DNA of 64,000 nucleotides from the NCBI GenBank assembly GCA_963930775.1, contig OZ005699.1:1447501-1511500 (forward strand), written 5' to 3'. Under the pieces are notes generated by a model. That model did not search any database. It worked only from the letters and a program-made list of their open reading frames with translations, and had not been told where the DNA came from. Position 1 is the first letter of the stretch; each line of letters starts with the position of its first letter. Made by a program: the position numbers and the translations under genes. Below, in pieces: positions 1 through 64,000 of this stretch. Origin of the DNA: Cliona cf. orientalis (taxonomy: Eukaryota; Porifera; Demospongiae; Clionaida; Clionaidae).

Positions 1-1
1 T

Positions 2-378
2 CAGAGGAGGTAGGACACGCTTGACCTTTGGCTAATAGTTCACTAATTGAATCGCTAGTATAGGCTTTCGTGAAGATTTTTAGAGGATATCGTTGCGATT
101 TTCGAAGTCAGCGCTATTGATTTAGTGGGGGAGCCCCTCTTAGTTAGCACTGTAGAGCAATTTTTAGATCTTTGGAATGTTAATCAGCCGCTTTGATTAA
201 CATTCCAAAGACCTAAAAATTGCTCTACAGTGCTAACTAAGAGGGGCTCCCCCACTAAATCAATAGCGCTGACTTCGAAAATCGCAACGATATCCTCTAA
301 AAATCTTCACGAAAGCCTATACTAGCGATTCAATTAGTGAACTATTAGCCAAAGGTCAAGCGTGTCCTACCTCCTCTG
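2..378. repeat. Long foldback element, 185-bp arms
   Basis: Arms 2-186 and 194-378 are reverse complements with only about one visible mismatch, around a 7-base loop centred on 190. I see no ORF in it. The element abuts sequence (from 379) that matches 25312-25790, so it lies exactly where homology to the copy downstream of gene A begins. The right end is at 378. Position 1 no longer pairs, so the left end is probably also complete. It is most likely a non-autonomous foldback or MITE element, and a transcript across it would form a 185-bp hairpin. Confidence 0.85.
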
Positions 379-607
379 GCTTGGCCTTTCATGAGAAATA
401 TATTGCCAGTGTTTATTCCCCCACCCCCAAGGAAAGTAAAATAATTGAATACCGGTATTTTTTCTAGGTGCATGACTGTGCAGTGTGGCCATGTATACAG
501 TAATGTAAAAACAGTTACAGTATTTACCTGCTATAGAAACTGAGTTTCCCGATGTACTTCTATAATGATAACAATAATTTTCAACGTAGCTATTAAAGTA
601 GCTATAC

Positions 608-742
608 CAGCCAGACTGATAGAATCCGAATCAATTTGACGGCAATGATTATCAAGAGTCCAAGAAGAAACAGTCCTCCAATGGTTACTGCTGTTATTGC
701 CCAAATTGGAAGAGCCAGATTAGTAGGTACCGCCACTGCATA
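608..742 (-). pseudogene. Orphan exon for an integrin-beta-like transmembrane helix
   Basis: On the minus strand an acceptor (tctcaattaatgcag, 743 upward) opens a 135-nt exon ending at a GT donor (gtatag, below 608). It encodes 45 residues, starting YAVAVPTNLALPIW and followed by about 22 hydrophobic residues and the membrane-proximal KLIRILSVWL. A membrane helix followed by K-L and more hydrophobics is what integrin subunits show at the inner membrane face. The 25536-25681 copy matches closely but is frameshifted. The tail exons that should follow (see 59621-59968) would lie before this window. No upstream coding exon is visible between 742 and gene A, so it is either an orphaned fragment or part of a very small divergent gene. 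Marked pseudogene because no complete gene can be assembled here. Confidence 0.55.
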
Positions 743-1202
743 CTGCATTAATTGAGAGAATAACATTTTTAACAATACTAATAATTTAGTGGCAGCTGTA
801 ATCATATATTATGCACATTGCTTCATATTATGATTGTGAAAGTTTGTGTAAAATAAAGCATTATAATTGCTCTCAGACTGATTTTGTATATAGAAGTGCT
901 AGCAATTGCTTTTTTAAGTCTCAACCTAAAATAGAAGTGTTGACAGTTGCTTGAATCAACAAATAAACACTCTATGGTTTCCAAACCTACCAGGTATTCA
1001 TGTAGACCATTATGCAAATTATGATTGCTATTCTTATATAGGACGTCTTGCAATATTGGAGACCAACGTATTATTCTTAGGCTTATGTTATCACAACAGT
1101 TATTTCTACATAAGATTATCCGAAATTAATGGACTTACTACGCGCATGCGCGTGCGCACGGCGCAGGCGTACGTATGCGTATGATTTGGTTGTGTAGGAG
1201 AA

Positions 1203-1330
1203 TAACGCTCTGGCTCTATAGTTTGAAAGGACGCCTGTAAATCTGCTAAGAAGTCATAAACGAACAGAGTGTCCCCGGGCCTCCAAGCGAGGAAGCTACC
1301 AGCGCCAAACATAGCTACATCTGAATCACC
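1203..1330 (+). promoter_or_regulatory. Conserved 5' leader of gene A
   Basis: This block, from aacgctctgg to the start codon, is nearly the same as 61240-61373 upstream of gene C, with small indels. Because the introns just downstream differ, its conservation suggests 5' UTR or core promoter. No TATA box is obvious. Gene B has no matching block. Confidence 0.5.
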
Positions 1331-1557
1331 ATGTATAGGAACTCTATATCTCTGCTGCTCTATGTAGTGCACATAGCCAGCTCTTTTGGAGCTCGCGCGA
1401 TTAGCATCGACAATGTTCACGTTTCCCAGCCAATAGTGAGAAGATCCCCAGCTACAAATATAAATCCTGACGACATGTTCGGGTTTGCAGCCATCATGCA
1501 TCAGATAGAAGTGGTAAATTCTGGAGATAGTCTGGACGAGGCTGCTGGTAAAACAAG
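1331..1557 (+). other. Gene A exon 1: signal peptide and mature N terminus
   Basis: Exon 1331-1557, donor AAG|gttaga, phase 2. The first ~23 residues (MYRNSISLLLYVVHIASSFG then ARA) form a secretion signal. The mature start is followed by a segment ending DDMFGFAAIMHQ, the usual beginning of propeller blade 1 (cf. FGF/FGY in integrin alpha). Gene C exon 1 is nearly identical and gene B exon 1 shares the pattern (DYFGFSVALHQ) at the same phase. Confidence 0.8.
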
Positions 1558-4500
1558 GTTAGAACAATTACCAAATTAAAATTTAAGGTGTACATTATTG
1601 AATACTTCTTTGTGATCATTGATATGTATTTTATTTATTTATTTATTTATATATAATAATTTCTGCTCAAAAAAAAAAAAACAGGACAGTGGTTAACATG
1701 ATTAGCTGGAGATAGCTAAAACTAGCATGTAACCTATGGAGGGAGTGCAAATAAGAATGAGTTAAAGTTAAAATGCTGACTGTATTGGAAATATTGTGAG
1801 ATTTTTCAACATTTTGTTGGTGTTGATACTTGGCTTGTATCTGACTAATGACTTACCATTGCATTCAGGCTTGGTTTATGCACTGCCTTGCTTGTCGCAT
1901 CAGGTGTGTGTTGAAATAACAGTTCAAGTGAGTGTATGTACATGTAGTTATGGAGCTTTAACTAGCTACAGGTAAATGTCAGATCAGTGGCGTAGGAAGA
2001 TGTTTTTGAGCAGGGGGCTGAAAGTAAGCAGGTGAAGACTCGCTTTACGCGCGCGTAGCGCGTGAAAGCTAGGGGGTCTGGGGGCATGCTCCCCCAGGAA
2101 AAATTTGGAGTTTTAGACGTTCTGAGAGCTTTTCTAGTGCATTTTCGAGGACATTCTGGACTCTTTGCTTGTCACGTGAGAACACAGATCAGTAGTGACT
2201 ACTGATCTATGTTCACATGTGACAATTATTGATATCTACACACCGTGGGGCTAAGATACACCACAATCATGAATAACTCAACCCTGATTGTGGCAACAGA
2301 TGAAAAAGAAAAGTGCAAATCTCAGAGGGTGAGCCCCACTCCCTGGCTTGTACAGCAGTCTAAAAATCAGAGGGGCTCTGCCCCCCCAATCTTATGACTG
2401 GGGGGGGGGGGGGCAATTGCCCCCCCCAGCCCCCCTGGTTCTTACGCCAGTGCAGATGCCTTTTTGTCGTCGTGTACACTGATTAACAGATGGTTATTGT
2501 GTCCCGCTCTCTCTCTCTTCTCTCTCTCTCTCTACTCTTCTCTCTTTTATCTTATTCTTATGCTACAAGTTTGCACACTGACATAAGTATCTTGTGCAAA
2601 TCTGATGTACATGTGCCATATTTGTGTCAATCTACATGTATGTGTAATCTGTTGGACTAATGGGAGTTTATTCTCATTTAGGTTGAGGGGTGGTGGATGC
2701 ATGATATGAATGAAAATTGATTGTTATCCTCTATCAATCTTGTATAGCTACCTGCTCCTGCTCCGCTTCAGGCAAACCTACTCCCCATACAATAGTACAT
2801 GTGGCCACTACACATTTTACTATAGGTACAAGTGTGTTTGGAGATGATACTGTATCTGAGTATGTGAGCTTAAATATAGGTTATAGCACGAGAGCGAGAC
2901 AGTTCAGTGATTTATTGACCGAGGGCAAAGCCCAGGTCAATAAGCCACTGAACTGTCGAGATCGAGTACTATAACCGATTTGTAGTACTGAACAAAACTT
3001 GGAAACTACAAGGTGCAAACCACAGCTAGCGTACATAGCTACAAGGTGCTTTCCCTCAGCTGCTACCCACAGGACAATAACAAGTCAGTTATAGTCTATC
3101 TCCAATTATAGGCCTTGCAGGAGTTATTGTCCTGTGGGTTTAGTTATAGTCCTGTGGGGAAGGCAGTTGGGTGGTAAGCGATTTTATCTGTTGTCGGCAT
3201 CCTTTGATTTGTATGGCTTCAGTACTACAATAATACATTATACTGTGAGTAGCCACATTACCCCAGCTGCTGTTGACAGATATGGTCTGTGGAGTAATAG
3301 GCTCTAAGTTCGTGCTGCTGCATGTGCACTGTACTTAGAGTACAGTGCACATGCACTAAGTACAGTGCACATGCAGCAGCACGAACTTAGAACCTATTAC
3401 TCCGTAGACCACAAAGTATGGTGCATATGCAGCAGCACGAACTTAGAACCTATTACTCCATAGACCACAACCGTCAACAGCAGCTGCTCAAACTCACCAC
3501 TGTGATGGCCATAATATGCTGACGTTCTTGCTCTGCTCAAATGTTGAATCTACCACCACACTATGACAAAGAGCAGACCTCGTCTCTCGTTTCACTCAAG
3601 GCTTGGTGGCACGTGGCCTGCATGGCTGAGCATGCCTCTCGAAAAATGCAGTGCTTTGTGCTGTTCTTTCGAGCATATGGTTCGAGAATGCATCTCTATG
3701 GCCACCCTTGTCTGTGCACCGGGCACTGCAATTCTGACCAATCGTGGGCCTTCTGAACTTGTAGCAGAGCACATCTTTTGTACCCTCCAGGTTAGGACAT
3801 GGACCACATGTATATAAGAAAATTATCACTCTGAAAAATATTTTTCCTCGTATATAGTATATTACCCTGGAGTTGTCAGTATAGAAGCGATGATTATCAG
3901 ATAGGGCTGGGTGCATGCGCATTTCGTGGGGCATACTGGACGCTACCATACTGGGTTGTTGGCTGCCTGAATTGTCTATATCCCCACCCCAGATGAAATC
4001 CACAATGCAGCCCCTAGGGTGATTATTATTACCTGGTGGCTGGTTTTGAATGGTATCAGTGCTGCCCCATAGCTACATGCATAATATTATGTACATGTGT
4101 GTGTATGCAGGTGAGCTTCCCTGACAACAGAGGTGTATGCATGCGAGGTTTTAGGCGTGCTGTAACTTTTATAGTATTTACATTTCAGCTCTGGTTGTTA
4201 CGGTTTAAATCTTGAGTACTGTGACTGGTTTCTCTCCCTCTCTCCCCCTCTCTTATCTATCGCTTGCTTGATCCTCTCTCTCCTCTCTCTCTCTCCTGAA
4301 GTGAGTGAAATTGAGCAAGATTAGTAATTCTTGATAGTCTGGGTGGTATATGCACCTCCCTCAAATTTAATATCTTTGCTTTCCAATTAGCTAACCAAAT
4401 TCTTACGTACCAGAATCTGTAAACATGAAAAGCCTCTCAGAAGGAATCATTAAAGATAAGCTCCCTATTAGTATTAATATTATATAATATTATGCAGGGT

Positions 4501-7500
4501 TTCATCTAGCGACAAAAATTTGGGGTGGAAGCGCGATAAATGAGTGGGTGTATTTAGCACGCCAAGCTCTTGGGACGTACTTATAGGAGAATTTCTTTAA
4601 TTCCTCCAGATTATTTCGGGTAGTTTTCGATCAAAACAAATGCTAGTGGTTTGATTTGGTGATTTAGTGTGATATTTTGATGCTTAATGTAATTAAAGTC
4701 AAATTCTTAGGGGGGGAAGCTAGACAGTTTGGGGGGGGGGGGAGTTTCCCCCCCCCCCGGATGAAACCCTGTTATGATGTCAATATTATAATAATGTGGG
4801 AGCAGGTACAGTGCAGGTGGCAACTACATGTACTTGTAGCTTACTTCCAGGTGTCAATCATTACCATGCATAGTTACCATATTTTGTGTGTGCGCATGTA
4901 CATGCATATTATGGTGTACACACTCTATAGTCCAGTGGCGGATCCAGGATCTCTAGAAGGGGGGTTCTGATTTACTGTTGCGCGCGAAGCGCGCGCAAAT
5001 TTTTAGAACACGCCCACTTTCGGGATAAACCACGCCCATTTCGATCGTTTTTGAGACCAACTACCAGCCCTACCAGTTCAATCGATCTGTTTTCAAACGA
5101 ATTTCTTCTAAAGCATTCTAAGGTGAGCCATAGCAGCAGTTTTCTTAGTCACTGTAGCCAAAAGGGGGGTTCCATTTAGCCTAGCATCAGTATACTTCTT
5201 AGTGCTAGGTGCAGCCCAAAGGGGGGTTCCTGTGCACCCCTGGATCCCCCTCTGGATCCGCCACTGTAGTCTTATTATTGCATTGCACCACCTGGAGTAT
5301 AGTAGCCACAGATGCAAGCACACCTGGGATATGAGTACATGTAGGTTGTTTTGATTTATATCCTGGGTAAGCGCCGTGTGTTATATTCTCTCTCCCTCTT
5401 TTTCTCTGTCTCTCCCTCTTCCCTCCCCCCCCCTCTCTCTTTCTCTCTCCTTTTTCTCTCTCTCTCTCCCCTTCTCTCTCTGCTCCTGCAGAATCATAGT
5501 TGGTGCTCCTTCTGGTACATTCCCTGGTGGTTTAAACTTGGCCGATCCAGGCATGCCAAGAGCAGAACGATCAGGTCTCGTCTACGCCTGCCCTGTCCAA
5601 TCTGGCACATGTTATGGTGTACGCGGGAACACCACTCTCTACCTGGGTGCTCCTGATGCTGTCGATAATAACCCATGCGTGGATGGTCAGATGCTGCGAG
5701 ACTATCCCCAGTCGTACATCGAGGGGCGATTATTTGATCAAGCTCGTAAGCCTTTTTATATTTGTTTGGTTCTAGTGACAGCAATATTCTTCTGGCATGG
5801 ATTTAATTTATTGGGGTGGGGGAGCATAAGGGAATCCCCCCCCCCCCCCCCCCCGAGGTTGATTTCTCCTTCCTCGAATTTGTGAACTTGTAGCTATGTC
5901 GAGAATATTAGTTGTTAAGTTATGTACTGGAATATGTCTGATTCCCCCCCCCCCCACCACCTCCTGAAAGACCAGTGATTGATAGTCCCCTGCCCAGGCA
6001 TACATGTACATAATCTAGGCATGTCAATTCTCCATTGCATGGCACGCTAAGAGAGTCCAAAAATAATAATTATAATAAATTATAACAAGAGTAGCCATTG
6101 GCTCCGCCCAAACCACACCCTCTTTAGTGCTCTGCTTGTGAAGAAGTCTTAATTAGACTGGTTTGATAATCATTTTTTTGTGTACGTACGTACATGTATG
6201 TGTACAATACAGCCAGTGCATTCCTCTTCGACTTTGGCGAGGGGACATGTATACTTACTGAAAATAAGACGGATCAACTTCTTGGTGCCACTCTCTTCAG
6301 CAATGGTGAAACATTCATGGTGAGTGATCCCATTCTATATCTTTCTAAATCTTCTCTCTTTTTTTTTGTTCCCTTAGGCTTGTGCTCCAAGGTGGACGGA
6401 CACCAGGCGCGCTGCTTTTACCTTACTTCCCAGGGGAGTGTGCTATACATCTGGCAGAAATTTGCAGGGCTTTCAAAGACTACAACCATGTGGTAATGTT
6501 GTTATCCTGAGTAAGACTTGGGATGGGGGGTGTCCCTCCAGGGATTTCACATACCGTGTTTATTCTTAGTTTAATAGCTTATAAAATAATTACAATTTTA
6601 ACTTTCGCGTGATTTCTGGTTTAAGGTTGTCACATGCTCCAGTAAGGTACAGTGCATTATGAAAAGTCCTAGAATGCGAATTTTCTTGTGCTAATTAAAT
6701 TTTGCATTTTATAAACACTTAATATTACAGTAACGTACATTGTATACATGTATATCAGTTAGCAGTACTGCGCCACCTGAAAATACCCGGGAGGATGGAT
6801 ACTGTCTGGCTGGAACATCTGCACTGGCCTACGTAAGTTAATCTCAATTACCATAGTTCTAATAACTATTACTAACAGTAGGTATAACGGGAAATTTTGG
6901 CAAGGTTTTTAATTTGGTGATTCGGTATACATGTGTAGATCACCAACTAAAAAACTTTCCATTTACCTATAATTATCAGTGAGCATTTTCATATCCCCAA
7001 AATTTAAACTTTGCCAATACCCATTGCTCGCCAAAGTTTCCCGCTATAACGATATAGTCATTTGGTATGTGTGCTTAACAACCATTACCTACAATAATAA
7101 TTTTCCCCCTTACCTCTCTTCTTTTCTTCTCTCCTTTTCAGGATGGTGGGTTTGTGCTTGGTGCCCCTGGCAATCAAGAGGGTCGGGGATCTCTCTTTTA
7201 CTCTACCAGCGCTGACATTATGAACTTTATGAGTGGGCAGTTTCTTCTACCAAATGCAGATGGAGTGTCTGATCTCTCAATCACGGATCAGTATCAAGGT
7301 CAGGGGGTGTTTCGTTTATTCGTGAATAAAGAGGGGGTTTGACTTCATACAAAATGTGACTTTTGGATCACTTTCAACCTGCCATGGGCTCATGATGTAT
7401 CAATGCAGGATTTTCTACCGTTGCTGCGTTCATCACTCTAGTGAGAAGTTCAGGTCCAGCTCCTAGTAAGTCATCGTAAGGAGCTTCTACAGTGTAGAAT

Positions 7501-10500
7501 CTCTCATGGAATTATGTATAAGACCCCCCCCCCCCCCCCATCCCTCCTTCCCTTAAATTTCTTTACAAAAATATCGACACCTACATGTGTATATGTAATC
7601 AGCTACAATTGTAGCTAGGATAATCGTATTGTCCTTCACTGGCACATGGCTGAATGGAGATATGATTATGTACATTTTTTTGGAGGGAGGTGAGAGAGGT
7701 GCACATGTGAGGTGAGGGGGGAAGGGCTGAAGTAAGTGAAAGTGAGGGAAATTAGTAATTCTTGATAGTCTGGGTGGTACATGCACATACCTTATCCGTA
7801 CATGCGTATTTTGTAGATATTGTAGCTGCTGTACCTCGCTATGACGACAACACTTACTCCGGGCGGATCACCGTCTACAACCCACCTGACTACCAGACCA
7901 TTCAAAGTATCGAAGCTAGGGGCACTCAGGTGGGTACATGTACATGCAGTAGTCTTAAGGCTGGTTCACAATTTGACACTATGTAATGTGTCACCATTGC
8001 GTCGACGCTTGTGGAAGTGCAACACAATGCTAGGATGGACTTGGATCCTACTGGTCTTTTGTGTTGCATTTTGGCATTAGATCGTAAAAAAAATCGCTAA
8101 AATAAGTGTTTGTATTTTGCGACATTAACGCAACAGCTACTAGTCCCTGGACCCTGGATTGAGTAGCCAATTTTTGCCATACTTGAATTCCTATACAACC
8201 TGCTTTTAAGGTCACCACTGTAATAGTCAGTAATATCTTGGGGAAATGGCTATATAATTTTTAAGCTTTGGAAATCCCTGGTTTAACTATACGTGAAAAT
8301 TGGTGTTTATTTTCGACTTCACAGATGGCAGAGTTCTTTGGCCACAGTATGATTGCCATCGATATCAATGGAGACAAGTAAGCAGACATGAAGTTTTCAA
8401 AAGGGTGTACTTCACATGTAGTTCTGATAGTTTCATTTATGCAAATACCACTAAGTTAGTGCTTGAAATTCTAGAATACTTAATGATACTAGACTGTATA
8501 TGTATATTTTGCATTGTGCACATGTGCATGTAATGCAGCTATGATGATTTGATCGTTGGAGCTCCAATGAACACCGACTTTGATGCTCTCGAGATCGAAA
8601 GAGGACGTGTGTATGTCTTCATGAACACTGGAGTAAGTTTGCTCTCTCTCTCTCTCCCCTCCAGGGTCCTTCTCTCTGCTGTGTGCCTTCTATAATTCTC
8701 TCTCTGTGAAAAAGTGTATTCAAGAAACTGTAGTATACATTAAATAGTATTGTGATCAATTACTCTGAAATTCATATTATGAGATCTGTGCATATCTTTA
8801 CAGTAATAATGTACATATATGTATAGGGTGGAGCACTTATGTCCAATGACCCTATCATATTCGACGGCCCGAACCCTCGAGGAAGGTTTGGTACTTCTCT
8901 CGCCAACTTGGGAGACATCGATCGCGACGGCAACGAAGGTAGGGGGGCACTATTTTTAACATGCATGTATATATGTGGTGTTATTTTTGGGGGGAGGGGA
9001 GTAAGGGAGGGGGGACAGGGATCATCCCCCCTGACTTGCCCCCCCCTCCATCCCCTGAAAGGAAATCTATTATACATGTACATGCACACGTGTGAACACA
9101 AATAGAACAGGCAGAACCCTCAAATGCATCGTCGAATTTGTGCTGATATTGCATGTCCATATACTTTGTTTTTGCACAGACTTTGCTGTTGGAGCTCCCT
9201 ATACTGAAAACAACGGTAACACTGGAGCTATTTATATCTACTACGGAAACAGTAACCAGACCCTTTTTGAGTCTCAAACGCCATTTGAGGTACGTACAGA
9301 ATCTACCGTACTCTGGCTACACTGGTCAGCACATATAATTCTATCTCCCTCCCTTCCTCCCTCCCCCTCTCCCTCTCCCTCTCTCTCTGTTGCTCAGATC
9401 ACAGCTAGTGATGTAGTGAACAATATAACAGGTTTGAATGAGTTGAAGACATTTGGTTATTCTGTGTCTGGTGGAGTAGACGTCGACAATAATCGATTCA
9501 ATGGTATGCATGTTAATTATGCATTTATTTTGTACATACATAATGTGCAAAAGGACTATTATAATAATGTACATGTACAGTGCATGTTGAATTATTACGT
9601 ACATGTACACATGTATGTCCGAATGCAAGTGCAATACATATCTCTTGTTTTTTTGCAGATCTTGTTGTTGGAGCTTATGAGAGTCAACTGGTTGTTCTGT
9701 TGAGGTATGAGAGAGAGAGGGGAGGGAGGGAGAAAGAGAGGGGGAGAGGGAGGGAGGGAGGGAGGGAAAGAGAGAGAGAGAGATTATGCATGTACTATAA
9801 TACATGTATCATATTGTAAGCTCATTTCTGTCTGTAGGTCTCTACCAGTTATCACCGTTACCGTTAATATGCGTGTAGATGCCCCGACTCCCGTTGCACT
9901 GGACTCAACGTACGTAATATTATAGACAACAATGCTGTATGGCAGGTAATTTTTGGCAAGTATTGAATATTTTGGTGAAATATCTCTCCCTTGGTATTGG
10001 CGAAATTAGACATTTTTTTGGTGATCTGAATGCTCAGCATCATGGACACACATGCATTATGTTTAGATTTAATTAGTGATTTTTACCCAATTTTCCAAAT
10101 CGCTAAAAATTTCACCAAAATAATATTACCCTCTATACAGTAGTCTGCAATATTTGTATCTACTGTAGGGCTGAAAGAGGTAGCTATTTGAGTTTTATTC
10201 CTCCCATAGGTTTCCAGTGAGTGTGACTGCCTCCTACCAAGGAGAGGGAGTGAATGGACGGATAGGTACATTACGATTTTGCTGAGGGTTTTGATATGTA
10301 CACTATGTTTACAATGTATGTTCCCTCCTCCCTTCCTCTCTCTCTCTCTCTCCTCTTAATAGATGTTTCCTTTACTTTGAGTGAGGTTAGATCAGACACA
10401 GCTAATTCAAGGCTCAGGTTTGAAAACAATGGTGAAGGGACGCTCACTCTTATGGGACCAGGAAGGATGGACACACAAACAGTCATGATTACCTCCCTGG

Positions 10501-12952
10501 TATGCACATTTGATAATGATACAGTATCATGCACTCCCATTGTCCCCCCCCCCCCTCTCCCCCCCCTCTCTCTTCTCTCTCCCTCTCTTCCTCCCTCGCT
10601 CACACTACCCTCTCCTTCCCCTCCTCAGAGCAACACCACCTCCCTGGCACCTCACATGCTACGGCTCACCATACCTGGAGGTATTGATCCTCCTAGTACG
10701 CTCACTGATGGAAATGCAACCCTCGTGGACCTTTCCCCCTTTCCAAGGCTTCGGCTGGCAGGAAATAACACCCTAGATGTGAGTATGCATATACATGTAT
10801 ACCATAGAGCGGGTAACTTTGGCGAGCATTAAATTTGGCGATTTGAATGCTTACCGCCATAGATGTGCGTTGTAAATTGGTGAGTTTTTAATTTGGCGAT
10901 CTATACTGCCAAATTACCAAAATTAAAGACTTCACCAAAGTTTCCCACTATGCAGTATGTATGCCATAAAAATTGCAGTAATAGGTGAGCCTCAAGAAAT
11001 ACATATACATGTACATGTATAGTAACCCCCCCCCCCCCCAAACCAAAATTTAGCCCAAGATGAGGTGCACCACTAATGGCACCTATTTTTGTAAAATGTA
11101 CATTTCACAAAATAAAACTACATAAATATATAATATGTACTTGCTTGTACTCCTCAGGTACCGGTGGTGGATCCTTGTGGGGGTGATGGATGTCAATTTG
11201 ATGTTGAACTAACCTCCACGACACAGACTATTGAGTAAGATCTTCAAAGATGTTAATTATTATTTTGCAGCAGCAGGATTTAATTTCAAAAAGTTCACTA
11301 CCCTAATATTGCATTGTGTTGTATCAATTACCCAGCCTAATGTACGTACATGATACCATAGGGTACTGTAGTTCATGCAGGCTTAGCCAAATGTAAAATA
11401 CTGTAATGGAAGCCTTAATTCATATTCATATCTGTGTTGATAGAAGCCGAACTGTGTTAGAGTGCCATAGACCCATTTATATATCTCACTTATTCTAAAA
11501 ACAATTTTGAAAAATGCACCTTTCTGGTGAAGGTCATCAATCACTCCATACATACATGTACACATTATGAGAACTCATGGAATGCTAATTTCATACATAA
11601 AGTGGATCATGTGTTCCATTAATATGTGCCATACTACTTTAAATATTCAGAGTGGTCGCTAATGCTGATCCCATTTCCACTGTGGAATTGATGTATACAA
11701 ATGCCGGCCCTGAAGATGCAGTAGGACTTAACCTCAACTTCACTGGTCTGTCAAGTTACATCAGAAGTGTGGCCATACGACGAGAGGTGAGGGAGAGAGG
11801 GAGAGAGAGAGAGAGAGGGAGGGAGGGAGAGAGAGAAAGAGAGAGAGGGGGAGGGAGGGAGGGAGGGACGAGAGAAGGGATGAAGAGAGAGGGAGAGGGG
11901 GTGAGAAAGATGAGGAAAAGAGCTACATTGTAATTAGAGGAGGAAGGAGATTTGACATCATTTATCCACCGTCATCATTCTTCAGGGTGCCATGCCTTCT
12001 GAGACTCCTTGCACTGCAATCACCAATGGCGTTGCTAGCTGTATGTTGAGAACTCGATTTTCTCCTGGATCAGTGAGCGTAAGTACCACATACATTGTAT
12101 GCATGTGCATGTGCATGCTGAAATTTTCTCTGGACAAAAATTTTGCCAAGCCTGCTACCTTTGAATTACAAAAGTGATTTGAACAGGATTAAAAATTCTA
12201 TCAGTTGGGAGCTGGTGGCAAAATTGGCAAAACTTTTCTCCTGCAGAAAATTTTTAGGTACAAATATATACCATAATTATGTTTATGCTAATATATTATA
12301 GTCAAAAAAATAATTAAGATTTTAACTTATGTGGGATTTTCTGGTAAAGGTCGTTATGGTCTATATTAAGATGCATTATGAAAAGTCCTAGAACGCAAAT
12401 TTTCTTGTGCTAATTAGATCTTGCATTTTATTAGCATAAGCACGATAGAAATAAAATTTTATCATTGATACTGATAATCTTAAAATTTAGGAGAGAGTGA
12501 CAGTGAACTTTACAATTGACCAAGACAGCCTGACGGGCAGTGAGCCTGATTTCACTGTGCGGGTGGAGGTTACATCACAGACTGAGAACAGTAACGACGG
12601 AGACGTAGATCCTAGCAACAACTTTGTGCAACTCACCTTCGATATAGTGGCTCGGGCTGAAATCTCCATTACAAGACTGTGAGTTTGAGTATTAACTTAC
12701 ATGTACATATGTACATGTACAAGACGTTCATAATAATTGATCATGCATGTACATTGCATACATGTACATGTATTTTTATTCTCTCTCCTCTTCTTATTCT
12801 ATTACAGATCATTTGGAGGAAACAGATTTGACTACACTGCTGTTGCTGTAAGCTTACATGTGTACATCAACCCACACACTCATACACTCACACACATATG
12901 TACATGTACGTACCTTAACATAATAAATTATGTTCACTCCCTCACTCACTCT

Positions 12953-13018
<66 letters not shown>

Positions 13019-16000
13019 CTCCCCTCTCTCACTCCCTCAGCCTCAGACACCTGTCACAGTCCAGGGTTTGGGGCGCTCTACCATAACCTTGGAGGTGGAC
13101 ATCCAGAACGCAGGTCCCACGACGATTAGGGAGGGCAATGTCACCATCTACCTCGCTAACAGGATCACGGATACCCAGTACACCCTCTATCCAACAAGAA
13201 TAGTAGTATGTACTACAGCACATGTAACATGTTATAGCTGAAAATTTTCACCAATACTTCATAAGTTGTTCTTTTTTTTTTTTTGCCTGGTGTCCCGCCC
13301 AAAAAAAGCACTATTTTCTGACATCTTGCATTTATATTCATTTTTTCTACAGGCTGTTAATAATCAAAATGGAATAATCACTTGTGATCGAAGTTTTGTT
13401 AACCCTGATGGACTTCCTCTCGCCTCACAGGTACAGGATTCTCCCCCCCCCCCTCTCTCGCTCCCTCTCTCTCTCTCTCTCTCTTTCTTTCTCTCTCTCC
13501 CTCTCTCCCTCTCCCTTTCTCCCTCAGTAATACTCGATCCCTCCCTGCAGGTTGGTGAGGCTCGTAGGCGTCGCTCAGCCTATCAAAGTTCCTCCTCTTC
13601 CCTGAAAAGAGTCACCAGACAAGAAAATACTGTCACACATGTAAGGGCAGTGTAGATGTGTTTATAGATGTAGTACTAGTGTACCGTTTGGTATACTGGC
13701 AAAGTTTAAATTTGGCGATCAGGATCGATCCTTACTGCCATAGGCGCTAGGCATGTTCGCAATAAATTCAATTGGATAAGGTTTTAATTTGCTTTCTATA
13801 CCAAATTTGCCAAATTACCAAATTAAAAACCTCGCCAAAGTTCCCCGCTACAGAGGCATAGGAAGACGATTTGGTAAACAGGTGCTCTGGTGCGCATGTT
13901 TACACTAATAATTGATAATAGTTAAACACTTCAGAATGAAATATGACATTAATTTTTTTGTGTTCCACTCAGAAATTTCATGGGTGCACCAGCACCCGGT
14001 GCACCCATGCTTCCTAGTGTTTCTATATACTCAGTTACTGAGTGTATAAATAGCTAGCGCATGCACACACACACTCACAGTAGTGATATGTACATGGCAT
14101 TAATTATTATGTAATAGTTATATCACGCGCACTCGGGATGCATGGCATTTATTGCCCTCAACCCTCGGGCACAAGGCCCTCGGGCTTCGGTGCAATAAAT
14201 GCCATACATCCCTCGCGCCCGTGATATAACTATTACATAATAATATTATGTACATGTACATATATAGACATGTATATACCTGCAGAGTTGCATTGGTCCT
14301 ACGGTGGACAGTGGGATGTGTACAGTGATCAGATGCAGTCTCACTAACCTGAGGAGAGGAAATGTGCCGTTCACAATATCAATCTTCACTCGAATTGACG
14401 AACGCTACTTCTCCACGCAGGTACATGTATGTACACACCAAAATAATTGTACAATATCAGAGGTTCCCAACATTTTGGTTGAGAAAATATCATAATTAAA
14501 GTGCGTTGTATAAAGATACTAGAAGGGTATGCGGGGGGTCATTCTTGTAGCATACATGCACATGTACATGTATATGTATGAGATTTAATACTTGCAAGTT
14601 AAATACATGTACATGTACTTACATAATAATTATGCTGTATCCCCCCCAGCCTGTTCCTGGAACCGTGTACACCCTGACCTCATCAGCCAGTGTGTCCATT
14701 ATGAGCAGTTTCTATGGTGATAATACAAACGACAACAGTGGAATGGTAAGAAGATTAATTTTGATAGTACTTATTGTGCATAATAATTATTATTGAAGTA
14801 ATTAAACCTTGACTGGGATGATATAGTTGCTCCTTGTCGGTAATGGTCGTCAGCTTCACTCTTTCCTGTTATAATTGCACATACTGATACATAATGCATA
14901 CATACATACATGCACACCTGCAAACACACTCACATATAGTACTCTCCCTCTCTCCCACCAGGTTACAGTTATGCTTGCGCCAATGGTAGCGGAGACGCCT
15001 AGGAGTTACTCTACCTCGAGCTCCAAAGGTAGCGAAGGTATGGTACACATCCAGCTCTGATGTATGTTGATCGGTGCTAGGCCTATAGCTATGCAAGTAT
15101 GCAGGAAGGGGGGGGGGGGGGCAGTGCTGCCAAAGATTAGGATTTTATCCTAATATATATTAGGATTGTAGTTTGTTAAATTAAATTTTGTTGTATAGCT
15201 ATAGCTAATACATTATAAAGCTGAGAGCTACTTTCTCTGACAAGTACCGCTTGCCAAACTTCACGCGTTCTCGTGGCTGATGTAATCCCGTGAATAAATA
15301 AAGCTAGCCTTGTGCTATATTATATACATGTAGCATGCACGCTGCATACCATATATATATATGGTGCTGCCGAGTTCATCTCCTGTGATTGAAGCATTGA
15401 AACTTGTCACTATCAAGGTCGAGATCAAGAGTCAGTCTCAGACTCCATATCTCTGTGATTGAGGTGCTGGCGTGGTAGGTAGATGGTGCACGCACTATAT
15501 TGACAACCTTTACCATATTGTGTACCATTGATAATTATGCAGCTACTGAGGATGTGATTATTTTATTAATAGCTAATCCCTCTCTCTCTCACTCACACTC
15601 ACATACATGTACCTCTTACCGCATACACAATATATATATGTCATAGCATTTAGGTCAGTCAGGGATGTACCGGAACCACTCCCTCAACACATCCAAAGAC
15701 CACAGCCAGGTATGCATGACTGTTTCAAAATGTTTCGCTTGAATGAAAGGTTGTTGGGACCCAGAATTCGAACCTATATAGTGTAGAAGAGATCGAGGAG
15801 TATCGATGATATATGGCGATTCTCTCAGTTCGCTTTCTTTAATTAGCGAGCGCACTCTCTGGGGGGATTTCCCTATTCAGTCTAGCACATTGCAGGTTTT
15901 TCATTTAATAGCTAGCCCGTGTGATAATCTCTCTCTCTCTCTCACTCACACACACATACACGTACATACACAATGTCATAGCATTTAGGTCAGTCAGGGA

Positions 16001-19000
16001 TGTACCGGAACCACTCCCTCAACACATTCAAAGACCACAGCCAAGTACACCAAACATACAATCAGTACCATTAGTTATAGTTAATGCGTGCACGGTGACG
16101 GAGTGCAGTATGTGCATGTACATGTATTCCTCCAGTCCACTCTGGATCTCCCCCTCTCTCTCTTTCTCTCTCCCTTTCCCTCTGACACGTACACAGGTAA
16201 CAGTCAACCAGATCATTGCTCTGATAAAGAAACATGTGGTATGTGCATAGGCACAGCTGGCTGTTCGTGGTGCTCAACTCTGGTAAGTCTTTCCCAACAA
16301 TTGAACCACATTGATTGTGTGTGCAGCTTCTGACTTCCTGCACCTATGGCTCATGTATACCTCAACAGAACTTTGAAGGCCAGCGTTGTTCCTCTAACCT
16401 CACCAACTGCAATGGTATCGAAGAGGCTATGGGAAGTATCGAACGAGAAGTAAGCGCACGCATTGTTTGATGACCCTGTACCATAATATTCATGCCAGTG
16501 TAGAATTTAATACTCATTCTCTGTTTCCTTGCTGAAGCTTTCTGATCGTAAGAATCCAGTGGATGTGACAAACGTCAATCTTCAACTGAGTGTTGGTGAG
16601 TCATCGTTTATCGTTTATGAGTGCATATAATATAAATATAGAACAGAAACATGTAACATGATTTCACTCTTTCACTCTCTCTCTCCCTCCCCCCCCCCCC
16701 CCCCCCTTCTCTGTCTCTCTCTCTGTCTTTCTCTTTCTCTTTCTCTTTCTACCCCCTCCCTCTCTCTTTCTTTAAATCTACACTTTTTATCTCTCTTCTT
16801 TCCATTGCCAATTATATGTACATGTAGGTGTGCCCCAGACCTTCACAGTAACCGTTACCCCCCTGAGGAACCTGGCCCTTGATTTGTACTTGTTGATTGA
16901 TCTCTCGACTTCCATGATGGAAGAGCTCGATTCTTTGAAGAGAGTGGCTGGAGATATTGGTATAACAATATATATACATGTAATTATTCTTGACTAGTCT
17001 CACTGTATGCCAGATTCTACGCTCTCATTGACAACATTTGCACACACATATACACTCACACACACACAGTCACATACTAACTCATGCACACACACACAAA
17101 CACTCGATCACACACACACAGCAAACCGGATCAGAAATATCACAGACAATGTGCGAATTGGTTTTGGATCGTTCAACGATAAACCCACTCGTCCTTACAC
17201 CTATATTCCCATGCCCAATGCTCAAGGAGTCTGCAACATCCCTCTCTGTAATCAGCAATTCTACGCCTTTCGTCATCAGATCACACTCACAGATAACATC
17301 ACCTTCTACAATGTAAGCATGCATGTACTGCATGTACATGTACAGTGTGATATATACATGCAGGGTAATCCTACACCGTATAGCGGGAAATTTTTGAGGG
17401 AGAAAACTTTCGCGGATTGGTAGGAAAGGAGCATTTTGTGGAGAAAACTTTTGTGGAACGTTAAAACTGGTTGCATAATGGGTGTGGCATGCCTAGAATT
17501 TCGTGGAGAAAACTTTCGCGGATGGGTGAAAAATCGCGAAATTCGTGAAAGTTTTCTCCCTCGAAAATTTCCCGCTATACGGTATTTTCGGTGTGAAATT
17601 TTTAGATGTTTTTGAAATTTTTTCACAAAAAATTCAAGACATGGCGAAAGTGTATTTTGTTACTTTGCCCCATCACAAACTTAGTAATATTGTATGGCCT
17701 AAGAACTGAAATTTTGATTGATTCTGCCCCCGAATACTGTACACTGTAGATGTCTCTTCAGGGTGTGACGGTTACAGAGAATGCTGATCGTCCTGAGAAT
17801 GGACTGGAGGGCCTGGCTCAGGTATGGACATGTACATGCACATGAAACACACAATACCATGTTTATTCTAATAGAACGCAAGCTACATGTACTTGTACAT
17901 GTAATTACGATTTTAACTTTTGCACATGCACTTTCTGGTAAAGGTCGTTACCATCTACATTAAGATACATTATGAAAGTCCTAGGACGCGAATCTTCATT
18001 ACCAGTGGGAATCTTTTGTCATGGGGGGGCGGGGCTGAAAACATGGGAGCCCAGAATTCTGAGGAGGGGAAGCTAATATGAAGTACTGTACATACATTAC
18101 AGAGTCTATGATTCTACATACATGATGGGGATTTGGGCTGGTAGTGGGTACGTGCACTAACCTAGACATTGTACATGTACATGTATTAATATGTACATGT
18201 AACTACCATGTACATGTGCATGTAGGTTGTTGCCTGTGAGGATATCATTGGTTGGAGGAGTCGCGATGCCCCCCGTGGTCCGGAACAGGGACGTACACGA
18301 GTTGTCCTCTTCATGACTGATGACGCATTCCACTTCGCTGGGGAAGGACAGGTCTGTGTTATAATACTACATGTACACATAGTGGCATACTGTACTTTTT
18401 GCTAAAAATTTTAGCACTAATTTAACCTCTCTCTCCCTCTCTCTCTCTTCCCCAGTTTGCTGGTATTCTGAAGCCTTATAGAGGTGAGTGTCTATTGGAT
18501 CCTCCTCCCAGTGATGCTGGACCAGCAGGAGCTACCGAATTCACAAGATGGAGCGAAGTGGTGAGAGAATAAATAGTTTATAATATTATGTATGTATGCC
18601 CCCCCCCCCCCCCACACACACATACATGTACATGTACTCCAAGAACACATACTGTAGTATCCACAGGGCATGGGCGCTTAAACATAACTCGCAATTTTGG
18701 CCCGCGTGCACGTGGGCGCTTACCTGGGATCATAATGGCATACGTTTGTGTAGAAGCTGCTACAGTGGCCTCTCGAAATGTAGTACATGGGTGCTTGCCC
18801 GGGACACTACGGTAATACGTACCGCATGTGGGATGGTACAGTCGCGCAATCTTTATTATGACATTGTGCTTTTCATATACATGTACATACATGCACACAC
18901 ACGTGCAGGATTATCCATCAGTGGGTCAAATTGTTCAGATGCTTCAGCAGAATGAGGTGGCAGTGATTTTTGCTGTACAGGAGAGCAGGCTACGTACCTA

Positions 19001-20109
19001 TCAGGTATAATGTACTGACACGTATACGTGTCAGGGCCGGTGGAAGCAAATTTACATTGGTCAGGCCATGCCTATCTTTATTCACAAAATAAATAGCTAA
19101 TTGAAAAGAAATTTAAATGCATAATATTATTATTAAATTTATAACAAAAACTGTCATAGAGACAAACTGTTTCACTACGGTTAATAAGTCACAATTCACT
19201 ACTATTCACTAAAGCGCCATACCGGTTGGCATGTTGAGTAGTTAGCTATTCTCCTCGACGATTTTTGATTGACGTGGAGACTATACGTCGGCAGAAAATG
19301 AAACTGAGTGAGTAATTAATATTACTATTACAGCTGAAAAATGGTCCGGCCAAAACCGGAGCAACCGGACCGGTTCCACCGGCCCTGCGTGTACATATAT
19401 GTAACAAGTACATGTACAGGGTTTATCTTTCAATCCTTTTTTCAGAATTTGTCAGAGCTGATTAATTTGCATTCAAGATCATCTGTAGCACAACTGATAC
19501 CTGATGGAACTAACATCCTGAACCTCATAAACACAGAATACGAGGTAAGAAATAAGGGACGGAGGGGAGGGGAAGAGAGAGAGAGGCTCAGAGAGAGGGA
19601 GGAAGAGAGAGAGAAAGGGAGGGAGAGAGGGAGGAGAGAGGGAAGGAGAGATAGTGAGAAACCTATCTTTATCTTCAGAGTATCCTTCAAGAGGTTGCCC
19701 TGGTACCGGATGATTCTACAGAGTTGACTATTTCTGTTCAACCCATGTGCCCTGCAGGGTAAGTTAATGTACATAGTGTACATGTATGTATTCAATATGT
19801 GCATAATATATAATCTTATATAATCTTATAATTATGCTTACATGAAACCAGAAAAATTGGAGGGAATTTTAAACTTAGTTTTTACATACATACACACTGC
19901 AGTACAACCGAGTTGCCTGGAGGGTTTGGGTGTAATGGCGTACAGCTCGACACTCCAGTGAACTTTGAGATCAGTGTGACCCTTAACACTTGTGAAAACT
20001 TTCCATCTGTTGGATCACCGTCAAGGTAAGGAATAGGATAATATTTATTGTAGTACGTGTGGTACTTATTCTTTCTTTCTCTCTGTCTTCCTCCCCCTTC
20101 CCTCCCCCT

Positions 20110-20153
<44 letters not shown>

Positions 20154-23100
20154 CCTCATGCAGGACTCATCGAATTGTGTCTCCTACTCTTGGTGACTTT
20201 ATCATTACCTATACTGGTGACTGTGTGTGCGATTGTGCAGTGAACCTTGTGAGTCAGTTGTACACATGCATACCGTAATATTGTGCACATATAATTCATA
20301 ATACAATTATATTATTATTGTAGATGAGAACAAACAATTCTGCCTTGTGCAATTTCAACGGCGACTTTGTGTGTGGAGTGTGTGAATGCTTCGAAGGATG
20401 GTAAATCAAACCCGTGCAGGGTTTATTTCAGGATTTCACTCAAGAGGGGGCTAACACATACCATATAACGGGAAACTTTCGAGGGAGAAAACCTTCACGA
20501 ATTTCGCAATTTTTACAGCGAAAGTTTTCTCCACGAAATTTTAGGCATGCCACACCCATTTATGTGATCAATTTAACATTCCATGAAAGTTTTCTCCCTC
20601 GAAATTTTCCCGCTATAATATGGTATAGCAGCAACTTTAACCAGGGGGCAATCCCCATAATAATACAGGGAAAGCCAATTTCCAAGAATCCCAAACTGGG
20701 GGTGGTGGGCGAAAGCACCCCCTGACCTCCCTGAAATAAACCCTGAAACCTATAGATGGAGTACCATATTTCAAATTCTGCACGAACTTTTATGTGTGTG
20801 TGTGTATGACAGAAGCTGTGATCCCTGCATGTACATGTAGGTGTGGCTCTGACTGCTCTTTGAAGATCGGCGATCTTTGTGGCTGCGATAGGCTGACAGA
20901 AACCTGCCCCAGGGGCGGACCCAACAACTTGCAGTGCAACGGTGAGTCAGCCATACATGTACATGTACATGCATACATGCACATGCACATCCACATGCAT
21001 GATAATAATATTATTATAGAAATTCTGTATACTCTTCTGTTGGTCTAGCAATAAGGCAGGGTCTACATGTGCATGTGATGCAGTAGAGTACTCTCTCTCT
21101 TCCTTTAACAGAACTGGGGTACATGCACACATAATATACATGTACATGTAGCTGTCTTCACACACACGCATGATATGAATATATACCTTCTCTCTCTCTC
21201 TCTCTCTCTCTCTCACAGGTCAAGGAGTCTGCTGTGAAGGGTCCTGCATTTGCAGGCAAGATGACGATGGCTTCTTCTACCGTCACAGTGACTCCAATAA
21301 TCCTGAAAGGATGGACTGTGCCTGTCCCCCGGAGGAACAAGTCTGTAGGGAGGATCCGATGGTTAGCATAGATGCCACTATAAACACTTTTTTGATTGAC
21401 GATCTTTACCTATTCCCACCGAGTGTGTTTAGTTGGTAATGGTCGTCACAACTCTACTTTGTGTAGTGTAAAAAATGCCTTGTTCAAGGACTCCGAAATG
21501 GTTACATGTGCAGGTTCTTTATACTTCGTGTACATGTAGCTCTCACAAAATGAACCTAAATGTAAGAATAATGTACAATGCATGCAATCATACTCAAAAA
21601 CACAATTGCAAGCACATGCGTACATGTACACACACTCTCTCATACTTGTAGTATCATGACATACACTCACTCTCTCATTGACAGAATCTCACCAGTAGGA
21701 CTTGTGTGAACGGTACTTGTGGTTGTCAAGGCTGCCAGTGTGTCGGTAGGGCCTTTGGAAGGTTCTGTGATGCACGAGTAAGTCAGTGATGGCCTATTTC
21801 CAGCTTTTCAATATTACATTCTATTATTATTGTAATTATATATACATTGTAGCTATAATATTAATATATTATGTTTGACATACATGTGCATATAGCTCTT
21901 TATAATCACTATACATGTACATGTACACACACATACTCCAACCTGCTCATATTCTTGACTAGTACTCTCACCTCCCTCTCTCTCTCTCTCTTTCTCTCTC
22001 CTTCCCTTCCTTCCTCTCTCCCTCTCTATATAGAGCCACATACATGTGTATACACACTCTCATGCACACTCACACACATACACACGTCTCTCCCACCCAG
22101 GATGTTGGTACCTGCAACGATGCCATGGATCTGATGTGCATTGAGCGCTGTGTCAACAGCAACTTTGACGAAAACACATGCCGGACTTGTGAACGGACCC
22201 GGCCCATACTCACCTTATCATCGCTACCTGAGGGAGAGACGCTGGAGGTGACGCTGGAGAGAGTGGCTAACACACAACTACCTGCAGGTTAATATAATTT
22301 AATTGTAGACCACCAACAATAATTTCTACTGTAAATAAATTTATGATTTTTACCACCATTTGCCGACGTAAATTTTTCAACCTCAAAAAATTTAGGCTAT
22401 ATGAATGGTACATGTAATTATTTGTGTATGGGGAGAGGGGACCCCCTATGCAATTTCACAAGTACTTCAACCTGCTCAAACTCTCCCTCTCTCTCTCTCT
22501 CTTTCTCTCTCCCTCCCTCTCTATAATTATAGACCCAAGAGTAAATACGACATTTCAGTATGATCTTGTGGATTGCGCTGCTGTTGTGGGTCGTTACACA
22601 TACAAATACTACGTACTCCTAAGAGCTGGTGATATGTACGCACTCATTCTGGATCAAGAAATAGAGGGTGAGTATTACTCACACTGTATACAAGTGTAAA
22701 AACAATTGAATAAATTGGAGGATGCAGTAGGGATGGCAGGGTCAAAAAGTACGCAATCACATCCACTATACAGTGTACATCTCTACGCTTGCTTTTCTTG
22801 ATTATCATGCACCTATTAATGTTGACTTGTTTGTTGAGTGCGGCATGTAGTAGTCACATCCCCTGTCGACTGTCATAATGGCTCAGTTTAATATTGCATT
22901 TGCTGCCATTCAGAAGCTTTATCGTTAAATTTTGTACATACAGCGCGGCCAGAAAGCTCCAAAATGGTTGCATTTCACATCCAAAATTAGTTCTCTTTAA
23001 ATGTGCAAAATTACACACACACAGCTCAGCATGCACCATGCACAATCACTAAGCCTGAGCTCTAACTCCCATATAATTTTATTATTGTCTAGCTTTTGAT

Positions 23101-24243
23101 CATGCAGCATCTGTAGTAAATCCCATGCATACCGCATCTCAGTATAGAGTCTGCATTAGTTTCATAGTCCCATTTGTATGCATAACAGCTGCACGTACAT
23201 GTACATGTAGGAGCTTGGCCATCTGCTTAGCTACCACTATCCATTGATAAACTTTCACCTATTCTTAGAATCTACTACAGCTCCGGCAACAACTGTGCCA
23301 TCCACTACAGTAACTCTGCCACCTACAACTATACCAGCAACAACAGTTACTGTTCCACCTCCTCAGCCACCCCCTCCCCCTGGAGTGCAAGGGCTGTGCT
23401 CCTTTGTTGTCTGGTACAGTCCAGTAGTAGAATCCTGTGAGGACATCTGTGACATCCGTGGCTATGAAGTGAGACTGTACAATCCCCAGTCATCACATCC
23501 GAATATCACCAATCGTGTCGGGGCAAACAGAACTTTCTACATGGTAGAGGAAGAAAAGCTGCCTAGCAGCCATGAAACCTATGTTCAGGTAGCTATTTTC
23601 TGCATTAGTCAGGATTGTGTACTATGGCTACAGCTATGACTGCAGGTTCGAGTAATTCATCAAACCAGCCAAGTGGGGGAATGGAGTGAGGGAATTTCTC
23701 TGGGTAAGGCATCATAGAAATTAACAACTATGATAAATTATGACTATCTCACATGCATGTGAGCTGTTTATAATGCAATACTCCAGGATGTGAGAAACCA
23801 CCAGTTCCAGAAAAGCCACCCAGTAAGTAGGCGACCTCATAATACATGTACACTCACATGCATGACATTCATTGTATTTTATATGACACCTATAATAATT
23901 GTGTATAGGGGTACATTTTGAGCTGAATGGGAAGGTCTACCTCAACAACAGTGCCCTCCCTCTGGCTGACATTGGAGAGGGCACTAGTGCACTCTACTGT
24001 AGGACTGACAAGGAGGAGTGTTGTGGAATGTTGCCAAACCGGTTTGGGCAGTTCTACTATCCCAATGGAGTCCAAGTCCCCATTGCTAATCGACTGCAGG
24101 GTTTCTATCGCAACAGAGGCAGCCAGCTCATACGTCTGAACCGGAGAGAGGGCATCACGTCACCCACAGGGACCTACCGATGTGAGATACCCAATGATGA
24201 TGATGAGACAGTCAATATCTACATCACTCTGACTGGAAACTAA
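1331..24243 (+). CDS. Single-chain integrin alpha-beta fusion, secreted form (gene A)
   Basis: Fifty-three exons splice with matching phase into about 2041 codons (2062 if both copies of the linker exon are used). Order: signal peptide, seven-bladed FG-GAP propeller, thigh, genu, calf-1, calf-2 with a furin-type RRRR site, short linker, PSI, beta-I domain with DLSTS MIDAS, hybrid, I-EGF repeats, beta-tail, Thr/Pro linker, FnIII-like, Ig-like, stop. Normal integrins are two separate type I membrane proteins that pair for adhesion to matrix or cells. Here both ectodomains are in one frame and neither has a membrane helix. The alpha part has no stop and the beta part has no start codon or signal peptide of its own. 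The start is the first ATG before a clear signal peptide, preceded by a leader conserved in gene C. Exon coordinates are in the domain entries. Expected role is a soluble extracellular adhesion or ligand-binding protein. Intron boundaries are manual and unconfirmed by RNA. Confidence 0.85.
2879..2976. repeat. Small palindromic MITE
   Basis: Imperfect inverted repeat: ggttatagcac... pairs with ...gtactataacc, and the inner arms cagttcagtg/cactgaactg and attgacc/ggtcaat also pair. Length about 98 bp. Same architecture as the 14104-14244 and 51254-51369 elements but a different sequence. Confidence 0.65.
3264..3486. repeat. Foldback with duplicated right arm
   Basis: The left arm starts cagctgctgttgac and the right arm ends gtcaacagcagctg. 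The inner block gcagcagcacgaacttag occurs twice in the right half and once, reverse-complemented, in the left. This is an inverted repeat with one internal duplication. Confidence 0.65.
4495..4771. repeat. TIR element, CAGGGTTTCATC family, copy 1
   Basis: Begins cagggtttcatc and ends gatgaaaccctg, a perfect 12-bp terminal inverted repeat. A second copy with the same ends and body lies at 36552-36811 in gene B. Non-coding; behaves as a MITE. Confidence 0.75.
4933..5266. repeat. TIR element, CAGTGGCGGATCCAG family
   Basis: Starts cagtggcggatccagg and ends ctggatccgccactg, about 334 bp. The ends are inverted repeats with an extra ggatcc near the right end. No ORF of interest. Confidence 0.7.
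5492..9704 (+). other. Gene A alpha beta-propeller (exons 2-14)
   Basis: Exons: 5492-5745, 6213-6319, 6378-6492, 6759-6832, 7142-7298, 7409-7465, 7817-7929, 8325-8377, 8539-8632, 8827-8938, 9180-9289, 9398-9503, 9659-9704, ending near residue 541. FG-GAP repeats are clear: IIVGAPSGTFPGG, FVLGAPG, YDDLIVGAP, DFAVGAPY, DLVVGAY. ACAPRW matches the conserved blade-2 strand of integrin alpha. Three calcium-binding loops sit in the last blades: DINGDN (~381), DIDRDG (~447) and DVDNN (~519). No inserted I domain is present. In ordinary integrins this domain contacts the beta-I domain to form the ligand-binding head. Confidence 0.88.
9838..10778 (+). other. Gene A thigh domain (exons 15-18)
   Basis: Exons 9838-9909, 10210-10265, 10363-10499, 10629-10778, residues about 542-680. 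It opens RSLPVITVTV, the usual entry strand of the integrin thigh (R-P-V-I/V pattern), and is beta-rich with several N-glycosylation sequons (SNTTS, NNT). Gene B keeps the thigh at 39103-40099. Confidence 0.75.
11158..12678 (+). other. Gene A genu and calf-1 (exons 19-22)
   Basis: Exons 11158-11234, 11651-11786, 11986-12078, 12491-12678. The first exon has PCGGDGCQFDVEL, the close Cys pair of the integrin genu loop at which the leg bends, followed by the calf-1 entry strand. Later exons carry another Cys pair (ETPCTAITNGVASC). Gene B has the genu Cys pair at 40249-40351 but none of the later exons. Confidence 0.72.
12808..15037 (+). other. Gene A calf-2 with furin-type site (exons 23-29)
   Basis: Exons 12808-12847, 13041-13205, 13353-13430, 13551-13640, 14286-14420, 14650-14745, 14962-15037, to residue ~1071. 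Exon 26 encodes VGEARRRRSAYQ: a RRRR site (~944-947) where many integrin alpha chains are cut into heavy and light chains. Exon 27 has the calf-2 signature SCIG...MCTVIRCSLTNLRRG. The final exon ends SYSTSSSKGSE just where a normal alpha chain would enter the membrane, but no membrane helix follows. If the last donor is not used, translation stops after nine intron-coded residues (stop at 15058-15060), a possible alpha-only secreted form. Confidence 0.78.
14104..14244. repeat. Palindromic MITE TGTAATAGTTATATCAC, copy in gene A
   Basis: The left ttattatgtaatagttatatcac pairs with gtgatataactattacataataat; the inner ggcatttattg pairs with caataaatgcc. A second copy lies at 51254-51369 in a different intron of gene B. 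Confidence 0.8.
15647..16044 (+). other. Gene A duplicated linker exon joining alpha and beta parts
   Basis: Two 63-nt exons, 15647-15709 and 15982-16044, encode the same Pro/Arg-rich peptide AFRSVRDVPEPLPQHIQRPQ and differ at only a couple of bases. Both have the acceptor gtcatag and enter and leave in phase 1, so either one or both can be spliced in without breaking the frame. The upstream intron end is copied as well. The interval between them holds an inverted copy of a repeat also seen near 34200-34350 and 34600-34760. Confidence 0.7.
16197..16595 (+). other. Gene A PSI domain and entry to hybrid (exons 31-33)
   Basis: Exons 16197-16282, 16327-16449, 16538-16595, residues ~1093-1181. 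CSDKETCGMCIGTAGCSWCS matches the integrin beta PSI pattern C-x(2,3)-C-x2-C-x(5-7)-C-x-W-C, the normal start of a mature beta subunit. No initiator Met or signal peptide precedes it. Confidence 0.85.
17375..17583. repeat. TIR element, CCGTATAGCGGGAAA family (gene A intron 35)
   Basis: Ends accgtatagcgggaaa and tttcccgctatacggt are inverted repeats, with internal repeats of the ggagaaaacttt type. Related copies: 20460-20625 and 53218-53414. More distant GGCGAGG-type relatives lie at about 6880-7050, 9940-10110, 10806-10955 and 13690-13855. Confidence 0.75.
19032..19387. repeat. TIR element, CAGGGCCGGTGGAAGC family
   Basis: Left end cagggccggtggaagc, right end ggttccaccggccctg, inverted repeat apart from one or two mismatches, 356 bp, in intron 39 of gene A. 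No ORF. Confidence 0.65.
19679..20248 (+). other. Gene A hybrid domain, second half (exons 41-43)
   Basis: Exons 19679-19758, 19903-20025, 20164-20248, residues ~1452-1547. Cys pattern MCPAG...FGCNGV...LNTCEN and the exit GDCVCDCAV match the part of the beta-subunit hybrid domain that follows the I domain and the first EGF cysteines (D-C-x-C-x-C). Confidence 0.8.
20324..21777 (+). other. Gene A I-EGF repeats (exons 44-47)
   Basis: Exons 20324-20400, 20841-20941, 21219-21361, 21685-21777, residues ~1548-1685. Cysteine-rich modules such as LCNFNGDFVCGVCEC and CNGQGVCCEGSCIC follow the integrin EGF spacing that forms the beta-subunit stalk. Exon lengths (77, 101, 143, 93) equal those of gene B, and both exon and intron DNA are close to identical there. 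Confidence 0.82.
20417..20745. repeat. TIR element, CAGGGTTTATTTCAGG family, with nested insertion
   Basis: Starts cagggtttatttcagg and ends ccctgaaataaaccctg. A CCGTATAGCGGGAAA-type element (20460-20625) is nested inside. The matching intron of gene B has the same element at 51513-51702 without the nested one. A third copy is at 42615-43255. Confidence 0.7.
22101..22667 (+). other. Gene A beta-tail region (exons 48-49)
   Basis: Exons 22101-22287 and 22533-22667, residues ~1686-1792. CNDAMDLMCIERC and DENTCRTCERT are the cysteine-rich start of the beta-tail. DLVDCAAVVGRYTYKYYVLL resembles the D-C-x5-F/Y-T-Y strand just before the membrane in beta subunits. A normal beta gene would follow with a membrane-helix exon. 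Gene A instead enters the Thr/Pro linker. Confidence 0.75.
22690..22815. repeat. Dispersed repeat GTAGGGATGGCAG
   Basis: The unit aattg...agtagggatggcag...aagtac...tctctacgcttgc recurs at about 55860-55972 and as both arms of the foldback 59137-59532. Confidence 0.6.
23269..23822 (+). other. Gene A Thr/Pro linker and FnIII-like domain (exons 50-52)
   Basis: Exons 23269-23588, 23646-23703, 23787-23822, residues ~1793-1929. The start is mucin-like: repeated TTVP/TTIPATT followed by PPPQPPPPP. Then comes a beta domain with SFVVWYSP, GYEVRLYNP, YVQVRVIH and GEWSEGISLG. The tyrosine strand followed by a WSE motif is typical of fibronectin type III domains. It ends in a short KPPVPEKPP hinge. Gene B lacks all of this. 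Confidence 0.65.
23909..24243 (+). other. Gene A C-terminal Ig-like domain (exon 53)
   Basis: One exon, about 110 residues, ending at TAA. Visible motifs: SALYCRTDKEECC, FGQFYYPNG, GFYRNRGSQLIRLNRREG and SPTGTYRCEIP. The last (T-G-x-Y-x-C-E-I-P) is the F strand of an Ig fold. The combination FYRNRG...RLNRR...SPTGxYRCEIP is one I recognise from sponge cell-surface proteins (knowledge, not searched). No hydrophobic tail follows, so the product should be secreted. Confidence 0.8.
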
Positions 24244-24848
24244 AGATGTGAATCATGTAGTTTAACTTTGAATTCAGATATTATAGCTTGAAGTTGCATG
24301 TCAGCTTAGCTTGTTTCTTGTATCATAGAGACTCTAGATCTATAAGTAGGGATGAATGACCCAGATATTATGTAATATATTATTACAAATACCCAAAATT
24401 AATATCTCAGTATCGGTAACTTTGTGAAATTTCTGCAAATTATCTAACAAGACCAAGATCATTCATCAAATCAATTGTATATGCCAGAACCAGATCTTAA
24501 AAAAATGGCCATTTCTCAATCTTTCTTTCTTTCTCAATTTTAATTCTAGGGCTAACTGATCAAGACAGTCTGGACCGCTCACCTTGGTTCTCATATAATT
24601 AATCTACTCTATTTTGTAGTGCGGCACGTTATACTTTAGCATCATCTCAACAGTTACATAATAATTATGGTGGGTGCATGTGTACAGTGCATGAATCCAA
24701 TCAGTATACTGCATAATACTTACATTAATGAAAAGTGATATAATTCATTATACTGGATGCATGTCACTAAACCTATTATGAAGTATAATATATAGGTCTA
24801 ATAATATTATTATCATGTTGTCACAGTGGTACAGGTGTTAACTATTAA
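24244..24848. other. 3' flank of gene A
   Basis: Non-coding. The part from about 24330 to 24600 matches about 56590-56880 downstream of gene B (tctataagtagggatg..., gccagaaccagat..., tcaatctttctttc...), showing that the 3' flank belongs to the duplicated unit. No clear AATAAA close to the stop. Confidence 0.6.
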
Positions 24849-25093
24849 TTAAACTGTTGTTGATTTTCATAGAGCAGATTCTCAACCGTTTCACTCCTCA
24901 TGATCACTCTTGCTCAAATTCACTTTTGATCACTAGTTATAGACTGCCATCAACATCATCAAAAGGCACTTCATTCTTAATTTCAGATAAAGCCGATTGC
25001 CACAAGTACTGATTATCTAGACCCGAATCGGATTTGTAGGCCACGCCGGTTCTTATAATCCTTCCGACAACTGGTGTAGAGTGGATTTTGATC
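24849..25093 (-). pseudogene. Frameshifted exon for an NPLY cytoplasmic tail (copy between A and B)
   Basis: Minus-strand acceptor atatatgcag is followed by a frame reading DQNPLYTSCRKDYKN. A 4-base insertion relative to the 59621-59851 copy then shifts the frame and gives an early stop. Beyond it, DNA similarity to the intact copy continues to the shared stop region. A dead copy of an integrin-beta-like tail exon. Confidence 0.7.
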
Positions 25094-25163
25094 CTGCATA
25101 TATGACATCGTGAGTCATGTGATTGTCATATGCAACATTCATGTACACTCCCTTGGTACTTAA

Positions 25164-25193
25164 CACTCCAAAATCAGCAGTTTCAAGTTCACT
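25164..25193 (-). pseudogene. 30-nt juxtamembrane exon, donor destroyed
   Basis: Minus strand: acceptor cttag, ten codons reading SELETADFGV, then ttaagtac where the 59939-59968 copy has gtaagtac. The donor GT has become TT. Phase fits between the membrane exon and the tail exon. Confidence 0.5.
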
Positions 25194-25535
25194 CTAAGAC
25201 TTCCATGCATTGTATTCGATTCACTGTATGTATGGGGTGCATAATATTATTATAGCTGTAACAGGTGGATGGAAGGACTACACATGCAGCGCTTGCTATG
25301 AGCTATAGCTTGGTCTTTCATGAGAAATATTTTCCCAGTATTTATTCCCCCACCCCCAAGGAATACATGTTGGTGCATGACTGCAGTCATGTATAACATT
25401 ATTATAGCAACAGTACTAGCTATGTAAAACAGTTACAGTATTTACCTCCTGCTATAGAAACTGAGTTTCCCCATGCACCTCTATAATGATAACAATTTAA
25501 TATCAACGTAGCTAAGTAGCTAGCTATACAAATAC

Positions 25536-25681
25536 CAGCCAGAATAGAATCAGTTTGACGACAACGATTTTCAAAGAGTCCAAGAAGAAACAGCCCTCCA
25601 ACAATGACAGGCTGCGATGATCGCTGCTATTGCCCAAAATTTAATTGTATTGAAGAGCCAGATTAGTACTGCCACTGCATA
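25536..25681 (-). pseudogene. Frameshifted membrane-helix exon (copy between A and B)
   Basis: The same acceptor (aattaatgcag) and end (ctg|gtat) as 608-742, but 146 nt rather than 135, so out of frame; GLFLLGL and, after the shift, VVKLILFWL are still readable. With 25164-25193 and 24849-25093 it forms a three-exon minus-strand relic of an integrin-beta-like membrane anchor and tail. Confidence 0.6.
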
Positions 25682-25799
25682 CTGCATTAATTGAGAGAAT
25701 AACACTTTTTTTTTTACATGAAATAACAATTTAGTGACAGCCATAATCACATTGCTTGCGATTGTGAAAGTTTGTGTAAAAATTAATAAAGAACTAATA

Positions 25800-26330
25800 C
25801 CGTACCCTCGCGAAAGAGGGCCCATGGGCGGTGCACCTTACATTGGGCCAAGATTGGGGTATGGGCCGATATTCGAGGTATCAGTATCGCGTTTATGCGC
25901 GAAAGAGCGCCCAGGTAAGTTGCCCACGCTAGCTTCATAATTTGAATAGTAGCAACGGCTACAATTGATCATGTATTGATTTAAGTCTTATTCAAGCTCG
26001 GTTGCCAATCCAGAGCAAGGGCGGCCGCGATACTTCACCGTGTGTCGTGAGTGCAGCCGTATTAAGTGGGCGTGGCTACGATCGCTACATGTAGCCGTGT
26101 ACGATCGTAGTCTGGCGGGCCAGCCCCTTTGCAAGACTAGTACGATCGTTTATTTGTGCTGAAATGTGGCATAAAGCTAGCTAGGCTTAGTTGATTCGTT
26201 GTACTTACGAGTCGCTTAGACGCCTATATCTCGAGATATGGCGATTTTTGTGCTAACGACAACGACAACAATGCCAGAAGCTTATTGCCCAAGTTCGACT
26301 ACCTTACTCTATCTGTATCAACATATCACC
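25800..26330. other. Spacer with dispersed repeat interrupted by the LINE
   Basis: No gene seen. The segment from about 26150 to 26275 (gttgattcgttgta..., atatggcgatttttgtgc...) is the left half of a dispersed repeat whose other half resumes after the LINE (29123-29172). A less interrupted copy is at about 54955-55110, in the opposite orientation. Confidence 0.6.
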
Positions 26331-29121
26331 CCCATATAGCTAATTTGTATTGTAGAAACCTGGCTTTCCAATGAGATTACCTCAGCCGAGATTGATATCC
26401 CAGGCTACCAACTTTATCGTAAGGATAGAAACCGCCAAGGTGGTGGCGTACTTATTTATGTTACAAATTGTATGTCAGTATCATTATTCCCTGATTCTGG
26501 CCCACACCTTGAGCTGCTCACCTTATCAGCCAGGTTAAACAACTTTAAACTTAATTTATGTCTTTTTTACCGCCCGCCCTCTTCTGGCAGTTTTGTTTTT
26601 GACTTGTTACTTTCTTATTTTGACTCAATTTGTATTGGATCTCTCTCAAACCTCATTTTTCTGGGAGACTTTAATGTTAGCTAACTATTCTAATGCATCC
26701 CATCCCTTGTATCACACACTTCACTCATTTGTGTCACTGCACAGTTTATTCCAGCATGTTCCAGGTCCCACACGTGTCCACCACGAAAATTCTTCCTCAA
26801 CAATCGATCTTCTGTTCTCTAACGAAGCTACGTTAGTGCACAGGTGTGAAACTGTCCCTCCATTGTCTACATCTGACCACTACGGTGTTGTCGCAACAAT
26901 CAACAAGAAATTTGGAAAACACAGATTTAAGAACAAGGGCCGCAAAATCTGGCGATACTCGTACGCAAACTGGGACGGAGCCTGTGAAGCCATAGACAGC
27001 TTTGACTGGAACTCTATTATATCTGACGACATCAATGTTGCTTGTGAAAACTGGTTAAACCAATTAATGCTGATAATGGAGCAATATATATACCCAACTG
27101 TTTTCTGAAGTCTAGACACAACCTGCCCTGGTTGACTAAACCGTTAATTAATTCGATCAAGAAAAAGAATCTGCTATTTAAGAGAGCCAAGTCATCAGGC
27201 AACTTCAGAAAATACAAAGTTCACCGCAATAGAACACTTGCAGACCTCCGAGCCGCAAAGAAGGACTACTTCCAAAAGCTCAACCCAAGAGATCCCAAGA
27301 GTTTCTGGAAGGCAATCAAGTTCCTGTCAAAAATTCCCCACCTCTCTGTACCAACTCTCACCCAAGGGGACACTACAGCAACCAAAGACTTTGACAAAGC
27401 TAATATGTTGAATTCTTTCTTTCACTCCTGTTTTAATACCTCGCTACCTCCTATTGCGTTCCAACATCACTGATCACCTTGAGGACAACCTCTGTACTGA
27501 AGAAGAAGTCTTCGACCTCTTGTCATCTCTGGACACAACCAAATCCAGTGGTCCTGACGGAGTGTCAGCTAAAATGTTGAAATATACAGCCACAAGCATC
27601 ACTCCATCAGTGACCAAACTCTTTAACCTGTCGATTTCGAAATGCAAACTACCGAGTATGTGGAAAAAGTCCGCAATCGTTCCGATCCCGAAATCCAAAG
27701 ACACCTCTGACCCGTCTAACTACCGCCCTATATCACTACTCTCTCTCCTCAGTAAACTTCTTGAAAAGCACATCTATGGATTGATTAATCATCATCTCCA
27801 GTCCCTTAGCTTCTTTTCTAACTCTCAGTGGGGATTCTCAGCAGGAAGGTCAACTGTGACAGCCCTTATAAAGTGCGTTGACGATTGGCTTAAGGTACTG
27901 GAAGAGGGGAAAGAAATTTGTGCCGTGTTCTTTGACTATCGAAAAGCTTTCGACACTGTTCCTCACCAACCACTGATAGCTAAGCTCAGAGCTCTGGATC
28001 TTAATCACCCCATTGTCTGTTGGCTACAGGATTATCTATGTGACAGAACACAAAGTGTAGTGGTCGGAGGGGCCTCATCGGATCCCCTACCTGTTCTTTC
28101 CGGCGTCCCTCAGGGCTCTGTTCTTGGCCCGCTCCTCTTTCTCATTTACATTAACGATCTACCGGGCATTGTATTCAACTCCACCTCTTGTATCAATCTA
28201 TTTGCCGATGACGTCCTGCTGTATCATGTAATCACCTCTGCAGCAGACTACACCGTATTACAAGATATGATATGCCGCTTAGAACAGTGGTCGATTACCA
28301 ACTACCTAAGTTTACGTCCCTTAAAATGTAAATATATGATTGTATCGTGCAAGAAGTCCCCATCACTCCCAACGGAGCCCCTACAGCTGCTTGGAAGCGA
28401 GTTGGAACAAGTACACTCTTACAAGTACTTGGGAGTACTTCTCACAAGTGACCTGTCTTGGTCCCCTCATGTCACTAATATATGCACCAAAGCACGCAAA
28501 GTACTTGGTCTTCTGTACAGGAGATTTTATGGTTCAACCTCTCAGGACTCACTGAAGCAGCTATATCTGTCATTAGTCAGACCGCACTTGGAATATGCCT
28601 GTCAAGTCTGGGATCCCCACCTAACAGGAGACAAGAAGGCTATTGAATCTGTACAAAAGTTTGCATTGAAACTAGCAACCGCAAAGTGGGACAAGAGCTA
28701 CAACGAACTGCTGGTTCTTGCTGAGCTAAAACCTCTTGAGGACAGACGTGCTGAGCTCAAGCTGGGATTGCTTTACAAGATTTTGAATGACCTGTGCTTC
28801 TTTCCAGATGGATCATGGGAATTTCGCAACCACTGGTCAAGTAGAACTGCTCACCCCAAACAACTTGCTGTTCAATTTGCTCACACTAACTCCTATTTTT
28901 ATTCTTTTTTTCCCCACACTTCCTCCACCTGGAACACACTAGATAGTGAGTGTGTCTTAAGTGACTCATATTCATCTTTTATGCATAATTTAAGACGTTA
29001 GTATCTGTATCATCATCTTCTCTGTAACCCACACTAGCTGGGTGCACACTCGTTTAGTTTTATATACTACTGTGCATCCTATGCAAGCAGCATAAAGTAT
29101 TATAAACAAAAAAAAACAACG
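26330..29121 (+). mobile_element. 5'-truncated, frameshifted non-LTR retrotransposon (Jockey/CR1/L2-like)
   Basis: The readable protein runs through several frames: apurinic-type endonuclease (IVETWL near 26355, GGGVLIYV, LGDFN near 26680, SDHYGVV near 26873), a linker, then reverse transcriptase in 27454-29001. RT motifs include SGPDGVSAKML, NYRPISLLSLLSKLLEK, FDYRKAFDTVPH, GVPQGSVLGPLLF and the catalytic FADDVLLY, followed by RPHLEYACQVWDP. The endonuclease start is missing and at least three frameshifts separate the blocks, so it is inactive. The 3' end is an A-run passing into acg repeats (29107-29130). Confidence 0.9.
27454..29001 (+). pseudogene. Reverse transcriptase ORF of the LINE
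   Basis: Longest open piece of the element, 515 codons, containing the whole RT palm with FADD and the C-terminal region. The Met at 27454 is arbitrary: the real reading comes from the preceding frame (27132-27473: LPWLTKPLINSI, FWKAIKFLSK) across a frameshift near 27470. Related to the RTs of Jockey-superfamily LINEs. Confidence 0.85.
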
Positions 29122-29236
29122 ACGACGACACGACCGGTTACTTTACCCCCTTGCGCATGCGCGCGGGGTAACTAGCCAGCTATATAGACTTGGAGGTACC
29201 TACAGCTATATAGATCTACTAGTAGTACTACCCGAG

Positions 29237-32200
29237 ATGGCTCAATCCCTGAGTCGGAGTAGCTACTATTTCTTCCACGCGTGTCTCTATCTGTCCCTTC
29301 TCTCCGTGTCTCTCCGGGTGGCGAAAGCAGCTGGTAACATTGACGTATTAGAGCCAATCGTCAGAATATCGCCAGTCCGCGGAACGCTTGGTCGCGCTGC
29401 GCCTCCAGCCAATGTCGGTGGGGACTACTTCGGCTTCTCGGTGGCTCTTCACCAGATCAAGGTGCCCAGTTCGTTTGACGAGGCGCTGAACAGTACAAGG
29501 TATCGTATCTCATAAGCTTGTCTTTTTATATTAAAAATGCGAATGAAACTTTGTCACTTGTTCAAAATCATTAAAAAGATGACGGAGTTTCCAGATGCTC
29601 CGATCGCTGTACCAAAATAAATCAATTAATAACAACTCTCTTACAATCCCTTGGGCAAGAACTTCAGCATATCAATATTCTTTTCTTTCCTGATGCCCTG
29701 GGCTTGTGGAATGGGTTACCAGAGGACATGACCAGTGTAAATAACTTGATGTTTTTTAAGAAGTTGTTATTGAAACTTTAATTTAATTTCAATAGCATAA
29801 TAATAGGTGCACTTAAAGTTAGCTATTTTGAATTTTGTGTGTCTACTGTATGTATATAGGCCTAACTGTTATCATACCATAATTATGTGCTGATCCTTGT
29901 CATAAGTGATAAAATAAATTATAGCTGGACTGTTCCCCGTAGATGCCTTAGCGGTCACCTCTTCAATACAGCCACAATGCATTTACTATGGAATGCATCC
30001 TGGATACGCCCACCTGCCTAGGCCTGGGAACCCCCACTTGGCTGCCAGGTACAACTTGTGGGTTTGTTAGACCGCCTGCTAATTGCGCTTGCACATTGCA
30101 GCCTCTCTAATGCAGCCACAGATATTTGGCCCAATGGTGACCGCTTTGGACAGGAATTCCACTGTAATCGGAATTCCAGATCAGCCATGAAACACAATGG
30201 TCCAGGAACTGTCTGCTGCAGTACAAATCCATGCCGCTTGCTTACCGTAGCTAGGCTACTGAGTACGTGTAGCTACCGTGTTTATTCGAGTAGAAGCCGC
30301 ACATGGAGCTCTGCGAAAGAAATAGTAGCCACCCTCGAATAGTAGCCGCACTCTGGCAAGGCTGAAATTAATAGTAGCCGCGGCTAGTATTCGAATTAAT
30401 AAATATGCTATTTCTTATCCCCCAAGAAGCTAGCCCAAGGATAACAATATTACATGTACTTGTAAATTTGAGATTTATTGTGTAAACTTTTAATTTTAAT
30501 CAACTCTCTATCTTTGGTTATATTATAGTGTTTTACTTGTAGTATAAAATTTTTATTGTTGTTTTCTCCTCCATGCACACACATACTCCCTCTCTCCCCC
30601 TCTCCTCTCTCTCTCCCTCTCCCCCCCCCCCCCCCCCCCACTCCCCACACCTCAACAGAATCTTAGTGGGTGCTCCAAAGGGGACATTCCCTGGAGGTCT
30701 GAGCCTAGCTGTCCCGCCAGACTCCACTCCCGAGAATGAAACAGGTCTCGTGTACGATTGCCCCGTCCGGAGTGGCACCTGTTGGAGGATCGGGAATGGG
30801 GAAGGGAATGATGCAAGACTCTTCGATCCTGATGGTAAGTTTGCCGGTAATCAAACTTAAAATTTAATTATACAATGAACTCTGTTAACTATGTTATCCC
30901 CAGTAGCTGCATAGTTGTAATGGTGCATACATGTGGTAAAAGGTCGTCAGTATATTGCGTATACAGACTACACATTGATGCCGGTGCCTACGGGTTGCAA
31001 AGAATTGAGTCAGAAAATGTACGTAGTTGCTGTTTTCTGATTTGATGACCATTACCACACATAACATTGTACGTACCGTAAAGGTACATTTTTCTGAGTG
31101 TGAAAAAATTATGCGAATCGGTCAAAACGGGCCTCTTGAAAAATTTACACGATTTTTATTTATGCATTTAAACGTTGCATGCATTACGAACATATGGCGC
31201 GATAATATTTATGATGATACAAATTTATGCGACCGCCCCTTGACTCGCATAATGCGCATAAATAAAACTCGCGCAGAAAAATGTCGCTTTACGGTAGTCG
31301 AATATCACGTAACATTACTATTGATGGGTGTGGCCAATGAGACGCGATTTGTGGTCCTTATAAGCAAAATACATCAGTCTTCCAGTCTTTCCACCATTTC
31401 TATGATATGAAACACCACATTCCCAGTTGCTATAATATTGTTAAAAATTAATGGTGCCTGTGGTAAAGGATTGTCAACGCGGTGTACACAGTCTATTTGT
31501 CACTTGCTGTGACGCTTCTGTGGACCTCGAGATTTGGCAATTTTTGTGTGGACGATGGCAATAATAACAGCAGCAGTAATGCAGAACTGCATGCGCAGGC
31601 ACATGGGTTAATTGTTATGCATGCATGCACAAAGGGCCCGGGGGAGTGGAATATATAGTTATAATGATTGACTTGTTACTTTCTTTGAATCCGTACAGCT
31701 AATGAAATTGTGCTTAACAACATAAATGATCCTAATGATGGAAATCAGCTGAACGTCCACGAGCTCAAGTCAGGCCAGCAGATGGGAGCTACTCTTATCA
31801 GCTCAGGAGAATTGTTTGTCGTAAGTTAATTCTTCGAATGATACGTACATATACACCTGCAGGGATTCTCCCTGAAGCTGCTGGGTGCTTAATGATATTC
31901 TTTGTTCTTATTTAATTATATTCAAGTCGAGCAGGTGGACCTTTCTGGCCCGGGCCTGCCTGAGGCATGCTGTGCATGCAGGAGACGCCGCGTCTGGATA
32001 TTTTAACCTTGGTGGTTCAGACTCCCTTCAATAATTATATTATTATTACATGCCCATATACAACTTTCCCCATCCTTTTCATGATCAAGCAATCAGTCCT
32101 GTCGGCACTGATCCATGGGGGCTGGTTTTGTTTGCTAGTACGTAGTAACCAATTTTAACCATCAAACGGATAATATTGGTTAACCATTGTATAGGGATTT

Positions 32201-35200
32201 TCTATTTGTATGGATTTCCCTTGAATGACTGATTAATGCATTCTGAGCCACCATAATTATTATTAAGAATATAGTCAGAGTCTGTATGCATAATCAAGAT
32301 GAGAAATCAAGTTATAATTTTTATTATAACTCTGTGACGTTTAACAATCAGTGGTTATCAGGAGCAGTGGCTATTATTATTATTAGTCTCCTAAATTGAG
32401 ATTTTGGCATTGGCGTAAATGGGACCAGTATTAATTCCAATTCTCATAGGACTTGGTACTCTGCTCGCATTGTTTGAGTTTTCTGTGCTACCAGTATAAT
32501 CTTCTGTGGTGTCTCCAAGTTCTAGATTCGACGGGTGAAGGTCTGATCCAGTTCCATCATCAGCTCTTTCGAAAGGCGAACCTGTTTCAATCGAATGCAT
32601 GGGAGAAGATGGTAGTGTTGAGCTGACTGCTACATCGAGAGTAGTAGTCAGAGAGGGACATACTGAAACTGTGTGTCATAAGCTACATTTGCTCTGGTCC
32701 CAATCTCAGGGGCGATGGCTATATCGGTCCCGTAAGCAGGATTTCTCTCTAGACTGAATCTGGTACTTGGCTGATATGAAACATTCTCGATAACATTTGG
32801 ACTTAATTAGTATATTTCCGAGCTCATCACATGTATATATGCAGCTACGTACCTAAATGTGGAAATTTTCGTTGTCAACTAGTATACTGGTATACAAACG
32901 AATCGTTCACTTCTAATTGCTTATAGTAATATTATATTGTCAGAGCCGGAGCCAACATTTTTTAAGTGGTACGGCCTTTATTAAAAATTATTATTATTGT
33001 GTAGTGGGAGAGGATATCTCTCCTTCCACATGGAGCTCAAGGGTATTATATTATATGGTAGCAAAAAATGCACTAATATGACTACTGATCGCTAGAGCAT
33101 GCAATACAGAATGTGTCGGACTCCATGGTTGCAACTTTTTAACAAGGGTGGTTGTGATGTCAAAGATGTTTGTAGCTATTACTACGTGTGTTGCATACTC
33201 CTGGTAGTGTGCTCCTGGCTTTAACAATGGCTGTACGTAATAGATGACAGGACAATAGCTAATATCACAACAATGATCTGATCACAGCTGCATTTGCAGC
33301 TGACCTGACATTACAACCACGTTTTGCACACGCCATGCAAGACAAATGGGGTAGGGTTTATGGCACAATATCAACAATGATCTGATGATGATCACAGCTG
33401 CATTTGCAGCTGAACTGACACCACAAGTTATACACCACATTTGCACACGCCATGGAAGACAAACGGGATGGGGTTTTAATGAACCCTTGACCATCTCCCC
33501 AGTAGCTGCACAGTGTAATGGTGCATGTGGTAAAAGGTCGTCAATAGAATGCGTACACATTGATCGATGCTGGCCCCAGAAATCGTGGAGATGGCGTCTA
33601 AGATCGACTCTCAACCTTGATAGCGACAAATTTCGATGCTTCAATCATAGAGACGAACTCGACAACACAGTATTCCTTCCGAACTTCAGGTTGGTCACGC
33701 TGCTGCAGTCGCGCGCGGGCCAGCCCCTTGTGGCAGTGATGCGTGCTACATGTGCTATATATAGCGCAAGGCTAGCTTTATTTATCCATGGCATTACGTA
33801 AGCCAAGAAAACACGTGAAGTTCAACCAACAGTACTTCTCAGAGAAAGTAGCGCTCAGGTTGTAATCTATTCGCTGGATACACGCGTAAGATACTCTACA
33901 TATTTACTGATTTTCAAGTCTCAGAAAGGCTCCAGCGAGGCCCTGAATTTTCTCATAATTACCTCATAGATTACACCATAGGTTTCATCATAATTACACT
34001 ATAATTACCTCATAACCACAGAAAAGTAAATTGTTACTGGGGAGATAATGAACAACTCAGAGACTACGTCCAGAGTCCCTCACGAATACGCCGCCATAAA
34101 TTCGAACTAGGACACATCGACAAACTGCGCATGCTCCGTATACGTGTACAATATTGGGGCGCGCGGCTTGAGCCGGTTGACCTTCGTGCTCGACTGAATA
34201 GGGAAATCCCCCTGCCCTGAAAGCGAGCTCGCTAGAGAAAGCGAACTGAGAGAAACGCCAAAAGGATATCATCGGATAGTCCACGATCTCTTCTACGCTA
34301 GGTTCGAATTCTGGGCCCCAATAACCTTTCATGCGCGCTAAACATTTTGAAACAGTCTTAACCGCATTTACATCATCATTACTCATCATTACTCATAATT
34401 ACCTCATCGGTCGGCCGATTTGTTTTTTTCTAATTGGGACTCTGGACGTAATGAACAACTTGGAGACTACGTCCAGAGTCCCTCACGAATACGCCGCCAT
34501 AAATTCGAACTAGGACACATCGACAAACTGCGCATGCTCCGTATACGCGTACAATATTGGGGCGCGCGGCTTGAGCCGGTTGACCTTCACCTGCCATGTG
34601 CTCGACTGAATAGGGAAATCCCCCTGCCCTGAAAGCGAGCTCGCTAGAGAAAGCGAACTGAGAGAAACGCCAAAAGGATATCATCGGATAGTCCACGATC
34701 TCTTCTACGCTAGGTTCGAATTCTGGGTCCCAACAACCTTTCATGAGCGCTAAACATTTTGAAACAGTTTCACAGCAATTACATCATAATTTCATCATAG
34801 GTTTCATCATTATTCATCATAATTACCTCATCGCGAGGCCGAATCGATTTGTTAATTGGGACTCTGGACGTAATAAGTGAAGAGCGTGACTATTGTGCGT
34901 TTAATGATAGTAATTGTGTAGGACCAAGAGGCAAGTTTCCATAATAATTATTTTTATGCCATGCAGGGATAGATTTGGTAAGCGTCTTACCTTCAAAAAA
35001 TCGGTACGGCCGTGGCCGTACCAGCCGAATAGGAGGCTCTGGCCCTGATTGTAGCATGTCAGGCACAGATGTTTGAATATAACCACTTTTCCAAAAGTGA
35101 AATAGCTACTTTTAATTACACAGGCACAGGTGTAGGAACCGTGGGGGGGGGGGGGGGGGGGGGGGGGGGCTCCAGGGGCTGGTGCCCGGGTCCCTACATT

Positions 35201-35762
35201 TTTTGATAATTGCATAACTTATTAATATTATCTCCACAGAAAAATGCCTAATAGCGAGATGAGCCTAAAAGTCGCTATATCCAAGTAGCTACACACGTGG
35301 ATTCATGATAGCAACGGCCCTATATTTGAGGAGTGTAGCCAATCGCTCGATCACGTGGTCATTCGCGCTGCTGTATGCCTTTTTCACGAGGCTACTGTAA
35401 CAATTATTTCTCATTCATTACCTGCAGGCCTGTGCCCCCCAGTTCACCATATCTTTCATGGAGAGTGATTTGATGCATATCGACAGACGACGCAAAATTG
35501 GTCGCTGTTTCTACTCCCAGAGAGACCTGACTGGATTCAGGGAAATGAGACCTTGTGGTACGATTGTATATAATAGTGTGTATACATGGTTACCTACCTG
35601 TACAGTGAAACTGAACCCCTCTATCTGTTTATGAGGACACCCCTGAAATGAGGACATCTCCTTTAATTAATCAAGTTGCAATCAATAATATAATAATAAT
35701 CGTAGTAATGAACCTCTACTCTGTTCCCTCATGTTCACATATACTCCTCACACACACACACA

Positions 35763-35806
<44 letters not shown>

Positions 35807-37403
35807 TACACTCACTATATAGCTCCAACCCGTGATGTTGCCGGTGGTGGTGTTAACAGATGTGTTGCCGGCACTTCTGCCGTTATCAACCAAAACAACA
35901 ATGAGGTACACATAATATTAATATTACCCGTATTTTTTCTAAATTTTCGGTGACAATCATTATTATGCTCAAGCTAGCTTCTCTATGGTAAATATTCACC
36001 GTTCCAGTTGCGCACACACATGCATCCTTTGTCCGTTTGCAGCATGTACATGTGACGACCTTTGCCAAGTATTAGTGTCATTTGGTAAATTAAAGAGTCT
36101 GCAGAGTTCCCCCCTAGGCCCTTTCAGCATAGCCCCCCGGCCCCCTGCCCCCGGCCCCCCGGCTCCCCAGCCCTCTGGCCCCCTATGCCTTCAATATCCA
36201 CATTTCTTTGATGTGGTATATTAACCAAAATGGTTGACGTGGTCATAATAATAATAATTATAACTCCACCCAAAATATGCCCATGTAGCTATTATCTGGG
36301 ATACATATTGTAAGTATAATATACATTGTATGAGCAAAATAATTATGATTTTGCTTGATATAATAATGAACATCTGTAGGCGTTTATTTCACTTGGGGCA
36401 CCCGGAGCCTTGAACTATCGTGGACAGGCTTTTCTCTATCAAGTCAGTGATGGCAGCGCCACTGGACCTATAAATTCAGGACCAGCTCAGTTCGGACGCT
36501 CTGCTTTGCTGAGTGGGACTAACGATGTGTATGAGAGTAAGTACACCGTGTCAGGGTTTCATCTAGTGACAAAAACTTGGGGTGGAAGCGCAATAAATGA
36601 GTGGGTGTATTTAGCACACAGAGTTCCTTGGGATGTATTTTAGGAGAATTCCTCCAGATTGTTTCGGGTAATTTTTGATCAAAAATAAATGCTAGTGATT
36701 TGATTTGGTGGCTTATTGTGATAGTATGCTGCTTAATTTAATTAAAGTCAAATTCTTAGGGGAGTTTGGAGGGGAAGCTCCCCCCCTCCTCCCCAACTGG
36801 ATGAAACCCTGCGTGTGTATGTGTGTTTGTGAGTGAGTATAGTATATTATACCGTATAGCCAAAAATATTGGCAGGAATTATAATATTTGGTGGTTAAGC
36901 TATTGATATTGACCGCTTGATTATATGTGTATGCATTCAAATTTTGAAGGGGGAAGGGAAGATTCCCCCTCTTGGCCCTATATATTATGTAGAAAAACCC
37001 CTGGGGTGTGGATGTGTCATACTTATCCTAATAACTATTATTAAATCCTTCAGCCTATTCCATGATCACTGGAAACATAACTGGAGGTGCTCTTCCCGGT
37101 AAGTCCCAGCATTGTGGCACACAATAAGCTAGGATAATAATTATTATATATTATGCTATGGTAAAATTAATACCTACGTAATATAAAATAATATTGCTCC
37201 TTTAATTTTTGCATGCAAGCGTAGTAGTATTGTTACTGTTTATAGATTTCAGACTAGTTAAATGATTATTAGCGTGGCTTATTATTGTGTGTGTGTAGTT
37301 ATTATGCATGTGAGCAAAAAATGAATTGTTACTTTCCTTTTGTCTTTAGATTACATTACAAGCGTACCAAGAGCTAATGGATCTGACTACAAGGGTTTGG
37401 TGA

Positions 37404-37456
<53 letters not shown>

Positions 37457-40400
37457 GGACTATTATAGTTTATCTAAACTGTCATGCAGGTTTCAGTTCG
37501 CAAAAACTTTTTTGATGTCACCGATTTGGACGTGGCAATCAGAGGCACTCAGGTTTGTGCTATACATATATACGTGTATAAGACAGTCACAAAAGCAGAT
37601 TTATTGTGCTGGATAACTTATACATGCAACTGTATTATTATATGTACAGCTTGCAGAATACTTTGGCTATTCACTGGCAGCTGCCGACTTGAACGGCGAC
37701 GGGTGAGCAATACTTCTTTGTTTATTGACCGTTTCTAAGTCACAATGACTACGTACATGTGCTCTCTCCCTCTTTCTCTCCCCCCCCCCCCTCTCTCTCT
37801 CTCCAGGTATGATGAGATTATTGTTGGAGCACCAATTTACAGCGATTTGGAAAGAAATATCCAAGAAACTGGACGAGTCTATGTGTTCAGGAACAATGGA
37901 GTAAGTACTAATAATAATATTATTATTATACAATGTGCAGTTTTGGTTTTTTTTTTGCATCATTCGGTAAAGCTAGGGTGTCGAATATGTAGAGGAACTA
38001 AATTTTCAGAAGAGATAGTAATTAAATTTATGGTACATGTGTTATGTATTTGATTGCGCAATATTATTATCATGCACACACAGGGTGATATTTCCGATGA
38101 CAATCCCATTATTCTCCCCGGAGACGGAATCGCCAGAGCCAGGTTTGGGTCCAGCGTGGTCAACATCGGCGATGTAAATGATGATGGATACGAAGGTACA
38201 TGTACACGATCATACATGCATGTACATACATCATATGTATAGACTCCCCTCTCCCTCCCTTCCTCCCTCCCTCAGTTCCTGAATGTTTAATTACACAAAT
38301 TAATTATCCCTTTAGTTACTCGGTTTCATTTGATTCCACTGGCCCCTCTACTGTAGTTAATCGAATACAATGCATGATCCAATTTAATGCAACAAATTAG
38401 CTTTTCATAACGTTTATATAATTATGGAGCGATTGACGACCTTTACCAGAAAAACGCCTGTTTTTCAAAATTGAAATTATTTTTTCCCATGCATTGTATT
38501 AGATTAAGTACGGTATTCATTTCATCATACCCCCTCCCCCCAGATATTGCGGTTGGTGCCCCCTACCAGGAGCTGGACAATGGAAATAGTGGAAAGGTTT
38601 ACATATACTACGGCTCTCCGTCGTTTACAGATCCTTTCCCTGACCAGGTATGTAGGAGGAGATTAAACCAATGTGTGCACTAATAATAATATTATTACCT
38701 TTACCATGTACACTGCTGTTGTCGATCTTTGCCATAATATCCCCCCCCCCCCCCCCCCCCCCCCCTTCTCTCTCTCTCTCTCCAGACTATCTTGGCATCG
38801 GATGTTGCTTCAACAACGGGACAGAGTCAGTTGAGGACATTTGGTTGGTCGCTTACCAGTGGCGTTGATGTCGACAATAATCAATACCTAGGTATAATTA
38901 GGTGTACATGTACGTATGTGTGTGCACGCTTGTATTCTGGTATGGAGTGATTGGATCTTTTGAGTTAATTGATCTCCGGCCAATTTCAGATCTTTTGGTC
39001 GGTGCATACGAGTCGGGTACAGCTGTGCTCTTCAGGTATGGTATAATATAATATTATAGCCAATGCTTGCCTTACAATTTTTCCTGTAATTCTGTTATTT
39101 AGAACACTATCTGTGGCCCGGATTGAGATCTCAGTATCATCTAATCTCGACAACAATGTGCTTCCCATTGATCTGAATGTACCTACAGCTAGCTTCAACT
39201 TGAGACTCTGCGCTTCTTTCTCTGGCCGAGGTCTAACTGGAAGCCTGGGTGAGCCTAAAATTAGTCCCCCTCTCTCCCTCTCTCCCTTTGAGAAAATGTT
39301 GTAGCCATATTGGAGAATATTACAGTAATTGTGATTGAAACTCTTGTGATGTGGCATTGTTCATTATTTCTCTCTCTCTCTCTCTCTTTAGAGACGATAC
39401 TAAACATTGATGAGGTAGTTGAGCAGGGTAGCACGAGGCGACTGCTCTTTGATGGAGACGAGGTCTGTAGTCGTCCCTTCACCTTTGATGCTGCCAACCA
39501 ACAGGCCTGCCAGGATATCACAGTCTCCATACTGGTAACTACACTATTATACTTCCTTCTTTGGTCAGATAGGATCCTGGCTCTGTGCTGTATATAATTA
39601 CCATAGTATTCTGGGCTAGTGCCGGGCACTCCCGAGTAAGCACCTGCATGTGCACCACATTTCAAGGGGAGCTTCTATACCCTCACCTCATCAATCCTAT
39701 CCTTGCTCCCTCTCTCTCCCTCTCCCTCCCTCCCCCTTCTTCCTTTCTTTCTTTCTTTCTTTAGAACAAAGAGAGCCTGTACAGCTTTGACATGCATGTA
39801 CATGTACATGTACATGTACATGTACTTTCCCTTAAGAAAATAAAACAAGCACCTTTCATGTATACATTACCTCTCCTCCCTCCCTTCTCCCTTTTTACTT
39901 CTTTTTTCTTTCTTTCTTTCTTTAGAGCAGGGAGAGTCTTTTCACTGGAAATATCACCACAGTGAGAGATTTCCAGATACGATTCAACATGACCCAGGAG
40001 CCACGCATGACTCCGCCCGGATACAACGGAAACCCAATTGAGATCTCTGACTTTAGAGAAACACCCATTCTTATCGTGGGCGGCAACGATACTTACACGG
40101 TATGTACATGTATGGTGAAACGGACTGTTTGGTTGCTCAGTGGTTCATATACAACTGTACAATCATGTACATGTATATGATACAATTTTACCGTACTATA
40201 ATATATATAGTCAACTGTGAATAACCGCTTTTTAATTTCTTTTGATAGGTTGTACCTTGTGTTTCGAGTGAGAATGGTGGTTGCGAACCAGATCTGACCG
40301 CTAACCAGAACAATCTCACCCAAGGGGTGGAGAAACGGGAGAACGAGACGAGTGAGGAGGGGGGGGGGTATTGCTGTACTACTATTCGTGTACTAGCTAT

Positions 40401-43400
40401 GAACTTATTGTAATCTTTTACATGTCAGAGCATCAAAACCATGGATGGATGTGTACTATGCTATAGTTACAGAGTAATTTATTCTTGCATAATATTATGA
40501 CATAGTTTACAGACAGCAGCACTCTGTGATAGTTGATATCTCAGATGATTTTACAAGGGGCAGGCACCGCACTCCATAGTGCTGAATATGCATGTACATG
40601 AATGCATGCGTATCATACATAGTATCCTGGCTGTGCAACCCTGACAAAAATTAATGATGGAGTTCGGGTTGGAGACGATGTACAAGTTCAGTTATGCAAC
40701 ATTCTGGCTTGTGTGTACACAATGCACTCACACACTCACAATGTCACAGTAACGCACAGTTACATCATGCATATTCTAATAATAATATTCCCGCCCTTGC
40801 AGGTCAAGTGGACTCAGTATGTAACAATGTATCATTGAACCGGTGTGATCTTTGCATCAAGGCTGCTCCAGAGTGCTCATGGTGCCCCGTCTTAGAGGTA
40901 AGACGCTGAACTTGTAGTAGTTTAAATTAAGATTGTGATCAGTATTATAATACTGTAGTATCCCGGGCAAACGCCCACTCCCAGGTAAGTCCCCATGTAC
41001 CACATTTCAATGGGCCACCGTAGCAGCTTCAATACAAACGTATGCATGGGATTTTAATCCCGGGTGAGCGGCCATGCGGGCCAAAATTGTGAGTTATGTT
41101 TAAGCGCCCATGGGCACTTACCCGGGACACTACGGTACTATTGAATGAGGGGACATCTTAGGGTCAGTAGCTGCTGCATAGAGCACAGGTATAAGTTTAC
41201 GTATATGTCTGATGCCTTCCTAATAATTATTTTATACATGTATCAGTTATTCACAGTAGTTGTATCCTTTTGTTTAATAGGAAGGAATTGATGCAATAAT
41301 GGAACAGTTAAGTGCAGAAGGTTATGTCAACTATCGTTGTCGAGGTCCTTCGTTTCCTTTAAATTGCACTGAGTCAGTTTCCCCACTTGACGGGACTGAG
41401 CAGAATCCGCAGTCAGAGATTGTCAAAGTTGAGGTATAATTATACACACATACAATGCTCACATTCATACATACATTGAATACACAACAGTTTGCACGTT
41501 AGCTCCCAACACTGATCATCTCAATGCACATTAATTTCGATAATTTTGACACTATTTTAATCCTGGTAGTAGGTAATTTGTCTAAGAACTTTGGTTGCTA
41601 CACTGTAGGTGATGGCCAACAAAATAATAGATAATAGTCATGTTCATGTACTTGCAGGACCGTGAGTTGAGTAGGTTTGCTAATGAAACTATCATCACTC
41701 GAGTCCAGCCTCAGAACGTCTCCATCAAGTTAAGACAAGGTGTGTAAGCTCATGGGGAGATTCTTAGTAATACTGCTGGACTTAATTAGCGAAGTTTTAG
41801 TCCACTGAAGATTTTCATCTATACGGTACAAGTATGTTTGATGTCACAATCATTGGATAATGTGGCTGATATGCATGAGTTACTCACAGTAAGCTTCATA
41901 CTCAGAAAATAATCCAAAGCCCCATTTACACATACAAACTGGCTTAGACTAAACCGCTTTGGAATGCGCTTTAATCGAGTTTACACGTAGGGGCTTATGT
42001 AAGTGCCTTAAGCCATGCAGCTTAGAGCGTTTAGTGAAAAATGATCATCTCAAAAATATTTTTCGTTGTGCATGTATAGTACAACCAGCTGCAGGAGCTT
42101 ATGAACCACCCAATTTAAAGGACACCAGCTCCTATCATATCCCTAATACATGTACATGTAGTTAAATGCTGCCAGTATCTGTGAGCTGGAATGGTAAAGG
42201 TCAGTAAGAGGTATCTGCTTGTATGGTATCGGTCATCAAAAGTACAGATACTCATTTTGTTGTAATGCACATGGTACACGGAGCAACACTCTGGGGATAC
42301 GATAATATTAATATTATTACGTATGTGCTCCCATTTTTGCAGGTCAGACTGTCAAGTTTAATATGACTTTCATCTCATTGCGTAACACTCCCCTGGATGT
42401 CTACTTTCTGACCGATGTGTCTGCCTCACTTCAGTTCAGTATTAATGCTCTAAGAGAGGGCATTAATGACATAGGTATGTTATGATTATTATTATTATGC
42501 ATGGACTTATAATATTACTATTATTATAATATTATAATAGTGTGTCATCAGTGTGGATGGTATTGTTATGATATTGCACACATGGTATAATTTTAACCGT
42601 ATGGTGTGAATACTCAGGGTTTATTTCAGGATTTCGCTCAACTGACAAGAGGGGGCAAATAATATTACATACATACCATATACTCTGGTTAATAAGCGCA
42701 TGCACTTATAGCGGTAAACGGAACGACAGTATGCGCTTAATAAAGGATGTGCACTTATATGGCACATAACCACGCCCACAAACGTTTGGGCACGTCACAG
42801 TGATAGATGCAAGGCCCGCTCGTGCTAGTGCTAGCTGGCAAGCGCTTTAGCATTTACAGCTGCCGCTCAAGATGACGAGTGCTGGCAATTTGTCTGAATC
42901 TTGATCTTCTTGCATGACAGCATTATTCGTGGCCATCATTTCTCCAAAGATATCTGGACTCCACATACTTTCCAGCCAGTCAGGTCAGGTTCATAGAATG
43001 CCACGCCTACTAAGCGCATGCACTTAATAAACAATAGCTTGTGATGAGAACAGAGCATGCGCTTAATAACCAGAGTTTACGGTAGCAGCAATTTTAAGGG
43101 GGGCAGCCCCATATAATATGTAGGGCAGGGGAGGCGAAACAGCCCCCCCCCCCCCCCCAACTGAACTACCCTCATCCGCCTTTGATAGGGAAGGCCAATT
43201 TCCAAGGGGGGAGTGCTTCCCCCCCCCCCCCCCCCCCCCCCCGAAATAAACTCTAAGTAGTGGTACCATAATAATAATAGTTAGACAATGCTTAGGAGGT
43301 TTCTACGTGATTTAGAAAAATGAAGGGCTCCATGTGTAGAATCCTGAGCTTTTACTGAGCCCTGAGATCTCCTAATAATTAATCATGTAGAAGCTGACTA

Positions 43401-46400
43401 AACAGTGTCTAACAACTTTAGATCTTAGCAACAATGCCCTTGACATACATGTACATGTATAATCTGCTGCCTAGCAAAAATCCATGAGCTTTTTATAAGT
43501 TTAGATGGGACCTGCTCCTGACCAATCAGATTACGGTGTTTGTTACAAATAGGATCTAATTTCTGTATCCTTCAGCACGTGAATTATGTCTTACAATGCT
43601 GATAGTGGTAAAAAAATAGGCAAGAGTTGATGCATGCAGTGTGATGTTTACTGTACGTACTACATGCATGTCAGGAATTTTCTGACTCTTCATGATTTCT
43701 TGACTACCATATTCCTCCTAAATATTGGCATGAAAACAATAATATTGCTTTAGCTTCACTGAATTTTTAGAGGTTAGTATTCAACATTCTGTCTGCATGC
43801 GCATTCTATTCCCGTTTATAGCATTACGCGTGACGACCTTTGCCGAAAATTAGCGACTATTTTCAATCATTCAGTAAAGGTGCTGAATAATTAGAAGGGC
43901 CGAATTTTTAGAAGAAATACGATACTTGCATCCTGCAAGTTCTTAATCAGGGCAACTGTGCCGAATGTTTTGTATGATGTACATGTAGTGATTCATTATA
44001 TTTCTAATCTACAGCTCAATCACTGGAGGAAATATCGACTGGATTTGCCATAGGATTCGGTTCATTTGTGGACAAAAAAATTTTACCATTTGGTCAAGAC
44101 TCAAATCTTGAATAGTAAGTTCTAGTTGGTTGATGTGACCCATTCACAAGAAATGGTACCTCCTATCTGTAAAAATTGAACCAATTTGTATGTGGCATGT
44201 ATAATGTATATGCACAATGTCATATTATTATTGTTGTATAATAGCATTTTCTACCCTTTATCATTAAACTTGGTGAGACTACATGTACGTAAATCTTTGA
44301 GGGTAGCATTTGTGAGTTGGTTGGTGGTATTCGCATACTACTACTATTGCGATAAATGCATGTTATTTTGTTTCTTATACGTAGTCGTAATGACTTCAGA
44401 AATACAACAAGATGCCGTGTCTTTGATGAAGATCAGTGTGTGCCCAGCTATGTCTACCACCATTCCATTTCTCTCACGAATAATGTCTCTAATTTTACGG
44501 TAACTTATGGATGTAGCTACATACTTACTGGAAATATTATAGCATATTACACATGTATGTTAGGAGAATTATTAATGTATTAAGTATGTTTCATCTGTTT
44601 AGGATATTCTACCAAATGTGTCGATATTATCGAGAAGTTTGGATAGTCCCGAATCTCCTTTGGATGCTCTCCTACAAGCTGCTCTCTGCACAGATGTAAG
44701 ATATACAGCCTGGCAGCTTATTGTTCACTTGTTAGCCCTTTCTGCTAAATATTGTGCTCAAAGCACGGATTATACATAATAAATTTAATAAAGGGGCGGG
44801 GACATGCAAATACCTGTGTGAGAGAAGCTAGGTCAAAGAGGGAGTGTCTGATTTTCGAAGGGAGCTTACTTTTGGGAAATACTAGGCTCACTAACGGCAT
44901 GAAATATTGAAATACTGGAATGAGCCTGGTGAATACTATAAATGTGTAGATACTATTGCTAGTGTCTCAGGCAGCACCCACATACTGCTTTTTTATTGTA
45001 ATACCGGGTTCTATACAAACGTATGGAATTTATATCCCAGATAAGCACCCATGTGGCCCAAAATTGCGAGTTATGTGTAAGTGCCCATGACCTGAGACAT
45101 GTACACTGTATGTACTATCATGTAATTCCAACATTTTTTTCATTCCAGTGCATGCCATACACTGTACTTCTTCCATAATAATGTTATTATCGTTGCGTTC
45201 TTTCAACCACTGCTCACAGGTGGTTGGATGGAGAGATGATGCACTGAAGATGGTATTTGTTGTCACTGATCAAAGCTACAAGTTTGCAGGAGATGGAAGG
45301 GTAATGATCATTGATACCGGTAGCATGAAGTCACTTTCTTACCGTAAAAAAAAAAAATTACTCAGCATGCCAAAATAACATGAAATGCTTTTGTTAGAAT
45401 GTTTGGACCATCCCTCCTAGAATATATATCTATACTTGATTAACTACCAAAATGCCACTTGCAGCTTGCAGGTATTTTTACGCCCAACCAAGGAAAGTGT
45501 AATCTGGCAAAGATTCCAGGCACTAATGAATATGAGTACACACGTGGAACAGAGGAGGTAATAACTTGGTGTGTTATGCTTAGTAATTTATGTAGGAAGC
45601 TAAGATAGAACACTGGGAAAAATAATTTTTATTGAACAATACTGCGTTTTTCTGGTGATGGTTGTCGATCATTCCATAATAGTATAGTAAAACACTATAA
45701 GAATTCGTAAAATGCCAATTTGTTGCATCATGTGTTATATTCGATTAACTACGGTATGCATGTACATGTATGATTGTCAATTTGGCTCAGGTGTGTAATT
45801 TTTATTGAACAATACTGCGTCCTTGTTAAGCTAAGAACTTTCATGTAATTACTATTGTTGGGGCTCTGTGCTTTGGTGATTTAATTATCCCGGCAGACTC
45901 CGTGAACGTAGTTTGGGTATAGGGTTGACTTTCGCCTTTAAAGCTGGAAGGGGGGAGTTCGGGTGCCTAAGGGTGGTCGTAGCTCAGTGGTAGAGCGCTG
46001 GTGGCTCAAGCCAGTGGCCCTGGGTTCGATTCCCGGTGGCTGCCCGGATTTTTTCTCTTCCAGCTAGCTTTAGGATGTAGATGGGGTGATGAGAGTGTGT
46101 GTACCCATCCTTGTTAAGCTAAGAACTTTCATGTAATTACTATTGTTGGGGCTCTGTGCTTTGGTGATTTAATTATCCCGGCAGACTCCGTGAACGTAGT
46201 TTGGGTATAGGGTTGACTTTCGCCTTTAAAGCTGGAAGGGGGGAGTTCGGGTGCCTAAGGGTGGTCGTAGCTCAGTGGTAGAGCGCTGGTGGCTCAAGCC
46301 AGTGGCCCTGGGTTCGATTCCCGGTGGCTGCCCGGATTTTTTCTCTTCCAGCTAGCTTTAGGATGTAGATGGGGTGATGAGAGTGTGTGTACCCATCCTT

Positions 46401-49400
46401 GTTAAGCTAAGAACTTTCATGCATACTGTACATGCTTGCTTGATCATAGACTTCAGATTTAGAGATCAGCCAACTTTCTCTTTTTGACTCACAGAGTAGT
46501 TTTTGTGATATTTACAGCTGCTTGAGTCTATATATGATAGGATGATGAATTATGATTGTACAGTTTTTTTTATGCATGCAGTTAATAATGTTCATTGATC
46601 CTATTGCAACACAAAAAATTACCGCCCACCCATGTCACTATGAAAGCTTCCATGTGTCTAGATCTGAGAAATCGGTTATTTTATTACCATGGCCTTGGTT
46701 AGTATCAATTAATTATAGGATTGTGATGTCATAATAATATAATATATGGTATTATTTGTTCACTACAGGATTATGTGTCGGTGTGGCAGATTCGTGATGC
46801 ACTGGAGAGAAGCAGGATTGTTCCCGTATTCGTTATTCAATTTGACTTACGGTGTGCTGTGTTCGGGGATGTAATGATTTGTCCCGATACTAGGCTTCAA
46901 AGGGAACCATATGAAGATTTATTGCAGGATTTTGATCTAAGGAACATACGAGGCCAATTTCGATTTTTTAACTCCAGTCCTGGTCAAGACTCAACAGCTA
47001 CCACTCAAGAACTCATTAATATTATACAAGGAGCTTATAGTGTAAGTACGCATAGTAATATTGTATCATGAAGTTGGTAGAAAGAATAGTACAGTGTACA
47101 TGTAATTGTATCATAATCGTTCAATCAGACGCCACAGCTACTATTTACATATATTTCATTGCCCAAGCTTGTGCAGCGTTTATTCGAGAATGGTGACTTT
47201 TCAAGACCAGCATTCATTAATATCAGTAACTTCCAGAGAAGCAATCCATAGAGAAATAGTCGCTTGACACTGCTAAATTTGAAGATTCTGACCCCTTTGC
47301 TGACGTAGAAGAAGGTTAGAACTTGTTCTAGAAGACTGCTAAGTACAAATATCTCGTTGTTAAATTATTTTCAGACAGCCTGGCTTATGCGAAAATTAAA
47401 CACACGAAAATATGATACGCAATATTGACAATAATGCGGTACAGGGTCGTTTATCTGAAAATTATTTAATAACGTGTGAAATATTCACGATTTACGGTAT
47501 TCTGGTACACATAGCACACTAGTGTGCTCGTTTGTTTTACACTAACACTGGCAGAAAGAAGGAAACTTGCCAATGAACAATTTTATCATTCTTATTCTGC
47601 CAGTGTTGATGTAAAAAGAATAAGCAAACTTGCTATATGCATACTTGATTTCTTACCCAACCTAGAACCTCAACATACTAAGTATTCATTACCCCGCGCG
47701 CATGCGCAAGGGGTAAAGCAATCGGTTTGTCCGTCTGTCGTCGTCGTCGTTGTCAGCACGAAAATACTATTATGCTAAAAGAGTGGGTGTGGTCGATAAA
47801 CCACAGGCATGCTGAACAGAAAATGCACGATTTATAGCACTAGTAAGCCTTTTTGAGAAATTTGAAGCGCGTAAAAACCAGTTTTTCATCGATATCTACC
47901 AATTGGCTATGCTTACAGCACGCACAGATGCCTAGAACTCGAGATCTGGTGATGCGGATACGACTGCGCATGCTCAAGCACGTTGTTGGAAAGGGTCGTC
48001 ACGTCATGAAACAGCTACATGTATGCCTCAGAGTGTTGCAATACTACGCTACAGTGGCTACAGAGCGCGCGGGGTATGTGCTCTACAGAGCTCTAGCTGT
48101 TACTTTTTTGTACTGGCCATTGAGAAACGCATAAGGCATGACATGCTACTCGAATAGTAGGGGTGGTACGGCTACCTATTCGAGAGCGGCGACTATTTCG
48201 TTCAGCACTTCCAGAGATGTGCCAGCTATTCGAGAGCAGTGACTAATTGAGAGTGGCGTCTAATCGTGTGAATACAGTAAATGCAATTGTAGCATCCACC
48301 TGTACCGGGAAACTTGCCAATGAACAATTTTTACTTTTTGACTGTCATACTAGTGATTACGAGTCATGTATCTACATATCTAGTAGCAATTTATTTCTCT
48401 GAAACAAGCAATATTTGCCCAGTAAGGGTGAAATTTGGCACAGATATAGGTGAATATGGAACTGTAAATACTTTAAAGTTTATTATCTGTCTTCATTTTC
48501 AAGTTACAGTCAAACCTCGATTATCTGAACCCTCGATTATCCGAACTCGAGATCCAAAGAAAATGCAGGGTCAAAGTACACATTGTGACCACGTGACCCA
48601 ATTGCGCATGCGCAGTAAACCTACGCCGCGTATAGTTGCCACGCGAGAACCAGCTGCTGCGCTGCTATTAAATCTAGTTCTAACACTCAAAGAAGTAAAA
48701 GAAACTCAAGGTAAGTGTTCTATCAATCGAGGATGAGATTAAAATTGTCGAAATGCTCGATAAGTCTATCATATGTACGTTTTTATATGCATGATCGACT
48801 TTGTGGGTGTGGCTTGGGCGTGGTCATCGTTATCCAAACTCCTTGCTTATCCGAACGGTTCGAGATTTCCCCTTGGCCAAAGGGTTCGGATAATCGAGGT
48901 TGGACTGTATTCCACTTCAAAGCATTATTTTTGATGATTACGTAATGTTGCATAACTCAACTTACTCAAGTATGCTACTTACATACATAGTGACCCATTA
49001 CCAAGCTACTAGGGATGTTTCATATTTTATAATAATTATAGGCAACAGTTGGGCAAGTTGCAGTGAATACACCAACCAACATCGATGGATACAGCATCTC
49101 CATTACACCTGTGGAAGGTTGCAATAGGTAGGATAAAAAAAAAATTACTGTAGAAGCCACCCCAAGCTCTTGGAAGCAAAATTTGTATGTTTCGCAATGG
49201 TGGCCGCTTGTAAAAATGCCTAGATGTCTAGATATGACTTTTTCTTTCCCTTGTAAATACTAGCAAACGATAAACTTCACATATCATGATATTTTTTTCA
49301 GGTGTGCAGTGACTAAGCATAAAAGTATGATAATTGTCAAACTTAGCATCCAAGCTTTTCAAAAGCAGTGCTTTGGATTGTTTTGTTCTGGCATGTTACT

Positions 49401-51759
49401 CTTCCTGGTGGCTAATCAGTTTGTTCAATAAAAATCTCTTTGCATATAGAAATGATTCTGAGTCAGCATGTCAAGTCGATTTTGATGATACTGTCACCTT
49501 TGAAGTATCTGTCACGTTAGAAGACTGTTCTACTGCTAGAAGACTCAGGTAATCGATTGTAACATTATTACAGTACTTCATGGTGATTACTTCGTATGGT
49601 TAACTTTGATTAGATCATAATTGTAACAAATACTGCAATCTGGTTGGTCATTAGCAGGTATCTATATGTGATAGTATCCCTACAAGTCAGATAGAACCCC
49701 AGGCCTACAAGATTTTGATAGAACCCCTACAACTTTGTATCCTTGGGCTATTACAGTGTTTTACTATTATGATCTAAACTTGTTAGACACTGTTTAGTCA
49801 GTTTCCACGTGATTTAGAAGATTTCAGGGCTCCGTAGAACCCTCGCTGCACTCGGGATTCTACATAGAGCCCTTCGATCTTCTAAATCATGTAGAAACCT
49901 CCTAAACAGTGTCTAACTAATATATAGAAACATTATTTCCCCTTAGAGATAATCAGTAGCAATAATATTATCTTGCATAATTTCCCACTTTACAGACACC
50001 AGTTACATGGTGGTCCGTATGACTTCACCTATATTGATGTGGAACCATTGTGTGAATGTGAATGCACTGGAAATAAGGTATGTCGTGATATTCTTCCTTT
50101 TGCATTAATTGGATTATGGACTAGAGGAGCTGTATGTTGTTATATATATACAACGAAAAATATTTTTCAGAGCGACAATTTTCTTACATAGTCCGTGTCC
50201 TAACCTGGAGGGCATAAAAGATGCGCTCTCCTACAAGTTCAGAAGACTCACGATTGGTCAGAATTGTTGTGCCGTGTGCACAAACGAGGTTTCCAGGGCC
50301 TAGGGGCCATAGAGATGCATTCTCGAGCTCGAGCGAGCGGCGCAAGCGCCGCGCGTTTCGACAGGCCTGCTCGGCAGGCCACCGAGCCTCGAGCGAAGCG
50401 AGAGGTGATGTCTGCTCTTTGTCATGGTCTGGTGGTAGATTCGACGTTCGAGCAGAGTGAGAACATCGCCATTACACGGTGAGTTTGATCAGCTACTCTT
50501 CGCCTGCAGTGAGGGATGTGGTCTTCATCTGCGCATGCACGCTATACTAACTGGCACTCGATTGTACTATAGCATGCTGTTAGTAGTGTTCAGTTACATT
50601 ATCCCATGATTGTGACATCAAACATACTTGTATATAATATTATATCTTATGAATATTATTGGGATTGTAGGTATTTGGACATTCCCTTTGCAAATCTAAT
50701 CCGAGCACTGTTCTCCATATGATCAGTGTACGTACATGTTTATATCCCGTTGCTATGTTGTTGCTATGTGCTATATTAGCCATATTGCTCTGGTAACTGA
50801 GTAGCCCCTCAGGTAAATTTACTGTGCAATATTAAATACTGCAGGTCTTGAATAATAAACATGTTGGTAGCAACAAAAGTAAAACTATTAATGGAGCGTC
50901 TCGCGAGACTAAATGGAATGTATGGCGGGAAAGGTAGCGGGAGATCGCCGGTTCGAAGTGATGGGCGGAGTCGTCGATCGATCGATCACGGGTCAACACA
51001 GTATACGCATATCTACTGCGTAGGCATGATGTAGCCTTGTTTTTAGGATAGTCAAAAGCTCGAGCTTCGTTTCTTGGCTTCTGAGCTTGACCACACCCCT
51101 CGATACGAGACGTTCAGAAGTTCGATTGACGTTCGAGAACTGGACTTAGAGAGCAGCTTTGTGTGTCCGTTTCGAGTAAGATAACCTTGCCTTTTCTTTC
51201 TTTTTTAGTGTTCTATGCGTATCTATGGCAGCTATGCCCACGGGATATAAACTAGTTATATCATGCACACTCGGGATGCATGGCATTTATTGCCCTCAAC
51301 CGTTGGGCACAAGACCCTCAGGCTTCGATGCAATAAATGCCATACATCCCTTGCTCCCGTGATATAACTATTACATAATATGATTAGACATAATATAATA
51401 ATAATTATTATTATTGTAGATTAGACCAAACCCTTCTCCACTGTGCAATTTCAACGGAGACTTCGTGTGTGGAGAGTGTGAATGCGCCAAAGGATGGTAA
51501 ATCAAACCAATGCAGGGTTTTTTTTCAGGATTTCACTCAAGAGGGGGCAAATATATAGCAGCAAATTTTAAGCAGAGGCAAATACAAATTCAGGGGGGTG
51601 GGGGGAACACCACAACCCCCATATTACATACAATGTACATGTACTATAGGGAAGCCAATTTCCAAAGGAGGGGGGGGGCAAAAGCACCTGAAATAAACCC
51701 TGAAACCTATAGATGGAGTACTGGATATTTTCTAGAAATTCTGCACAATCCACATGTAT

Positions 51760-51796
<37 letters not shown>

Positions 51797-54700
51797 CAGA
51801 AGCTGTGATCCCTACATGTACATGTATACCTATACATGTAGGTGTGGCTCAAATTGCTCTTTGAGGATCGGCGAGTTTTGTGGCTGCGATAGGCTGACAG
51901 AAACCTGCCCCAGGGGCGGAATGAACAACTTGCAGTGCAATGGTGAGTCAGCTACATGTACATGCACATGCACATGCATGATAATATGTGACCGGATTTG
52001 GGAAAACCCTCCGTAAGGGATCCGCGCGCAAGTCGCGCAATGCGCGTTTTTAGTAGCTCAGGTAGAAATTTGTCAAAGTCCAGATTTTGTCATATACATG
52101 TGGAACAACCCTTCTTCTAACTGTTGCCGTCTTCTACGGAGGCTAGTCGTGCTATACGAAGGCGAAATAAGCCTTCATTTTGACCCACCTAGTCGGCATA
52201 GCCACCGTACACGGAGCCCGTTGCTATGGGCGGTAATTAGAATTCTCTACCTAGATACAGCTAGATTCATCGATCTACTGTACGTTCGCTCACCTTTTTA
52301 GCTTCTTGGGCATCTAAGAACAATCGGCTGTCGTTGTCAACAACGAAATTCAACTCTTGCTCGATCTTTACGTTCATTTCGAACGGCTCCGCCCAGGTCC
52401 ATTTAATTGATTTCCGGGTCACGCGTAGTATGCGGAAACGCCATACGCGTGCATAGCAACGCCTTTAGACCGTAATTTCTCGATTATTGGGGGTGTGGCG
52501 CGATCGCAAACAAAGTGCTGTATCTCCACAACGAAGCGCGCGATCGGCCTAAAACTTGAACGCGGGTTAGCTCTATGGTAGAGCTTATCAACCATACATC
52601 AAACTTGATTTTCAGAAAAAATTCGTTACGGAGGGCTTTCCCAAATCCGGTCACATATTATTATAGAAATTCTGTATACTCTTCTGTTGGTCTAGCAATA
52701 AGGCAGGGTCTACATGTGCATGTGATACAGTAGAGTACTCTCTCTCTTTCCTTTAATAGAACTGGGGTACATGTGCCTTCACACATGCATGAATGTATAC
52801 CCACCACTCACTCTCACTGGCAGGTCAGGGAGTCTGCTGTGAGGGGTCCTGCATTTGTAGGGAAGATGACGATGGCTTCTTCTATCGTCACACTGACCCC
52901 AATAACCCTGAAAGGATGGACTGTGCCTGTCCCCCGGAGGAACAAGTCTGTAGGGAGGAGCCAATGGTTAGTGTTGATGCCACTATTTGTAAACACTTTT
53001 TCGATTGACGACCTTTACCTGTCCCCACTAAGTGTGTGTAGTTGGTAATGGTCGTCACAACTCTGTGTTTTGTGTAGTCAAAGACTCCAAAAATGGTTGC
53101 AGGTTCTGTTACTTCGTGTACATGTAGCTCACACACTAAATCAATATGCATGTAAATACATGTACATGTAATCATACTCAAACATACAAGCACATGTACA
53201 CACACTCACAATGATATACCGTATAGTGGGAAACTTTCGAGGGAGAAAACTTTCACGAATTTCGCGATTTTTCAGCTATCCGCGAAAGTTTTCTCCATGA
53301 AATTCTAGGCATGCCACACCCATTATGCGACCAGTTTTAACATTCCGCGAAAGTTTTCTCCTTTCCTACCGATCTGCGAAAGTTTTCTCCCTCGAAAATT
53401 TCCCGCTATACAGTATACGCACAGACACACTGCACGCTGCACTCACTCTCTCACTCACAGAATCCCAACAGCACGTCTTGTGTGAATGGTACTTGTGGTT
53501 GTCAAGGCTGCCAGTGTGTTGATAGGGCCTTTGGAAGGTTCTGTGACAGACGAGTAAGTCAGTGATCGATGGCCTATTTCCAGCTTTTCAATGTTACATT
53601 CTATAATTATTATTATATATAGCTATCACACTCTCCCTCACTTCCTTTCTCTCCCCCTCCATTTAAAGCCACATGCATTATTACTGTACATAATAGTTAT
53701 CTGACAGTAATTGGGGTGCATGAGATGCATGGTCGAATGCACCCCAATTACTGTCAGATAACTATGTTGTTGGTAGTTGATCTCTGGCCTACTTTATGAT
53801 GCCCTTCCCATAGCCAGTAAATTGCCTATAAAAACTTTGGTTGCTAGGCAACTACCAACGAAATATGTATACACACTCACATGCACACTCACACACATAT
53901 GCACGTCTCTCCCACCCAGGATGTTAGTACCTGCAACGATGCCATGGATCAGATGTGCATTGAGCGCTGCATCAACAGCAACTTTGATGAAAACACATGC
54001 CAGACTTGTGAACCGACCCGGCCCATACTCACCTTATCATCGCTACCCAAGGGAGATGCTCTAATTGAGGCGCTGGAGAGAGAGGCTAACGAACGAATAC
54101 CTGCAGGTTGTTTATTTATTATATAATTTGATTATAGCTAGACCACCAACAATAATTTCTACTGTATAGCTTAAAATAAATTTGTGATTTTTACCACCAT
54201 ATACCGGGTATGCCTAAACTTTTCGAATTTGAAATTTTTGCATCAAATTCGAAAAGTTTAGGCTATATGAATGGTACATGTAATTATTTGTGTGTGGGGA
54301 GGGGGACCCCCTATGCAATCCCGTAAGTACTTCAACCTGCTCAAGTTCTTGACTCTCTTCCCCCCTCCCCCCTCTCTCTTTTTCTCTCTCCCTCCCTCTC
54401 TATGTAGAACCAGGAGTAAATACAACCTTTCAGTACACGTTTATGGATTGCGCTGCTGTTGTGGGTGGCTGCACTTATAGATACTACATACTCCTAAGAG
54501 CTGGTGACATGTACGCACTCATTCTGGATCAAGAAGAAGCAGGTTCATGTAATGGAACTACTGATTCTGGTGAGCTCAATATAGGTTAGACACTGAAGCT
54601 AAAGGATCTACGGGACTTAGAATTCTGAGTGCATGTATAAAATTCTGAGGGTGGTAGCCCGAGGGTTTTATGATGTACGAAGTACAGCTTCTGAACTTCA

Positions 54701-55730
54701 GATCAGTCCGGAGGCACGCTGCTCATGGTGCATGCTATATATAGCGCAGGGCAGCCAGGGCTATCTATATATATCCACGGGTTTACATGTATATCAGTCT
54801 AGAGAATGCGTGAAGTTCGGCCATTGCTATAATCATCAGAAACGGTAACACACTGCTTGTAAGGTATTCGCTGGATACACGCGTAAGATACTCTACATAT
54901 ATATTCACCGAATTTCAAGTCTCAGAAAGGCTCCATCGAGGCCCTGAATTTTTACCCGCGTGCATGCGCAAGGGGTAAAGTAATCGGTCGTATCGTTGTC
55001 ATTGTCGTCGTCGTGAGCACAAAAATCGCCATATCTCGGGATGTAGGCATCTAAGCAACTCGTAAGCACAACGAATCAATCGAATTCGGCGAAAAACTAG
55101 CTTCAGTATGTGTCAAATCGATGGACACGGTCCACGGGCGTCACAAATAGTGCCTTTTTGTTGGCTAATATAGCCACACCTATCGACAGTGCCTACTCAA
55201 TGCATAATGCATGCCCATTGTGTTGTCTGCTCAACTATAGCTAAGTAGCCAAGAATAATATTATGACTGGTGTAAGACGGCTATACTATTACAACAAACT
55301 ATTGGAAGTATCAGTTCATATCTCCTAGTAGTCTAGATCTGGTACAGAGAGAGTGCTTTTGTCACTGGGACCTCCTGAAGTTCACAAAATTATAGCCATA
55401 CACACAAAAGCAATTCTGTAGATTGCACAATGTGTGCGCACGGGGTATGTGCTCTACAGAGCTCTAGTTGCATAATTACCTCATAGGTTACATCATAATT
55501 ACTCATAATTACCTAATAACTACAAAAAAAGTAAATAGTTGCTACTGCATGAGAGGCTAATTAGTAGAAATTAGATACCTATACTATTATATACAGTGTT
55601 CGGTGATCCCACGTCCACTGGTCCAGGAGCTGGTTCCAATGGTAAAGGAGCATCATCAGGGCTATCTGCTGGAGCAATTGTTGGTATTATGGTGGTTGTG
55701 ACTGCATTTGAGATCCTCATGACATACTAA
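29237..55730 (+). CDS. Single-chain integrin alpha-beta fusion, short-leg, membrane-linked form (gene B)
   Basis: Thirty-nine exons splice in phase into 1516 codons. Order: signal peptide, FG-GAP propeller, thigh, genu Cys pair, then directly PSI, beta-I domain (DVSAS MIDAS), hybrid, I-EGF repeats, beta-tail and a C-terminal hydrophobic segment. Compared with gene A it lacks calf-1, calf-2, the furin site, the linker exon and the FnIII/Ig end. Many exons have exactly the lengths of gene A (157, 53, 94, 112, 106, 46 in the propeller; 132 for MIDAS; 77, 101, 143, 93, 187 in the stalk), so the genes are duplicates. The start ATG at 29237 precedes a signal-like stretch (HACLYLSLLSVSLRVAKA). Expected on the cell surface, held by GPI or a tail-less helix. 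The large introns hold many repeats. Boundaries are manual. Confidence 0.85.
31075..31296. repeat. TIR element TACCGTAAAG
   Basis: The left end taccgtaaaggtac...ttttctg pairs with the right end cagaaaaatgtcgctttacggta, about 222 bp, in intron 2 of gene B. No coding content seen. Confidence 0.6.
31821..35427 (+). other. Gene B intron 3 (3.6 kb)
   Basis: No coding exon recognised. It holds a tandem pair of about 400 bp (34046-34850), a poly-G run of about 27 (35143-35169) and AT-rich filler. ORFs on either strand lie in the repeats and match nothing I know. Confidence 0.55.
34046..34850. repeat. Tandem duplication, unit about 403 bp
   Basis: taatgaacaact starts at 34046 and again at 34448-34449. 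The following ~300 bp (gagtccctcacgaatacgcc..., gcgcggcttgagccggttgacc..., gcgctaaacattttgaaacagt) are nearly the same in both units. The second has a short insertion (cacctgccatg). A related piece in inverted orientation lies in gene A at about 15716-15895. Confidence 0.75.
35750..35803. repeat. (CA)n microsatellite
   Basis: About 50 bases of CA repeats broken by a few CT steps, just before gene B exon 5. Other simple tracts: (CT)n 12955-13016, (CT)n 20115-20150, (GA)n 37405-37454, (GT)n 51767-51796 and poly-C 38742-38764. Confidence 0.9.
36552..36811. repeat. TIR element, CAGGGTTTCATC family, copy 2
   Basis: Same 12-bp ends and body as 4495-4771, in intron 6 of gene B. Confidence 0.75.
39103..40351 (+). 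other. Gene B thigh and genu, direct junction to beta part (exons 16-19)
   Basis: Exons 39103-39248, 39392-39534, 39926-40099, 40249-40351, residues ~535-723. It begins RTLSVARIEISV as in the thigh of A. Exon 19 carries the genu Cys pair (VPCVSSENGGC) and then a hydrophilic stretch with EKRENETS. The donor chosen is A|gtgagg at 40352, because only this gives the phase needed by the PSI exon. The nearby G-run donor (40368) would put the next exon out of frame. Confidence 0.72.
40803..41739 (+). other. Gene B PSI domain and beta entry (exons 20-22)
   Basis: Exons 40803-40897, 41281-41433, 41658-41739, residues ~724-833. VCNNVSLNRCDLCIKAAPECSWC fits the PSI cysteine and W-C pattern (described in two parts: CNNVSLNRCDLC and PECSWC). 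VQPQNVSIKLRQ matches the conserved strand before the beta-I domain. Confidence 0.82.
40962..41138. repeat. Palindromic element TAGTATCCCGGGCAA
   Basis: The left end agtatcccgggcaaacgccca pairs imperfectly with the right end tgggcacttacccgggacact. A related copy is at about 18655-18812 in gene A, with partial ones near 39610-39665 and 45000-45110. Confidence 0.55.
42615..43255. repeat. CAGGGTTTATTTCAGG element with nested TIR element 42674-43084
   Basis: The outer ends are cagggtttatttcagg and gaaataaactct. Inside, taccatatactctggttaataagcgcatgc (42674 on) pairs with gcatgcgcttaataaccagagtttacggta (to 43084). One mobile element is inserted into another. Confidence 0.65.
43280..43413. repeat. 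Foldback GTTAGACA..TGTCTAAC, copy 1
   Basis: The ends gttagacaatg and acagtgtctaac and the inner gtgatttag/aatcatgtag arms pair. A better-preserved copy is at 49782-49917. Confidence 0.6.
45973..46044 (+). tRNA. tRNA-like Pol III gene, copy 1 (atypical anticodon loop)
   Basis: A 72-base cloverleaf: acceptor gtggtcg/tggctgc (with G-U pairs), D arm gctc-agtggta-gagc, anticodon stem ctggt/gccag, T arm ctggg-ttcgatt-cccgg. A box tagctcagtgg and B box ggttcgattcc are intact and a T6 terminator follows at 46050. The anticodon loop is ggctcaa, which would place ctc at 34-36 but has G instead of U at position 33, so a normal decoding tRNA is doubtful. It is more likely a tRNA-derived SINE or pseudo-tRNA. 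No CCA is encoded, as usual in animals. Confidence 0.55.
46261..46332 (+). tRNA. tRNA-like Pol III gene, copy 2
   Basis: Identical to 45973-46044, 288 bases downstream, with the same boxes, loop and T-run. Confidence 0.55.
47042..49041 (+). other. Gene B intron 29 (2 kb)
   Basis: No exon seen. It holds a dispersed unit at about 47690-47770 (accccgcgcgcatgcgcaagg...), also at 29130-29172 and 54955-55040, and the pogo-type MITE 48507-48907. Confidence 0.6.
48507..48907. mobile_element. pogo/Tigger-type MITE
   Basis: Left end cagtcaaacctcgattatctg, right end ttcggataatcgaggttggactg. The form CAGT..AACCTCG.TTATCCGAA is the known terminal repeat type of pogo/Tigger transposons. The dinucleotide TA flanks both ends, as expected for this superfamily. 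401 bp with no transposase frame, so non-autonomous. Confidence 0.8.
49042..50077 (+). other. Gene B hybrid domain, second half (exons 30-32)
   Basis: Exons 49042-49127, 49450-49548, 49996-50077, residues ~1130-1218. ATVGQVAVNTPTNIDGYSIS and SACQVDFDDTVTFEVSVTL continue the hybrid domain. The exit EPLCECECTGNK is the first EGF cysteine group. Confidence 0.75.
49782..49917. repeat. Foldback GTTAGACA..TGTCTAAC, copy 2
   Basis: gttagacactgtttag at the left pairs with ctaaacagtgtctaac at the right; the inner arms (cacgtgatttagaag/cttctaaatcatg) also pair. 136 bp. Confidence 0.75.
50078..51419 (+). other. Gene B intron 32 (1.3 kb)
   Basis: No exon recognised. It contains the inverted counterpart of the 3560-3860 repeat (about 50140-50330) and the palindromic MITE near its 3' end. 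Open frames at 50221-50482 lie in that repeat. Confidence 0.55.
51254..51369. repeat. Palindromic MITE TGTAATAGTTATATCAC, copy in gene B
   Basis: Same element as 14104-14244 with a few substitutions, just before gene B exon 33. Confidence 0.75.
51513..51702. repeat. CAGGGTTTATTTCAGG element, gene B copy
   Basis: Occupies the same intron position as 20417-20745 in gene A, so it was present before duplication or was copied by conversion. Confidence 0.65.
51987..52655. mobile_element. 669-bp TIR element with an empty site in gene A
   Basis: Left tgtgaccggatttggg and right cccaaatccggtcaca are perfect inverted repeats that extend, with a change, into aaaccctccgtaa/ttacggagggc. TA borders both sides. 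In gene A the matching intron reads straight through (gcatgataataatattattatag near 20996-21018), so this is a later insertion into B. No transposase frame. Confidence 0.85.
53218..53414. repeat. CCGTATAGCGGGAAA-family TIR element, gene B copy
   Basis: Ends accgtatagtgggaaac and ttcccgctatacagt. Located in the intron before exon 36. The gene A intron at that position lacks it. Confidence 0.7.
53920..55730 (+). other. Gene B beta-tail and GPI-type or tail-less C terminus (exons 37-39)
   Basis: Exons 53920-54106, 54408-54569, 55597-55730, residues ~1357-1516. The beta-tail is nearly identical to that of A. The last exon adds a Gly/Ser-rich stretch (GPGAGSNGKGASSG) and then about 20 mostly hydrophobic residues (LSAGAIVGIMVVV then TAFEILMTY) ending at the stop with no basic cytoplasmic residues. 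Small residues, a spacer and a terminal hydrophobic run are the layout of a GPI-anchor signal. The alternative is a membrane helix without a tail. Either way the KxxxD/NPxY integrin tail is absent. Confidence 0.7.
54570..55596 (+). other. Gene B intron 38
   Basis: Non-coding. Includes a full copy of the ACCCGCGTGCATGCGCAAGGGG-type repeat (about 54955-55110) that the LINE interrupts at 26275/29123. Confidence 0.55.
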
Positions 55731-56600
55731 CATCTCACAGCAAGTCTCAAGCCATGAAAGAATTTTCTATTTTGGACTCATCATAGACCAATAACATTTT
55801 TGATACACCCACCCCTTAAAATAGGAACCATGATTAGCTAATAGGTGCACAATAGTCGAGAAAAGCAAGCGTAGGGATGTATAGTAGATACGATTATCTC
55901 TTATATATTTGTGTACTTTTTGATCCTGCCATCCCTACTTCATTCTTCAATTGCTTTTATACTTGTTAATATTAAGCTCAATCAAGTTGCAATCAATAAT
56001 ATTATAATAATAAATGAACCTCTATTCTGTTCTCTCATATTCACATAATATACTCACACACACACTCACACTCTTACACTCACTACAATATTATAGTTCC
56101 AACCACTGGTGTTTCCGGTGCTCGTCTTAACAGGTGTGTTGCCAGCACTTCTGCTGTTATCAACCAAAACGACACCCATGTACACATACATGTATTTTTT
56201 TCTAAATTTTGAGTAAAAATTATTATAATTATTATACTCTAGCTTCTCTATGGTAAATATTCAACGTTCCAGTTGCATGCACATACCGTTTGCAGCATGC
56301 GTAATATTATGTGACGACCTTTGCCGAATATTAGTATTGACGTCATTAATTTTGGTAAATTAAAGAGTGTGCAGAGTTTCCCCCTACATGTAGGCCCTTT
56401 CAGCATAGCCCCTGGCCCCCTTCCCCCTGCCCCAAATGTGAAATTCAATTTAAGTACACATGTGTTTACATTCAATTTTCCAGCATCCGATTAATCTTAT
56501 TACTATTGTGTTTTTATGATAATTAGTGTCATTTCATTGTTATAAATCAAATCTAGTATATATGTTTTACATGTGAGATGGTATCATAGAGTCGGTAGAC
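55731..56600. other. 3' flank of gene B with a duplicated exon fragment
   Basis: The segment about 55970-56420 matches intron 4 - exon 5 - intron 5 of gene B (about 35655-36170). The rest resembles the 3' flank of A from about 56590 on. Confidence 0.6.
56099..56178 (+). pseudogene. Stray copy of gene B exon 5
   Basis: attatag then a frame reading VPTTGVSGARLNRCVASTSA (first codon split) closely follows exon 5 (APTRDVAGGGVNRCVAGTSA). The exon 5 donor region reads ccatgtaca here. It lies 370 bases past the stop of gene B, so it is a partial segmental duplicate. Confidence 0.7.
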
Positions 56601-57209
56601 TCTATAAGTAGGGATGGCACGGATACCACATATATATAATACATTACAAAAATCCAAATATCTCAAAACAGGTAACTTTGTGAACTTTCTAAGCGTCAAA
56701 ATCGGAATCTACAGCAAATTATCTATCTAATAAGACCAAGATCATCCATCAACTCAATTGTATATGCCAGAACCAGATGTTCAAAAAAATAGCCATTTGT
56801 CAATCTTTCTTTCTTTCTTTCTTTCTGTTTTCCTGGGCTAACTCAAGACTACCATGATCGCTCACCTTAGTTCGAGTATAAATCCACTCCATTTTGGAGC
56901 GCGCATGTCTGTGGCACGCTCGTTTTGGATAGCGATTTAATTGTGGGTGTGTATAGCGCGCGTTTTGCGAGTGGGTGTGTCCAATTAGCCATTTTGTCAT
57001 ATAATGCGCATGCTCATTTGGTGTTGCCATGGTGAAGTCATGTGACCTATGTAAGTGGCGCGCGTGCGCCGACGCAGCCAGGATCGATCTAGGACCTGCT
57101 CGCCGATCGAGCACGAGCGCTCAGCTGATCAGCTCAGTGAACTGTCGATCATAGTGGCTACTTACCAACAGTAAGCTTACTGGCCTATAAAATATCCTCC
57201 TGAAACGGA

Positions 57210-57449
57210 ATGTTTTCGTCGCTACTTGGTTCTAAACAGCCTTCTTTCAAGTCAGTTGCCGGTCGAGTCAGCCAGCTTCAGGATCGAGATAACGAGGGGC
57301 GTGGCTTCATTCGCAGGTCAGCTAATTACCTGAGCAGTCTTGAGAACCCCACTGATGCACGTTCAATAGTGTGTGATGCAAAAGAAGACGTCCTAGCAAG
57401 CTACCAAAGACTGCCTGGGATTTGTACTTACAGGAATGTTCAAGTTTGA
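57210..57449 (+). CDS. Small ORF of unknown function
   Basis: A 79-codon frame beginning MFSSLLGSKQPSFKSVAGRV, preceded by 300 bases richer in CpG-containing motifs (gcgcgcgttt, ggcgcgcgtgcgccg) than the surroundings. It could be the first exon or leader of a transcript driving the downstream retroelement ORF, or chance. I recognise no domain. Confidence 0.25.
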   Translation: MFSSLLGSKQPSFKSVAGRVSQLQDRDNEGRGFIRRSANYLSSLENPTDARSIVCDAKEDVLASYQRLPGICTYRNVQV

Positions 57450-57608
57450 ACTCACGGTGTGTTGGGGTACCATAGCTGCCTGACTCAAAGGCTAAGATCA
57501 CACAAACATGGTGTACTTGCTTCCCTATAATAATATTGTATTTATTGCTGGAGCACAGTTGGATGTAGCTATATAGGTCCAGAAAAAGTTTAGTTCCATG
57601 CATTATAA

Positions 57609-58769
57609 ATGTTTAAGGCCATCAAGAAAATGCAAGCTACCGCCCTCAGGATGATTAAACGATGGCTAAATCTCCCAAGATGCTTTACTACCTCTGCTCT
57701 TCACCACCCAAATGTGATTGATATACCATCACTGTCTGACCTCAGATCGAAGGCGAAACTAACTTTTCTCGCATCTATTTCCACTTCGCAGGATCCCGTC
57801 ATTGAGGATATTCTGTCGATCCTCACGGAGGAAGAATATTGTAAGAATCAAAGGATCCAACCATCTACAGTAGACCTGCTGCACAAAGCAAGATCATCAA
57901 TCACAACTATCTCCAGCAAAACTCTAAACAACAATTGCAAGAGGGAATTTAGGCTCCATATGACTGAGAAACATGATAACAGACTAAAAGAGCTAACTGT
58001 TCAAAGAAAGATCCTTGAAGTTGCTGAACTAGAAAGCTCAAATCATGTCTGGAGAAGAATCATGGATGGCCTCCCAGCAGGTCAGATGTCTTTCCTCCTG
58101 AGAGCAGGCTCTGACACCCTCCCTACTCCGTTGAATTTGAAACGATGGAGGCTAAGAATGGACTCCACCTGCCCCCTCTGTGGCCACACACAGCCTACCA
58201 TTCACCATATCCTCTCCAGTTGCCCTGAGGCACTCCAGCAAGGAAGGTATACTTGGCGGCATGACTCTGCTCTCCAGATTCTGGTGAAATCCATTAAGGA
58301 GCACCTCGACTGTAACACAATTCTCTACGCTGACCTACCAGGCATGAGAGTGAGTGAAAACCCAGTGGCTACCATCCCTGACGACACCCTGGTAACCTCA
58401 GCTCGACCTGATATCGTCTTGTTAGGAGAGGATGAGGTAACACTCATTGAGCTCACCATCCCTCACAACTCTCTGGAGAGTCTGTCCAATGCTCGAGATC
58501 GCAAGTCACAAAAAGATATTTATCTGCACGCTCTCAGTGACCTGGAAGCAAAAGGTTTTGTTTCAAACCTTTACACGATTGAGATTGGGTCACTCGGTCA
58601 TTGGCTACCAACTTCCCAGAGAACTCTACTGAAAGCAGCTCCGTTACTAACGAAACAATTGGCAAGGAAGACTATGGATGAGGCAGCTCGGAAAGTTGTT
58701 GGTGCCTCTCAAGTGATCTTTAAGGCAAGACTAGAGAAAGTATGGTCACCGTCACGTACCTTATTATGA
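57609..58769 (+). mobile_element. C-terminal half of a restriction-like-endonuclease retroelement, intact ORF
   Basis: 386 codons with no break. Zinc-binding CPLCGHTQPTIHHILSSC (about 188-205, C-x2-C-x7-8-H-x4-5-C) is followed by RPDIVLLGEDEVTLIELTIP (about 266-285), a PD...E core like the restriction-like endonuclease of R2/NeSL-type non-LTR elements. The reverse transcriptase normally upstream is missing. Downstream an A-rich tail (58963-58999) marks the 3' end, so this is probably a 5'-truncated insertion. The open frame could mean a young insertion or a kept gene. The start Met is arbitrary. Confidence 0.75.
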
Positions 58770-59620
58770 ACTACTCTATTTCCTGAAACATTCACTTTCA
58801 AGTAGTCTGCATACCCTATATGTCATATTTATCATTTTCTATTTATTATTTTTGCCCTTGCCAAGATCATGCTACTTCTATAGTCATGTAACCTTGAGTT
58901 CTGGGGTTATTATTTAATTTCATGTACAATGTTCTTTTATTCGCAAAGAAACTTTTGCTGGGAGAAAAAAAAAAATAAATAAATAAATAAACAATAAATA
59001 GGCAAAACGGTCGCCATGGTATAGGCCTATGTATAGTCTCATTCCCAGCCTCTGTCCCCACGAGATTAGTCAGCTAGGTGGCATTGATGAAAATTAATAA
59101 CTACCAGGCCCTGAGGGCACTAAAAAAAGAACAGTAACAAGTATAAAAAACAATTGAATAAAAATTGAAGGATGAAGTAGGGATGGCAGTGCCAAAAAGT
59201 ACACAAACAAGATTCGTAGGGATAACGTATCACATCAACTATACATCCCTACGCTTGCTTTTTGAGTAGCCATGCACACACTGGCATAATAATATTATAT
59301 ATGGGGCACATGCATGCAGGAATGGAAAATCAATACTGTATACCCAGGGATCAATATCAATAGTAGTGACACTTTTAAATTACATGCTGAATCAGATATG
59401 TATGAGAAAAGCAAGCGTAGGGATGTATAGTGGATGTGATACGTTATCCCTACGAATCTTGTTTGTGTACTTTTTGGCACTGCCATCCCTACTTCATCCT
59501 TCAATTTTTATTCAATTGTTTTTTATACTTGTAATAATATTGGATGCATGCCACTAAACCTATTTGAAGTACATACGTCTATAATTATCAGCATGTTGTC
59601 ACATTGGTGTTAACTATTAA
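58770..59620. other. Spacer between retroelement and tail exon
   Basis: Contains the A-rich element tail and the foldback 59137-59532. From about 59535 it matches the 24758-24848 region. No gene. Confidence 0.6.
59137..59532. repeat. Foldback of the GTAGGGATGGCAG repeat
   Basis: The left arm 59137-59262 and right arm about 59404-59532 are long inverted repeats (acaagtataaaaaacaattg pairs with caattgttttttatacttgt), with about 140 bp between. Single arms occur at 22690-22815 and 55860-55972. Confidence 0.8.
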
Positions 59621-59851
59621 TTAAACTGTCGTTGATTTTTCATAGAGCAGGTTTTCAACCGTTTCGCTCACATGATCACTCTTGCTCAAATTTGCTTTCA
59701 CTAGACTGCCATCAACATCATCGAAAGGCACTTCGTTCTTAACTTCAGATAAAGCCGGTTGCCACAAGTACTGATTTTCTAGACCTGAATCGGATTTGTA
59801 GGCCACGTTCTTATAATCCTTCCGACAACTGGTGTAGAGTGGATTTCGACC
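59621..59851 (-). pseudogene. Intact exon for an integrin-beta-like NPLY..NVAY cytoplasmic tail
   Basis: Minus-strand acceptor tacatgcag at 59852, then 76 codons and a stop. It begins GRNPLYTSCRKDYKNVAY: an NPxY-type site followed 12 residues later by N-x-x-Y, the same spacing as the two PTB/talin/kindlin sites of integrin beta tails. A longer acidic extension follows (VPFDDVDG..., ETVENLLYEKSTTV) that ordinary beta tails lack. The copy is open and phase-compatible with 59939-59968, but I find no membrane exon upstream within the window up to gene C, so I mark it as an orphan. Confidence 0.6.
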
Positions 59852-59938
59852 CTGCATGTATTACAATAATGACATCTGAGTCGTGATTGCCATGTGCAAT
59901 ATGCGTGTACACTCCCTTATAAATATTATAGTACTTAC

Positions 59939-59968
59939 CACTCCAAAATGCATGCATGAAGTCAGCTT
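59939..59968 (-). pseudogene. 30-nt juxtamembrane exon, canonical splice sites
   Basis: Minus-strand acceptor ttccag, ten codons KLTSCMHFGV, donor gtaagtac. Same length and phase as 25164-25193. Joins in frame to 59621-59851. Confidence 0.5.
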
Positions 59969-59969
59969 C

Positions 59970-61239
59970 TGGAATTCTGAGGCAGTGAAGTATTAGCTAC
60001 AGTAGCAGCCAAACATCTATGCACACCAAACTTTTTTTTATTCATTAAGGCATGTTAAATTCATCAGTAGAATAAGTAGAGAGGTACTTATATGCTATAA
60101 TATTATTTCAAGTTTGGAGTCAATCAGTGGTGTAGTTTTTGAGTTGTAGGCCTCTAAAGCAATCAACATGTTACGTGCCATTCTCCTATTGGAATAGTAC
60201 ACACACGCCTGGCAGAAAAATTGTGATGTTTAGAAATATTAAAACAGCCATATCTCCGCAACCACTCAATGAAATTTTGCGGAACAAGTACAAAGACTAA
60301 ATTGTATCTTGAAGCCTCCTTTATTATTATGTGTGGTAAAGAAAGTGTAAGGAATGATCTAAAATTTTGATGTAATATGCCTACCTTTACCAAAAAAGAT
60401 CGCTAAATCGCTATACTTCCATCGTGTATACAGACTTTTATACAAGTTAGGCTAGCGGCTAAGCCATTGGGGACCCCGGGTCCCCATTTTCATTATGATT
60501 TTGGGGACCCTTCCGTACGTGAATATCAGGGGTGGCCAAGGTGCCGAAGGTCATGGGCCAACATCTCAACATTAAAACACACGTTGGTGCCATTTCAGTA
60601 CATCACCAAATATAATATTATAGTAAGATAGCTAGCTAGCTAGCAATGTGTGCTGTGATCCACCTAGCTGACTGTAACTACGTACATTAATGGGATTAAT
60701 CACTGATTGTATTTCAAGCTTGAGGTAGCTATACACTTGAATCAAACCATAAGGCCAGCTGTTTCGAAGGAACACATCATTTCAACTAATGATTGAAGCT
60801 CCATTTCATACACAGTATATAGCTAAGCAGTATGATCATGGATTATGATGTGCAGGCAACATCCATTTCAGATACGAGTAGCTAGAGTACACAAATTATT
60901 AATAGCACAACTACTGCCAGGGGCCATAAAAAATTGGTCAGGGGCCACAAACGGCCCCCAGGGCCGCATTTGGCCATTCCTGGAATATGGGGACCCCCCA
61001 GTTTCGTTCGATGTTTATAGTAAAACTTGAAGAATTGGCGGTTGCCATGAATTTAGCTACTGGGGTCAGCAGAGCTCATTGTTGTTAGGAGAAGTTAGTG
61101 GCTGGCTAGAAAAATATTTCATGGGGTCCCCAAAATTTTATGACACCGGGGCCGGGCCATGGGCGCGGCCCACCCACGTATCACAGTGAGGCTCGAGCTT
61201 GAGCATGCATATCGCATGAGGTTGTGGCAGTTTGGTCAA
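59970..61239. other. Spacer upstream of gene C
   Basis: No gene recognised. Contains ggggacccc-type short inverted motifs at about 60468-60515 and 61120-61160, possibly ends of an element of about 700 bp. The membrane-helix exon expected by analogy with 608-742 was not found here. Confidence 0.5.
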
Positions 61240-61373
61240 AACGCTCTGGCTCTAGTTTGAAAGGACGCCTGTAAATCTGCTAAGAAGAAGTCATAAACGA
61301 ACAGAGTGTCCCTCCGTCGCGGGCCTCCAGGCGAGGAAGCTATCAGCGCCAAACTTGGCATACATCAATCACC
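61240..61373 (+). promoter_or_regulatory. Conserved 5' leader of gene C
   Basis: Matches 1203-1330 ahead of gene A, with small insertions (agaagaag, ctccgtcg). Probable 5' UTR. Confidence 0.5.
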
Positions 61374-61615
61374 ATGCATAAGAACTCTATATCTCTGCTG
61401 CTCTATGTAGTACACATAGCCGCCAGCTGCGTTTTGTTATTAACTTTTGGAGCTCGCGCCATTAGCATCAACAATGTCCACGTTTCCCAGCCAATAGTGA
61501 GAAGATCCCCAGATAGAAATAATCCTGACGACATGTTCGGGTTTGCAGCCATCATGCATCAGATACAAGTGGTAAATTCTGGAGATAATCTGGACACAGC
61601 TGCTAGTAAAACAAG
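61374..61615 (+). CDS. First exon of a third integrin fusion gene (gene C), partial
   Basis: Encodes MHKNSISLLLYVVHIAASCV and then LLLTFGARAISINNVHVSQP, a signal peptide and N terminus nearly the same as gene A with a short insertion in the signal, ending at the same donor (acaag|gttag) and phase. The next exon (propeller, expected to start IIVGAP) is not in the remaining 2.4 kb, consistent with the long first intron of A. That C is also an alpha-beta fusion is inferred from A. Confidence 0.75.
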
Positions 61616-64000
61616 GTTAGAGCAATCACAAACTAAAATTTAAGGTGTAGCTAAGCTTACATAATATATATGCAATAATATATTATGGTCATCCTGACAG
61701 CAATTTTTGCAATGGTTATTGTTGTGTATCTAATATTAGTTACAAATCACTCAAATTTGGTAGCCTCGTCCCCGGGCCAGGCACTCTGATCTTATTAACT
61801 TCAAGTGGTATTTGGACCAGCTGACATATCGACGAGGCTAGCTACACCAATTTTGGAATAATAGGATAGTACTAGTTCATGCCCTCTTTCACTCCTTGGC
61901 ATGGGACATCTAAATGCTCTCTACCCTCAGCCATTAAAGGTATATCTGTTATAATTAATATCTGTTATACACTCTTGAAGGTATGCATGAGTGTACATAA
62001 CAAATTATTGCGAATGGTAGGTCTGAGTGCAGAAATTATAGAGCAGCTGTTCTGGCAGTCTTGGCACCATTAGCACGAGCCAGTCTGGAAACGAGAATTC
62101 CATGAATCATGAGCATACAATCTCTGTCCCTCACAGAAGTCACTTATCGTATGCAATATTACACAATAACATCATGCGAGTTACATTAGACAATATCATG
62201 GAAATTAAGCAAGGCCGTCCATACAACAATTTTAATTTGTTTCCAGGAACTTTGTACTTGTATACCCCATGTATAAATAATTAATCATAGTGGGTATATT
62301 ATTATGGCTGAACAAAAGAAGCTTCTACAGTTTGAAAGTTGTCCCCAACCAGCATTACAGATATGATTATAGGATTACTAGCCCTATCACCTCCATAATA
62401 ACAAGAACAGATGACTCTGCACAACATTTCGCTCTTTGGGCTTCTTCAGGTGCAAAATAACACGAACACAAAACTAACCGGATATCAAGGTTACAGGTGG
62501 CCCCTTATTTCAGTCCTCAAACTCACCTTGGGATTCTCAGTGCTAGTTATTGAAGTATCTTACGATGTAAAAGGACCAACTAGGGTAGGGGAGAGCTAGC
62601 CATGTAGCTATGTAAACACTGATTATGGTTCAGCTGCTAATCAGTGGGTTGTAACGTACTGCTGAGATATTTATATATTTTGGGGGACAGAATGTGTATA
62701 TACCTTTGTTATAAAAATTGTATAAGAGCTGCTCTAAATCTCATAACTTACCAAGCAAAGTTAATAATTAATAGTTTCTCAGGCCCGCCCACATCAGATT
62801 CAAGACTTTTTTTTACACGTGAGCAATCACGTGATAATTAACAGACAAAATAAATGGAATACAAGTAGAGAATTCACGAAACTGTTTTCTGTCATCTCGA
62901 GTCTGTTTGGTTGATAGCTATCTCACAACTGAAATCTCCGTGGAAGTGGTATTTAGAAATGGTCCTACAGATGTTTATGTAAAAGTAGGAAAATTGCCAC
63001 GATTCTATCATAAGAATTAAGATATTATGTGACTTCTCCCGGATCCCTTGGGTTAATCATGGGGTGTATCTATTCACTGGACTGCCAGTGGACCACTGGA
63101 CTGGACTATTGGTCTGGTACTGGACTCACCTTTGATCCCAAAAATGGCACAAATCAGTGCTCAAGTTAGCTAGCTCTCTATAGTTGTGTTGTTTTGAGGG
63201 TTTAGTACTCTTGTAAGCCAGTCTTTCTGTTTTCGCCACAATGGTCTGATTCAGGATATTTTGACCTCTGTAGTTGCCTTGTTAATATAGTAACTGTGTA
63301 GCTATGATGAAAACCAGCTGTGTTCAGTGACAACAAGAGTATATAATAATATTATATACTCTTGGTGACAATTAGCTGTACATGTAGGGACATGGATAAA
63401 TCAACATTCAATCTAAGGATCATCAATCAAACCAGCTGGTAGTGAACAAGTCCCCCCACTATATAGCTGGGGTTTGAGCCTCCTCTGTCACTAGATTTCC
63501 TATATATGCTTGCCAAATGATCCCAGATGCAGATACATGTAGGAAACTTGTACCAACTCCATACCTTGACACTCGAGATTATTAATACACTAGAGCTCCT
63601 TGTCAGCAAGAAATAATCACTATAGGAGATATACGTAGCTATTACCTTTAGCATGATGAGTGTATACCCATGTTGTAGCTATTTCAGCTACATTCAGAAA
63701 TTCAACCAGTTGGTGTACTGCTACTTAGTACAGCACAAATACAGGCTAGGAAAGGAGTAAAACTATGCATTGTCTTAAATAGCTAAGATCAGTGGCATCT
63801 CTAGGTAGTCGTTTAACCGGGTGCAAGTTATTGAAAGTAACTGCACAGGTGGATGCACACAGCTAGCGGAAGTGTATTTACAGTATACATATGACATTGT
63901 AGCAAGAGTATGTAGTATTAGGTACTATTCCATGTATGTAGACAGTCTTAGTCTATGTACATGTAGTGACATATAGCTACATGATACGTTACATTACGTA
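61616..64000 (+). other. Start of gene C intron 1
   Basis: AT-rich, with short frames matching nothing I know. No exon, RNA gene or clear element is visible. Confidence 0.5.

Follow-up and report, generated by a model that had tools for sequence, protein, structure and literature searches.

In the 64,000-nt window of the Cliona cf. orientalis genome analyzed here, alpha and beta integrin chains appear to be encoded as one continuous protein in two genes, A and B. Textbook integrins are obligate alpha-beta heterodimers of two separate proteins, and the choice of partner is among their main control points. In both genes, a single reading frame spans the alpha-beta join, such that the two chains are not separate at the genome level, and the sole signal peptide that either gene shows is that of the alpha chain. 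We consider it quite probable that both genes are natural fusions of an integrin alpha with an integrin beta chain, made by two joins and giving one precursor each. The initial annotation knew of no described natural single-chain integrin. This agrees with the listings and abstract openings of the surveyed literature (few subscription papers covered), which held no natural animal alpha-beta fusion, and with the protein-search matches listed (120 of 1,087 for the B alpha half), which include neither a transcript nor a protein of A or B and no fused animal relative, and among which the closest relatives are unfused.

Features of the alpha-beta integrin genes A and B and of the deletion copy C (positions within the window)
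Feature	Position	Strand	Remarks
A exon 1: start codon, signal peptide MYRNSISLLLYVVHIASSFGARA, start of alpha propeller	1331..1557	+	phase 0 to 2
A exons 2-14: integrin alpha beta-propeller, FG-GAP repeats	5492..9704	+	Pfam FG-GAP 1.9e-18, 3 stretches
A exons 15-29: thigh, calf-1, calf-2	9838..15037	+	Pfam Integrin_A_Ig_3 4e-12
A junction DNA of other origin	15000..16146	+	identity with alpha M stops at 14999, with beta D starts at 16147
A candidate linker exon, 63 nt, phase 1-1	15647..15709	+	weak acceptor; frame holds without it
A second tandem copy of candidate linker exon, 63 nt	15982..16044	+	
A exon 31: start of integrin beta PSI CSDKETCGMCIGTAGCSWC	16197..16282	+	phase 1 in
A exons 32-43: remaining PSI, hybrid, beta-I with DLSTS motif	16327..20248	+	Pfam Integrin_beta 7.6e-63
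A exons 44-49: I-EGF modules, beta tail domain	20324..22667	+	Pfam I-EGF_1 5.3e-9
A exons 50-53: Thr/Pro-rich stretch, FN3-like and Ig-like modules, stop	23269..24243	+	authors' reading; Pfam gives a sub-threshold Ig match only
B exons 1-19: signal peptide, alpha propeller, thigh, first calf-1 exon	29237..40351	+	
B junction intron, 451 bp, phase 1	40352..40802	+	scanned: neither signal-peptide exon nor helix
B exons 20-32: PSI, hybrid, beta-I (DVSAS)	40803..50077	+	like stand-alone beta J; Pfam Integrin_beta 2.8e-55
B exons 33-38: I-EGF and beta tail	51420..54569	+	near A and D; 78-88% identical to A at the DNA level
B last exon: membrane helix GLSAGAIVGIMVVVTAFEIL, then LMTY and stop	55597..55730	+	without cytoplasmic tail
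Gene C: beginning of a duplicate of A that runs beyond the window	61374..64000	+	deletion copy: exon-18 region joined to within beta exon 32

Gene A (1331-24243, + strand) has 53 exons and 2,041 codons in one frame, with a single terminal stop at 24243. Exon boundaries were fixed by reading splice sites, and some sites in the model score low (e.g., the donors of exons 24 and 34). An automatic gene model, with small exons inside the 3.9-kb intron 1 and no exons for PSI and the beginning of beta-I, was dropped. The rebuilt model, including the first 63-nt candidate exon, reads through to the stop, confirming that all 53 exons keep one frame. Pfam and PDB sequence matches indicate that the PSI, beta-I, and alpha domains are real. 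The alpha half has the propeller and Ig-like leg of an integrin alpha chain by its FG-GAP and Integrin_A_Ig_3 matches, and exon 1 is 79% identical to that of alpha M. Integrin_A_Ig_1 gave no match in a whole-genome six-frame Pfam search, probably because the exons are too short; alpha relatives were instead sought by protein searches of the genome. Exon 29 (14962-15037; donor AAG/gtatgg) ends in phase 1 and stops short of the helix position of related alpha chains. The membrane helix and GFFKR-type tail of an alpha subunit are absent in A and B, whereas they are present in alphas H1-H4 and M. A cleavage-type site, RRRRS, lies in exon 26 (13551-13640) within calf-2; the chain could be cut there into two pieces that stay linked, in which case "single-chain" may fit the A precursor only.

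The beta halves of A and B both have the PSI, hybrid, beta-I, and I-EGF domains of an integrin beta chain; the beta-I metal-site motif DxSxS reads DLSTS in A and DVSAS in B. In A, exons 50-53 occupy the position of the helix and NPLY tail of beta D, and neither a C-terminal membrane helix nor an NPxY tail could be placed in the frame. Since no helix could be placed, A is probably secreted. Hydrophobic stretches occur on the + strand near 22.8, 23.8, and 25.7 kb; they could not be placed in the A frame, so the model may have missed an exon.

Gene B (29237-55730) adjoins A and has 39 exons and 1,516 codons in one frame with no internal stops, with low splice-site scores at exons 14 and 37. It contains a second alpha-beta join with another breakpoint, at which the alpha headpiece is followed by a short phase-1 intron and the beta PSI domain. 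FG-GAP was found by Pfam in the alpha half, and the calf domains are missing except for the first exon. B has a membrane helix but lacks an NPxY tail. The repetition of this architecture with a different breakpoint, together with the presence in the same genome of unfused relatives of all four halves, takes the A join beyond chance.

Among the unfused relatives, alpha M is a near twin of the A alpha half, with a helix and GFFRR tail within residues of the point where A diverges (14999). In H1-H4 as well as M, the helix lies in the exon where A diverges and is followed by a GFFRR tail (GCFHR in H4). Beta D is 96% identical to A in the beta-I/hybrid region and carries a signal-peptide exon of its own as well as a helix and an NPLY tail; beta E likewise has both helix and NPxY tail. 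The nearest relatives of B are alpha K, which has a helix and tail by match, and beta J. The initial annotation's claim of an alpha-beta join in a single reading frame in A finds support at the genome level: the frame is intact, the alpha half is missing its helix and tail and the beta half its signal peptide, unfused relatives survive, a second gene is fused as well, and each half shows signs of purifying selection.

Branch tests suggest that purifying selection has acted on the alpha and the beta half of A alike. For the beta branch (N10/S10), omega is about 0.30 (p 0.007), and 0.48 (p 0.11) when polarised with C in place of D. For the alpha branch (N31/S19), omega is 0.52 (p 0.021); an unpolarised A/C alpha test gave p 0.085, and further branch tests with C were non-significant (p 0.14 and 0.15). 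Between B and J, omega is 0.35 over 427 codons. The signal may in part be older than the joins. Trees were built on partial exon sets for the alphas A, B, C, H1, H2, and H4 and for the betas A-G and that on C15 (G and C15 partial). The alpha halves of A, B, and C cluster together with a support of 1.0, and the beta-I of B lies apart from that of A, such that the beta chains do not support a single ancestral fusion. Gene C was not counted as a third fusion, given that exons 19-31 and 44-49 find no match in it and that its alpha part is near neutral (omega 0.91, like a dead copy).

The order of events that best fits these observations would begin with two alpha genes that lie next to each other (types M and K), copies of which landed in a beta-rich cluster. 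Each alpha copy would then have joined a beta gene within the first beta intron, a short way upstream of the PSI exon (phase 1), and the joins would have cost the alpha chain its helix and tail and the beta chain its signal peptide. Splicing across the junction would give one mRNA and one precursor, consisting of the alpha signal peptide, propeller, thigh (in A also calf-1/2), PSI, hybrid/beta-I, EGF, and beta tail. The A precursor would end in FN3-like/Ig-like modules with no helix, and that of B in a membrane helix with no tail. The propeller and beta-I would pair within one chain, removing partner choice, and the products, secreted or tail-less, may act in ligand binding, as decoys, or in adhesion rather than as signalling integrins. 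With somewhat less confidence, we favor the view that the genome has at least two working single-chain integrins from separate joins and different relatives, one secreted and one tail-less and membrane-anchored, each with the head in one chain and a partner fixed by the gene. If so, natural fusions fix the integrin pair in DNA, ligand binding is uncoupled from inside-out signalling as the NPxY tails are missing in A and B, and soluble or tail-less heads are ready-made for structural work. The unfused M, K, D, and J of this genome make it possible to test directly how two chains became one.

The evidence from the 1,159-bp gap between exon 29 and the PSI exon of A bears on the main alternatives. 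Exon 29 read through its donor meets a stop after a few codons, so a secreted alpha chain alone is possible. A could thus be two adjacent genes, a secreted alpha ending in SSSKGSEGMVHIQL-stop and a beta with a distant or unrecognised signal-peptide exon. The gap has two poly(A)-type hexamers (AATAAA/ATTAAA), compared with 0.44 expected from shuffles and 1.9 from the density in A introns. It has no membrane helix, as the initial annotation had stated; the best 19-residue hydropathy is 1.45, compared with 2.8-3.2 in four ordinary alpha genes. The accompanying claim that no signal peptide separates the two halves also held, in that no phase-1 signal-peptide exon was found in the A or B gap at standard thresholds, although a laxer scan gave one poor candidate in A. 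Scans upstream of PSI in the stand-alone betas D, E, F, G, and J (those on C15 and at C11:6.55 Mb were left out) found one such exon in each. No significant homologue of these five exons was found elsewhere in 204 kb around the window. The exon of J lies 15.3 kb from its PSI, so long first introns do occur, and an unrecognised distant exon may exist for the A or B beta. Given this 15-kb intron and a background of seven candidates per 37.6 kb of A and B introns, the silence of the scans is weak alone and serves only as support. However, the other introns of A between positions of about 2.7 and 15 kb also yielded no such exon and no significant homologue of that of D, and the two-gene arrangement must hold twice, including across the 451-bp gap of B, where none was found. 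We regard it as improbable.

The same facts would also fit alternative transcripts, in which a secreted alpha or the fused form is produced by read-through or splicing at exon 29. The tandem candidate linker exons point in this direction too. The 63-nt linker exon proposed by the initial annotation fits the frame, but support for it is weak (acceptor score -1.1). It has a tandem copy and is dispensable, as joining exon 29 directly to the PSI exon keeps the frame as well (2,020 aa). Such alternative transcripts overlap with the preferred fusion reading and are the least unlikely of the alternatives, with perhaps a modest chance of being correct. Far less credit is due to the idea that A and B are pseudogenes left as debris by recombination, or else artefacts of the assembly. 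The cluster does contain the deletion copy C and a beta, D, interrupted at exon 32, and the A junction holds pieces repeated elsewhere (e.g., 33.5-34.8 kb). However, 2,041 and 1,516 codons run without a stop or frame break, both halves of A have signs of purifying selection, unfused relatives exist elsewhere as separate copies, and two different joins would both need to be artefacts.

Compared with known systems, the fused genes resemble integrin alpha chains of the alpha-V, alpha-5, and alpha-IIb type (no inserted I domain) in the FG-GAP propeller, leg domains, signal peptide, and basic cleavage-type site in calf-2, but differ in lacking the helix and GFFKR-type tail there and in continuing into a beta PSI domain. 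They resemble integrin beta chains (beta-2 and beta-3 are among the best PDB matches) in PSI, hybrid, beta-I DxSxS, I-EGF, and tail domain, but no beta signal peptide of their own was found, no helix was placed in A, and neither has an NPxY tail. FG-GAP repeats and an Integrin_beta VWA domain also share one chain in P0001 (2,554 aa, ENA contig; 29% identical across 53% of the region queried), which appears bacterium-like from its RTX and cadherin-type repeats. Unlike in the fused genes, no thigh, calf, PSI, or I-EGF is listed for P0001, and its two domains lie apart among other repeats. The beta-I region also hits Pfam vWA_SIBA-E (A, 31.6 against a cut-off of 27; B, 24, below it), the domain of the Sib-type integrin-beta-like proteins known from Dictyostelium; we know of no alpha chain in these proteins. 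The B-type alpha and beta occur elsewhere as separate proteins in P0002, P0004, and P0005 (source lgn; 73% identical to the B beta and alpha over the queried regions, which for alpha P0004 means 94% of the region). Each has its own helix and tail, and P0002 has its own signal peptide; these entries seem transcript-like. At the residue that enters the propeller in integrin headpieces, B has R and A has Q.

The window (C11:1447501–1511500) is part of a 217-Mb genome and contains two neighboring genes, A and B, that join integrin alpha and beta chains; the alpha-beta fusion exists in the genome. For gene A, rebuilding from splice sites confirmed the single frame across 53 exons proposed in the initial annotation, with 6,126 bases, a sole stop at the end, and phase 1 at both the end of exon 29 and the start of the PSI exon. 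Low-scoring splice sites are few (e.g., donors of exons 24 and 34). The in-frame join stands, but the acceptor of the 63-nt linker exon placed within it is weak, and the exon recurs as a second copy in tandem; it is therefore regarded as optional, and the frame is unbroken also without it. Pfam domains in the gene A protein include three FG-GAP stretches, Integrin_A_Ig_3 (862–1049), Integrin_beta (1196–1457; 7.6e-63), and I-EGF_1, and PDB sequence matches include integrin alpha-IIb (residues 171–1003) and beta-3 (residues 1104–1624). The fused form is very probably present in mRNA. Gene B was rebuilt as 39 exons encoding 1,516 aa (Pfam FG-GAP; Integrin_beta, 2.8e-55). Its alpha half comprises a signal peptide, propeller, thigh, and the first exon of calf-1, and a 451-bp phase-1 intron separates this from a beta half with PSI, beta-I, EGF, a tail domain, and a membrane helix plus just four residues. 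The EGF/tail exons of B are nearest to those of A (78–88% DNA identity) and the stand-alone beta gene D, which makes its beta half itself a mosaic.

Coordinates of genes and other features (window positions unless a contig is named; negative values or values above 64000 lie outside the window)
Feature	Position	Strand	Label
Gene A	1331–24243		
Gene A, exon 29	14962–15037		
Linker exon, second tandem copy	15982–16044		
Gene A, PSI exon	16197–16282		
Gene B	29237–55730		
Gene B, join intron	40352–40802		
Gene C	61374–64000 and on to about 81000		
Inverted repeat	2–378		
Helix-and-tail exon copy	600–735	-	
Helix-and-tail exon copy	25289–25781	-	
Helix-and-tail exon copy	about 80600	-	
515-aa open frame	27454–29001		
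Beta D, insert	-13729 to -16253		L011
Beta J	within C11:6449501–6476500		
Alpha M	C11:1322829 down to about 1301400		
Alpha K	C11:1300502–1268947		
Alpha H series	about 88570–144000		L015, L016, L021–L024
Beta integrin on C15	C15:576387–578102		L002, L008, L017

Literature listings and abstract openings yielded no natural alpha-beta integrin fusion, in agreement with the earlier statement that no described natural single-chain integrin was known. Among the matches listed from about 5.8 billion sequences (proteins 0.55–1.75 times the query length), only P0001 has both FG-GAP and Integrin_beta. This is a bacterium-like RTX protein in which, as in A and B, both kinds occur in one chain, here FG-GAP repeats together with a VWA domain of the integrin-beta type. 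The animal relatives listed (for alpha, the best 120 of 1,087 matches) are unfused; within those 120, the best-scoring named one is an integrin alpha of Halichondria panicea (P0016), with 38% identity, which points to a sponge as the source of the window.

All 29 alpha exons of A are matched in the stand-alone alpha gene M (per-exon identity 65–100%). Exon 29 of M reads VTVMLAPMMVETPDGTSSGSLLHFILWPCIGGVLLLIAAAILLYF and is followed by an exon encoding VGFFRRKKK; exon 29 of A reads VTVMLAPMVAETP, followed by sequence unlike M, and DNA identity ends at 14999. The exon in which A diverges encodes the helix in M and in the four neighboring alphas examined (H1–H4). This comparison is sharper evidence than a scan for phase-1 signal-peptide exons upstream of PSI, which covered the gaps of A and B and five beta genes (D, E, F, G, and J); further beta genes lie at C11:6.55 Mb and on C15. 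Each of the five beta genes has one candidate. The claim that no signal peptide separates the halves of A held at standard thresholds for its 1,159-bp gap, but lax thresholds gave one poor candidate; the gap of B had none. Elsewhere in the introns of A (15.7 kb) the standard scan gave three candidates, and in those of B (21.9 kb) it gave four; none of the seven is in the A introns at about 2.7–15 kb or upstream of the PSI exon of B. Given this background, a lone miss or match carries little weight.

Given the unfused relatives (M, K, D, J, P0002, P0004, and P0005), the fusions are most simply derived. In a probable second species (73% identity), B-type alpha (P0004 and P0005) and B-type beta (P0002) exist as individual proteins, each with a helix and tail of its own. 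The alpha gene K matches P0004 through helix and tail, and the order of M and K mirrors that of A and B. Both joins are located within intron 1 of a beta gene. Beta D lies on the opposite strand, to the left of the window. Across beta-I and hybrid it shares 96% identity with A, and identity starts at 16147, 50 pyrimidine-rich bases upstream of the PSI exon. It has a signal-peptide exon (MANLSPWIALLIVALLSIG), helix, and NPLY tail, and may be impaired by an insert of about 2.5 kb that breaks its exon 32 equivalent. The first two beta exons of J are 93–96% identical to B, with identity starting 20 bases upstream of the PSI exon; its signal-peptide exon is 15.3 kb upstream, and the 17.8 kb upstream contain no alpha match. 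A further divergent, canonical-looking beta integrin on a different contig, C15, carries a hydrophobic N-terminus, a helix, and a tail of its own. The H series comprises tandem stand-alone alpha genes with a helix and GFFRR or GCFHR tails.

The selection measured may partly predate the joins. Since the D split (outgroup E), the A beta branch has 10 non-synonymous changes per 1,369 sites and 10 synonymous per 404 sites (omega about 0.30, p 0.007); when D is replaced by gene C, a duplicate of A, the changes are 11 and 7 (omega 0.48, p 0.11). With M as outgroup, the A alpha branch since the C split has 31 and 19 changes (omega 0.52, p 0.021), and the C alpha branch is near neutral (54 and 19; omega 0.91, p 0.40). 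Unpolarised alpha comparisons gave p 0.085 for A versus C and, for A versus M, omega about 0.66 (1,034 codons, p 0.006, zero stops). For B versus J, dN is 0.062 and dS 0.177 (omega 0.35, 427 codons).

In known integrins, the thigh end and PSI are both near the knee, and the end of calf-2 is close to the membrane. The alpha part of B stops just past the thigh and its beta part starts at PSI, so a short linker could allow headpiece assembly within one chain. The alpha part of A reaches the end of calf-2, and more length would thus be needed to reach PSI; about 20–40 residues, depending on the linker exon, separate the end of M-like sequence from the first PSI cysteine. The metal-site motif DxSxS is retained (DLSTS in A, DVSAS in B). 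At what we take to be the position of the residue entering the propeller, B has arginine (GDGRLAGI) and A, D, and E have glutamine. Judging from the sequences, integrin-type signaling by A and B is unlikely, since both lack an NPxY tail. The most likely role, by inference, is ligand binding, with A secreted and B tail-less, as a matrix bridge, decoy, or recognition protein.

Gene C has lost the DNA between the intron that follows exon 18 and a point inside exon 32, and has no match to beta exons 44–49. The inverted repeat upstream of A is near-perfect (98%). A helix-and-tail exon that resembles the end of beta G occurs three times on the minus strand, the middle copy being decayed; these copies are possibly duplication scars flanking A and C. 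The open frame between A and B has, just upstream, a peptide that reads as endonuclease/reverse-transcriptase-like.
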